This document shows, piece after piece, positions 1-64,000 of a stretch of 64,000 nt of DNA (position 1 is the stretch's first letter; each line of letters starts with the position of its first letter). The position numbers and the translations under genes are program-made. Under the pieces are notes generated by a model, which was not told where the DNA came from, searched no databases, and worked only from the letters and a program-made list of their open reading frames with translations. Source of the DNA: Mytilus galloprovincialis. Lineage: Eukaryota > Mollusca > Bivalvia > Mytilida > Mytilidae. The stretch covers positions 50,220,805 through 50,284,804 of the forward strand of contig NC_134847.1 of assembly GCF_965363235.1 (NCBI RefSeq), in the 5' to 3' direction.

Positions 1-540
1 CTTACCTCAATTCCTAACTTTTTAAATATTGTCTATAAAAGACTTAACAGCATTCAAAGTTATAAATTCGAAATATAAGGTTGAATACTAGTCTTACCTT
101 GTCTTGAGTAACCAGTTGTTATATGGATGTTGATGAAAAACGCCTTGGTTCATCAGGATTTCTTTTTTATACTTAGTATATCATTTCATTTGTGGTTTTT
201 ATTTACTGTTGACAAACAAAGAGGGATTTATGACAAAACCACAAATGATGATTTTTTTTGGTAGAATTTACATCACATTTCACTTATGCATCAGCAAATA
301 TTTTTTATTTGTATATACATAAAGTAATCAGTACCCAAGTATTACCTTTTCCAAAAAAGCTTGATCGACTTTTGAATCTGTTAGCTGTGAACAGAAGTGC
401 GCTTCTAGACATAGTGTTAGTTCTGTTAAAGATGTAGGGTTTCAGTTCAGTCCGAATTCTACTTCGTCAAAATTATACCCCTCTTCCCTTATTATGCCAC
501 TTCATTTTTCACTCGTAAAAATGGTTTCCATTGCAGGGAT
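1..540. other. No feature recognised
   Basis: AT-rich sequence without a long reading frame, a recognisable repeat or an RNA gene on either strand. Confidence 0.5.
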
Positions 541-561
541 TATATAAAAAACAAACTGGGG

Positions 562-872
562 TATGATTGCCAATGAAACAACTCTCCACAAGAGACCAGA
601 ATGACACAGAATTTAATAATTATACGTCACCGTACGCCCCCTTCACCAATGAGCAAAGCCATAGTCGGCTATAAAACGCACCGACATGACAATCTGAAAC
701 ATTTCAAACGAGAAAACTAACGGCCTATTTTATGTAAAAAAAAATGAACGAGAAACATATATGTAACACATAAACAAACGGCAATCACTGAATTACAGAC
801 TCCTGACTTGAGACAGGTAATAACATAGACAATCTGGAGGGGTTAATCATGTTAGCGGGATACAACCCTCCC
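562..872 (+). repeat. Dispersed repeat, family A
   Basis: The sequence from GTATGATTGCCAATGAAACA to the CAACCCTCCC segment recurs, diverged, at 12440-12720 and 40150-40450 on + and at 22200-22555 on -, with shorter fragments elsewhere. No coding capacity or terminal repeats were seen. It is an interspersed noncoding repeat of unknown class. Confidence 0.75.
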
Positions 873-1083
873 AATGACGCCTATTTAGCTAGTGAAGACC
901 AATACATTTATAGGCCTTTAGTCAACTTAAAACTTTTCTCTGACCGGTTGTCGGGGAGAATTGTTCAAGATTTTCAGAGGTTGAAGACTAATAATGTTTT
1001 ATGAATTTATTTCAATCTTAATCATAAATTTCTTCGTCTGTTGAAACCTTTAAGTTTTTTTCACAGTACAGTTTTCTTTTTAT

Positions 1084-1227
1084 AAAGGGACGCAACACCA
1101 CTACTAACCGTGTATGAAATAAACCCCGACTCCCTTCTAACCTAATATGGAATATAAAGGAACGTAACACCACTACTAACCGTGTATGAAATGAGCCCCG
1201 CCTCCCTACTAACCTAATATGAAATAT
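1084..1227. repeat. 72-bp tandem duplication
   Basis: Two adjacent copies, starting at 1084 and 1156, share the segment CACCACTACTAACCGTGTAT and the following CCCCG..CTAACCTAATATG block, with a handful of substitutions between them. Confidence 0.85.
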
Positions 1228-2600
1228 ACACGGTCTCCACGCGGACGCTTTTAACCAATCATATTCCTAGAAATGTATAGGAGGTGAGATAAAAAGAAAT
1301 ACAGGTACCACTGTATTATTCCAACTATTTTATTTATTTAAATTAAGTCATTATATTACTACTACAAATGTTTAATATATGTTTTTATTATTTACAACGA
1401 TAGGTCTTATATTAATTTTCTGGAATTTATATTAAAAAAAAGGTAATAAGTTGACTTCTAAAAACAAAACAAAACAAAATCTAAATAATTTTATCAAAAA
1501 AAGAAAAACTCAATTGCATCGATATTTTTACGGTGTTAAAGACATAAGAAACGAGTGACCGGTGAAAAATAATGTTCTTCCAATTCTTCAACCAACGCAT
1601 ACAAACATCATAAACTTAGTCTTCTGTGCACGAATTTATCATTTTTTTCGTGTAAATTTCGTATAATCGTCAATTTTTTTTTCAATCGGTCAGTGTTGTT
1701 GTGAAAATATGGCAGGTAATTTAAGTTCGTGTTTTGAAGCCGAAGTTTAACGATTGTCACCTGTTTGTCAACAATCGACAGAAAATCAACATAAAGGCAT
1801 GGAAATTGAGCACGTGTTTTACATGTAAATTCAGATAATATTTTATTTTAAGGACATCCATGCGTATTGTGATCACCGGATTTTTACGAGATGGGTCACA
1901 CTGAGGTCACTTTGCATACGGAAAATATGTCGGGGGAATTGCTTCCTGGAAGAAAGCAATTAAAATAAAGTAAACTTCTTCTAAATATAAATAAATTAAA
2001 GAATTTTCTTCAGAAAAAAGTATATGTACATAAGTTTTATAATGAAAACTATCCATTGAGTTATAAAAAAACATATGCATTATTTTATTTTTTTTTTATT
2101 TAAGGTTTCTTATGACTTTAAGAACCGTTTGAAATAGATTGATGAACGGATGCTTAATTTATCAAAGTGCAATACACCTCACCATTTTATTTGATATTGT
2201 ATTGATGAACGAAATTACTTTTCATTGTTGATACCAGGCTTAAAATGTTGTACGTCTGACGCACTAAATAGAAATATGAAGATGTGTATATGAGACGACT
2301 CTTGATCCAACTAACAAAGTGTAAAAAGTTAACCCGTATATGTCAAAGTACGGTCTTCAACACAGTTCATATAGATCATATAGACTTATCAGTGATGCAC
2401 GCATCAAAAGCTAAAAATGCCAAAGTAAGTACGAAACTGAAGAGCATTGCGATTCAAATTCCAAAATTTTAAACATATATGATGTAAATTGCTTAACGTT
2501 TCTTCGCAAGCAAACGAACAAGCTCAAAGGAAATCAATAAAGAATGTTTAAAAAAATATATTTTAATTGATTGATTACTTAAGCTTATTTTTGACGCACT
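1228..2600. other. No gene recognised
   Basis: AT-rich, with only short frames (for example 62 codons at 2284-2472) that show no domain, signal peptide or splice context. Nothing is supported here. Confidence 0.5.
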
Positions 2601-2683
2601 TGTCTATAAAGGTGGTTTTTTATATTGTACAAGGAAGCCGTGTTCTAAGAGAACAATCGACTTTTCTTTTACCAACGTCTTTA

Positions 2684-2815
2684 AAAGAGGGACGAAAGAT
2701 ACCAAAGGGACAGTCAAACTCATAAACCTAAAACAAACTGACAACGCCATGGCTAAAAATGAAAAAAGACAAACAGAAAAACAATAGTACACATGACACA
2801 GCATAAAAAACTAAA
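2684..2815 (-). mobile_element. 3' tail fragment of a reverse-transcriptase element
   Basis: It matches the noncoding 3' part of the element at 61427-63000, including the segment that reads GCCATGGCGTTGTCAGTTTG on the minus strand. Only the 3' end is present, as expected for a 5'-truncated retroelement copy. Confidence 0.7.
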
Positions 2816-2861
2816 GAATAAATTATGTTTCAAAAGTAAAATCAGAGAAAAATGCTAAACT

Positions 2862-3090
2862 CTGAGAAAAATTTAAACCAGAAAGTCCTTAATCAAATGG
2901 TAAAATATAAAGCTCAAACGCATCAAAGGAATGGGTGACAACTGTCATATTCCTGACTTGGCACAGTCATTTATGTAGAACATGAGGGAGTAAACCTTGT
3001 TTTGTAGCTAGCTAAACCTCTCACTTGGATGACAGTCGCTTCAGATTCCATTTTATTTGCAACGTTGTGTGAACAATAACAAAAAACCAG
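2862..3090 (+). repeat. Dispersed repeat, family B
   Basis: Contains the family's landmarks: a CAGAAAGTCC start, GACAACTGTCATATTCCTGA and TAGCTAGCTAAACCTCTCAC. Other copies lie at 20150-20400, 35425-35760, 61030-61230 and 63125-63310. Confidence 0.75.
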
Positions 3091-3633
3091 ACATGGTAGG
3101 TAAACATGTCAAACAAATTGGGTACCTCATTGTAGATTTATTCGTTTCAAAAACAAATATTCCCCATTTAACCAATACGATAATTTCCAGGACAGATTTA
3201 TACCAGTATAACTTTTAGCAAAGGTCAACAAATGTTCATAATTTCCCCAAACTTTATTACAAATTTGTTTTAAACAATAAGACAAATGAAGTAACTCAAT
3301 GTATCTGGTACTCAAGGATATTTAAAACGTTGGAATTCGACCTTAATTGATCTTCTTATGACGGACCCTTGTCACATGGAAACATAAACATAACACAACT
3401 AATAATTCAGGTATATATACTACAGCTGTACTATTTGCACAGTCAAATTGCATTGACCGTATATCGCCTTGTTTATGACGTTGATAATGCATTTCCATAG
3501 AGGTTTATCTATTACGTCAATAAGACATACATGTTCGCGGAAATATTTTACGTCGTCCGCTTCAGATTAAAAATTATGTTTTTTTCCCTACATATTCCTT
3601 TCAGAACAGTTGAAAGAGTTGCAGTATATAAAT

Positions 3634-3776
3634 AATAACCATACCTTGTCTCGGAATATAAATGTTATTTGTACTCGACTCGAAACATGTAAAAATGCAC
3701 GGCACAGCCTTGCTTTCTTCCTGTTTCTAAGCCTTGTATAAATAACATTTATATTTCGAGACAACGTACGGTTATT
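3634..3776. repeat. Small inverted-repeat element
   Basis: Positions 3634-3670 and 3740-3776 are inverted copies of one another, 37 bp with about four mismatches, around a 69-bp loop. The size suits a MITE or foldback relic. No target-site duplication was recognised. Confidence 0.75.
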
Positions 3777-3984
3777 CTCTATAAAAGATGTGGATGAGAA
3801 ACTATCGCCGAGGTGAGCGATGCGAAATATATTGGGACCTTTTAATGGAGAAAATAATATTTTTTCGGACACTTTCCCTGTCTGCAGGTGTACTCCCCAA
3901 GAATCCGACAGTGGCTCGATTTTTGTTTAATTTCAAAATAACGTAATGTTAGGGCCTTTGCAGTATGAGTTTAACTAATTTTTG

Positions 3985-4075
3985 AAGGCCGTATGGTAAC
4001 CCGTAGTTGTTGATTTCTGTGAAATGTGGTATCTTGTGAAGAGCTGTTTCATTGAGAATCATACCACATCTTCTT
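3985..4075 (-). repeat. Fragment of family A
   Basis: Reads on + as GGCCGTATGGTAACCCGTAG followed by the ATCATACCACATCTTC end that marks the start of family A in reverse orientation. Confidence 0.6.
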
Positions 4076-4116
4076 ATTTACATATTGGGTTGCAACCTAA
4101 TTTGCAGATGCTAAAT

Positions 4117-4385
4117 GAAAGAAGATACAAGAGGAACAGCCAAACTCATAAATCGAAAAAAAAACTGACAGCACCGTGGTTAAAAATGAAAAAGACAAAC
4201 AGACAAATAAAATTACACAAAAAACAACATAACAAACTAAAGACAGCAATGCGTACCCCACCAAAAACCGGGGGTGATCTCAGGTGCCCCGGAAAGGTAA
4301 GCAGATTGTGCTCCACGTTTGGCACCCGTCGTGTTGCTCGTCTTATTGCAAACCCAGTAAATAGTTTAATTCGAAAGAAATCATA
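4117..4385 (-). mobile_element. 3' tail fragment of a reverse-transcriptase element
   Basis: Diverged copy of the same 3' noncoding region as 61427-61690. It is longer than the 2.7-kb fragment and includes the block that reads TTGGCACCCGTC on +. The 120-codon frame here is repeat, not a host gene. Confidence 0.7.
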
Positions 4386-4389
4386 GTGT

Positions 4390-5500
4390 AAACTAATTTA
4401 GGTATACGGTTACAGAAAATGGTATCCAAATGCTAAATCAAAGTATGGGATTACACACTTACTAGCTATATACAGGATGTATGTTGACGTACATGGAGAG
4501 AACTATATTATATCAATGTTGGATCACTTTGTTAAAGGTCAAGGTTGAACATAATACAGGAGTTTTTTACTACTAAGTAATTACAATATCGTGGTTGACA
4601 GTTTGTATTGGTGAATAAGAGTGAGGTCCGATAAGAAATGCACAACGCAGATTTTAAAATGTTTTGTTGAAATCAAGTGTTTTAAGATTAAATGTCTATT
4701 AGTAATATGTTTGATTAATTTCTGAGCATTTTCTTCAAATAATACAGAGTAAGTTTTATAAAGATAAATGATAATAAATTATTTGTTCGTAAAGAATGAT
4801 AGCAGTGGTTTGTTTCTAAATAGGACATTCGGGAAAATAATGTAGTTCTTTTATGTTGAAGAACATTTTGTGATTTTTGAAAAATCAATTTAATTAAATT
4901 GAAATATCAGATGTATCTAATTTTAAATTTATCACAAAATTATATTGTTTGTCAAATCCTCATGAAAATTTAAATAAACCCTCCTGTAGAACACATTGTT
5001 ATAGATTATCAGATGGTTCTATAACTTCATAACATAATTACTTTATCTGTCTATCGGTTTGATCAATTATTATATACATCGTACTTTTCTAAGGAACTAG
5101 TCATCAAAATGACTTTATATTTAATCAGAAGATCATCAATAATTAGTTTTGATATGTCATCACCATTATGCAGATCAGTCAGACATTTTTCTGCTTCCTC
5201 ATTATGAAATTTTTCAGAATGTTAGATGAAAACACAGTTAATGTGAAAGTACTTAAATTTCGTGGGTATCAATTTTCGTGGTTTAAGCAAAATTCACATG
5301 TTTTTGGGTTGTTTAATTCGTGGATTTTTTCGAATGAAAAATTGAAGCCATTAGATATGAAGGTTACAAATTGTCTGTATTGAAGTAAATTTCAAAAGTA
5401 AACACTTTCCCGTGTACTCGTACTGATCACACTAACTAACCCGAGATAGAGTAATCAACAGATTAAAGACATCAAAGGTGTTGATTATGCCATAAATATA
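4390..5500. other. No gene recognised
   Basis: AT-rich and unannotated. The 71-codon frame at 5168-5383 has no supporting feature. Confidence 0.45.
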
Positions 5501-5509
5501 TCGCCTAAA

Positions 5510-5951
5510 GGGGTAAATTCAGTAATTAAATATACGTCATCAGGGGCCGCCCATTTGGAGGAGAGCTTTCTGTATAAAACTGAAGTACAGTGCTCTTCTG
5601 ATTGGTAGATATATGTTTGTAATCAATATTTTTTTATCGATGGATAAAAACTAGAGATAAAAAATATAGGAAATAAATGTTGAATGTACTGATTATTTTA
5701 ACTACAGTTTTAAAATGTAATGGGGGTCAGTAAAGTGCGAATATACAGTGTTTGTAAACAAGGCCATGTGAATGTCCAAACATGCCGAATGACTCTATGT
5801 TTTTAATTTTTGCAAAAGATAGGGCTACGTTTGTACTGTCATGAATGATATATGAAAGATTTTAATTTCTAAAGGTAAATCAGGTATAAATTTAATTCAA
5901 GACAATGATTAGCATTAAAGTCAATGGGAGATTTTTTACTGAATTTACCCC
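5510..5951. mobile_element. MITE-like element with 16-bp terminal inverted repeats
   Basis: GGGGTAAATTCAGTAA at 5510-5525 is repeated as its exact reverse complement at 5936-5951. The 442-bp interval has no transposase frame. Both flanks are A-rich (AAA), so a short target duplication is possible but not provable. Confidence 0.6.
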
Positions 5952-6089
5952 AAAAAAGCCTTTGGAAAGTGTTTTTGTGGTCTTCATAGGGTATCATTTA
6001 AATTCCGTTTCATCTCCGCTTCGAGTAAGTGTTCTACTACTAATATATCAGTACTTCTAACTACCTCCCTTACTACTATCAAAGAACTG

Positions 6090-6810
6090 GTTATTAACTT
6101 TTGTAATAAAGCTTATGAAAATAATGGTATTAATTATTTTTGTAGTGTTAAAAATTCTTGAGAGGTTTTAGAAAAAAATACATACTTCTGATGGTCCTTA
6201 TAATTCTGTTGACAGTTATGATTTTTCTACTCTATACACTACTCTTCCATACTATCTTATAAAAAAAAATGTATTTGATAAAATGGTCTTTAGAAAAATC
6301 TCATTGTAATTTTATTTGCTGTAACTCGTTTAAAACTTTTTTCTGAATTTTCTGCTTGATAACATTTATGTACGTTTCGGCGATAACATGTATCGTCAGG
6401 TAATAGGTATTCCTGTGGGCACTAACTGTGCCCCTTAAATAACAGATTTATTTCTATATTGCTATGAATCTCAGTATATGACCAAACTCAGTAAAGACCC
6501 ATCATTGTAATATTTGATTCATACATTCAAAAATACCTACCGTTATCTGGATGATATTTTTTTCGTTGAATAACCCAGAGTTCTCTAAATATATTTCCGA
6601 AATTTACCCAAAAGAACTTACATTAACTAAATCTAACATAAACAGCAGCAGTTGTCCTTTTCTAGATTTAGACTTTTCAATTTCAAACGGGAAACTACAT
6701 ACTACAATTTACGACAAAAGAGACGATTTTTCATTTTCTATTGTTAATTTTCCCTTTTTTAGACTGCGATGTGGATCTTGTCTATATACCAGCTTTGTTT
6801 ATTTGGAATA
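6090..6810 (+). mobile_element. Reverse-transcriptase fossil, probably Penelope-like or other non-LTR
   Basis: Translations along + give pieces of a reverse transcriptase common in bivalves: an FSTLYTT-like start, a GIPVGTNCAPL palm motif and, at about 6660-6760, PFLDLDFSISNGKLHTTIYD followed by KRDD.FSFSIVNFPFF. The copy is clearly broken in several places and looks old. It is a different copy of the family found whole-length at 61427-63000. I am confident that it is an RT relic, less so of its exact class. Confidence 0.75.
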
Positions 6811-6907
6811 TCTTCTAATTTTCACTTCTTCATACTATATTTGTATCAACTTCAAGATTATTCTCCTTAAATCTGTACAGGGAGGTTTTAGCTAGCTCTA
6901 ATTGTAT

Positions 6908-6991
6908 AGGTATTATCTATACTACATATGCCTATACATAAAACAAGACAAACACAAATATCAATTTGTCGACAGCCCGCCGTATTTGATG
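6908..6991. repeat. Partial third copy of the 9.9-kb/7.4-kb direct repeat
   Basis: Nearly identical to 7467-7555 and to the matching part of 9679-10295, through the shared segment ATCAATTTGTCGACAGCCCG. It lies just beyond the retroelement's 3' side. Confidence 0.8.
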
Positions 6992-7146
6992 GACGCCGGA
7001 TGTAATTTTATTATAACACATACAATATTGTTTCAAACAACAAATAAGAAACATGTCGCAACTCCATGCTTCTATACACTCTCTCTTAAACTTTCCCCAA
7101 CATTTCCCTCACGGATAGTCGAGGCCGTCCAGGAAAAACCAATTTA

Positions 7147-7774
7147 TTTTTTTTAATGGAAACCTGTATCCGACAACAATGCACACGCCTATCTCAGGAA
7201 AAAAGTAGTCAGACCTTACCTTATATAACGAGAGAGATGACAAACAAACAATTTTGAACAAAAATAAAATACTTCAATATATATATATATATATACATTA
7301 TGACTTACGTTTAAGTCGTGCACGTACGAACGGCGGCTAGAAAGTGACACAAATCAAACATACCTACATACCCGGATCTAAATCAACCCCTCTGATGGGA
7401 CCATACGCATAATACCCATAACGTCAATACAATACTTTCCCGCTTTACTTCGAACCGCGAGAAAATATTAGTATTATCTTTACTACATAAGCCTATACAT
7501 AAAACAAGACAAACACAAATATCAATTTGTCGACAGCCCGCCGTATTTGATAGAAATTACACAAAGAACATGAAGAACGGGGGCCAGAATAAATTATAAG
7601 AGATAAACAAATATTATTAACCCAATTTCTTCGAAACCTGCAAACGTTTCTCTGTGGAGTCAACAATGTAACGATCTTTGCTAGAGTCTGACTTCCACTG
7701 CCGTGTTTTTTCAAACACCTCAAGTTTACGTTTGCATTTGCAGCAGCCGTTGCACCACTGGCTCTAAATGAATG
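7147..7774 (-). repeat. Direct repeat, 3'-side copy of the DIRS-like element
   Basis: About 628 bp, matching 9679-10295 nearly base for base from the poly-T tract to GGCTCTAAATGAATG, with a few small indels and a TA microsatellite in both copies. The recombinase-proximal half shows the end region of a DIRS-type tyrosine recombinase. Confidence 0.9.
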
Positions 7775-7819
7775 TAGGCCTATATTACAATTTGGTGAAA
7801 CTAATCTAATTCTACCTAA

Positions 7820-8560
7820 TTAAGCCTCCCTAGCCGCCGTATAGCTTAGCTTTTTATCTTTATCTATAAGTTTACAATTATTGCCTGATCTGCAAATCTG
7901 TCTGAATAAATATTTATTGGAGTCAAAATCGAAATTGGCTAATTCTAAATATCTTCTGAACATAACAAATGGACAAGCTATGGATAAACCTTTCGAAATG
8001 AGAATTTCGTTTCCTTGACGATACTGATCGGTTTTACTTTTGTTAATATACAAAATCAAATAATTGTCATGTATAACTACATCTTTAAATCTTAACGAAC
8101 TTATTTCATCATATCTTAGAAAACCAGAAAAACTTAGTAATATCATTGTCAAATCTCTAATAATGAGTAAATCATCTGAATCTTTAAAGTGCGTACATAG
8201 TTCGATTAGTATCTCTGCTGAAACCGGATCTTTTTTGTTGGCGGTTTTTGTTGTGGTTTTTTTGGAAGCTTCAACTATGGAAGTAACGGAAGAGTTTATA
8301 GTAGGATCTGGTAACCCACTCACTTCATGGGCCCATTTTATACCGTATAAAGCATTTGAAACGGGATGACTAGTAGATCCATTGTTCAATAAATTTGTCA
8401 AATATAAAGCAACGTGTACCGGTTGTGCAGGTAAAGCATCTTGTCCATGTTCCGTAATACATTTTTCTAACCTTCTAAAAGCGTAGAAATAAGACTTTAC
8501 TGTATTGTCACTTTTACTGTTCAATAACAACTCACACATCTTCGGATATAGACTATACAA
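7820..8560 (-). pseudogene. Tyrosine recombinase of the DIRS-like element
   Basis: The 246-codon frame has the layout of a DIRS-type tyrosine recombinase: an N-terminal helical SAM-like part (SDNTVKSYFYAFRRLEKCI), then a catalytic domain with SGFLRYDEISSLRFKDV, which holds the first catalytic arginine. The enzyme would integrate circular element DNA. It belongs to the retroelement fossil described here and is treated as broken. Confidence 0.75.
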
Positions 8561-8662
8561 CTGGCTTCCTGTTTCTACTCCACTATCCTCTATTGCGCCT
8601 TTTACATGACGATCTAAACTGATGCCTGTTAATAAAATAAAAATTATAAATATCTATGTTTT

Positions 8663-9712
8663 TTATTTAACATTTATAGCAACTAATCTGAATTTTAAAA
8701 ACTGCGAGGCAAATATACCGTTTTGACCCCTTCCTCGTTTTGTGAGACTCTCACCTTGAAAAAACCTGTAATCTCTTATGAAAGACTTAAACCGACATTC
8801 TTGGTCTACTAACATTGGCCAATAAGCGGCAGATGTCCACTCGGGAACAATCAAAGTATGACTACCTTTATCCTGTATCATTTTGTTAATTGTATGTGGG
8901 ACCAAACGAGGTGGTGGAACTAACCAATTATTGTCGCCATCCCATGACACAGAAAAAGCATTAATGCCTGATGTTCCTGTGCACCAGAATTTCGAATTGA
9001 ATTTGTTGCATTTTGCATTGTAATCTTGTGCAAATCGGTCAAAAGTATATGGACCCCATAACTTATTCAGATACGTAAACATCCAATCATCGATTTCCCA
9101 ATCATCAAAATCTGATTTCTTACTAAGACTGTCTGCTTTATCGTTATGCTCGCGTGGTATCCATACTAAATGTAGTTTGATCTTGTTATCTTGACAAATT
9201 TTATGAACAGACATAACGCTTCTGTGTAATTCTTTTTTCTTACTACCGACTTTCATAATGTGTGGTACATTTTTATTGTCTGTGTAAACTCTAATAGTCG
9301 CACCGTGCAATTTGATCACAAGATTCCTTAAAACCCTTTTTACTGATTCAAGTTCTCTCCATGTAGAGCTTTTTACTCTTTCAGTGGAAGACCAACTTCC
9401 GTATATCTCTATCGGTTCGTCCTCTGAACCTGTGGTCAAATAACCCCCGAAACCTGTTTCTGAAGCGTCACAAAAGACGTGAAAGTCTTGTACTTCATTG
9501 TATGTCAACTGACATAACTGAGATCCTATCTCATTTATTTTTTCTATCTTATCTAACCAAAACCTGCTTTCATTTACAGCTTCGAGACTAAACACTACGC
9601 TGGAATTCCAGCATTCTCTTGTAAGTATGCAATCATACATAAGTCTAGATCTTAAACGTGCAAGATCCCCTGAAATAGTTTTTTTTAAATGGAAACCTGT
9701 ATCCGACAACAA
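8663..9712 (-). pseudogene. RNase H region of the DIRS-like element
   Basis: The 349-codon frame contains VFCDASETGFGGYL, SSTWRELESVKRVL, RVYTDNKNV and HNDKADSLSK, which are the D-E-D-D pattern of a retroelement RNase H at roughly residues 80-200. The tail after residue 215 (WGPYTFDRFAQDYNAKCNKF) is the DIRS-type C-terminal extension. The frame begins inside the direct repeat at 9679-10295. No reverse-transcriptase palm precedes it, so the element is incomplete. Confidence 0.8.
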
Positions 9713-10295
9713 TGCACACGCCTATCTCAGGAAAAAAGTAGTAAGACCTTACCTTATATAACGAGAGAGATGACAAACAAACAATTTTGAACAAAAAAAA
9801 AATACTTCAAAATATATATATATACATTATGACTTACGTTTAAGTCATGCACGTACGAACGACGTCTAGAAAGTGACAAACAAATCAAACATACCTACAT
9901 ACCCGGATCTAAATCAACCCCTCTGTCGGACCATACGCATATTCCCCATAACGTCAATACAATATTTTCCCGCTTTACGTCGAACCGCGAGAAAATATTA
10001 GTATTATCTATACTACATATGCCTATACATAAAACAAGACAAACACAAATATCAATTTGTCGACAGCCCGCCGTATTTGATAGAAATTACACAAAGAACA
10101 GGGGCCAGAATAAATTATAAGAGATAAACAAATATTATAAACCCAATTTCTTCAAAACCTGCAAACGTTTCTCTGTGGAGTCAACAATGTAACGATCTTT
10201 GCTAGAGTCTGACTTCCACTGCCGTGTTTTTTTAAACACCTCTCGTTTACGTTTGCATTTGCAGCAGCCGTTGCACCACCGGCTCTAAATGAATG
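9679..10295 (-). repeat. Direct repeat, 5'-side copy of the DIRS-like element
   Basis: A 617-bp partner of 7147-7774, in the same orientation. The two copies bracket the recombinase and RNase H frames. Confidence 0.9.
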
Positions 10296-10479
10296 AAATG
10301 TTTGTTCCTAATATTTTATTAACTGTGCATTTGCATTCAGATATCGGAGATCAAATTTATTCGTTCATAGTTTGTTAATTAACGTTTTTTGATTGAGTTA
10401 ATCCTGCCAATTGATATTTTATCGTGTGTTTTTCTATGTTGTGATGTTATGATATTGTTTAAGAAAAAGGGAGAAGCTT

Positions 10480-10650
10480 TGGTACCATTTAAACGTTTAA
10501 TCTCGCTGCAAATGTTTGCACCTGTCCTAAATCAGGAATCTGATGTACAGTAGTAGTCCTTTGTTTATGTAATTTATACGTGTTTCTCGTTTCTCGTTTT
10601 TTATATAGATTGAACCGTTAGTTTTGCAGTTTGAAAGGTTTAATACTTTT
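10480..10650 (-). repeat. Fragment of family A
   Basis: Shows the reverse-orientation landmarks of family A: CCTGTCCTAAATCAGGAATC, then TTGTTTATGTAATTTATACG, then TTGCAGTTTGAAAGG. It is diverged. Confidence 0.55.
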
Positions 10651-10656
10651 TTAATA

Positions 10657-12016
10657 CCAGCCCAGTAGTCAGCACTTCGGTGTTGACATGAATATCAATT
10701 ATATGGTCATTTTTATAAATTTTCTGTACAAAACTTTGAATTTTTCGAAAAAACTAAGGATTTTCTTACCCCAGGAGTAGATTACCTTAGCCATATTTGG
10801 CACAACTTTTTGGAATTTTGGATCCTCAATGCTCTTCAACTTTGTATTTATTTGGCTTTTTAACTATTTTGATCTGAGCGTCACTGATGAGTCTTATGTA
10901 GACGAAACGCGCGTCTGGCGTAAAAAATTATAATCCTGGTACTTTTGATAACTATTTACACCACTGGGTCGATGCCACTGCTGGTGGACGTTTCGTCCCC
11001 GAGGGTATCACCAGCCCAGTAGTCAGCACTTCGGTGTTGAAATGAATATCAATTATATGGTCATTTTTATAAATTTTCTGTACAAAACTTTGAATTTTTC
11101 GAAAAAACTAAGGATTTTCTTACCCCAGGAGTAGATTACCTTAGCCATATTTGGCACAACTTTTTGGAATTTTGGATCCTCAATGCTCTTCAACTTTGTA
11201 TTTATTTGGCTTTTTAACTATTTTGATCTGAGCGTCACTGATGAGTCTTATGTAGACGAAACGCGCGTCTGGCGTAAAAAATTATAATCCTGGTACTTTT
11301 GATAACTATTTACACCACTGGGTCGATGCCACTGCTGGTGGACGTTTCGTCCCCGAGGGTATCACCAGCCCAGTAGTCAGCACTTCGGTGTTGACATGAA
11401 TATCAATTATATGGTCATTTTTATAAATTTTCTGTACAAAACTTTGAATTTTTCGAAAAAACTAAGGATTTTCTTACCCCAGGAGTAGATTACCTTAGCC
11501 ATATTTGGCACAACTTTTTGGAATTTTGGATCCTCAATGCTCTTCAACTTTGTATTTATTTGGCTTTTTAACTATTTTGATCTGAGCGTCACTGATGAGT
11601 CTTATGTAGACGAAACGCGCGTCTGGCGTAAAAAATTATAATCCTGGTACTTTTGATAACTATTTACACCACTGGGTCGATGCCACTGCTGGTGGACGTT
11701 TCGTCCCCGAGGGTATCACCAGCCCAGTAGTCAGCACTTCGGTGTTGACATGAATATCAATTATATGGTCATTTTTATAAATTTTCTGTACAAAACTTTG
11801 AATTTTTCGAAAAAACTAAGGATTTTCTTACCCCAGGAGTAGATTACCTTAGCCATATTTGGCACAACTTTTTGGAATTTTGGATCCTCAATGCTCTTCA
11901 ACTTTGTATTTATTTGGCTTTTTAACTATTTTGATCTGAGCGTCACTGATGAGTCTTATGTAGACGAAACGCGCGTCTGGCGTAAAAAATTATAATCCTG
12001 GTACTTTTGATAACTA
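10657..12016. repeat. 354-bp tandem array, 3.8 near-identical copies
   Basis: Unit starts CCAGCCCAGTAGTCAGCACT occur at 10657, 11011, 11365 and 11719, an exact 354-bp period. The fourth unit stops at about 12016. Reading the copies side by side I see one substitution (GTTGAA for GTTGAC, near 11040). Each unit has GACGAAACGCGCGTCTGGCG and an inverted GGACGTTTCGTCCCCGAGG. Diverged single units occur at 19.4, 22.1, 32.6, 38.5, 39.3 and 59.4 kb. Confidence 0.97.
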
Positions 12017-12034
12017 ATACAAGTAATTTTGAGG

Positions 12035-12175
12035 TCCTTATAGATTGTTGTTCGGTGTGAGCCAAGGCTCCGTGTTGAAGGCCGTACATTGACCTATAAT
12101 GGTTTACTTTTATAAATTGTTATTTGGATGGAGAGTTGTCTCATTGGCACTCACACCACATCTTCCTATATCTAT
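12035..12175 (-). repeat. Fragment of family A
   Basis: Contains GGCCGTACATTGACC and GGAGAGTTGTCTCATTGGCA, the reverse-orientation end of family A. The 65-codon frame overlapping it is not a gene. Confidence 0.7.
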
Positions 12176-12439
12176 CATGTACATTTACTACATATTTTCA
12201 TTGGGTATACGACAGACTAAACAACTGATTCATACTACAACTCAAAATAAGAAAGCTTTAGACAGTTTAGCAAATTATTCTTTTCGTAACAACTGACAAA
12301 TCCTTGACAAAATGTTGTTTTCATTTCAATCTGTTTGGTTGCAGTATAATTGCAAAGTATTTACAAACACCGAGTGGATATTTGAGAGGTTTGAAATTCA
12401 CTTTCAGTAACTGAAACATGTTATGTATGAAAAAAGATG

Positions 12440-12720
12440 GTCAAAATAAAAAAAAAAAAGAAGATGTGGTAGGATTAGCAATGAGACAACTGTCCACAAT
12501 AGACCAAAATGACACAGACATTAACAACTATAGGTCACGGTACGGCCTTCAGCAACGAGCAAACCCATACCGCATAGTCAGCTATAAAAGGCCCCGATAT
12601 TACAATGTAAAACAATTCAAACGAGAAAACTACCGGCCTTATTTATATAAAAAATGAATCAAAAACAAATATGTAACACATAAACAAACGACAACCATAG
12701 AATTACGTACAGGCTAAAAG
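12440..12720 (+). repeat. Dispersed repeat, family A
   Basis: One of the best copies, from GATGTGGTAGGATTAGCAAT through TAGTCAGCTATAAAAGGCCC to AACACATAAACAAACGACAA. The 79-codon frame within it is a chance frame in repeat DNA. Confidence 0.85.
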
Positions 12721-14885
12721 ATCGTTTACAATGAAAGTAAAGATATTTTTATTATGATTATTTTTTCTAAATAATGAAAACTTTATGATCCTATATGAAC
12801 TATAATCAACATAGGATATGAAATGAGAAAATAACGCAAACTATAAACCATTTTTCATGTACCGACGACGAGTTGTTATAAGAACATATGGTACCTTGTT
12901 TACATTTCTAAAAATAACCTGGTTCGGAAAATCCCCAAATACGGGTCAAGCATTCTGTGCATAATAAAACAATGAACATTCACCGTTATAAATATTTGGC
13001 ATCTTCTTCTTATATAAAAATTAATAAAACAAAATGTATTCATTTCGTTTACCTAAAATCTTTTATTTTCATATACCGCAGAAAATAATATTGTCGATCA
13101 GTAAAAACTCATGTAACAATCTCATATCCATATCATTTAATGGACAGGGTTAGTGCCGGCCTTTTGATATTTAGCCTAATAATAATCAAATTACATTATA
13201 GATAAGCCGCTCATTATACCTACCGTGATAAAGCAACGACAACAAAAAAGCTAGAGGCTGCTGACCTAAGAAATTCACATAAAGAATGTGGCGGCGTGAA
13301 ACAAGTATGTGAACAACCGTCATAACAAACTGTTAAAATACGTAGCAATTGGTTTAACTGAAGAAAAAAATGAAAAGATCGAAAGGAAATACATAAACAA
13401 CTAAAATAAACTAATAGACACAAAATAAAGAATTAACAGTACTGATATCTTTTTCAAAGCCAATTACAACCAATATATCAATAATGTTAACTCATGATCA
13501 GAATTAAGTATGAATCAGTACTCATATATCGAAATTAGAGAAAGATGTCACAAACTGTATTGACACATCTAAGTATGCGATATTTGCCTCATCATATGGA
13601 CGGTACGATAATAATGAAGATTTAGTTATTTTAATCCTTTTTCATTTTTAAGCCAAAAATGTATTCATAAAGATATCAAACAGAGGTTTCAGAGCAGATC
13701 ACCAGACAATGATTTTCTAAAGAACATTAATCGGAACTATCTGCACCCAATGTCACCCTGTTTTCCACCATATCAACATTCAATAAGAATAGGTTAAGAA
13801 AGATGTATTTTACATTACTAAGATAATTGCATTATAATTATTGCTGAGAAGAAGGTTTTTTTCATCTTATCAAACACGATCAATGATTTCGTCTGTTAGC
13901 CCTTTACCCCTTTTTTTGATAGTAGCTAGTAGATAAATGTTTCTGTACCATTCTTGTTAAATATAATAGAAAGCAGCCATGTCGTTTGAGAAAAACTGAA
14001 GAAAACAAATGTCATTTCCAATCGTGTTTCAATTGGAATTATATTCCATCAAAGCCATCAATATTGTCACCTGATAGATTTGGGTCTCGTGGAGTTGCAC
14101 TATTAATCTAAATTATCGTTGCTGATAATCGAAACCAATCCCATGACGTTGATGATTCAAAACATTTTATCAATTCCCCTCATCATACAATGGATTCTAA
14201 AATGTTTGGTTGGGTTTTGATTTCCAATACTGGCGATCATTTTCGAGTAAAATCTTCACGCAGTTTTAACATATTTTTATCATACTAGAACCAGTCTCAG
14301 TTCAAATCTTTGTCAGACAGACTTTATTTCTATAAATTGATAAATTGGTCTTTATATTCTTGTAATTGTATTTTGATTTTACAACATACAGAATATTCAG
14401 GTTGAACCATATACATTGTTTCTGTATTTGTCCTTGATTGATTGTAAAACACTGATATAGATCGTAAACGAAAATCAAATGAACGTTAAAATACATTGAA
14501 TGTATTCAATGTTTATGTTCATTCAAATGATTACAGACAATAGACTTGTAAAACAATGTAAATATAGTGAAAAATTATGATAGGATTGAAGAGAAGTTTT
14601 AATGCGTATGCGAAACAATTCATTGCGACATTGCTCATTAGAAAACACCTCTCCATACACGTGCATAAAAATTGAAACACAAGCCAAAGTCAGAAAAAAA
14701 CCTAATTATATAACTATTAAGTTGCAAAATTAATTGCATTGCTGTTTATGACTTAATGTGCAGTTGATAAATCCAATTTCATCAAGTTTCCATGCTTACT
14801 ATTCTCAACAAATTATACCATGCATATATTGAATTTTTACTTAATATCATTGACTTAAAAAAAATCGCTTGAGTTCTATTTTTTT
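12721..14885. other. No gene recognised
   Basis: About 2.2 kb of AT-rich DNA. Frames of 60-67 codons on the minus strand (13220-13423, 14302-14496) have no recognisable domain or splice context. Confidence 0.45.
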
Positions 14886-16624
14886 TTGTCAAGTTTGATA
14901 TTGCCGTTGTTTAGGAAAGGTGATTATGACAGACCTTGGGAATCTCTGATGCCCCGACTTTTCTTGACGGGGGAATTTGATCTATACACGTTTCCATTGC
15001 CGGAGACTTTAGGAGATTTATCTATGCGAAATAAATACTTCTTTTTAAAAAAAGTACAATTAATATTTTGATCTAGTTGTTACTTTAATTTATCAAGTAA
15101 CTATTGTCGAAATAATTTGACTATTTGAATTTACATTATACTTTATTATTATTGATAATATTTTTTTCAAACCGAAAACAAATGATAATGAACTAAGACC
15201 TGGAGCCAACCAAAGCAAGTAAATGTCTGGTAATAATATATATAGCTGACAATGATCATTTCTGTTCCTTATCAAATTATTACATGATATTACTACAGGT
15301 AGGGATTACCATGTGCAGTGATCATCTGAATTTTTTTTTGACATACAAAACAATGTAAACGTCATGAATTTCACTTTTTATGACACATACCTGTAACCGT
15401 CAATCACTTAAAATACAACCAATAACAAAAGATTCACAAAATCAAAATATATACAAGTCAACAAAAGAAACGAACATACACAAGTTCTAATTCCAACTTA
15501 TCATAGAATATAAAAAATAGAAAACTGTTAGATTATCCTATAAAACATTCATTTACAAATCAAATGAATATGCTTTAAAGTATCTGACCAAATTGGAAAG
15601 TTAGAAAATACCGAGTTATTGAACACAGGGGTCACAATTATTTTGCAAAAAATGATGACAAAAGTGGTCACGTAATTTCGACGATGAGAATTTAGAATTC
15701 AAAATCTGCAAAGGCCTTTAAAATTCTATGCAGACTATTTTTAAGTTTCAAATTTTAATTTCGGATATCGATTTATGATTTTTCTTTAGTAACACAAAGA
15801 TTTTTTTTAGTAACACAAAGATTTTTAAAATAACAAATATAAAAAAACAGAAATTTGCGTTTTTGCCTTTTATCAATGGTTTTGATAATAAATGTATGCT
15901 CTGTAAAAATTAAAACAATTGGGCAATTATTTACTTTGGTACAGTGTATCCAATTTCATTATATATGGACAATACATAGTATGTATCGATTCTTTTGTTG
16001 ACCTAATATACTGTACTCAAATTTATCTTTTTATGCATACAATGTGTGTGTACCATGGATAGTTGCGGCCGTTGTTGAAAATTTATCTCATACACGTTTA
16101 TATCATACTAAAAATTGGTTTAGGTTATTGCCCTAAGTTTAAAACAAGAAATAACGCCTAATTACATCATTTACATTATATATTTATTTTAATGCATTAT
16201 CTTGTTGATATCAGGTACGTGCACTCGCATGCCTCGTATCAACAGTTGATCTAAACATATTAATATTCACCGCAATTATACTTAAACAGACAAAATCTAA
16301 TATTTTAAACTGAAGTAAGGTCATAGTTCAACTTCACCCGTCATATGTTTTGAGACATGAAAGTTGTTTTGTTTGATTGACTGTACAAGTCTCTGGTTGG
16401 TGTGAATTTAGGACATGTTGATGCAAACACAGAATAAATTTTAGGGGGAATTTCTAAACAGGATGTTTAAACAATATGAACAAGCTAAGTATATCATTGT
16501 ATACGTTGAAGCATTAAGAGATTTCGTAGAAAAGATTTACGTTTTGCAAAAATGGAATAGGACAATTTATCATTTGTGGTTTATCAAAATTTTGTGTGAC
16601 AACAAAAAAAAAGAAATTGAAAGT

Positions 16625-16633
16625 GTATATAAA
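16625..16633 (+). promoter_or_regulatory. TATA box of peptide gene 1
   Basis: TATATAAAG sits in GTGTATATAAAGAGCATGGA. The same context precedes the C1q gene at 26018-26026. Transcription would begin about 30 bases on, near TTCAATACAC. Confidence 0.65.
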
Positions 16634-16654
16634 GAGCATGGACAAGGGTTCAAT

Positions 16655-16682
16655 ACACTATTCCTGCAATATTCACAAACAG
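16655..16682 (+). other. Probable 5' noncoding exon of peptide gene 1
   Basis: A short segment between the inferred start site and a donor (CACAAACAG|GTATAA at 16682/16683). The C1q locus has the matching exon and donor at 26048-26088. The 5' limit is an estimate from the TATA distance. Confidence 0.5.
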
Positions 16683-16999
16683 GTATAAAGTCTAAAAATA
16701 GAGTTAACTTTATCATTGTTTTGATGTAATTTATTTGTAGAAAGGTATAACTAGAATAATTACTGTAGTTTACATATGATCAAACCTCGTAATTCGATTT
16801 AAACCAGACAAATCATCGTAACAAAACACTGATGAAATTGACGATTGTTTCTTTTGTATTTTTGTCATTTGTTCTGCTTTAAAATTACAGATCTAATGGG
16901 TAAAACCCTTGCAAGCATTTTGACGTTTGATTTTATGGGATTTTTTTACGATCATAACTGTTTAAGGCTAAGGAAGGATCAAGTGCTCACAAATGTGTT

Positions 17000-17240
17000 T
17001 TGTATGTTCCTGCCCCAAGTCAGGAGTAAGTTATTCAGAATTCAAAAATTAGGCCATTAGTATTCTTGTTTGAATTGTTTTACATTTGTCATTTCGGGGG
17101 GTTAAATAGCTGACTTTGCGATAGCGGTTTTGCTTATTGTAATATGACACATGGTGAGCTATAGCTGTTAACTTCTATGTGATTCGGTATGATAGAGATT
17201 TGTCCTATTGGAAATTATACCACATATTTTTATAACTAAT
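17000..17240 (-). repeat. Fragment of family A inside the 5' intron
   Basis: Reverse-orientation landmarks TTCCTGCCCCAAGTCAGGAG and TACATTTGTCATTTCGGGG are present, ending with a diverged ATTATACCACAT. It lies in the inferred intron 16683-17285. Confidence 0.6.
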
Positions 17241-17293
17241 TTAATGTCATTAATTCTTCTCATCCATATAAATTCTTTGTTTCAGATAGGAAA

Positions 17294-18323
17294 ATGCCTA
17301 AGACATGTCTGTTATTCGTCGTTATAGTAGTAGCATCTCAAATGGTTGTTACTTACGGTAAAGGGGGAGGAAGTTGTTATGCTCCTCCATTTGTTTGGGG
17401 ATCAGAGTGTAGGTATGTATATTTGATATATTATAACACGAGTATATGCGTATATATTATAACAGAAAGATAACTGAAGAAAAGACTGTTAGAATCATAC
17501 ATTGTTAAGAACTAATCCGACAATTTATCCCTCTGTATTTCTGTGCATATCTATGGTAATATATACGTCAGTTTTGTATTGATCTACATAAGTCATCAAA
17601 TGATAGGATTATTTATCGTTTTCAAAGAGATTACATGAATTTTACACAAACTGTGCACGGTCAATGGATATTTATTTTGCCTAACAGAGGTATACCTGAA
17701 CACTTTATTATCAACAAAGTCATAATTTCTATTTACTTAAATTTTCTAGTATTCAACTAATTCGTTTATACTTTAACCTTGACTAAATGTTTTGAGTACA
17801 CTGTACTATTACTTTAACACGCAAATAAGTTGACGCCTTATATTGAACATTTGAAAGAAGAAAAATTTATGTATTGTTTCTAGATCTAACTATTATTTCG
17901 AAGAGTTGTATGTGTATGTAAGTTGTCAGAATTATCTTTTGTGGGAATTGATGAAAGGTATCAGTTTGGCTATGTTTATACTATAAGCGTACGTGATCAC
18001 TCAATTAAATGAAAACTGTAATGTACATGTAATCGTATCTTTTATGCGCAATATAAAGCTTTGTTATTATTTAAATTTTCAGATCGTCTACATCAATTAT
18101 TGGAAACAACGGAGTAAAAATTAGATATTGTGTGAATGTTAACGGTAATGCAGGTACCCAGGTTTGTTGCCAGGGATATTCTCCTGTTGGTAACACTTTT
18201 CAAAGTATTGGATGTGGAAGTGGATCATTCTGTAGAACACTGGGATGGGGAAATACTATAGCAACACCGAAAATTAAATGTAAGGGATCCCCATTTGGTG
18301 CTTCGGTATCATGGAGTCATTAG
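17294..18323 (+). CDS. Secreted 8-cysteine peptide (gene 1)
   Basis: Two coding exons, 17294-17412 and 18083-18323, join in frame (AG|A) across canonical GT..AG sites to give 119 residues. The start follows a TTTGTTTCAG acceptor (exon from 17286), so a noncoding exon lies upstream. Residues 1-22 are a signal peptide ending TYG. The mature part is glycine-rich and strongly basic, with eight cysteines at 28, 39, 56, 68, 69, 84, 90 and 106, an adjacent pair VCC, and the ending SVSWSH. The size and charge suit an extracellular effector such as an antimicrobial peptide, but it is not a defensin, mytilin, myticin, macin or big defensin pattern that I know. A paralogue lies inverted at 31741-32455. 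An AATAAA lies at 18388. Gene structure is confident; function is not assigned. Confidence 0.9.
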
Positions 18324-18387
18324 TCAACAAAGATATTATTTGACTTATATATGTGTCATACGTTTTTATACTATAAATGATAACATA

Positions 18388-18393
18388 AATAAA
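18388..18393 (+). terminator. Polyadenylation signal of peptide gene 1
   Basis: AATAAA lies 65 bases after the TAG stop. Confidence 0.65.
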
Positions 18394-18770
18394 CAATACT
18401 ATACAAAATTATATTCAGATACTTAAGGAAATACCAGAAAGAGAATTTACTTGAGAATGTGCATGCTGCTCTCATGCAGTCTTGGTATGTCTGTTCTTCT
18501 ATTAAAAATTTGAGTCACATTTGTTTTTTTATGAAATATCGTTCAATTGTTTATTAATCCAGTCCAAAGCATATTGGGAAAAAATCACCTGCAAACATTT
18601 AAATTGAACATGTCCATTTTTTCATATAATCCGCGAGGACATTACAAACTTTAAGTTCACGAGTAAATGTTTTGGTAAACAGTAATAATGAATAAAATAA
18701 TGAACCTGCTACATTAATCATGATTGAGTGCACGATTAAAGTTTACAAGAAAAAGGTTATTCCAGTTATG

Positions 18771-18916
18771 GAATAACTGTAATATATTTTCTGTCTATGA
18801 AGAAATAGCATAAAAAATGTGGTTCACACTGCATAATCCGCGTAGTGGGTTATTTTAAAGTGTGAACCACATTTTTTGTGTTATTTTGAATAGACAGATA
18901 AAATATTAGTTATTTC
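18771..18916. repeat. Inverted-repeat (foldback) element
   Basis: A perfect 19-bp inverted pair at 18812-18830 and 18859-18877 (AAAAAATGTGGTTCACACT and its complement) continues outward, with mismatches, through the CTGTCTAT/ATAGACAG and TAATAT/ATATTA segments. The interval is MITE-sized and has no coding capacity. Confidence 0.8.
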
Positions 18917-19204
18917 TTATAATTTAATTCTAATTTCCATTTTAAACCGGATAAACCATGAAAAAAACGTTGATGACGTCACGGTCACATGACTAAATTA
19001 TGTCTATGAGCTGATAAACAAAACAACGCTAGCCAATCAGAAGACGTCGTGTTACATCCAAAACTAAATAATTTTAAAATAGAATTCTTCTGGTAAATGC
19101 GTCAATGTCATATAAATCCTCTTAGACGGATATGTACACCTTACCATCATTCCAAAAACCAAATATTTCTGACATTTTACATCAGGTTTGTTAAAAACAA
19201 ACTC

Positions 19205-19365
19205 CACTAAGATCAATGAACAAGGAAAACCATGAAATCACTCATTAAATTATCTATGGATAAGCTATTGTTATAGCTGTTAGCGTTTGTATTTGATGCA
19301 GTGTAATGGTTTTTGTGTCCTCTTTTACTAAATGTGTTTCCCTCGGTTTTGGTTTTTGATTAGTT
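19205..19365 (-). repeat. Fragment of dispersed repeat family C
   Basis: TGTCCTCTTTTACTAAATG and TTTCCCTCGGTTTTGGTTTT are the reverse complement of landmarks at 24740-24790. Confidence 0.6.
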
Positions 19366-20046
19366 ATCAAAGGTACCAGTCTTATAATTTAATACGCCAG
19401 ACGCACGTTTCGTCTACATGAGACTCATCCGTGACGCTCAGATCAAAATAGTTAGAAATCCAAAACAAGCACAAAGTTGAAGAGCATTGAGGACCCAACA
19501 TTCTAAAATAATTTGCAAAATACGGCTAAGGTAATCTATGCATGGAATAACAAAATCCTTAGTATTTCGAAAAAATCGTTATTTTCTCAATTCACTCTGT
19601 TCAATCCAAAATAAATTATTTTGATGTACTCTAGGCTCCTTATTTTCTGACGACAGCCACGAAAAGTAATACGTATATCTCAAATATTTACAGTTAAATT
19701 ATTTCTGTATTAATAAAGAAAAACACCATTATAGAGACTTCAGATTAATCTTCCTATACCCAAATACACGTACACACTACTCGTTAGATGGTCTCTAGCC
19801 TTTTGCACGCATGATTTTAAATAATAAGGGAACTTCTTACTCTATTGCTGTTACAATTAGCCCGCTACCTGAACTCGAAAATTCATACGCCTGTCGTACA
19901 TAAATATATTACTTTTGCAAACAGTTTTATTAAAAAGACCATATAATTGACAATCATGTCAACACCGAAGTGATGACTACTGAGCTGGTGATACCCTCGG
20001 GGACGAAACATCCATCAACAGTGCCATCGACCCAGAGTTGTAGATA
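19366..20046 (-). repeat. 354-bp-family unit split by an insertion
   Basis: 19366-19572 and 19934-20046 together make one diverged reverse-orientation unit. It runs from ATCAAAGGTACCAG, CGCCAGACGCACGTTTCGTC and TATTTCGAAAAAATC, then, after about 360 bp of unrelated DNA, to CATGTCAACACCGAAGT and ACCCTCGGGGACGAAACAT. Confidence 0.8.
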
Positions 20047-20149
20047 GTTAGCTAATGAGCATTGAGGTCACCGTTTTGTTTCGCTTAATCAATTCATGTC
20101 TATTGAACAGTGGTATAAAGTAAAATAACAAAAATAACGATCTCCGGGC

Positions 20150-20400
20150 TAAATTCAAAACGGAACGTCCGTAATTAAAAGAAAAAATCAAACGCTCAAA
20201 CACATCAAAAGAATAGATAACAACTGTCAAAAGAATAGATAACAACTGTCAAAAGAATAGATAACAACTGTCAAAAGAATAGATAACAACTGTCAAAAGA
20301 ATAGATAACAACTGTCATTTTCATGACTTGGTACAGGCGTTTTCTTATGAAGAAAATTGTGGATTAAACCAGGTTTTATACTATTATTGCCTTTGTGTAA
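20150..20400 (+). repeat. Dispersed repeat, family B, with internal minisatellite
   Basis: The family B start (AAAACGGAACGTCC) and end (TTTTCATGACTTGGTACAGG, AACCAGGTTTTATA) flank an expanded block at 20207-20316. Confidence 0.8.
20207..20316. repeat. 22-bp minisatellite, five perfect units
   Basis: AAAAGAATAGATAACAACTG followed by TC repeats from 20207, 20229, 20251, 20273 and 20295 without change. Other family B copies carry this segment once. Confidence 0.97.
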
Positions 20401-21240
20401 ATTATCTGGAAAAAGGACTTTACCAATGAACTATGAAATTAAATAGTTTGCCTATGGCTTATAGTATTGACAAACAAACCATACCCTTAAACCTTAATCC
20501 TGACATTTGATCCATAAGCATGAGGTCAAGGTATAGTAAATCTGCTAGAAAAACTGTACATTATACTATAATTCAATACATCAACTATGGTTGGTATATT
20601 GGTTAGTCTATCTGAGGCACGGACTTTACAGTGAAAACTAAACATTGACCAATTTAACAATAAACAGGGGTCGTGGTAGGTTAAACCTGTCAGACGGACA
20701 TACACACCATTCACACATTCCATACACCAAATTGAATTGTTCATCGCGTATAGCATGCAAGAAATTGTTGCGACCACGCAATATTAACATGGAACACTAA
20801 TTCATGAAATGGCATGGTTAGGTTAGCCCTGTCAGTCGGACATGTAGGTCCTGAAAGGATTCCCTATACTAAATATAGTTGCTCTTATAACTTAAACATA
20901 AATGAGAAATTGACATGAAAAATAGCTAAACAGCTTTTAAGTAATCAGTGAACCATGCATGGGAGGTTATAGATAATGAACATATGACAGACGGAAAATG
21001 CGTTACCTAAGGCATCTGTGTATAAGGTATTTAGAACATTGGTTTTTCGTCTTCTAAAACTGAAAACTTTTAGCAAATAGTTTTAAGCGTTGCTGCAGCC
21101 TTCAACTAATAACTCGCATCTTGCGCATTCGTTGCCAGCGAATCAATAAAAGAAAATTAACATTATAATGTAACCATTTCAGTCTAAATCAAAATGATCA
21201 AATTAGTTCCTGTGATAAACATGATAAAAGTTTCATATTA
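20400..21240. repeat. Diverged repeats around a CCTGTCAGACGGACAT motif
   Basis: The blocks near 20680-20745 (AACCTGTCAGACGGACATAC) and 20825-20880 (GCCCTGTCAGTCGGACATG) are diverged copies of one motif followed by a CATACACCAAAT or CTATACTAAATA stretch. A related stretch with GACAGACATGTACACCATAC lies near 33980-34010. No gene was seen. Confidence 0.4.
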
Positions 21241-21243
21241 TTT

Positions 21244-21500
21244 TCGATAGACGTTTCGTCTATAAAAAAAAGCATTAATTACTCTTGAATAGAAATAGTA
21301 AAACAACCAATATAAAGATATATTGAGGAGCTTTGTAGAATCGAAGTTCCAAAAGGTTTTGCCAAAGTTTAAGGTAATTTATCGAAAGGCAGATAATTTT
21401 AAGGAGGTCAAAATTTCAAAGTTTACCGGTAAATTTCTGATTATGACCATATCAATGATAGTTCATTTCAACACAGAAGTGCTTAATTTTGAATGTGATT
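21244..21500 (-). repeat. Old relic of the 354-bp family
   Basis: CGTTTCGTCTATAAAA, TTGAGGA.CTT, TTTTGCCAAAGTTTAAGGTA and CATTTCAACACAGAAGTGCT occur in the order of the reverse-oriented unit but are heavily diverged. The 64-codon frame here is not a gene. Confidence 0.5.
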
Positions 21501-22065
21501 TTTTAATTTATTTTTAATTTTGTTATTTAAATTCATCGAGGAGGATTTATATCAATGGTAAATATTTACTGCATAACACTAGCTTTGCGGCCTTAACATT
21601 TGGAAATCCTAAACATATTAAAAATTTGAAGAGGTGCAAAAACCAATATGGCCAAAGGTAAAGCTGAAGCCGGTGACGGAATCAGAGTTTTGCACAAGAA
21701 AGAAAGAAATCCTTAATTTAGAATTTGGTCAGAAATTTTATTAAAGCAAATTTTGATAACACAATATCCTTATGCGCATGCAAGTACCGAAACTTGAATG
21801 CAAATATCTCAGAACGTAATTGAAGTCATAAACTAAGATGTAAAATAACTCATCGAACTTATAATTAAAAACTCGTATTCGTCTGAAAAAAATATCAGTG
21901 TTGTTGGAATTAAATTAAGAATTTTCGCTCCTCTTGTTTTTAATTTTTTGACATATTCTCGGAATCCTTCTCGTTTTATCATTGTAGTGCCAATAAATTA
22001 ATTCCCCGCTAACCCCTACTTTTCTAACCGGTTTTTTGCCGCTTTTAAAAATGCTATATTAGTTG

Positions 22066-22165
22066 TCAAAGGTACCAGGATTGTGATTTAATACGCCAGA
22101 CGCGCGTTCGCCTACATAAGACTCATCAGTGCCGCTTAGATCAAAATAGTTATCAAGACATACAA
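22066..22165 (-). repeat. 354-bp-family fragment
   Basis: TTGTCAAAGGTACCAGGATT, ACGCCAGACGCGCGTTC and ACTCATCAGTG match the array unit in reverse. Confidence 0.8.
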
Positions 22166-22199
22166 GTACAGAGTTCGTTCTTATGTTGTACTGGTATAC

Positions 22200-22555
22200 C
22201 CCTGTCCCAGGTTAGGGGAGGGTTGGGATCCTGTTAATATGTTGAACCCCGCCACATTTTGTTTGTGTGTGCCTGTCCCCCGTCAGGAGCCTGCAATTGA
22301 GTGGTTGTCGTTTGTTTATGTGTAACATACATGTATTTGTTTTTAGTTCAATTTTTGTACATAGATAAGGCTGTAAGTTTTATCGTTGAAATTGTTTTAT
22401 ATTGTCATTTCGGGGCGTTTTAAGTCTGACTATGTGGTATAGGCTTTTCTCATTGTTAAAGGCCGTACGGTGACATATAGTTGTTTATTTCTGAATCATT
22501 TTGGTCTCTCGTGGAGAGTTGTCTCATTGGCAATAATACCACATCTTCTTTTTTT
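22200..22555 (-). repeat. Dispersed repeat, family A
   Basis: A long reverse-orientation copy, from GTCAGGAGCCTGC through TGTCGTTTGTTTATGTGTAA, GCCGTACGGTGACATATAG and GGAGAGTTGTCTCATTGGCA to TACCACATCTTC. Confidence 0.85.
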
Positions 22556-24355
22556 TAATATACGAGTAAATACAAAAATCCTTATTTATTTATACCCTTG
22601 AAAAAGGGTGTCTGTGTAAAATGTATGACAATTCTACAAATAACCATTTAATTTTAAATGACTTACATCTCAAAAACAAGTTACGAGCTCTTCAATATTT
22701 CTGCTTTTTTTTAGATCTTTTACTTATAAATTATCAATTTATAACAGTCTGTTGAAAAGATTGTTATTTCGAAACAGAGTACCGAAAATGCTTAATTGGA
22801 AGGCAAAATCATAAACGAGGTTGAAAAACAATCCTTACCCTAAATTCAAAAATAGTTGTGGTAAGTACGGTTGGATCTTTTTTTCACAAAAAATTGGTGT
22901 TAATGGCAGGCCTTGGTAGTCACTGTTGGGCCAATTTTCTTTGACGGTGTATTGATCTATAGCTTTTCTACTGCTGGATATTGAAGGTGATTTACACATA
23001 TACGAAATAAATATTTCTTAACAAAAATATAAATTTTTATTTACATCAATGTGTTACTTTTATGTATCAAATAACGATTATTTTGATAATTTGACAATTT
23101 GAATTCACATTATTCATTATAATTGTTGATGATATTAACCTATTCGAAAACTAATATAAAGAACTAAGACCAAGAGTCAACCAAGGCAAGTTACTGTCTG
23201 ATTATAATATATAACTGACAATGCTCTTTTCTGTACCTTATTAAAACAAACTAAATGATAGCGGGGCAAATGAAATGTTTCTTATTCATAGATGATCATG
23301 AGTAGTTTTCAACTGGAATAGATTGTGTACACTAGCGATTTGATATAATAAGAATATTCATAAATTATGTAAAATTAAAGACATTGAAACATGTTGCAGA
23401 AACATTGCATTCCATGTTAAATAGGGTGTCGGGTTATAAAGGATAAAGATCCGGTTAGAAGTTTTTTGCTAGATTTGAAGAGTGATCGTCAAAATGCGAT
23501 TAGATATTTGGATGAGAATTGATTGTTGAGAACCTTCCATACATCATTACTGGAATGTTAGGTTCTAGCTACCTTCTGTCGAATTTTACTTACAAGAATA
23601 AATAGTAAATCATTCAAAAGAGCTGTTTTCATATATAATATTAATCAGGTTGAAAGTTTAATCGCAGCTGTCTTCACCACATTCAGCTACAGGGGAACAA
23701 AATCTTCCCGTAACGAAATCTTTAAATTTTTCTGTAAAGCTTTTCATTTATAATTTGATACGCTTTCAGATCTCAGTATTACAACTTTCCTTGACGGGGA
23801 CAATTTTGATGTTTACACCTTGTTATTTCTAGGGACTATATGAGGATTTATCTATAATGTAATATTATATTTCTTTATAAAAATATAACGAATATTCTAA
23901 CATGACGTCTTTCAAACGCTTTGAGTACACACCCGTGGTAAAATATGAATAGATTGTTTGGGCTGTTCCGATGGTACTCCCACGGCAAATGCTTTTTCTT
24001 GAATGAGCTACCCGACGTCATAGAACTATGATGTCAGAAAATAAGCATTTAACGGGAAAATAAACGCTTGTGAAACCGAAAATCCTCACAAACTAGAAAA
24101 AATAAACAAACGATGTTAACACGTGTTATATAAGCCATTTTTGTATACTTATAAGACATATAAGTACAATTGTCATTTAGATTCATCCATATCTATCTAA
24201 ATATTTTATTGTAAATAGTTGAAGCATATCACTTATTCAGTTTGCTTCGATGTTTTACGTCAATGTAAAAGAGCGTTTATTTATGGAAAACGACAAATAG
24301 TGTCCTCACCTAGAGAGCTTCGATCCTAAACAATTGCCGTTGTCCTATTAGAATC

Positions 24356-24506
24356 GAAATAATTTATTGGGGCTTGAATATATATACGGGTTGTCCCTTT
24401 ATGCCGATATTTTACCCCTCGCATTCGCTCAGGGTAAAAATGTGTAGAATATAAGGGTCAACCCATGGTAAAATTACGATATATTCAAGCCCCCATGAAT
24501 TATTTC
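24356..24506. repeat. Foldback element with ATTATTTC ends
   Basis: 24356-24385 and 24477-24506 are inverted copies around GGGGCTTGAATATAT. The ends and outer flank (GTCCTATTAGAATCGAAATAA) match the ends of the element at 43664-44308 and its flank at 44301-44325. Confidence 0.75.
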
Positions 24507-24669
24507 TTTAATATTTGAAGCAATATGTATTCGTTATGTAAAAGTTAACAATCTTCAAAATAAACAATATATGACCAACAATGTCGTTTTTTTCTGTACT
24601 CAATAAAAAAAAAATAAGTACATGTAAGGATTACCTAGTGCGGTGATCACCTTTAATTTATTATACTTA

Positions 24670-24960
24670 TAAATAAAGGCAACAGTAGTATACCGCTGTT
24701 CAAAACTCATAAATCCATGGACAAAAAACAAAATCGGGGTAACAAACTAAAACCGAGGGAAACGCATTAAATATAAGAGGAGAACAACGACACAACACTA
24801 AAATGTAACACACACAGAAACGGACTAAGCATCAGACAAAATCCCACGAGAATAACAAATATAACATCAAAACCAAATACATGAATTTGGGATAGACAAG
24901 TACCGTGACACGTCTTATCGCCATGTGAATTTTCACTCAAAAATAAGAGAAAACAAACGA
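24670..24960 (+). repeat. Dispersed repeat, family C
   Basis: A noncoding repeat with ACTAAAACCGAGGGAAACGC and AAAATGTAACACACACAGAA. The second landmark recurs at 24968-24990, next to a piece of family B (CCATATTCCTGACTTGGTAC, up to about 25105). Confidence 0.65.
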
Positions 24961-25109
24961 CGCAACGTTAAAATGTAACACACACAGAAACGAACAATAA
25001 TATAACAATGGCCATATTCCTGACTTGGTACAAGACATTTTTAAAGGAAAAAATGGTGGGTTGAACCTAGTTTTGTGGCATGCCAAACCTCCCTCTAAGA
25101 AACCCTTGT

Positions 25110-25293
25110 CATCGCTCTTTATATATACCTTCAATTATTTTGTTTATTTGTTGTCACACACTGGAATATTTATAAGTAAACCACAAATGATGAATTGTGC
25201 TATTCCATTATTGCAAAACGTAAATCTTTTCTAGGAATTCTCTTTATGATTCAACATATACTTGTTCTAATTGTACAAACATCCTGTTTGATG
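25110..25293 (-). repeat. Inverted copy of the promoter/TATA segment
   Basis: The reverse complement of 25856-26035, with only scattered differences, including the TATA stretch (CTCTTTATATATACC on +). It forms a palindromic pair with the C1q promoter across a 562-bp spacer. No exon was found downstream on the minus strand; repeat DNA follows at once. Confidence 0.9.
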
Positions 25294-26017
25294 TCATGCG
25301 TTTTTTACGGTAAATCACAAAACAAAAAGAAGAAAACAATTTAAATACATGAAATATAGTAATTACATGTAAAACATAATTAACTGTACTAAAATTTCGA
25401 GTTACATAGTTTTCCTATAATATATTTTGAAATGCATTGATGGTAATTTGGTGAAATATAAAAATGATTTTGTATTACATTAAATGGTGTGTACAGTTCT
25501 GCTAATATATACTTGGTTCAATATCTCTCTTTCAATCTTTACTAGAAATGAAAACAAAATGCTAACTCCGACATATAGAATCGAATGGTTGGTGTTTTGT
25601 TCTTTATTGTGTTGATATATGGTACGTGCTCTCACACGCCTCGCACTAATCATTGACCTTTACATTTTGATATTCATCGTCATAGTTCTCAAACAATCAA
25701 AAAAAGTAAGGTCAATACATAAAAGTTCAGCTTCATTCATCAGATGTTTTGCGAAATGAAAGTTGTTTTGTTTGATTAATTGTGCAAGTCGTTTGGTGAT
25801 GTGAATCATTATCTGCCCATGCAAAAAGCAGCTTAAAAATTCGAGAAATTTTTGAACAGGATGTTTGTACAATTAGAACAAGTATATGTTGAATCATAAA
25901 AAGAATTCCTAGAAAAGATTTACGTTTTGCAATAATGGAATAGCACAATTCATTATTTGTGGTTTACTTATTAACATTCCAGTGTGTGACAACAAATAAA
26001 CAGGATAATTGAAGGTA

Positions 26018-26026
26018 TATATAAAG
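26018..26026 (+). promoter_or_regulatory. TATA box of the C1q gene
   Basis: TATATAAAG within GGTATATATAAAGAGCAATG is homologous to the TATA box at 16625-16633. Confidence 0.65.
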
Positions 26027-26047
26027 AGCAATGAAAAGGGTTTCAAT

Positions 26048-26088
26048 ACATTTATACTCAGATAAATTCATAACAAATTCACAAAAAG
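26048..26088 (+). other. Probable 5' noncoding exon of the C1q gene
   Basis: Ends at a strong donor (AAAAAG|GTAAGT at 26088/26089). The next exon would start after TTTTTGTAG at 26286. The 5' limit is estimated from the TATA box. Confidence 0.5.
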
Positions 26089-26330
26089 GTAAGTCGTAAA
26101 ACAGAGATCACTTCATAATTGTTTTGTTGTTATTTGTTTGTGGCAAAGTATCATTAAACTTCACTATATACTAGAAACAAATAATCGCTCACTAAATAAA
26201 TCGAAGTTTTGTTACGATGTTGAATGCATATAACTGATTTAAAAATATTTGTACAGACAAATTGTTTGCGACTTCTTTTTTTGTAGAATTCTTACACTGA
26301 AAGGGAAACGTCAATAAATTGATAGCCAGG

Positions 26331-28004
26331 ATGAATATGTCTCCAATGATCGTCATTTTCATGGTCATGTCTTTTCCCTTAATATCGTGCAGTTCACAGT
26401 CATGTGTTATGGACATATTAGATCAGTTTGATAAAATGAAAGTGGACGTGGCAAAGTCTAAAGGTCTGTTTTATTATATTGTTTAATAATGAGTGTCAGC
26501 AATTTTTTTTTAAGTATGAATGACATGTTGACAATAGACCAAATCTTTTAATTTTGTGTTATTGTTTTAATTTTTTTTTTCTTAATTGAATAAAAAATAT
26601 ACTGTCATATTTTATGTAAGTTCGACTTTATAATTTGTTATTAAAGACCCTTAAATGACTAATGCTAACCAATTCAAACGATAACGCTATCGGTCTTATT
26701 CATGTACAAAAGAAAATTACCAAAAACAAATTTGATATACAGCAACAAATTATGAATGTTTTGACCTTCAGGATAAATGCAAATGTAACGAATAATAGTC
26801 TTTTAATATATGCCTCAACAATACTACTATCGGAAACATAGATGCAAATTCGAGGTAACTACATAGAAAAAAACTTAACTTTATTAATTTAAAGTTCTTT
26901 CCGACTTTATTTCGGTTTCTTATCACCACAAGGTAAAGATTATATACATTAATTTGCGCCAATTAAAAAATCTCAATAACTGTCTGTTAATTTCAAAATA
27001 CAACATCTCACCAATCATTCGTTATTAGCAAAAATGTAAAATGAAAATACTCCCGTTTTCCGTTTTGATTATCGAGAAATCAAAACCAAAAAACGAAAAC
27101 ACATTTGTTTTTTATTTTGGTTTTTAAGAAATCAAAAACGAAAAATGAAAACGCTATCGTTTTATGTTTGTTTTTTTATTTTGATATTTCAAAACCAAAA
27201 ACGAATGGACGCAAAAATACACGGACATTTTTGACCCCTTAAACCTCCCTTAATTTTTTCTAATTCCAATTAGATAACACCAAAGAGACAAATTACGTGA
27301 AAAGGGAACGATCATTTGATTTCCTGGACCAGGAGCATTTTGGAAATGAATATAAATATCAGAAAATGTGAATATAATGCAATACAAAATGCAGAAATAA
27401 TTTTATTGAAATTGAACAAGCCACCATATAAAAGCAAACATTCCGTTCACAAAAAAAAATTACACCAACTTCTCTAAAACAGCAACTGGTTATTCTGTAA
27501 GAATTGATTGAATTAAATTATATAACAGTACTTCCTATGAAATTCATTTATTTGTTTGTAATGTAACAATTGGTTTTTTTATATATATATACAGCTGCCT
27601 CTGCATCTGTGAAGCCAGCATTTTTTGCAGCGCTTACACCGCATTTTACATTAACTGGTCTAAATTCCGTATTAAAATTTGATGATGTCAGAGTGAATAG
27701 AGGTGGAGCATATGACCCATCAACAGGTGTGTTTACAGCGACTGTTCAAGGACTTTACCATTTTTCCTGTATGATTTTGGCAAATCATGGTGCCGTAGTA
27801 CATTACCAACTGAACAAGAATGATCAACCATATATTCTTGGTTACTCACATAAAGGAGCAGCTGCAGACTCGAGTACAATTAGTGCTGTGATAGAGCTAA
27901 CAATTGGAGATCGAGTATTTGTCAAGCATAGACATACTGCAGCTTCAGAAGTTGTTTTTGGGTATGCTCACACGTCCTTTTCTGGATATTTTATACGTGA
28001 ATAA
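26331..28004 (+). CDS. Secreted C1q-domain-containing protein
   Basis: Coding exons 26331-26463 and 27595-28004 join at phase 1 (G|CT) to give 180 residues. Residues 1-20 are a signal peptide (MNMSPMIVIFMVMSFPLISC). Residues 25-48 form a short helical linker (MDILDQFDKMKVDVAKSK). Residues 50-180 are a globular C1q/TNF-like domain (PAFFAALTPHFTLTG, FDDVRVNRGGAYDPSTGVFT, GLYHFSCMILA, FSGYFIRE). There is no collagen stretch, which is the usual bivalve arrangement, in which trimers act as pattern-recognition lectins in haemolymph. The intron begins GTCTGT, a weak donor, but the phase and product fit well. The ORF start near 27570 is intronic and not real. The promoter is shared with peptide gene 1. 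Confidence 0.92.
26464..27594 (+). other. Intron of the C1q gene
   Basis: Holds A/T-rich DNA and, at about 27050-27235, a repeat-like stretch with AAATCAAAACCAAAAAACGA in direct and inverted copies. No exon was seen inside. Confidence 0.5.
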
Positions 28005-28139
28005 ACCAATAGTTGCATAATGATTTTCTTTGATTTTTTTTTTAGTTTTATGTATCTAATATTACTTAAGATAAAACACAATGTATATCTTTAGGACTCA
28101 TAACGTGTTAGAATTGGATGGTGATAGGTAAAATATTTC

Positions 28140-28145
28140 AATAAA
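28140..28145 (+). terminator. Polyadenylation signal of the C1q gene
   Basis: AATAAA lies 136 bases after the TAA stop. Confidence 0.55.
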
Positions 28146-28633
28146 ATTATAAATGCGTCTTTGCTGAAATTTTATTACTTTTGAAATTGAATAATGAGTG
28201 ATAATATCAAACGATATCATATTCTCTCTTGCTGGTGATATCGCACCCTTTTATTGTGATAGGAGAACTATCTATTTATGCATAAAAGGAAATTTTGTCT
28301 GCGTAATATTATTTGAATTTTTACACCTTAGCTGAACAATGCTTTATTTGTCTTTTTAGTGCATATCATACTTTTATATAAACAATAATGTTCATGAAAT
28401 AAGTGTGAATAAAACCATCATGATGTGTATATTTTAGGTTCATACTGTGATTTAGCTTATAACACAATATTGACTGCTGTACCCATATTGTTGACATTTT
28501 TGCCTATTATGTTTGTGTGTTTAGTGCACACATTGTGTCAATATGATAGCATTTTATACTACTGCCACACAAGTGACAGATTTAGATAGCTTTAAAACCA
28601 TATTTAATCTACCATTTGCTAAATAAAGAATCT

Positions 28634-28945
28634 CCAAGGGTGACTGGGGAATGAAAATATGGTCACCCTTGGTCTTCCTCCGGCCGGCGGTAAATACCTC
28701 GCTAAAGTGGGCGTCCGGTCAGAATGCGGATGTTAAATCCGATGCCTCGTGTGAAGAGAGTGCCACGTTCTTTGCACGTTGATAACCGTTGCAACAACTC
28801 TTTGAGGGGTCTGTAGGTGGGTAGCTGCAAGGCTGTTTTTTTGTCCTTCTTCAAAATACCCTCATTTCCCCGTGGCATTCCAAATGTTCCCGACTTTCAT
28901 CCTGGACTGCCTCTATTACAAGACATACGTATTGTATAAGTTGTT
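28634..28945. repeat. Dispersed repeat with an 11-bp inverted pair
   Basis: CCAAGGGTGAC and its exact complement GTCACCCTTGG are separated by 17 bases. They are followed by a comparatively GC-rich tract (CTCCGGCCGGCGGTAAATAC, GTGCCACGTTCTTTGCACGT) quite unlike its surroundings in composition. I recognise it as repeat-like but cannot name the family. Confidence 0.5.
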
Positions 28946-30485
28946 AATTTGTTGTCGTCCTGTGCAATGTATAAAACTTTTTCTACAAAGTACAGCCATG
29001 TGTTTACCGTTTTTAATGGCCTGATTTCCTAGTAACTGGCAAGGATTTCCAGCTTGCTTTCAGTAACCGTAATCAGTCATTGAACAAGTGGTATACTTAG
29101 TTTTGTCGCTATAGCAACCTCAGTTTCTTGATTTCCCGAATATAAACATAATATTTGCTGTTATATAAACTCTATAAAAAAAATTTTATATCAAACCTAC
29201 AAGCATAATTCTTGTTTCAAGTTAAATAGTAGATTTGTATCTATCAAATACATGTTCAAGATTTTAAGCCTCATATTGTTTTGATCTTTAAAAATATGAT
29301 TTATTTCATTCCCGCCAAAAATAAAACGTAAAAATGAAAACGTTTCCAGTATTTGAAAAATATCTACCAGTGAATTCTTTATAATAATTTCAAGAAGGAA
29401 AGTGCCATGTGTACTCTTCAAAATAAAGCCAAAAAAAGTGTATGTCACCGACCTTTTAAAAAAGTTATGAGTAATTTTCATGTTTTTTTCTTGTTCGTTT
29501 TGGAGAAAAGAGTTGTCTTTCTTCAGAACATTGCATCTGACGTCATAGTACAAACTTTCCTTGCTGGCGCACTATTTGAAAATTCGCAAATTGGACGTTT
29601 GAAACCCACATTTAAATTTCCAAGAATAACAACTATATTCACCTAGTTTATTATCCGGACATACAAGAAATTAAATGCACGTGTCAGTATCAGATCTCAT
29701 GATGTTGTTGCCACACAATATTAAACTTCAGAAACACCATCCGTCGGAATGGAAAATTGTTTGAAATAACCTTTCTCGCCGCTTTTGTTAGGAAAGTCTG
29801 TTTTTGTCCTTTGTCCATCATTAGCAAAATTATTGAAAAGAAATGAAAGATGGCACTGGCTAACAACAGAGACTATGACTATATCAGACTATATGTGTGT
29901 GTTTTTTTCGAGTCAATTTCAGAAGTTTGACGTAACGAACTCATTTGCTACTGTTGACAGACGGACACATGAAAGCATGGACGGACTTCTTTATACCATT
30001 ATATTTCCCGACTAAGATGAACGTATAGAAATTATTCCATCTAGTTTGTGAACTCATTATTTCTGAATATTTAAGATATAAGGAAATTAAAATTATAGGC
30101 ATAATAAATGAATTAAAGTTTGTGATTCTAAAACGTTATACATCTATCATGAAATACAATCCCTGTTATTACTACCTCAAATGACGATGTTTTGAATAAA
30201 CGAGACAGTAAATATAAAATACAAAAGGTTTTGAATTCAAAAATAAATTTTGAAATCATTTTCGGTTGAAAACTACAAAGTAAGATTTCTCCAAAAGGAT
30301 AAAAATGTAAATTAAAAAAAAGACAAGGTTGTTGCCGGAATTGAAAATCGAAATTTGTTTTCAATCTTTCCAGTCATAGTTTTAGCTAAATGAAAGGGAG
30401 AGATTTTATGTTGGATTTTATTCTTGGAGCAATTGTTTTTGTCATAAATTAAATTTACAACTATTTTATATGTTTTGCCTTCCAG
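28946..30485. other. No gene recognised
   Basis: Frames of 76-118 codons (29197-29553 on -, 29407-29646 and 29785-30015 on +) lack domains or splice context. Nothing further was seen. Confidence 0.45.
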
Positions 30486-30704
30486 CTAATTTCCTACTGT
30501 ATGTAGGGTAAAACTTTGTTTGGCTTCCTTGCTTTGTTTGTATAAATGTTTATTCATGCTTTGTTATTAAGATTGACATCTTCATATATATATATAGGTA
30601 TGTAAACCTGTATATATGATAATTCGATTGGACATTAACAAAATATACCAACAAAGCAAGCAACTAACTAAAGTGTTGATCTACATACAGTAGGAAATTA
30701 GCTG
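30486..30704. mobile_element. MITE with 24-bp perfect terminal inverted repeats
   Basis: 30486-30509 (starting CAGCTAATTTCCTACTGTAT) is exactly complementary to 30681-30704. The pairing continues inward imperfectly for about 60 more bases (CTTGCTTTGTTTGTAT against ATACCAACAAAGCAAG). The element is 219 bp and noncoding. No clear target duplication. Confidence 0.88.
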
Positions 30705-31205
30705 TAAGCTTCAGTGAGATCAGGCGAAATGTTTATCATTTCTTCTTAAAACAATTTGAAATGAAACAAATGAAAAACAACAATGACCCTTTGTCATAAT
30801 GATAAGATTTTGTCAAATAAGCAGTATAAATAAATTTTAACTTCATTGCAAGATTGGACATTATTTTACGAGAATCATCCAGACATTAGTTACATGCATA
30901 CGTTGCCAGTATGTCAAAACTTCTAGGAATAATTTTTTATCGGCATGCCCTTCTGAATACTCAATTTTTTAAATTTTGAAATATTGACATTAAAATTTGA
31001 ATGGATCAAATCATAGGGAACATGTGTACTAAGTTTTAAGTTGACATGACTTCAACTTCATCAAAAATTACCTTGACCAAAAACTTTAACCTGAAGCGGG
31101 ACAGACGGACGAACGAACGAACGGCCGCAAAGACCAAAAAACATAAATTGGCCATAAAAATAACTTTCACCTAATATCTAATAACCCTGGTAACCCGTAC
31201 ACAAT

Positions 31206-31332
31206 CGGCACAAATGAAAGACAAAATCTACACAAGTGAAAGAATACAAAAAAATGAAATGCAGATTGGCGGAAATACAAGACAAAATCTACGCATGTGA
31301 AAGAATAAAAAAAAATGAAATGCAGATCGGCG
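31206..31332. repeat. 61-bp tandem repeat, about two copies
   Basis: AGACAAAATCTACACAAGTG..AAATGCAGATTGGCGG recurs 61 bases later with five or six changes. The overlapping frames are repeat translations. Confidence 0.85.
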
Positions 31333-31665
31333 AAAAAGGTCGAATTCAAAATCTATATTTTATTGTTTTTATTAGACCGAAGTTTAAATATAGTGTAGTA
31401 TCTTTTGTGTCCATTTGTGTTAAATTTCCACAAGATATCAGCTCGACGCTTAATTCCTCTTTACTTTGGAGACGTATTTTTAAGGGTACACAATGTTGGA
31501 ATCCGTGAAAAACGCGAAATAAGACGTTATAATTTGACGTTTTTTTCATTGCTAGAAACAACGTCATAGAGCTTTTATGTCACTACCAAGTTGCGTTAGT
31601 TGATGCGCATAAACAATAGGCTGTTTGGTCTTTAAAGTAGTTTTGTACTATGTTACATTTAATCG

Positions 31666-31671
31666 TTTATT
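31666..31671 (-). terminator. Polyadenylation signal of peptide gene 2
   Basis: TTTATT on + is AATAAA on the coding strand, 70 bases after the stop. Confidence 0.6.
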
Positions 31672-31740
31672 GTACAATATTGTTATAAAAAATACAGAAA
31701 AGTATGTACTATACATCGATACATATATTATAGTCTATAG

Positions 31741-32455
31741 TTAATGGCTCCATGATACTGTGGCACCAAACGGCGTACCCTTACATTTAATCTTTGGGGT
31801 TGCTATATTATTTCCCCATTCTAATGTCCAACTAAATGAGTCATGTCCACATCCCATACTGTGGAATCTACCATCACCAGCCGAATATCCTTCGCAACAC
31901 ACCAGGGTCCCTGCATTACCATTTATAGTCATAGAATATCTTATTCTTAATCCATGGGTTCCAAATATTGATGTCGACGAACTGATAATAAATAAATAAA
32001 AAGTATTATTGCAGTTATGAGTACATAATGTCAATACATACATTCGATGATCGCATACTAGTGAATATTTTGTGCACTGTTAATTCTGTTCCTATTTTGT
32101 TTCTATGGTCTTATTTTTCGAACTTGTTATAATTCAGAATGCAAACACATAAAATGAGTTATATATCTAAAAGCTTATATATAAGTTGTACCTTAAAAAT
32201 AATGTCCTTTATGGATAATTCGTGTTTCATTAACAATTATACAAAATCTGCACATTTCCATATACCCCCTTTAATCTTATATTTTGGAATAATGTTATAC
32301 AGAAAAATTCTAACGAGTATGTATATAAATACGTACCTACATTCTGGTCCCCAGAAATTTGGGGCAGCATAACAACTTCCTCCTCCACTACCGTAAGTTT
32401 CAAACACCTGAGATACAACTACTATCAAGACGATTAACAAGTATATCCTAGACAT
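31741..32455 (-). CDS. Secreted cysteine-rich peptide (gene 2, six cysteines)
   Basis: Exons 32455-32337 and 31981-31741 have exactly the lengths of gene 1 (119 and 241 bp) and the same phase, giving 119 residues. They align with gene 1 without a gap, including the signal peptide (1-22, ending TYG), GGGSCYA, INGNAGT.VCC.GYS, IATPKIKCKG and SVSWSH. Cysteines 28, 39, 68, 69, 84 and 106 are kept; positions 56 and 90 are both serine. The mature charge is nearly balanced, unlike the basic gene 1 product. The acceptor before the ATG (TTTGTTTCAG) is conserved, so a noncoding 5' exon is expected upstream, but I could not place it. A polyadenylation signal lies at 31666-31671. Function not assigned. 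Confidence 0.9.
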
Positions 32456-32589
32456 TTTTTTTTATCTGAAACAAAGATAACGGCATACAATTTGCTTGAA
32501 TGGATTACAAGGAAATTTTTTTTTTACATAATTTGTCACCAAGCTTTTACTATAAAGTTGTTGCTTTGTTAATAGTTGAATAAAATTTA

Positions 32590-32745
32590 CCATGATTATA
32601 ATTTAGTATGCCAGGCGCGCGTTTCGTCTACATAAGACTCATCAGTGGCGCTCATATCAAAATATTTATACAGTTAAACAAGTACAAAGTTGGAGAGCAT
32701 TGGGGATCTAAACTTCCAGAAAGTTAACATTAACCAACCTGAGTG
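32590..32745 (-). repeat. 354-bp-family fragment
   Basis: GGCGCGCGTTTCGTCTACAT, AGACTCATCAGTGGCGCTCA and AGTACAAAGTTGGAGAGCAT match the reverse of the array unit. It sits about 130 bp upstream of the peptide gene 2 start codon. Confidence 0.8.
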
Positions 32746-32749
32746 CATT

Positions 32750-34325
32750 TACTTTATTTAAAGCAACGAATGCAGTGAATGTTATTTAGAAGTAATTTTA
32801 ACTCGTCAGTGATACTTAAGGCGATAATATCTAAAAATCCAAAACTAATTAAAAAATGAAGAGCTTCAAGTTCAGCTTACAAACCAAAGCCGTACAAGGA
32901 ATCAGAATATATTCCTTAGAAATGGGTATCAAAACCAATGGTAAATGCATCTGTTAGAACGTATTCAATAATGTAAATGTAATACATATATAGTAATATA
33001 GATAAACTTTATATCCGGCAATATGCTGTACATATATCATGAGGCACAAAAAGGACGTTGACACAAAACGTTCTAAGCGCGATGATTATAAAGTTTTTCA
33101 TGTACCTATATTCCCTTGTATGGTATATACATAATTCAGTTTGTTAACATTTCAAATGATTATCTTGAACTATTTTACAGAATTTTATACATTAACGATT
33201 GCAGTTAAAATATTCGAATGATTTGTAAATAAGAATGCAATTGATATTCTCATATCATTGTTTTTTTGGGTTTGAGCATCCGTACACCTATCAAATAACC
33301 CTCAACGAGTACACTGGATTCTTTTGTAATAATAATAATTGTAATGTTATCATGATTTGCATTATACTTAACTGTAAGGTTAATTAGTACTGATTCCCTC
33401 GATATATTCATTGACAAATTTAAATTTAGAGTAAGTCTGGCTTATTTATACCCTTTTATAAGATATGGTGCGCGTTGTTTATTCCATCTGCTTATCTCAA
33501 ATACTTCGTGTTATTTTGAAACGCAAAATGAATTACCTTATCGGTCAAGCAAACTTTATAAATACAACGTTATTAATAGATACTAGATAATTGTGTATAT
33601 CAGTTCTAAAGTGTCTCAAAATTTAAGACCAAACAAATTTTTATCAGTATTTCTTATAGTCATTTAACAGATTATATATATTCCACCAATATTCTCATTC
33701 TTTTTAATCATTCTCAGTTGTATGCTTAGTAAGAAAAAAGAAAGTTATAGAGGGATGTCATTGATACTTAAATCATCCTCCTCCTTCTCCTCCTAATTAT
33801 CATCATCATCAAAAACACATTATATGATATGAAACAATGCAAATACAACATTTGAAAATTGTTTATAAACAAAATAATAGTTGACCTATTACTTATAGAA
33901 TTTGAAAATTGAAACTTATTACGAAACTTAACTTTGACCGAGGAACTCAGGAAACTGGACCAAGATCTATTCAGATGACCCATGTAAGACAGACATGTAC
34001 ACCATACTATCATTTAAACGAAACAAATACAGGTAACCTTTTGATCTTAGTATCTTATAAATGAACTAAAGTATGTAGAAGTAATCTTGGTCAATGAACT
34101 ATGAAAATATAACTCTTGCTGCCAGTGTTGGAGAAACAGCATAATTACAAATACTTAATTTGATCACCTAACCTTGAAATAAGTTTAATGAATAGAATGA
34201 ATCGTGTCTAACCTTGCATTGTTTCAATTTGCTAAAAATATACATGTAATGGACCTGTTTCTCGTGTTATTTAAAACAAAAATGGTATACACTATTCATT
34301 TAAACGCGTCATTGAACCATTAACT
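32750..34325. other. No gene recognised
   Basis: AT-rich. A CTCCTCCTTCTCC/ATCATCATC simple repeat occurs near 33776-33810, and a CATGTAAGACAGACATGTAC repeat motif near 33980. The 81-codon frame at 33768-34013 is derived from these. Confidence 0.4.
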
Positions 34326-34329
34326 AAAA

Positions 34330-34765
34330 AAATGTAAGGGTTCCGCGGAACCCAGTGGCACGCCTTCTTTTGCTGTAAGTCACACACTCAACAAAAATGT
34401 TGAAAAAAAATCAATAAAGATATTCCTCTCATTCTATCTTTTGATTGTCAGAAGCTTCTGTCCAAGTTTGGTAAAAATAAAGGATAAATAAAAATTCCAT
34501 TTATAAGTTAAATACGGAAAAAATGGCATTTTAATTTTACAAATTTACTTCTGGATACTATCTTATGAACATAAACAAGCTTCTGTCCAAGATTGGTAGA
34601 AATCCAGGATAGTTCAAGAATGTTATTAAAATTTCAAAAACTTTAACCACAGAGTGAATATTTGTGGACGCCGTCGCCGCCGACGACGACGACGACGGAA
34701 TGTAGGATTGCTACATTTTTATGTCTCGCTTTTTCGACTAAACTCGAAGGCTCGACAAAAACATA
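34330..34765. mobile_element. Noncoding element with terminal hairpin and (GAC)n tract
   Basis: Begins near a perfect 16-bp palindrome (GGGTTCCGCGGAACCC, 34338-34353), contains two CTTCTGTCCAAG(T/A)TTGGTA segments (34451, 34580), then a GACGACGACGACG tract (34680-34698) and ends near a small hairpin (TTCGA..TCGAA, 34733-34748). The layout resembles the larger element at 49597-52402. The boundaries are approximate. Confidence 0.55.
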
Positions 34766-35424
34766 TGGACGTCTATACGAAGAGCTTACAATATCGCAGC
34801 CGAAAGATTAACATCCCTATATCTCACTGGTCTCTGAAAAAACAATTCATATATATACCTTAATAGTGATATATTATGTATATATGGTGTTTGTTTCCAG
34901 ACAAGTGCCTGCGCTTTGCCCGTGTGTTTTGAAACTTTTGTTGCAAGCGAAGCAAAAATATAATTAGATATCATATTCAACCGGTGGCGTGCTTATTGGT
35001 TGTTATTAGGGATAGGGGAGTTCAAATTCATTTAACGTTGATCTTTAAATCATATATAATCGTTTTTATCCATTGATTGTTCTGTTGAGTAGTAGTGCAT
35101 TCAACTGTTTCAAGTCGGGGTGAAATTTCGGTTTATATTCTTAAAATATCAATTTCAATTCATTTGTATTGTCTTACAAATTTATTGTATAAAACCATTT
35201 AACTATATACAAACATTGAATACTATCACAATAAAGTATTAAAAAATATAATTAAAGTGTATTTAATTTGATTTTCATTTAAAAATTATGTACTTTTTCA
35301 TTATCATACAGATTTTCAACAATGAATGAAGGTAAGTTTTGATATAGACATTTTACATTTTTTTATGAGTTTATATCTGGAGAATTTCAAACATTGATAT
35401 CCGAGATGGTTAATAAAAAGAAAA

Positions 35425-35760
35425 ATAACAAAAATACCGAACTCCAAGGAAAAATAAAAAATCATAAGTCAAAAGTAATTGCGATATATACAACTGTTGC
35501 CTTTATTTAACTGATGTTGCATACTGTTATCGTTCTGTTGTATTCTATCTTGATAAGATATAACGAAAAAATTGAACTCGAAAAGGCATATTTAAACAGG
35601 AGAAGCTAGTCGACTAAAACTGACAAAATCAAACGATATACATCAATTGAACAATTAAAAACAACTACCATATTCCTGACTTGAATGAATCATGAATTTT
35701 CCGGTAAAACCGGGTTTCATAACTAGTTAAACAACATATATACTTCGAAACACACTTATT
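35425..35760 (+). repeat. Dispersed repeat, family B
   Basis: ACTCCAAGGAAAAATAAAAA, CAACTACCATATTCCTGACT and AAACCGGGTTTCATAACTAG give the family order. It is diverged and contains extra sequence. Confidence 0.6.
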
Positions 35761-36204
35761 ATTAAAATATCATTATACTATCTATATCTTTATTTTTATT
35801 TCATTATTTATATAAATTAAAAAGTTAAAAGGTTAACAAATTGTTCCGATGCCAATAATATAGCAACATTATCTTACAATAAAATAAGTTCTGGTCGTCC
35901 ACATTCATCGGTTTCATCTTAAATACATTATAAAAGTCGTTCGGCAATATTTTTCAGAAACTTTAAAAAGACTTAAATATTATTCATTTCTCCACAAATT
36001 CACATTTGGGCGTCAAAACTTATATATCTGGACATATTTTCAAAAGGGCATTATTAATATTATTGTGTTCATTAAACATGTTAAATAGCTTTTAATCTAT
36101 TTGTAGACAATCGATTTTGATGAAAACGAACATAGAGCATGCATGTGTAACCAGCTGATATCGTGTATCGTCGCCGACTGAGATACAACCAGTTTAAAAA
36201 CAAC

Positions 36205-37794
36205 ATGGAAACCCCATTCCAAATCTCTGTAAATAAAGTATGTCTAAAACATGACGAAGATTTAAACTTTTACTGTTCATTACATGACGAAATTTTATGT
36301 CGAAACTGTGTGAAAATGGGACATCAAAAATGTTCGCCACAGATTTCAGTTTCGGAAATTGCAACAAAATCGAAAACTTCAGTGTCTGCTAATTTAGAAT
36401 CAAATTTCAAGATCATGACTGAGAATTTAAAAATTGCATTAGATCATCAACGTCACACACTTTCGAATATGGGTGAAAAAGAAGCAGAAGCAAGAAAGCA
36501 AATCCACAATATAAGAATTCGTTTCAATAAAAAGCTGGACGAATTAGAAAAACATCTTTTAAAAACATACACTGAAAAGCGTGAACCGATTGTCCCAACT
36601 ATTAAAGAAAATATCGTTACATTGGAAAAAAAGGAAAAGGAAATTGTGTTAATCATAACCAATACAACAAAAATTAAAGAATTCGGTTCAGACATAGACT
36701 ATTTTCTTGCCGCTAGACAAGTTACCCAAAAACTGTTAGATGAGGAAGACACCATCACAGCTACTTTTGAAAAGCTTCGCGGTGTCAATGCTTATTTTAC
36801 TTTAAATAGTGATATTGAACAATTTGTGTCAAAGCTGAACAAAATCGGAGATGTCTTTGTCGAAGAAATACCATGTTCAATAAATATGAAGTCGTTGATA
36901 GGAGAAAAGAAAAGTACAGAAAAGGAAAGACAAGATACCCCTATTCCGGAGGTGAAAAAAGTTCATGTTGATAAAGATGAAAAGGGGACACCTGGTGATG
37001 AAGGGGATATTTTCAAATTAAAATTGGTTCTCAAAACTAAATTTGAAATGACAAAGGGGTTTCTTAAGAAAGATTTACGCATATGCAATGGTACTATCAT
37101 GAAAGACCAAATAGTATTTACTGATAGAGAAAATAAAAGATTCATTATGACCACCCTTACTGGTGAACATCTTATCAATATGGAAGTAACGGGTAGACCA
37201 TGGGGCATTGCAAAAATCGACGAATCTAGACTCGTTGTTGTCACGTTTCCGTATGTCGGTAGTGGTTATATTGAAATATTGGATATAATGAATAATAAAG
37301 TCGAGAAGCCAATCAGTATAGGCGGACTCTGTCGAGGTATAGCTTACTATGAAGGACTTATTTATGTCGTCGTGTATGGCAAAGGGATATCAATTGTGGA
37401 TCTTGAAGGCGATGTTAAAACAGAAATTCCTATTAATGTAAACGGCGTGTTTCATTTAACTGTAAATGCAAATCGGATGTATTATACAGACGAATGGACC
37501 CACACTTTACACTGTTGTGATCTGAAGGGAAAGGAAATATGGCGTTTTAGTGGCGAGAGGGTGCGGGAACCACAAGGAATTGCGACGGACGAAAACGGGA
37601 ATGTGTATGTGACGTCGTATCTTTTTGATAACGTCACGGTAATTTCTCCTGATGGAAAACAGCACAGAGAAATCTTGAACAAATCTGATGGACTATTGGG
37701 ACCTTCTAGTATTTACTATGACAACAAGAAAAAATATTTAATGGTATCAAGTCGTGAACATGGACGAGTATCAATTTTTCATGTTCTTATATAA
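36205..37794 (+). CDS. B-box / coiled-coil / NHL-like beta-propeller protein (RING-less TRIM-like)
   Basis: A 529-residue frame from the first good ATG (CAACATGG). Residues 13-44 are a type-2 B-box (C13, H16, C24, H27, C32, C35, H40 visible). Residues 55-200 form a long charged coiled coil. A polar linker with KKSTEKERQDTPIPE follows. Residues 270-529 are repeats of an NHL-like propeller (GLCRGIAYYEGLIYVVVYGK, EPQGIATDENGNVYVTSY, GPSSIYYDNKKKYLMVSS). There is no RING, so it is not an obvious ubiquitin ligase. Bivalves have many such genes, often linked to immune or stress signalling, but this one's role is not known. A 10-nt upstream exon (ATGAATGAAG before GTAAGT, 35322-35331) could splice in frame to 36155 and add residues; the acceptor there is weak. 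AATAAA at 38250. Confidence 0.9.
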   Translation: METPFQISVNKVCLKHDEDLNFYCSLHDEILCRNCVKMGHQKCSPQISVSEIATKSKTSVSANLESNFKIMTENLKIALDHQRHTLSNMGEKEAEARKQIHNIRIRFNKKLDELEKHLLKTYTEKREPIVPTIKENIVTLEKKEKEIVLIITNTTKIKEFGSDIDYFLAARQVTQKLLDEEDTITATFEKLRGVNAYFTLNSDIEQFVSKLNKIGDVFVEEIPCSINMKSLIGEKKSTEKERQDTPIPEVKKVHVDKDEKGTPGDEGDIFKLKLVLKTKFEMTKGFLKKDLRICNGTIMKDQIVFTDRENKRFIMTTLTGEHLINMEVTGRPWGIAKIDESRLVVVTFPYVGSGYIEILDIMNNKVEKPISIGGLCRGIAYYEGLIYVVVYGKGISIVDLEGDVKTEIPINVNGVFHLTVNANRMYYTDEWTHTLHCCDLKGKEIWRFSGERVREPQGIATDENGNVYVTSYLFDNVTVISPDGKQHREILNKSDGLLGPSSIYYDNKKKYLMVSSREHGRVSIFHVLI

Positions 37795-37799
37795 GAATG

Positions 37800-38440
37800 A
37801 TGCTCAAATTTCAAACACTAAGTTTAACATTTTAGTGGTACTGGCATCATTGCAATTCCACATTCTTGTTCAGACAGTTTTCAATATATCAGTTATATGA
37901 TCATAAAACTACAGATGAAACTATCTTTAACATCTTCGTATGTTTTGGGTATTATATTTGGTTTAGAAACTACAAAGGTTTTAAACCTTTTACAGGTCGT
38001 GTTTGTAACAAGTTACATAAACTTTTTGAACATTATTTATATTTAATATTGTGTTAATTTTGGAAATACTTGCAGCTATCTATTATTCTTTGAATATAAA
38101 ATTGAATTTATGAATGAACAATTAATTTGTATTTATTTCAAAGAAGGGTACAACAAAACATGTTCACACGAGAAGTATGAACGAGTCCTGAGTTATAAAT
38201 GGAGTGGAATTGATTTTCTATTGTCATATGAATTTAAAAAAAGGTTGGCAATAAACTTTAATGTGACAGCTTTCAAATAAGTTACCGCGTGTTGTAAACA
38301 TTTCTGGCTTCCATTTGAGACTCTGTAAAAGTCATGTTTTCATAAAGCATACTTAGTGATAGTAAGGCTTAAATCCAACATGGTCAAAGTAATTTGTGAT
38401 TTTGTTGGCCTTTGAAACAGGTAGCGATGAAAATAAACTC
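37800..38440. other. 3' flank of the TRIM-like gene
   Basis: AT-rich and presumably 3' untranslated up to the AATAAA at 38250. No other feature. Confidence 0.45.
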
Positions 38441-38449
38441 ATCATAGAT

Positions 38450-38800
38450 ACACGAAGTTGAAGAGCACTGTTGACCAAAAGTCATATAATTTGGCAAAAT
38501 ACAGCTAGGGTAACCTATTCCTGAGGTAAAAAAGCCTAAGTATTTCGAAAATTCTAAGTTTTGTAAACAGTTAATTAATAATCATGACTATATCAAAGGT
38601 AATTCCTATCAACTACGACGTACTGACAACTGTGTCGGTGATTCCCTCGGGGAATAAAAACTCCAGCAGTGGCTTCAATCCAGTGGTTGTAAATAAACTC
38701 ATAGATACCAGAATTGAAATTTTGTATTTGCGCCAGATGTGCGTTTAGTCTACAAGACTCATCAGTGACGCTTGAATCGAAAATAAGTTAAAAAGGTTAA
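38450..38800 (-). repeat. 354-bp-family, about one permuted unit
   Basis: Runs through GAAGTTGAAGAGCACTG, AGCTAGGGTAACCTATTCCT, TTCCCTCGGGGAATAAAAAC and ATCCAGTGGTTGTAAATAAA, and into the next unit start (CAAGACTCATCAGTGACGCT). This shows that the relic also came from a head-to-tail array. Confidence 0.8.
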
Positions 38801-39261
38801 AAAACTACAAAGTTAAAGAAAGTTGTTCTAATCAGCAAATATTGTGCGCTAATTATAAATTTAAATATCGGTAAATATGCACTAAAACAAAGTATCACAA
38901 ACCACCCAGATTTGTTTCATAAACCAAATGTGTATATCCTATAATATAATTAATGTCTCAAAGGGTGGTTATTGTCTAGATGTTTATGTGCAAACATAAA
39001 TACAATGGTTGAAGAAACATTCTATGAATAACTACCCTCTATTTTCGAACAAAAGGATGTATTTGGTACAAAAAAGGAACAGTGCTGAACCTCGGATGCT
39101 TAAGAAAAACAAAGTTAAATAGCACATTTTGTTTTGTTTGAAAAACGACAATCTGTGGCAGTGATACCCATAAACACAACAATGCTAAAGTAGCTATAAA
39201 ATAGCACTGAACTGGGCCAGATTCTCATTTCGACAAAATAAGTCTCAGAAGTCTTTTTAAA

Positions 39262-39600
39262 TGCTGTAAATAAACTCATAATAGATACCAGGATTAAAAT
39301 TTTATTACGCCAGACGCACGTTTCGTCTACAAAAAACTCATCAGTGACGCTCGAATCCAAAAATGTTATAAAGGCCAAATAAAGTACGAAGTTGAAGAGC
39401 ATTGAGGACCAAAAAATCCTAAACGTTTTGCCAAATACAGCTAAGGTTATCTATCCCTGAGGTAGAAATGTCTTGGTATTTAAAAGATTCAAAGTTTTGT
39501 TAACAGTTAATTTATAATTATGAATTCGAACATATCAATGATAACTCAAGTCAACACAAAAGTTTTCTGACTACTGGGCTGGTGATACCCTCGGGGAAAT
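39262..39600 (-). repeat. 354-bp-family unit
   Basis: A nearly complete diverged unit, from ACCAGGATTAAAATTTTATT and CGCCAGACGCACGTTTCGTC to CTACTGGGCTGGTGATACCC and TCGGGGAAATTTC. The 95-codon minus frame overlapping it is not a gene. Confidence 0.85.
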
Positions 39601-40149
39601 TTCATTAAGGACAAGTGGATATCATTGAACAGCTGTATGTAAAAAGTGCAACCTGTAGGACTTTCAGAACCCTGTTGATATTGATGTCTAGTGGAATGCA
39701 TAAGATTGCAGTACAATGATTTCTGACAGAATTTAAATGTTTTGGATCTACAAATTTAAAATTTTGGTCTGGAATATCTGCTGAGACTTAAATTATTATA
39801 AAATGTGTAGAGGGTTCCTCAGAAACCTGTGATTTGCCTGTAATTGCTCCTACCAGTGTAATTTTGACTAACTAAAAAATGTCCAGTTACTTGTAAAGTA
39901 TAAAAAAAAATAAGGGAAAGACAAAGAGGGTTCTCTTCTTTTTGAAAAACTGGAAATTCCATGAAGTTTTACAGTGTAACTGATGTATGACAAATGTATA
40001 AAATCCAAGATTGTATCACACTGCAAGAGTCAATGCATCAGTAAAATACAAAACAAGGAATTACCTGTCAAATCAACTGCAAAATGGTTTTATTTCTTCT
40101 ATTTTGAATGGTGCTTTAAGGCTTTTTTTACCTAATGCATTCTCTAGAT

Positions 40150-40450
40150 ATGAAAAGTGGTACGAATACGAATGAGAAACCTCTCCACCCAAGTCAAGAT
40201 TTGTAAAAGAAAACCATAGTAGGTCAAAGTACGGAGACTTGGCTCACACTGAACAGCAAGTTATAAAGGGCCCCAAAATAATGAGTGTAAACCCATCCAA
40301 AAGGGAAAACAAAATGTGAAGTCTTTATGATATACGAGAAACACTTATGAACGACATAAAGAAACAACAAGCGCTAAACATCAGGTTCCTGACTTAAGAC
40401 AGGTGCAAACAATTCAGCCGGTTTCAACGTCTTAATAGGGGCCAACTTTC
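40150..40450 (+). repeat. Dispersed repeat, family A
   Basis: Diverged copy with GAGAAACCTCTCCACCCAAG, TATAAAGGGCCCC, AAACAAC and TTCCTGACTTAAGACAGGTG in family order. Confidence 0.7.
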
Positions 40451-40749
40451 ACACTTCCCAACACAATAGTGTAACATCACAACAAAGATCATTTTTGAAA
40501 GACACACTATAAAATATGAGATGGCTTAATTCAATCAAAAGACATATTAAAGACACATTAACAAAAACAAGTGAACATACACTGAACATTATGCCTATGT
40601 ACCAATCTATCAAGAACTGTAACTCCTGTAAAGCAAAAATTAAAATCCCACATTACAAACTTGAGCATGATTTTGTCATCAGAAAATATATTAAAATGTT
40701 GAGAGCATTGTTTGAATTATACATGAGTACTTGCATGGATTCCACATAG

Positions 40750-40925
40750 AATTATTTTGTTGAATCATAATTTCCTGTAGATATGCAAATCTACATAGTA
40801 TGTCCTTATTATCTACAAAGTTTCATGAAATTCTATTGTGTGGTATCAGAGGAGTTGTGATGACAAAAACAGGACTGACGGACTGACAGATTTGCGTGGG
40901 GTATAATAATATGAGGATAGTTGAG
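40750..40925. repeat. Dispersed noncoding repeat
   Basis: The stretch TTTCATGAAATTCTATTGTG, TCAGAGGAGTTGTGATGACA, CAGGACTGACGGACTGACAG and GGGGTATAATAA has the composition and order of a repeat. Comparable stretches with a GACAGACGGACG-type run occur at 31060-31125 and 45890-46020. Confidence 0.5.
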
Positions 40926-41598
40926 GCAAAATACAACAATGTTTCTACTATTCTATAACTTTATATAGTAATAAAAATATAATAAATAAAGTAACAATTG
41001 AAAAGTCAATAAAATTGTTAACATGGCACAATTAGGTAATCAACAATGAAATGTGTATTCCTGAGAAATATTGCATAATATTCATTATTTCATTGCCAAT
41101 GTCGTATGTTTTGTTTCACTAAATACTTTTCAACAGCTAACACTTCTCAGTACAGATCTTGCTGATATTATCTGCAAAATAAATAATTTAAAAATTAAAA
41201 ATAAAGCTTACAAACAAAGCCTATGCATCATCTTTTATAATAAACATAGAAGTCTGTGAACCATGAAAATGAGGTTGTGGACATTGGACACATGGCAGAC
41301 AAAAACTGTGTAACATAAGGTACAAGGTATGAAGCATTCTGAAAAATAAAGTTTTGTACAAGTAGTTTATGGCGTCCCCATCAGATTGTTATCTTTATGT
41401 CTCACTATTACTTTTGTCACAGTGGTGTAAAAACTGCCAAAATATCCCTGCGTCAAAATATCATGATTCACAGTCATGAAACTAGTGTTATATACTGAAT
41501 AGACTATAAGTGTAAAATATGCTTGAAAAAAAATAAAACTAGCCTAAAAAATCTTTTGGTAATTAGAATTAGTTAAAGGCAATGAATGTCAATGAATG

Positions 41599-44500
41599 TC
41601 AAATGTACTTACTCAAAACAGCTCCATAGACCTGTCTTAAATAGTGTGCTGTGTTGTGATTCTTTCTGTTTCCAGGATAAACTTCCAACTCATAATCAGG
41701 TCCATACTCAATAAAATACTAAAATACATAACAAATAAAAATCATTGCTACAAGCTCATTGTATAAACTTAAGTAGGCTGAAGGGTTAAAAAAAATTCAG
41801 AAAAAAATTAAACATTTCTTTTTTCATTACAAATTTTATTTATTACACTATAAGTTGTTACTTTACATACAATATGGTACAAAAATCAACCAGAAAAATC
41901 AATTGCTTTTGGCTCCAGATGACTTTTAAAATGTTTATATCATTTAAAGCGCCAAATTATCTCCCTTTGGTGAAAAATTGTAATTGTTTTGCATTAAAAT
42001 TGAAATATCTTTTTTACCTCATTGGTGACCAATCTTTTTTATTATTTTTTTCAAATGAGCTGTACTTAAACTAAACTATTGTAAATATAAGCGATTTCTG
42101 TAATTTAATTCTTTTTTTATTTCGATATTACCTTTTTTTTCTCCTATTAGTTCAACAGAAAAAAAGTATCATAACAAAAATACATGCTTCTTTCGAAGGC
42201 AGATTGTGAGCTTAAATGAATGGTGACCCCATATTTATTTTATTTTTCTATTAAATATAGGATAAAGTTTATTTATCGGAAAAAATAGCAAAATCCTATA
42301 TTTTAAAAAAAAGATTGATACCCGCTAGCCCCCTTAAAGTCAATACTAAAAGTCAAATGTCACAATTATCATGTATTTTGTTGCAGTTTTATTTTTGGCA
42401 GAATATATTTTTCAACAATTGCCCAAATTTGTATTATTCAACTTTTAACATTTTTGATGACTTGTTTTGCTTTTCAAATCAAAGATAGTGTTTATTCTTT
42501 TTAAATTCTCATAAATTGCTATAAAAATGCTTCTGTCAAATGAAGAAATACATAAAAGGTATTGATTTTGTGTTGATAGTTGTCAAACTTAGATAGATGT
42601 GGTGGTCATTTTAATGAACTTTTAGGTTTGAGCACTCCGTAATTCTTAAATATCTACTATAAAATAGTGAAAATCTATGTATCAGTCCTATTTCTGATGG
42701 GTTAATCAAATGATTGTAATACCTCATGATCAGGTATCTCTGTAGGTATTTGCTTCCCTGTAGCTAGTGCTGTAAGAAACGCCCAACATCTGGCTGTATT
42801 GCTTAAATTGTATCCACCTGAAAAATAAAAGTTTATGTATTGTTTCGGAACAATCAATCATACTGCTTCTTAATACAAGTTTTTATATATACTTCGTTGA
42901 TTTCAATCATAATTTCAATTTCGAAATTAATTTCTTATCAAAAACTTAAAATTGAGAATAAAAATGGGGAATGTGTCAAAGAGACAACAACCTGTCCAAA
43001 GAGCAGAAAACAGCCTAATGCCACAAATGGATATTTAACCCAACGAGAAAATGATGCACCTGGATGTGGGCCTAAACTTGTATTTATGTGAAAAATCTTA
43101 TAATCATGTGTAAATGTAAAATCAATAAAATTGAATATTCCAAGCTGACAAAAACTTTATATTTTCCCTTTTGCGAGAAAATGTATGAAATAATGGCTGA
43201 AATACTGAAAGGCAGTTTAGACTGATTAAAATGCCTCACTGAAATTTCAATTTATCTAAAGGTATGACAAAAGCATTATTCCTTGCTTACCTCCCCCTAA
43301 ACACAATGTTGGAAGATTCCACTGTAACAGAAAGTACAGACACTTTCCCAGTCCTTTGTGTGTTAAATTGAATGATTCCATTGGATCACCTGCTAATCCA
43401 TCTGCTCCACATTGGCAGACAACAACCTCGGGACGGAATGTTTCTTTCACCTTATTCAGAATTCTGAAACGTAAAATATGTTTTATTATAGAGAAAACAT
43501 ACCTTTTCTTTACCAAAGAGTTTAAATATAGTTACATTAAGTACTCTTTTCTTTTAGCAAATTATCAAAAGAAATTAATTTGGACACTTTTCTGTCATAT
43601 AAATTTTGTGTTGGGTTGCTGTGTTGTTGATGTAAACCCAACATCGCCTCTATTTATATTTAAGAAACAATTCATGGAAGCCATAAACTTTTTGAAATTT
43701 ACACATGGCCTGGGCCGTGATATCATAATTTTATCCTGAGCGTTAGCACGAGATGCCCCTGATATGGGTTATCAGCCCGGGTGGGAAATTATGGCTTGTG
43801 TAATTCCGCTAATTACACATATGCAAAAGCTATAAAAAAGACGTAGTCGAGGTGCTGATATGGGTCGCTTTATCATACACTTCCGACAATTGTTTTATGT
43901 ATGGCAAATTAACAAATAAAATAACTAAAACATTCAAAAACTTTAAATAAAATTAAATTATGAATCCAAGAAATACACTATAATTCCCCGACAATAACAT
44001 CACTACCTCCATATTTATTTATGTTACTATTTCCTATAGAGGCATTTTGAAACATTGAAAATTTGGAAGAATTTTATGATCATTATTACTCCATGTTTGT
44101 TGTACTATAAAATGATTCATAATTGTCAAATTGGCAAGTACTAAACTATCCCCACAAAAGTTCCCGTAAATTTTGATGTTGTTATAAAAAATATCTAACG
44201 TCACAATGGAAAAGTAAACAACCGATACCAGAAATACCGGAAGTAACTTGCACTAGAGGCAATATTATGGTAAATTTCCAACAATCTATGGCTTCCATGA
44301 ATTATTTCGATTCAAATAGGACAAATACAATAATTTTAAAAAACTGAAGCAAGGGTGGGTATGCTGTGTGTGTGGCTGTTCTTTTTTACTCCCTGATAGA
44401 TAAAGCTCAAACATTCAAATAAATATGTAGCTTGCATGGATTATTTCTTGAATAACTGCTAGAAAAAATATCTGTTTCATTATTTTAATTCTAAAAACCA

Positions 44501-47500
44501 ACAATTGCCATTTTAATTTACGTGTTTTTCTCGTAAGCTACCGTCAAATTCAAAGTTGACATTTGGTAACTGAGGAGCCGCCATGTTGACTTGCTGAAAT
44601 CAATAAATATGCGGATAATGCAATAGAATGGAATATTAAACAAAACCTACCTTGAAAATCAATTTTAATACAATAGTATAAGACATTTCGATGGTTCACG
44701 TAACAAAAAACTTTTCAACTATAGCGTTTATATTTGTATGAGGTCATGTTTTGAAATGACTTAAATGCGCCATAAACATTAACAGACTTTCGCGAAGTTT
44801 TATTCTATTTTTCTTTTGTTGGGTTCTCTGAGCTCTTGTGTATTACCTATTTTATTATGCATCCCAATAAGAATAAAAGTTATTGTCTTTTTAAAGTTGC
44901 AATTTCTAAAACGATAAAATCGGCAAAGGGTTTGCAAATAGGTTTCAATACATGCGGATTTTCGTGGGAAGTATATTGTAACAACCATTATAATGTACAT
45001 CTCGGAGTCTGCGCTAAGTATAGATATATCGAAAATTTTATCACAGTGTTGTTTACAAAGCAAATTAAACATATAGTTAAACATGAATGATTGTGTTGTG
45101 TTTTTTATTACTGTACATTGTATATTAAATTTTCAGGTATATTTTTCCTTTAATATTTGTCATACCTACAAACTAATGGAGTGAACTCTGTATCTTTGAT
45201 TCCATCTAACAAAGGAACATTGACAGTATAGTATTGACCTTTACCTATTCCAATGTCCTCTAAACTTCCTGTTCCTGTAAATGTATGTCAATCAATTCAT
45301 CTAATTAAATTAAATAACCTTTCTAATTATAATGGGAAATTGGACAATCATATCCACTGAACTGTAGAGGTTAAACATCTGGTGGTACATTAAAATTAGT
45401 TCCAGCAATTCTAGCACACATTAACCAAGCAAAATGTTTACACAAAAAGTACACATCTTTTATCAAATCATTGGAAAAGTATGTAGGATTAATTTCATCT
45501 ATATACAAGACAAAGCAAGACAATTTTATTTTCTAAAGCCAATGTATTCACATTGGAACAACATAGTAAACAGAATGAAAAAATAAAACATAGTATACAA
45601 ATTAATTTGTGCACATGACAAGATAAAAATGTAACAATTACTATACAAGTTCATTTAGTTATTATAATAGAAAAACAGATAAACAAAGGCTAACCAGGAA
45701 GATACATGATACAATGTACATCATCTTAAAATCATCTGAGAAACAGTGCCAATGTCCCCCCGTTGCACATATATTATCTATCCGAGGTACAAGGGCAATG
45801 TCTAAATTAAACACTTTAAATTATGGCGCCAACGATGTCTATTTCAATAAAAATTAGTATTTCCAAGGGGCATAACTCTTTTTTTTAAAGTTTACTGTCC
45901 AAAACTATAAATCTTTTCCGAGATATTGCCAATATTAACCTATAGTATAAGTTTGATAAAAATTTGGCAAGAATTGTACCTGAGAGAGCGCTAACAAGAC
46001 CGGACAGACACATGGATGGACAGTTGCCAGCCTGGTTGGTATTTCTATGTCCACCCACAATTTAACTGTTATGCATTACATTGATCAAACCAGGGGATTC
46101 AGAATATCTGGCAAAATCTCAAAACCAAGAGGAGCAAACATACCTTTTACTTTAAATATCAACTGAACTACAAATTATATTTACCTGGGAAAAATCCTGT
46201 AAGGTATTTGTGGAAAGAAACAGTCATAACTTTTGATGTAGCACTAAATGCATCTTCAACACCTAGAAACGAAAAGATTAAATATTCATTCAAATCTTTA
46301 CTAAAGACATGTGCTTTATTCAGTACCGGTATACACTTTGCACTATTACTTGATATTTGGATAAAGTTGCATCCAAAGCCATCCATATGGCTTTTGTGAC
46401 TAGGCATTTTTTAGTCATGTGTCTATTGTTATAAGGCCTGGTTATACAGTATTATAAAAACTGAAAAACAAACAAATAGTTGATATACAGTAAGATACAT
46501 TGTCAAACAGTGTACTGGAAAATATCTGCAGAAAATACTTGCTTATAACCATTCATTTGTGTGTCTTATTATATATATTTTGTATTCTACCCAAATGCCA
46601 TAACGATAATTCTTCAATAAAACATGTTTCCAATACTTTGAATAAATACTTACCATCACCATGGTGTAGGTCAAGGTCAACATACAGTATTCTATCATAT
46701 TTTTCTTTCAGCTTAAGTATACCAAGTACAATGTCATTAATGTAACAAAACCCTGAAGCATGGTCTCTGAAAAATAAATAACCATACAATGTACCATACT
46801 CCAATATTCTTTGATTATGCCTTTTTTACTATTAAGAATTGGGTGTAGCAAGACATTCTGTGTAGCAACATTCCAGCAGGGCCTGTATATAGAGTAAATA
46901 TCTCCCAATTGATACGATATTCCTGGGCTTGTATTTCCTATCATGATTCCTTTTATAGAAGGTTGCATGATCACATAAAAGCTATTAAACCAACAGTTCC
47001 AAATGGTGAAGTTGAAATCATCCCTTCTTTAATTTTACACACACCTTCACACGTTATTTGACCATTATGGATAATCTGTTTCATAGATGATAGCAGACAT
47101 GTTCCTAATGTTGTAACTTCAATCCTGTCTTCTTTTCACGAATGTGTCCTACTTAATGAGACTTATTATTGCGTCTGTACTAATATGAGCAACAGTAATG
47201 GTGGCACATGTGGAACTAGATCTGCTTACCATTCCAGAGCAACCCAGATCACCCCAAGTTTTTGGTGGGGTTTGTGATTCTTAGTCTTTAGTTTTCTATG
47301 TTGTGTTTTGTGTACTTTTGTTTGTCTGTTCTTTTTTAGCATGGCGTTGTCAGTTCATTTTGGACTTATAAGTTTGAATGTCCATCCGGTATTTTTTTTC
47401 TCTCTTTTTAAACATTAATCATTATGGGAGGATGAAGCCCAGTTTGAATAACTTCTAAAAACCTAATGGTTCTTATTATGTCATTATATCTGCATGAGCT

Positions 47501-50500
47501 AAAGATCTGTGAAAGATATATCAAAGATTTTAATGAAATCCCTGTAAAAAACTTAAACAATTTTATTTTTTTATATACATATAACTTAAAAGTGATAAAG
47601 TTGAAAATATTGCACTTTTAGCTTTTGACCCTTTCTCTCAAATAAATGACATAATCTTTTCTCAATTCTTCTCATTTCCTTTTTAGACCAAGAGGAAGAA
47701 AAGTTTTTTGTACAGAAAAAATACTTCCAAGCTTTCTTATTAACTTGATATGAATATAGGCATCTAGATCTCTGAGTCAGTAATCAAACAATCACTAAAA
47801 CTTTAACAGACTTCTAGAAATCAATGTAAGGTCTACTATGATTTGCTGGTGACAATCTAGTATGTGCAGAGTAAGAATAATAACTATCTCTTTTCCACCG
47901 ATTTCAGAGTATAGTGGTGTTACTGGGATTATACCATGTACAAACCCAATTTCCTCCAAATATTCCCTCCTAAAACCATGTGGCTGTTAATTGATTTATT
48001 GTCCATCAATGATCATACTTAAATTTAACTATGCATAACTACATAATCAGATTAGCCAGATAAATATCATACGTATATTTAATCAATCTTGATTGAACCT
48101 GTGTGCATTTAATTTACCAATACCTGAATACTGTATTTAATCGAAATAAAAAATGGTCATTAATTTGTTACTTTGAAGTAATCATGGTAATCAAACAATC
48201 AGATTAATGTGTGATACATAGAACTACTATATACTCAGTACTAACTTTGCTGCGTGATGCCACCCTCCACACCAGTTTATAGCCACTTTACAGGTCTCCT
48301 GTAACAAACACTCTGCTGCCACAATAGTGGCACCTGATGACATAGTGGCATACTTATACAGACCCTGTTGTAATGGACAATCATAACCTGAAAACAGTAT
48401 TTTGTAAAGTAGGTAATTCATAAAACAAAAGTATCAACAGATATAGGGGGGGGGGGGGGGGGGGGGTCATTGTCAATTTGTTTTTGAGTTTGAATGAGAC
48501 AATTTTATCTTTTGCCTCACTTCTTGCTATTATACTTCTAAAATTTGGCCAGAGCAAGTACTCTGAGAGATAATATTAGGATGTGTTTTCATGCATATAA
48601 TATTTTGTAATTATTAATCATGTAACTCTGGAGAAATAAATAGTATTTGAAAATAAAATTCTAGAATACAAAAACACATCTGAAAAACATCAGTTTTTCT
48701 TTTTCTGCGGACAAAATGGTGGATGAGCATGATGAGTGTAATAATTGTGAGAGATAACCTTATTCTTTGTTTTGTTTGTTAAGTTAATAACAACATCAAG
48801 TTAAAAATGTACTATCTTTATATGCAAATGTTCATACTTAATCCATAATGTGTTGCTTCATCTTCAAACTTTTCAGAATCATCATGGTTACTGATTTTCT
48901 TGATGAACTCTATATAGTCAAGGTCATGGAAGGTAAGAACTTCTCTTTCAGTTGCCTCCCTTGGTTCTACCACTCTAAACAAATTGAACAAAAATGATAT
49001 TTTGTAATAAGAAAACATATAAACATGATAAAGTTTTCCTAGTTCTGTACAATATGTTTTTTAAACTGATTTACTGTCAGAAAACATGGAAATTAGGTAC
49101 ATGTATGAAAGACCTACAATTGCTTTAATTCTCATCGATATACTTGCCAAGATGCCAAGATGAAATGTATATATGTCAATAGCTTATAGATAATATCAAT
49201 ACACTCAAATTATAAAATTTATAAAATCGTGAGAAACAAACACTGAACGGTGACCTGAAGTTGTTAATTTCTGTGTCATTTTGGTGTCTTGTGGAGAGTT
49301 GTCTCATTGGCAATCATACCACATCTTCTTTTTATATTCATTACAATTTTAGGGAAAACATTTACATCTTTATTTTTTTCTCCCAGTCATATATACATAT
49401 TTTTATACATGTAGTACAGTTTAAGTCAAATAAGTTATAACTATGGATGTCTCACACTCACTTTTACCCCTTGTACATGTAATTCAAATGTATATGCATA
49501 TCAATCTTTTTTTTTATATATTTACCTCATGTAACGAGTCAATCCATAAGCCTCAATAAGACTGTGTACCATACTGGCCTGTAATAACATGATTAACTAG
49601 AGGCTCTAAAGAGCCTGTGTCGCTCACCTTGGTCTATGTGCATATTAAACAAAGGACACAAATGGATTCATGACAAAATTGTATTTTGGTGATGGTGATG
49701 TGTTTGAAGTTCTTACTTTACTGAACGATTTTGCTTCTTACAATTATATCTATAATGAACTTTGCCCATTAGTAACAGAGAACTATATTTGGTAAAAATT
49801 TACATATATTTACCAAATTAATGAAAATTGTTAAAAATTGACTATAAAGGGCAATAACTCCTTAAGGGGTCAATTGACCATTTTGGTCATGTTGACTTAT
49901 TTGTAGATCTTACTTTGCTGAACATTATTGCTGTTTACAGTTTATCGCTATCTATAATAGTATTCAAGATAACCAAAAACGGCAAAATTTCTTTAAAAAT
50001 TACCAATTGGAGGGCAGCAACCCAACAACCAGTTGTCCAATTCATCTGAAAAATTCAGGGCAGATAGATATTGACTTGATTAACAATTTAACTTCTTGTC
50101 AGATTTGCTCTAGATGCTTTGAATTCATAGTTATAAGCCAAAAACTGCATTTTACCCCTATGTTCTATTTTTAGCCGTGGCGGCCATCTTGGTTGAATGG
50201 CCAGGTCATCGGACACATTTTTCAAACTAGATACCCCAAAGATGATTGTGGCCTAGTAGTTTCAGTGGAGATTTTGTAAAAGATTACTTAGATTTATGAA
50301 AAATGGTTAAAGATTGACTATAAAGGGCAATAACTCCTAAAGGGGTCAACTGACCATTTTGGTCATGTTGACTTATTTGTAGATCTTACTTTGCTGAACA
50401 TTATTGCTGTTTACAATTTATCTCTATCTATAATAATATTCAAAATAATAACCAAAAACAGCAAAATTTCCTCAAAATTACCAATTCAGGGGCAGCAACC

Positions 50501-53500
50501 CAACAACCAATTGACCGATTCATCTGAAAATTTCAGGGCAGATAGATCTTGACTTGATAAACATTTTTATCCCATGTCAGATTTCCTCAAAATGCTTTGG
50601 TTTTTGAGTTATAAGCCAAAAACTGCATTTTACCCCTATGTTCTATTTTTAGCGGTGGCGGCCATCTTGGTTGGTTGACCAGGTCACGCCACACATTTTT
50701 TAAACTAGATACCCCAAAGATGATTGTGGCCAAGTTTGGATTAATTTGGCCCAGTAGTTTCAGAGGAGAAGATTTTTGTAAAAGATTAATTTAATTTATG
50801 AAAAATGGTTAAAATTGACTATAAAGGGCAATAACTCCTAAACGGGTCAACTGACCATTTTGGTCATGTTGACTTATTTGTAGATCTTACTTTGCTGAAC
50901 ATTATTGCTGTTTACAGTTTATCTCTATCTATAATAATATTCAAGATAATAACCAAAAACAGCAAAATTTCCTCAAAATTACCAATTCAGGGGCAGCAAC
51001 CCAACAACCGATTGACTGATTCATCTGAAAATTTCAGGGCAGATAGATCTTGACCTGATAAACATTTTTATCCCGTCAGATTTCCTCAAAATGCTTTGGT
51101 TTTTGAGTTATAAGCCAAAAACTGCATTTTACCCCTTTGTTCTATTTTTAGCCGTGGCGGCCATCTTGGTTGGTTGACCAGGTCACGCCACACATTTTTT
51201 AAACTAGATACCCCAAAGATGATTGTGGCCAAGTTTGGATTAATTTGGCCCAGTAGTTTCAGAGGAGAAGATTTTTGTAAAAGATTAATTTAATTTATGA
51301 AAAATGGTTAAAATTGACTATAAAGGGCAATAACTCCTAAACGGGTCAACTGACCATTTTGGTCATGTTGACTTATTTGTAGATCTTACTTTGCTGAACA
51401 TTATTGCTGTTTACAGTTTATCTCTATCTATAATAATATTCAAAATAATAACCAAAAACAGCAAAATTTCCTCAAAATTACCAATTCAGGGGCAGCAACC
51501 CAACAACCGATTGACTGATTCATCTGAAAATTTCAGGGCAGATAGATCTTGACCTGATAAACATTTTTATCCCGTCAGATTTCCTCAAAATGCTTTGGTT
51601 TTTGAGTTATAAGCCAAAAACTGCATTTTACCCCTATGTTCTATTTTTAGCCGTGGCGGCCATCTTGGTTGGTTGACCAGGTCACGCCACACATTTTTTA
51701 AACTAGATACCCCAAAGATGATTGTGGCCAAGTTTGGATTAATTTGGCCCAGTAGTTTCAGAGGAGAAGATTTTTGTAAAAGATTACTTTAATTAACGAA
51801 AAATGGTTAAAAATTGACTATAAAGGGCAATAACTCCTAAACGGGTCAACTGACCATTTTGGTCATGTTGACTTATTTGTAGATCTTACTTTGCTGAACA
51901 TTATTGCTGTTTACAGTTTATCTCTATCTATAATAATATTCAAGATAATAACCAAAAACAGCAAAATTTCCTCAAAATTACCAATTCAGGGGCAGCAACC
52001 CAACAACCGATTGACCGATTCATCTGAAAATTTCAGGGCAGATAGATCTTGACCTGATAAACATTTTTACCCCATGTCAGATTTGTTCTAAATGCTTTGG
52101 TTTTTGAGTTATAAGCCAAAAACTGCATTTTACCCCTATGTTCTATTTTTAGCCGTGGCGGCCATCTTGGTTGGTTGACCGAGTCACGCCACACATTTTT
52201 TAAACTAGATACCCCAATGATGATTGTGGCCAAGTTTGGTTTGATTTGGCCCAGTAGTTTCAGAGGAGAAGATTTTTGTAAAAGTTAACGACGACGGACG
52301 ACGACGACGACGGACGACGGACGACGGACGACGGACGACGACGGACGACGGACGCCAAGTGATGGGAAAAGCTCACTTGGCCCTTCGGGCCAGGTGAGCT
52401 AAAAATTAAAAAACAGTTCTTTACATGTATATATAGATTCAAGACAATTTTGTATTTCCGGAAGATTTGAAAATGTTGAAACAATTTAAACACCACATAT
52501 TTCACAATTTATTTTACATGTTAAAATTTATTATTATCATGATTATATTCAAATGAAAATAAATTTTCTAATGTAGAAAATGAGTGATATACAAATGTAC
52601 CTTATTAATATAAAATTGGTTGCAATGAATTAAATTGATTTCCCAGTGAACTAAAACCGCTAATTTCACAATAGGTGGTGACAAGACATTGATAATGTTG
52701 GATCAAAACAAATTCTGAATGCGTAGAAAAGAATATGGTTCCTTACATTTTCTATTTTAATTTCATAAAAAAGCAATGCCCTAAGCGAATTCATATAATT
52801 AACATGATTAAGGTGTTGCTTGGTCATGTTGGTCACTCCTTGAATATTTTTCTCTATTTGGATTCTTCAATTAGTTACATGTACATTTACATTGTATTCT
52901 ATAAACATTGATAAATTTATAATGATTGATAACTACCTTCAAACATTTCATATAATCAATATATACATGTACATGTACATTATATACATTGTACTTACTC
53001 TACAAGGTATTTTCTGCATTTGATCACAGATCTGAATCAGCTCTTTACTGTAAACATAAACAACTTTCTGACTTTTGTTTTTCTTATCTACAATATTAGG
53101 AAGCTTTTCCTTTCTTTGTTTTTCAGTTTGGTCTACAGAATTTTTTGATTGTGTTGAATGTTCTAATTTGTTGATTCCTAATTCAGAAACCGGTTTCAAA
53201 TTTGTGTCTATATGTTTAATCTGCTTTATAGATGAATCGTCACTAGTTTTGTCTCCAGCAGCCTGACAGCTGTCATCTTGACTTTGAAAGATTGACCTTT
53301 CTTTCTTTTGATCTTTTCTCAACTTTTGTAATGAAGGTGTATAGGTTGCTTCTTGATGAACATCATTATCAATATTATAAATGTCATCTTTCACTTCAGT
53401 TTTGTCAACTTTGTCTTTTCCACTAATATACTTGACCTCATTGGAACACAAGGAAGAGTCTTTTAAGAGTTCACATGGATCGGTCTTATCTTGAGCATGA

Positions 53501-56500
53501 GGAACATCTGATAAATCAATTTCCATATCTTCTTCAATAATTTCATCCACAGCTTTTTGAAGTTTTTCACTTGACAAAATTCTGTCATCAACATTTAGAT
53601 GGAGGGAATCAAAACTCTGTTGATTTTCTGAACATGAAGAAATAGTTTGAATAGTGTCTTTTAAATTATTTTGGTAAGTTTCATCCTGGTCATTAACATT
53701 GACATGATTGATACTAGCATGATCAAGAATTGTTTTTTCATTTGTCAATGAAGAAATAGTCTCTTGGGGAAATTTTTGACAAGTTTCATCTTTATCATCA
53801 ACATCGACAATGGCATGATCCAGAATTGTTTTTTCATTTGTCAACAATGTGTGTGGTTTAAATTCTAAATCTTCAGAAGATTTTTCCACATTCTCATTTT
53901 CACCAGAGGATGTTGATGAGTTTAGTTTTGTCTCACAAGCTTCTAAAATTGTATTTCTGTCAGCTTGGTCATTTTCTGTATTTGTATCATTTTTATCATT
54001 TTTAATATTACTTTCAGCATGTTCAGGTGCTTTATTAATAAAGTCTAAAACTGTAGGCACACAGTTTTCATCTGGTCCCAAGGTATCAAAAGATTTAGAA
54101 TTCAGACTTTCTTTGCTGTCCCTTTCAACTCCATCTATGATATCTGTGCTATCCCTTTCAAATTCATCTAAGACATCTGTCTCCATCATTTGTGAAAGCT
54201 ACAATGTACAATGTAGAAAATTGTAAACTAAATACAAATGTACTATGTTGAATGTTTATCTTGAATGGATAATTGTACATGTATATACATTGTAGTGCTA
54301 CAATTTCACAATAAATAGTGAAGACCTGCCAACTATCATGACTATCCAGATTTTGGCACTATCATCCCCATTCATGCTTCAATCTGAATCCAGATACATG
54401 TATCTAGATTGTAATACAAGTCCCCATCCCAATTTTCACAAAACATACATTATACCTGAAAAAATTATTGGTTATCTATTTTGAAGTTTTCTTCTGATCA
54501 ATTTCTAAATATCTCAGTGCAGGACAGACAGGACAGCTTTTGGCTGGCCTGGGAAAAAAATGTTGGGTGAGTGCAAAATTTACTTCACAGGCCAAAAATG
54601 CATATTGTTAGTCCAATTATTTTACTCAATTATTTTCCAGTTTTGAGCCATAAAAAATTACAATAAAGCAATATAAATACGGTATATGTTCTTAATTCTT
54701 CAAACAAACCATTTGACACATAACCCTAAAAAAACAATTCCCATAGTCTTCGTTTAATTTATTCTTTTTTTTATTTTGTTAAGTTAATTTGTTCAAATTT
54801 TAGTTATTTAAACAATATCAAGTATTTTTTTTTATAAAAGTTTTATTTATCATATATATTTTGAATAAATCCGTGCAAATGTAGTAACTTTTCAACAGGT
54901 AAAATTCACGCAATTGTAATGTGTTTTTTCGCGCAAATGTAGGACCAATCTGCGAAAACGTAACGTGCAGCTTCATTGTCACTAAATTCACAATCACTGT
55001 CCAGTCATCTAGGACTTTGTAGAGGAAGAAGTGACTTCTCATTCCATTAGAGAGAAGCAAGAAATGAAGTTCCATAATTATTTCGGTAACATAGTGATTT
55101 CATGCCTATCACTGAGGAAATATTGCTGTTGCGCTTGGAAGTAAGTTTCCACGAATTGATCTAAAAATAACAAAGAGAATTTCCGCGATATTCTATTCGG
55201 TCAGTCATTTCAACAGGTTGTTTGTCCAAAGTCTCAATGCAAAACCAAATCAAAAGACATTTTATAAACGTAATATTGTCTTATGTCACTGCCACAGGCA
55301 ATTGTTTCTGTCATTGGGGGTTTACATGTACTATCCACACTCGTAATAACTATGAAAAATATTTTGACGGCTTCTCAGTTGAATCCATGTATGGAGTTCT
55401 TTTTAGAATTCCCTTGCCCTTGTTTGGTTTAGTTGGCCATGGTCAGACGAGGTTTTACTGTCAATGACTGTCGCTATCCTATATAAAATGCCAATACTTT
55501 AGCGACCACTAAAACTTTGTTTGACCCACAAAACAAGCACATATCACAATGTGTTTGTATCCGACATATTGATATTCTAATGCACTTGCACGTTTTAACG
55601 GTGTGACCACAGGATTTCCGAAAATGGGTGTTCCAAAGTTGGGGTGGTTAAGGAGTAACTACGATTTTGAGAATGATAATGCACCCGCCCAATGATTTAT
55701 TCTTGGGTCAGTACCTGGTAACTATCCATCTTTTGACAGTTTCTAATCGCCCAATCAAGGTTTTGGTTGCATTTGGCAACCAGGTGAGTAGTCCGAGATT
55801 ACTCTGACGCCCAACGGCTGTTTTTGCCAGACAAGCTGGGGCCGTGGGACGTCAGAGCTCGTCCCATATCAAAAAGTGGATATTTGCCCACCCAAAGTAG
55901 ATGCGCTGCTTCGTCGCTTCTGGTGGCGACTGACGGCCTTAGAATTATATAAATCGGGCATCAATCTGTTCATTTTTCATTTATCTCTTCATTTATGTAA
56001 GTTTCACCTACCTGCCAACTTTTATTTTCCCATATTTTAACAGTTTTCACAGAGACCCATCGATTTCTGCATTTTGACTTTCACTTTCAAATGGACGTCA
56101 AGTTATGAGAGAGTTCGTGGCCTCGAGACTCAAATATGCAAATTTTGTAGGAGATCGATGTTTAACATTTAGTAGCCAACCACGATTTTTCACCTCCTTT
56201 ACAGGAGATCGGTATTAAGCATTTAGTTCCGACCACGAGAACAATCGGAAGCTCTCGGATATTTAGATAACTTGCATCGTAAATGAACGAGGTGTTACAT
56301 TGTGGTCATTTGCATAAATCATCACTGTTTTCTCGTGGTCACGTGATAATCTTTGAAAATGAAAGGTAAAATGCAGAAATCGATGGGTCTCTGTGAAAAC
56401 TGTTAAAACATGGAAAAATAAAAGTTTGCAGGTAGGTGAAACTTACATAAATGAAAAGATAAATGATTAATGAACAGATTGATCCCCGATTTATATAATT

Positions 56501-59500
56501 CCAAGGCCGTCAGTCGGCACCAGAAGCGACGAAGCAGCGCATCTACTTTGGGTGGGCAAATATCCACTTTTTGATATGGGACGAACTCTGACGTCCCACG
56601 GCCCCAGCTTGTCTGGCAAATCAGCCGTTGGGCGTCAGAGTAATCTCGGACTACCAGGCGAGTGGCTGTGTTGGAAACAGACTTGTTTCTGTCCAGTTCT
56701 GATTTAAAATCAACACCAAAAGAAGAGATACAAGGCTGTTTCAAGAGTAAAACAGTGCACACAAAACATCGCAAATATAATTTGTAACCCTTAAAAATCT
56801 GGTGGAGATTTTCGGAAGTTGTCAGGTCTGATGAGCTGATAGCAAAATGGACAGTCAGCGGACTTACTGAAATAAGTGATTTTTAAATCACTTATCATGC
56901 TTATTTGAGTAGCAAATTCGAAGTTTTGTCACAAATTGTGATTTTGTAGTTTTACCAAAATTTTAAACACATAGGTTAAAAAAATATCTTTTCATTAGTA
57001 AAATTGAAAAAAAAAAAAATTTGATGCTATCATTTATCTGCAAATTCTATTTTAGTTGAAAAAAATGCTATAATAATGGCTTTACATAATGAACTGATAC
57101 TTTCTTAACAGATTTTTCTGAGCAGTGCGAGTATTTTTCCTGTAAAGTTCAAGGTTTCATCTTTCAGATTATGTATTAAAATTCTACTGTTCGCGATAAA
57201 AATTTCACTGTTCGGGGGTGTTGAAATTAGTGGGGGTTATTAAAATAATGATACTTAAAGGAGTGTTTTTTGGGAAGAAAATTGAGGTATGATACTTAAA
57301 CAAGTGATTTGTATGTCATTATCCTAGATTCAGTACAAGGTCATCACTTGAAATGACCTGGTCATCCTAGACTACACAGTCAGTGACAGATGTTGGTTCT
57401 GTAAGTTTAGAAACATAATTAGTCCCTGGATCATTATATTTAGTATTCTATATTTAAAGCTACAGTTAAATTAAATCACTTCTTCTAGTGATTATTTTGT
57501 ACTACTTAAATAGGTGATTATTAGAGAAAGACAACTCTTACTTTCAACCTTTATGGAAATAATGTTACTTGAATCAGTGATTTAAAAAATCACTCATTTA
57601 AGTAAGTCCCCTGACTGATGGATAGTATGACCTGTTGACATTGGTGTATTAAAAGTGTATAAGGTCATCTTGCTTTTATTTGCTTTAGGGAACCCATTCC
57701 TTAGATGGCTATACTAACCTTATATCTTGTGGCTTGTGCATAAAATCCCCATGGAGACTTTGAGAAGCTGAGAGGTATGCAATTCCAAAAGTAAATAAAA
57801 AGAGTTGTTAAAGTCAGACTACTTTTGATAATTGTTACACTTTCATTTGGAATGCGTTATAGTGAAGGTTTACTCAATCATTGCCGAACAAAACAGTTCT
57901 TTTTAGTTATTTATCTGTCACATATGAAAATATTTACGTTTCAAACTCCCGCCGGAAATGTTGAAAGGGAAGTAATCGGATGCTGCGATGTCATAAGACC
58001 ACAAACAAAATAAATAAAATTTAAACCAAAAAGTCCTCAAAAGCTCAGAGTTGCGAAACTATTTTTTTTTAATATATTTATATATACTGTATAGTCGAGC
58101 AACAAAGATCTTTATAATCTATAATGACCGGATACATGACATCCACTTTATCTGGCTGTAAGCTTGATAGCTAGTACCTTTTAAAACTAGTACTTAAGTT
58201 AACTATTTCGTACCCATGGCAAAACTACCCGTTAATTACTATTACTGTTACTAACTGTTACTGGTATTTCCCTCCTCTCAAAGTGAAAAGGTTTGCACAT
58301 TTGTATATAAAGTTTAAGTATACAAGTATACTTATTCTTTGTCTTTAAATAGGATTTTTTATTATCCCAATTGAATAAATAAAAAAAAAAAAACATATTT
58401 ATTTTTTGAAATATAATACTTGATTAGCTCAATCTAATAAATGTTTAAATATTATTGTCTTAGATCTATAAAATTACTCTGTGTGTGTGTGGGGGGGGGG
58501 GGGGGGTTGATGGCTTAAAAGTATACTACACAAATCCAAGGGAAAAGATTTCATATTAAAATGGATTGATTGAGTACCTTTTTGAAATAAAATAAAAGTT
58601 CATTCTCAAATTGCAGCCATTCTTTTTTTTAAATTTTCCTTCGTTTTTTTTTTTTTTATTCATTGGAAGTTTTTTTTATATTTGTTCTTATATATGATTA
58701 ATTTGAATAATGGATCTAAATTGTATATTATTCTTTTAAAGTACCAATAATTTTAGTTTGTGTTTAAGAAAACATTAATGATTTATCTCTCACTGTTCCG
58801 TACAGCTCTCAAGCCGATTTATTTCTCAGAGACATTCCATGGATTACGGCGGGAGATGTGAAAAGAAGTAAAATAGTCTCATTCTTTTAAGGACAGCATT
58901 TAAAAAAAATCTAACTTGACGTACACGTGGTAAGTTTAATTATAATTTTCGTATGCTAACCGTTTCACAGATGATATTAGATATACTCGTAATGTCGTAA
59001 CTACATTCCACTTTCCCTTCTCACCCCAAATATGCCCTACCAAATTAGACTAGTTACCGGGTTTGTAATAACATGAGCAACACGATGGATGACACATGTG
59101 GAGCAGGATCTTCTTACCCTTTCAGACCACATGAGATCCGCCCCCGAGTTTTTGGCGGGATTCGTGTTGCTTAGTCTTAAGTTTTCTATGTTTTGTATTT
59201 GTCTTTTTGTCTTTTTATTTTTTAACCATGGCGTTGTCAGTTTATTTTCGACCCTCTGGTATTTTTTGCCCCTCCTTTGTAGGAATATTACAACCAGCTA
59301 AACACTAAACCACTCGGTACAAAATTTTACCGACACTTACATAGTTTTTTACTCTGACTAATAACACGAAAATATCCTCTTCAAGTTCGTACGTTATCTG
59401 GCCCATTTAAAACATTTTTTATCCGAGCGTCACTGATGAGTGTTTTGTAAATAAACTGATACATGTCTGGCGAACACAATTTTAATCCTGGCATCTATGG

Positions 59501-60465
59501 CGAGTTTGCTTCCTGTCCTTTAAAGCATAAACGTATGCATGTCTTGCTTTCATGTGAAACTATGTTATCTATCTAAAACTGAAAACTGAATGAATGATCA
59601 TTATGTAAAATTGTTAAAGTTTGTTTATATTTTTTATCAGAACTTGTTGCCTTTTTTGCAGTGGACTGGAAAGATATTCTACGAGATGGATTATAGGACA
59701 GTGTGTAAAGCTGTGTATCTTCAGAAAAAAATATATTTCACGTGCTACGTACGTTTTCAATAGACTTTTAGTTGTTATAACTTTTTGTATAACGATTTAT
59801 GACTTGTGAACAGCAGTATACTACTGTTGCCTCTATTTGTAATGTCGGTTCGTTGTTTTCAAATATTTGACCCATTTAGCTCGTGTGTAAGTGACTGTAT
59901 ACGTTTAATTTTCAAATTTTACTCGGGTTATGTAATTTCTTCACGAAGTAAAAGCCAAAACATAAAAGTGTGAAGTCAGTAATTTTTGTTGCCGCTTTTT
60001 TTCCCATTTCAAATAGATTTTAGACGTCTAAGATTGCATAAAAATAAAAAATGAATAGATACAAATGTATACTTTAAACAATTGGAATATTTTTTTTTAA
60101 TGTATACAGTAAGGCATTATTTTTCTTCAGTTAAAAATTGAATGCTTCATTTTGTAGATTTATTCTTTCACACTCTCATATTCTTTTAAACTAAGTCCAC
60201 TAACTATTGACGGTACCGCGAGTCGACGGTTCACAACAGTACACATCTTTCAGTAGGCATCGGGTGGTATCTTAACACTAGATATGATAATTTCGAAGAC
60301 CACAAACTAATGAAATTTCCATTTCCCCCCGCCTAGTATTTGATATTTCTTTGCAGAATGTCACTCGTTAAATAAGATGTTAATAAAGATAACCTAATCA
60401 AATGTTAAAAGAGTTACCTTGTAGAAATTCACATCTTCTGTAGACAATGTGTCGTAGCTACTCAT
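41599..60465 (-). CDS. HDAC8: Histone deacetylase 8 (class I HDAC) with long N-terminal extension
   Basis: Eleven coding exons on the minus strand join in phase at GT..AG sites: 60465-60418, 54198-52999, 49578-49526, 48974-48838, 48387-48246, 46766-46654, 46262-46185, 45274-45166, 43463-43291, 42817-42723 and 41718-41599. The product has 755 residues. From about 395 on it aligns with human HDAC8 nearly gap-free ([80 protein letters not shown]). Catalytic H523/H524, zinc ligands D559, H561 and D648, and Y687 are all present, so it should be an active zinc lysine deacylase. Residues 1-394 are acidic and low-complexity. The first exon is inferred from start, donor and phase; if it is wrong, the ATG at 54189 gives 736 residues. 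At the 3' end a strong donor (GTAAGTAC, 41612-41605) overlaps the last codons, so another C-terminus is possible. Confidence 0.92.
42955..43085 (+). repeat. Fragment of a family A-like repeat in an HDAC8 intron
   Basis: ATGGGGAATGTGTCAAAGAG, CAACAACCTGTCCAAAGAGC and CACAAATGG resemble a mussel dispersed repeat. The 83-codon frame here is not a gene. Confidence 0.4.
43664..44308. mobile_element. Noncoding DNA transposon with 39-bp inverted ends, in an HDAC8 intron
   Basis: 43664-43702 and 44270-44308 are inverted copies (GAAACAATTCATGGAAGCC against its complement, ending GAATTATTTC), with a few mismatches. The 645-bp interval has no transposase frame. Its ends match those of the foldback element at 24356-24506. 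Confidence 0.85.
45500..46080. repeat. Repeat-rich intron segment
   Basis: CCAAGGGGCATAACTC, GATAAAAATTTGGCAAGAAT and GACCGGACAGACACATGGAT have the layout of the mussel noncoding repeats seen at 31060-31125 and 40750-40925. It lies between HDAC8 exons 45166-45274 and 46185-46262. Confidence 0.45.
46850..47410 (+). mobile_element. 5'-truncated reverse-transcriptase element in an HDAC8 intron
   Basis: The + strand reads [20 protein letters not shown], the C-terminal region of the same RT family as 61427-63000, followed by its 3' noncoding tail (GGCACATGTGGAACTAGATC, GTTTTCTATGTTGTGTTTTG, GCATGGCGTTGTCAGTTCAT). It is broken and truncated at the 5' side. It lies antisense to HDAC8 in the intron 46767-48245. 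Confidence 0.75.
48446..48466. repeat. Run of 21 G
   Basis: An uninterrupted guanine run on + (cytosine on the HDAC8 coding strand) in intron DNA, 59 bases upstream of exon 48387-48246. Confidence 0.9.
49225..49335 (-). repeat. Fragment of family A in an HDAC8 intron
   Basis: GGTGACCTGAAGTTGTTAAT and TGGAGAGTTGTCTCATTGGC followed by AATCATACCACATCTTC. Confidence 0.8.
49597..52402. mobile_element. Composite element: five ~500-bp tandem units between terminal hairpins
   Basis: Units beginning GACTATAAAGGGCAATAACT start at 49840, 50316, 50817, 51316 and 51816. The inner three are nearly identical, the first is more diverged. The 5' end has the hairpin AGGCTCTAAAGAGCCT (49601-49616) followed by GCTCACCTTGG. 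The 3' end has a (GAC)n-rich tract (52287-52355) and a 31-nt hairpin around GGCCCTTCGGGCC (52370-52400). No transposase frame. It fills most of the HDAC8 intron 49579-52998. The hairpin ends recall nonautonomous Helitron-like elements, but no Helitron terminus is proved. Confidence 0.85.
52999..54198 (-). CDS. HDAC8: HDAC8 large exon encoding the N-terminal extension
   Basis: Exactly 400 codons, bounded by a TTGTAG acceptor and an AGA|GTAAGTAC donor. Its last 22 codons ([22 protein letters not shown]) match the start of human HDAC8. The rest is rich in D, E, K, N, S and T with no hydrophobic core, so probably disordered. A 32-residue near-repeat is visible: [11 protein letters not shown] begins at codons 119 and 151 of the exon. 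Human HDAC8 has only some 14 residues before the same point. A stop lies in frame just before the acceptor, so translation enters either by splicing from 60418 or at the ATG at 54189. Confidence 0.9.
55789..56653. mobile_element. Long foldback element, 300-bp arms
   Basis: 55789-56091 and 56352-56653 are reverse complements with few differences (outer ends TAGTCCGAGATTACTCTGAC, inner ends CCATCGATTTCTGCATTTT), around a 260-bp centre. The centre holds two related blocks, TAGGAGATCGATGTTTAACA and CAGGAGATCGGTATTAAGCA. The 123-codon minus frame over the right arm is not supported as a gene. Lies in HDAC8 intron 1 (or just upstream if the gene starts at 54189). Confidence 0.93.
56852..57617. mobile_element. 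Nonautonomous DNA transposon with TIRs, 5-bp target duplication and internal iterons
   Basis: Ends CAGTCAGCGGACTTACTGAA and, at the other side, the complement of CAGTCAGGGGACTTACTTAA. The inverted repeats span about 44 bp with four mismatches and one indel, and each contains the palindrome AGTGATTT..AAATCACT. ATGGA directly precedes 56852 and directly follows 57617. The motif ACTTAAA.AAGTGATTT recurs near 57250, 57291, 57501 and 57565. No transposase. Confidence 0.92.
57618..58940. other. No gene recognised; simple repeats
   Basis: AT-rich, with (GT)5 followed by 16 G at 58481-58506 and several poly-T tracts. The 62-codon frame at 57825-58013 is unsupported. Confidence 0.5.
58481..58506. repeat. 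(GT)5-G16 simple repeat
   Basis: GTGTGTGTGT followed by 16 guanines. Confidence 0.9.
58950..59285 (+). mobile_element. 3' tail fragment of a reverse-transcriptase element
   Basis: Order CAACACGATGGATGACACAT, GTGGAGCAGGATCTTCTTAC, GTTTTCTATGTTTTG and CCATGGCGTTGTCAGTTTAT, as in the tails at 47.2 and 61.5 kb. Only a trace of the coding end precedes it, so it is a heavily 5'-truncated copy. Confidence 0.75.
59407..59505 (+). repeat. 354-bp-family fragment
   Basis: ATCCGAGCGTCACTGATGAG, GTCTGGCGAACACAATTTTA and ATCCTGGCA match the array unit in its + orientation. Confidence 0.8.
59506..60410. other. No feature recognised
   Basis: AT-rich. The 62-codon frame at 59621-59809 has no support. It would belong to HDAC8 intron 1 if the exon at 60418 is right. 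Confidence 0.45.
60418..60465 (-). CDS. HDAC8: Probable first coding exon of HDAC8
   Basis: ATG plus 15 codons ([16 protein letters not shown]) ends in phase 0 at a donor AAG|GTAACT. It reads directly into [16 protein letters not shown] of the 54198-52999 exon. The whole of 54199-60417 would then be intron 1, which agrees with its content of transposons only. It is short, so chance agreement cannot be excluded. Confidence 0.5.
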
Positions 60466-61025
60466 CGACTTACTTTAGATGAGATGTATCGTCTCTTCGT
60501 TCTATTTGAGAACGATGACATTTTAAAGAAATAACGTCCAAACTATGGTCGACTTTTCGTTGAATAGGCGAACCGTTCGCGGCTGTTTCATGTGAACCAT
60601 GTAACTACGAACCAACAATGCCCTCTATGAGTGCTACTGGACATCTTCTGAAGTATCCAGGATGCACTCTGATTTACTTTTGCTATCACGGAATTATAAA
60701 GAGTCGAGACTGGGCCTACTGCTCGTCATCTGAACTTATTTTACCCTTTTCCAACATCGTTTTGTGAAACATATATACGTTGCAGCCTTCCATGAATATT
60801 TTTGTTCTGGTTATTCCGTTGTGCTTTTCATAAATGTCTTAATCCGTAGTTTTCTTTCATCGATTTCATACATATTTCTATGAACTATTTTACTAGTATT
60901 TTGTTCATTCTTGCGTATGTATGCACTGTTCGTTCCTGCATATCACATGGCACTGAGAGATATTTTTCTTCTGTGTTAGAATATCCACATTGTAATGTCA
61001 TACTATTATTGATAAAGTAAAATTA
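60466..61025 (-). other. Candidate HDAC8 5' region
   Basis: Somewhat less AT-rich between 60480 and 60640 (AGGCGAACCGTTCGCGGCTG), as might suit a TATA-less promoter upstream of the exon at 60418-60465. No defined site was recognised. Confidence 0.25.
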
Positions 61026-61029
61026 TAAA

Positions 61030-61230
61030 AATGTGGAACTCCAAGGAAAATTCAAATCGGAAAGTCTATTATCATATGGTAAAATCAAAAACTCAAATAC
61101 ATCAAATGAATGGAAACAACTGTCCTATTCCTGACTTGATATAGGCATTTTCTTATGTAGAAAATAGTTGATTAAAACTGTTTTAGCTAGCTTAACCTGT
61201 CCTTTGTTTGACAGTAGCATAACATTCCAT
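61030..61230 (+). repeat. Dispersed repeat, family B
   Basis: ACTCCAAGGAAAATTCAAAT, CGGAAAGTC, CAACTGTCCTATTCCTGACT and TTTAGCTAGCTTAACCTGTC. Confidence 0.85.
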
Positions 61231-61426
61231 AAATTGACTATTTTAAAGTACGATCCTAATTTATGTGTACAACACACGAATGTCTCGGCTTAACCACTTA
61301 ACGTGCATTTAACATTTTTAGCCATTGCTTTGTTAGTTTATTTTCGACTTATGAAAACTGCCCCCATGTAGCTCCCTGTACCACTTTATGTTTTCTTTAC
61401 TTGGGTTTAAAAAATTCTTATTTGTG

Positions 61427-63000
61427 TAAAAGAAGAGGGGCGAAAGATACCAGGAATAGTCAAACTCATAAATCAAAAATAAACTGACACACCATTGCTG
61501 AAAATGAAAAAGACAAACAGACAAATAATAGTAAACAAGAAACAACATAGAAAACTAAAGACTGAGCAACACAAACCCCACCAAAACTGTCATGAGCTCA
61601 GGTACTCTGGAAGGGTAAGCAGACCCTGCTCCGCATGTGGCACCCGTCATGCTGCTCATGTTATTACAAAATCCTGTAAATAGTCTAAATCGATAGGTCA
61701 CGTTCGTGAAAAGGAAAGGGATTGTAGTTACGACGTAAGAAACGTATCCGATATCATCTGTAAAACGCTTGTTCCATAACGGTCAACCAACTCGTAATGG
61801 CGTTCGTAAAATTTACGAAGGGATGATTTCAACTTCAGCATTTGGAACTCTTGGTTTAATAGCTTACCTGTGAGCAGCAACCCTCTATCATGGAAATCAT
61901 GATAGAAAATACAAGCGCGGGAATATCGTATCAATTGGGATATATATACTCCGTATGCAGGCGCTGCTTGAATGTTGCTACTTAGAAATGGAAAGTTCAC
62001 AATTGGGAAGATGAACTCATCTCGTTTGTCGTAAAGTTTTGTTTTCAACCGACCCTCATTGTCAATTTCTAGATGCAAGTCAAGATATGAGGCAGACTTA
62101 ACTGTATCTGTTATTCTTTATATCTAGTTCGATGGAATAGATGCGCTCAACATAGTCACCAAATTTTGAATTATTTAGTGAGAGAACATCAACTATATAG
62201 CGGAAAGTAAAGCTAAAGGATATTGCTTACTTCATATTTGTCATCCTAAGAAGTTCCCGTATGAAGTCAGCCTCATAATAATAAAGAAATAAGTCGGCAA
62301 GAAGAGGGACACAACTGGTTTCCCTTGGAAGCCGACAGTCTATTGAAAAACACGCCCTCCAAACGTAGCAAATGTTGTCAATCAAGAAATCAAGCATCTT
62401 GATAATGTCAGTTTCAGACAATTTTTTGTTTGAATCAGTTTGATAATTCACAAAGTAGGATTTATCCCTCCCTAAGACAAGATACTTGTATCTACGTTGG
62501 CCATTCTTTTTTATGAAACAAAGCAATACCAACTCTTTCAATTTGTCTTTTAGTCTAGAATGGGGAATACTTGTGTAAAGTGTAGAAAAGTCAAATGTTT
62601 TAATACTATTGCAAGATGAAAGAGTCTTATATTGTATGTACTCTAAAAGATCTTTGGATTTTTTTAGTATCCACATCTGATTCACGCCACCTCTAGAATA
62701 GGCAGTTTCACAATAATTTTAAGCCTGGATAAAATAGATGTTAATAATTTAGAAAGAAGTTATGTGAAGCACTTGGAAGTCCCAGCAATATACCGTTGTT
62801 TGTCAGGACACTTATGTAATTTAGGTGATGGAAGATCCAGTTCTTCATCTTCGGTTAAATTTCCAAAGAACATAGAACAGACTTTTGATTTTCCTGTATT
62901 TCCTTTTTGGTAAATGCCAGGAAAGAACAACAGTTCCTGTATAAATCTGTCTTATCGTGCAATTAAATTCGTCATTTTAAAATTTCAAGTTTTGACGTTC
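61427..63000 (-). mobile_element. Reverse-transcriptase element fossil, longest copy
   Basis: The coding part (about 63000-61730) shows, in order, a CPDKQRYIAG-like stretch, MWILKKSKDLLEYIQ, FDFSTLYTSIPHSRLKDKLK, ETDIIKMLDFLIDNICYVW, APLLADLFLYYYEADFI-like palm residues, LKTKLYDKRDEFIFPIVNFP and [15 protein letters not shown]. The 3' noncoding tail (61690-61427) follows at once. The family is probably Penelope-like or another non-LTR type. It is broken, with several breaks, but better preserved than the copy at 6.1 kb. Its tail explains the fragments at 2.7, 4.2, 47.2 and 59.1 kb. Confidence 0.85.
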
Positions 63001-63124
63001 CTGATCTGTTTCTTGAAACTCTTAATTTTTACCGTGTGTTAAAACTTGTTGACGTCTCTTCTTTTGGGATTTTGATGACCTGTGAAATTAAGATTGCTAT
63101 CATAAGGGTCATAGTAAGTAGAAA

Positions 63125-63310
63125 GTAAAATCAAGGAAAATTCAAAACGGAAAGTCCATAATAAAATGTCGAAATCAAAAGCTCAAAACACACCAAACGA
63201 ATGGATAACAACTGTCACATTCCAAAATTGGAACTGCCATTCTTATGTAGAAAATGGTGTACATAAGAAAATGGTGGAGTTAACCTGGTTTTATAGCTAG
63301 CTTTGTAGTA
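63125..63310 (+). repeat. Dispersed repeat, family B
   Basis: AAGGAAAATTCAAAACGGAA, AGTCCATAATAAAATGTCG, GGATAACAACTGTCACATTC and CTGGTTTTATAGCTAGC. Confidence 0.85.
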
Positions 63311-64000
63311 TAGAAGAATTATAGAATTGTGTTCTGATGCCGGTAAGATTCTGACATGATCGTGTTATGGAAGTATGAAAGCTAACCGCATTATTGCTTA
63401 CGTATTACTATAAAAGTAACATCACCAAAGCATATATCTTTTCTGACAATGTCCGTTACGAACAGTTTTAGTTTTGAGATTTAAGGATGTACTTCGGTGA
63501 GGTTTTGGAATTTGTTACAAATGTTCGGACTCCTTGGTGTTTTTCCATACAATACAATGTTATATATTTTACCCTATAACACGTACCCATTTATTTTTTC
63601 ATATAAGACTTAATACCCAGCTAACACATAATATTTTCATGATATTATTGACTGGTTATATATATGTTTTTCAAAAATATTACCAAAAAACATTTTAAAG
63701 ACATTTTTTTTACATCAGAAATTATGCATTAATGATATTTTAACAATAATATTTCGTCCCAATGTTTGATTGCTAATATAAACACATTTTTTGTAAATAT
63801 TGTTTTATAATGAATAATAAATATTTTTTTGCTGTCAGATGTTTTTAAAACGTTAAATAGACAGTTTTATAAATGAACACAATTGTATGCCGAGGAGATA
63901 TTTCTTTGCAATATTCAATCAATATCTGATGGACATTTTTATATAACATTTAATATATATATATTTTAGATGTGTAAAAGAAATATTTATAAAACATTTT
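63311..64000. other. No feature recognised
   Basis: Very AT-rich (runs of TATATAT and TTTTT). No frame or repeat that I can support. Confidence 0.45.

Follow-up and report, generated by a model that had tools for sequence, protein, structure and literature searches.

A promoter-like block with a predicted noncoding first exon is shared by a small peptide gene and a C1q gene in Mytilus galloprovincialis

Results

Peptide genes and a C1q gene at one locus

The window, a stretch of 64,000 nucleotides from Mytilus galloprovincialis contig NC_134847.1, holds peptide genes 1 and 2, a C1q gene, and two related blocks of DNA, block A upstream of peptide gene 1 and block B upstream of the C1q gene (Table 1). 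Peptide gene 2 is the closest relative of peptide gene 1. Peptide 1 matched no Pfam family at E up to 10, leaving known antimicrobial families, Myticin-prepro among them, unmatched; against sequences of solved structures the peptide gave a single match at E 0.29, which is not meaningful. A predicted model of the exon-3 domain (2 sequences) had a mean pLDDT of 74.2 and consisted mostly of strands, and a fold search with it returned 607 PDB matches at E <= 10 and none at E <= 0.001. The C1q gene belongs to the C1q-domain-containing family (PF00386, 81.2 bits with a cut-off of 23.7), and its exon 2 encodes an N-terminus that is hydrophobic by eye. Its four closest paralogs, P363, P381, P397 and P478 (80-90%), lie on the same chromosome. 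Scans for Rfam families and tRNAs gave no matches in the window.

Table 1. Positions of the genes, blocks and sequence elements within the window.
Feature	Position	Strand	Description and basis
Weak block-like copy (core promoter, donor) before peptide gene 3 (pep3)	90..253	-	nhmmer 253-173; donor string 106-90; gene body left of window
Block A far part	14919..15276	+	upstream of peptide gene 1; 75% identity to 22896-23245
Block A near part	16197..16748	+	promoter-like DNA, noncoding exon 1 and intron 1 start of peptide gene 1; 71% to 25604-26151
34-base core	16527..16560	+	one A/B difference
TTTGTGGTTT	16573..16582	+	found six times in 97.8 kb, each in a block-like promoter
TATA context of block A	16626..16636	+	exact string also at 26018
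Predicted noncoding exon 1, peptide gene 1	16651..16682	+	32 nt, without ATG, donor CAG/GTATAA; sequence and alignment
Peptide gene 1 exon 2	17286..17412	+	ATG 17294, signal-like N-terminus, first two cysteines; open frame, splice sites in common with peptide 2
Peptide gene 1 exon 3	18083..18323	+	cysteine-rich domain including stop; protein 67% identical to peptide 2
Block B far part, first copy	22896..23245	+	alignment to block A, nhmmer
Block B far part, degenerate second copy	23782..24655	+	pieces 23782-23889 and 24567-24655, other DNA between; nhmmer E 2.4e-6, 5.4e-5
Inverted partial core-promoter copy	25099..25288	-	95.8% identical to 25855-26044; ends at start region
Block B near part	25604..26168	+	promoter-like DNA, noncoding exon 1 and intron 1 start of C1q gene; A/B similarity ends 26168
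Predicted noncoding exon 1, C1q gene	26044..26088	+	45 nt, without ATG, donor AAG/GTAAGT; sequence and alignment
Junction interval	26169..26234		in intron 1, from end of block similarity to start of C1q paralog similarity; 66 bp
C1q gene exon 2	26287..26463	+	ATG 26331, signal-like N-terminus; similar exon in P363, P381, P397
C1q gene exon 3	27595..28004	+	C1q domain including stop; PF00386
Peptide gene 2 exon 3	31741..31981	-	protein 67% identical to that of peptide gene 1
Peptide gene 2 exon 2	32337..32465	-	no block detected upstream

The DNA before the two genes is homologous

Blocks A and B each comprise a far and a near part, arranged colinearly upstream of their genes. The near parts (16197-16748 and 25604-26151) align at 70.8% identity over 579 columns (277 bits, E about 1e-76) and the far parts (14919-15276 and 22896-23245) at 75% over 360 columns (219 bits, E about 1e-59), whereas dinucleotide shuffling of block B (200 shuffles) gave at most 38.3 bits, against the 277 bits of the real near-part match. 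Pairwise alignment thus bears out the homology proposed in the first-pass annotation; its further claim of about 1.8 kb of colinear homology stands for the far and near parts, but the homology is discontinuous, with only one short weak match between them (15294-15336 with 24619-24662, E 0.003). Block B also contains repeat-like DNA at 24664-25014. The inverted core-promoter copy and the degenerate second far piece are absent from that earlier account; A/B homology extends beyond the 190-bp inverted copy on both its sides.

The elements previously named as shared, a common stretch, a TATA context, a start region and a donor, are kept in both blocks as judged by string positions. The stretch TAGAAAAGATTTACGTTTTG is located at 16527 and 25910, and inverted at 25233; the TATA context TATATAAAGAG is exact at 16626 and 26018, with an inverted occurrence at 25125. 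The start region TTCAATACA lies at 16649 and 26042, and alone is unspecific because it is also present at 20572, at 44944 and once on the minus strand. Splice donors follow at CACAAACAG/GTATAA in block A (GT at 16683) and CACAAAAAG/GTAAGT in block B (GT at 26089). The six sites of TTTGTGGTTT, which we take to be a RUNX-like site, fall in A, in B, in the inverted copy, in the pep3 promoter (two) and in a fragment that we call relic X; 95.5 kb around the C1q paralogs contained none.

The core diverges more slowly than the far and upstream parts. K2P distance between A and B is 0.142 in the core (95% 0.076-0.214), 0.320 in the far part (0.256-0.393) and 0.385 in the upstream part (0.298-0.470); exon 1 with the start of the intron gives 0.246 (0.143-0.353), an interval that overlaps that of the core.

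A sharp junction separates block B from the C1q gene body

Similarity between the two blocks ends at 26168, and similarity of the window C1q gene to P363, P381 and P397 begins at 26235, 26238 and 26239, respectively; the junction is sharp and located within 66 bp of the 5'UTR intron. Neither blastn nor nhmmer detected the block in the DNA retrieved from upstream of any of the four close C1q paralogs, for nhmmer 8 kb each for P363, P381 and P397 and about 17 kb for P478. Among C1q copies, noncoding K2P was 0.17-0.25 in eight of ten comparisons and 0.09-0.10 in two short ones, and dS was 0.25-0.30. In the C1q tree the window copy has a very short branch and no resolved placement.

The near block was found only at this locus

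The near block occurs in three places in the mussel's own 1.38-Gb genome by DNA and pattern searches, all within 10 kb and including the inverted 96% partial copy. A genome pattern search for the 34-base core with <=3 mismatches likewise gave three matches, all at this locus, and none in the controls; shorter motifs at <=3 mismatches gave 33 matches against 19 in the reversed control, and 47 against 22. As a positive control, the repeat-bearing DNA upstream of P363 yielded 214 candidates and 40 scored matches in the same kind of search. The DNA search had low sensitivity: queried with the far part, it returned the query region alone and overlooked the 75% copy already known from block B. Restriction to a single locus can therefore be claimed for the near part and for its motifs, and does not extend to divergent copies or the far part. 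Many genome-wide copies with no gene attached, which would have marked the block as a transposon, were thus not seen for the near block.

A search for other genes carrying the block added one weak copy, before pep3 and on the correct strand for that gene. Its nhmmer match (E 0.0099) scored 10.7 bits against 9.6 for the best of 100 shuffles, and its Smith-Waterman score was reached by none of 500 shuffles in comparison with A and by 2 of 500 with B. Relic X (C10:50202904-50203026) matches the pep3 promoter at E 1.4e-10 and A and B weakly, the scores being reached by 20 and 41 of 500 shuffles, respectively. The roughly 8 kb downstream of relic X contain a LINE-like reverse-transcriptase frame and no peptide or C1q exon recognised by eye. 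No block was detected upstream of peptide gene 2, nor in the about 4 kb of upstream DNA covered for peptide gene 4.

Discussion

One duplicated unit, promoter-like DNA with a predicted noncoding exon, lies before two genes for unrelated, putatively secreted proteins, as had been proposed for this locus, and its alignment and its retained TATA context and donor agree with that description. We suggest that a promoter and noncoding exon of the peptide family were probably duplicated, and that one copy was joined to a C1q gene body within an intron. Three findings speak for such a capture: the 5' region is common to genes with unrelated coding sequence (PF00386 in one, no Pfam family in the other), it was not detected in the fetched DNA before any of the four close C1q paralogs, and the junction at 26169-26234 is sharp. 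On this view the block is the resident promoter and short noncoding exon 1 of a family of genes for small cysteine-rich peptides within the cluster, where it was then duplicated. Block B would have been joined to the C1q body inside the intron 3' of the noncoding exon, possibly by inversion or insertion, after which an exon 1 of the block type could splice onto the acceptor and ATG exon that the C1q gene already has. Such an exchange would leave the protein unchanged, because exon 1 lacks an ATG and, in both families, an intron precedes the exon with the ATG. Counting against this reading are peptide genes 2 and 4, before which no block was detected, the overlap of the core's interval with that of exon 1 and the intron start, and the merely weak match of relic X to A and B.

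The peptide family may well have been the donor. The weak copy before pep3 favours this direction; the tree, lacking resolution, and the distances permit the opposite, in which the block is an old C1q promoter, a copy of which was captured by peptide gene 1, while the remaining C1q copies either arose without the block or lost it. At K2P 0.32-0.39 the A/B duplication seems to predate the divergence of the C1q copies, whose dS and noncoding K2P are lower, so the window C1q gene may have carried the block before its paralogs split off; with the window copy also unplaced in the tree, the paralogs may have lost the block. The very short branch of the window copy would fit a founder. Set against these points are the four of four close paralogs before which the block went undetected and the copy before another peptide gene, and we consider a C1q origin of the block unlikely. 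We also consider it unlikely that a single inversion, its two breakpoints both lying in 5'UTR introns, swapped promoters between a peptide gene and a C1q gene, flipping the C1q body to the plus strand behind block B and peptide gene 2 to the minus strand behind the old C1q promoter. Strands and order would fit, the four close C1q paralogs being on the minus strand and the window copy on the plus, with peptide gene 1 on the plus and peptide gene 2 on the minus strand. Comparison of the DNA upstream of P363, P381 and P397 with window positions 28201-64000 gave mostly repeat matches and no recognised promoter before peptide gene 2. Profiles of four segments shared by P381 and P397, and of 560 bp beside the P363 exon, found before peptide gene 2 only matches to segment 1, which is repetitive (48 copies in the DNA retrieved); the comparison is a weak one, since conservation among the upstream regions of the paralogs themselves is poor.

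The block may be a working promoter. Transcripts could instead start elsewhere, the homology being a leftover of segmental duplication or some other conserved element, and the far part, 1.4-3 kb upstream, is likewise similar (75%). Yet the TATA context, start region and donor are retained at conventional spacing, the core has diverged less than either the far or the upstream part, and acceptors precede the ATG exons in both families, which implies an upstream noncoding exon; we regard a non-promoter block as improbable. The region is repeat-rich, and the inverted core copy adjoins a repeat, as might be expected of part of a transposable element. With the near block in only three places in 1.38 Gb, all at this locus, against 40 scored matches for the repeat DNA upstream of P363, we reject this reading as very improbable indeed.

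Capture of a promoter or 5' exon is a known kind of event, in which a gene body acquires a promoter and noncoding exon from elsewhere, as in retrocopies and other chimeric genes. As in retrocopies, the body here would have gained an outside promoter; unlike them, the window C1q body retains its introns and so is no retrocopy. A Schistosoma japonicum family of secreted-protein genes likewise has a shared duplicated 5' region with repeats nearby, its members having a similar core promoter and signal sequence; there the signal-sequence motif is shared and is reported from 34 dispersed genome contigs (PMC3434034), whereas the mussel unit stops in the intron before the coding sequence and was found at one locus only. 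An account of the tandem expansion of bivalve C1q-domain genes describes paralogs with conserved splice sites, and retrocopies as detached from their original promoter (PMC6835236). The window C1q gene similarly has close paralogs on its chromosome, but its 5' region is undetected in them and shared with an unrelated gene. In its predicted exon 1, peptide gene 1 resembles the mussel CRP-I genes, a secreted peptide family whose short exon 1 is 5'UTR only (PMC10138031); the main text of that study contains neither "promoter" nor "C1q" (0 occurrences each).

If transcription confirms the arrangement, the locus would be a compact natural case of an animal bringing the gene for an unrelated, putatively secreted protein under a control region that it already had. 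Both genes may then respond alike, and the locus could be the co-regulated immune cluster first proposed, with the peptide as a putative immune effector. The 5'UTR intron would then serve as a safe joint, since any body with its own acceptor and ATG exon can be spliced to a noncoding exon 1, and the locus makes it testable whether such introns aid promoter exchange in gene clusters of this kind. The C1q paralogs, with no block detected before them, offer built-in controls, together with a 66-bp junction and visible candidate core sites. Candidate sites in blocks A and B include TTTGTGGTTT and TTTTGCAA.

Shared block upstream of peptide gene 1 and the C1q gene

We compared the promoter-like DNA and predicted noncoding exon 1 before peptide gene 1 (block A) with the homologous DNA before the C1q gene (block B). 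Pairwise alignment recovered two colinear pieces, a far part (14919-15276 against 22896-23245, 75% identity) and a near part at the promoter/exon 1 end (16197-16748 against 25604-26151, 71% identity), with a best score of 277 bits against a maximum of 38.3 over 200 dinucleotide shuffles. The homology upstream of both genes proposed in the first-pass annotation is thus upheld, within tighter bounds; its colinearity holds for these two pieces, but not for the middle, which is unaligned save for a single short weak match (15294-15336 against 24619-24662). Block B additionally contains repeat-like DNA and a degenerate second far piece, found by profile search. The motifs named in that annotation were all present, but a string search placed further occurrences of TTCAATACA in the window, which is therefore not unique to the blocks.

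The TATA context, a start region ~26 bases 3' of the TATA, and the splice donor are kept in both blocks. Predicted exon 1 lacks an ATG and spans 32 nt in peptide gene 1 or 45 nt in the C1q gene, followed by predicted introns of 603 and 198 nt. Substitution distance between the blocks is lowest in the core, the most conserved promoter segment of the near part (0.142, 95% interval 0.076-0.214), followed by exon 1 and the intron start (0.246, 0.143-0.353, an interval overlapping that of the core), the far part (0.320, 0.256-0.393), and DNA upstream of the core (0.385, 0.298-0.470); a minimum in the core is the pattern that a kept promoter should show. The motif TTTGTGGTTT, which we take to resemble a RUNX site, occurs six times in 97.8 kb around the window, 6/6 inside block-like promoters (including those of peptide gene 3 and relic X, described below), and is absent from 95.5 kb around the C1q paralogs; the window holds five, against a mean of 0.77 and a maximum of 4 in 100 shuffled windows, a count that is not independent because several sites are copies by descent. 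Runx is among the conserved hematopoietic factors in the available text of an oyster single-cell study (PMC12064177).

Coordinates of genes and block copies (window positions unless prefixed C10, the contig on which the window spans 50220805-50284804)
Feature	Position	Strand	Remark
Peptide gene 1, coding exons	17286-17412, 18083-18323
Peptide gene 2	31741-32465	minus
Peptide gene 3	C10:50217309	minus
Peptide gene 4	C10:40972048	minus
C1q gene, exons	26287-26463, 27595-28004
Inverted core-promoter copy of block B	25288-25099	minus	96% identity
Weak block copy before peptide gene 3	253-173	minus	E 0.0099; orientation right for gene
Relic X, block-like sequence	C10:50203026-50202904		profile match E 0.075

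Distribution of the block

We searched the species' own genome (1.38 Gb, 331 contigs) with the near block from A or B and found three places, all at this locus; a 34-base stretch of the core matched the same three at up to three mismatches (controls 0). Shorter motifs at that tolerance gave 33 matches against 19 in the reversed control and 47 against 22, totals that exceed the controls and include some matches identical to each other; in both searches the matches with 0 or 1 mismatch were only the three in this locus. We reject the block as a repeat, since the near block lies in three places here: the many genome-wide copies that the first-pass annotation would have read as a transposon were not seen with the near block or the 34-base core, in a search that could overlook divergent copies elsewhere, the far-part query having overlooked its own 75% copy.

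The inverted copy includes the TATA context, is truncated at the start region, and adjoins repeat-like DNA; no gene was recognised by eye downstream of it on the minus strand, and it is possibly an antisense promoter or a relic.

In 15 stretches of DNA surrounding the peptide genes and C1q paralogs, blastn with the block as query detected no copy and gave one weak 55-base match (E 7e-4) to DNA directly upstream of the near part. A profile built from two sequences and searched over 575,814 residues returned both blocks and the inverted copy, plus two weak matches, one upstream of peptide gene 3 and one at relic X. The former scored 10.7 bits against a maximum of 9.6 in 100 shuffles of peptide 3 upstream DNA, and by Smith-Waterman lay above 500/500 shuffles against A and 498/500 against B; relic X was weaker, its score being reached by 20/500 and 41/500 shuffles. 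The two match each other (E 1.4e-10), and a 30-base pattern common to them occurs, at up to three mismatches, in those two genome places only (controls 0). Relic X has GA instead of GT at the donor position, then repeat and LINE-like DNA. Searching for further block-bearing genes, as had been proposed, thus yielded the weak copy before peptide gene 3, but none before peptide gene 2 or the close C1q paralogs P363, P381, P397 and P478 (profile scores <= -0.5), or in about 4 kb upstream of peptide gene 4.

The genes and the join

Peptide gene 1 and the C1q gene appear unrelated, because no Pfam family matches the former at E <= 10 and the latter matches the C1q family PF00386 (81.2 bits). By exon 3, the peptide family occupies four places in the genome. 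Peptide gene 2 lacks two cysteines of peptide 1 and any detectable upstream block; peptide gene 3 carries one in-frame TAG in its signal-peptide exon (L043 1157-1001, C10:50218157, minus) and so looks like a pseudogene. Myticins are mussel peptides; Myticin-prepro (PF10690) has 17 matches in this genome and none in 14 control genomes, in keeping with a genome that is most probably that of a Mytilus mussel.

A genome search with the C1q query returned 802 candidates, and among the 150 scored were P363, P381 and P397 (88-90% protein identity) and P478 (80%), all on the minus strand. At P478 (C10:50478308; stretches L016 and L052) the C1q exon is present, and no ATG exon like that of the window's gene was found in about 17 kb upstream. 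Similarity to block A stops at 26168 and similarity to P363, P381 and P397 starts at 26235, 26238 and 26239, so the join is in predicted intron 1, 5' of the C1q acceptor. An acceptor before the ATG exon is kept in P363, P381, P397 and peptide genes 1-3, so all six have the structure needed to accept a noncoding exon 1.

Direction and precedent

We favour the peptide family as donor of the block because of the weak copy before peptide gene 3. The distances complicate this picture: blocks A and B seem to have diverged before the C1q genes split, with a K2P of 0.32-0.39 against a dS of 0.25-0.30. Peptides 1 and 2 have a dS of 0.64 (95% 0.39-1.00), so the two blocks could date from the duplication that produced this gene pair. 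The C1q tree left the window copy without a placement. An inversion would account for the gene strands; the C1q-paralog upstream DNA that it predicts before peptide gene 2 was not recognised there, in a comparison limited by the poor conservation of that DNA among the paralogs.

Read from sequence, the case, with its putative promoter, is a variant of the already known promoter/5'-exon capture. Of the published cases found, the closest is a Schistosoma japonicum gene family whose members have a similar core promoter and signal sequence, in the available text of PMC3434034; mussel CRP-I genes have an exon 1 that is 5'UTR only (PMC10138031, available text), and antimicrobial peptide genes show strong presence-absence variation in the accessible part of a mussel pan-genome report (PMC7653742). 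Searches of the open-access literature yielded no prior account of this shared block.

Elsewhere in the window, self-comparison revealed two local tandem arrays, at 49755-52288 (period about 500 bases) and 10656-12016 (period 354). By eye, a 547-aa open frame at 36151-37794 resembles a TRIM/B-box and NHL-repeat protein, and exon-like frames at 46553-49060 (minus) resemble histone deacetylase.
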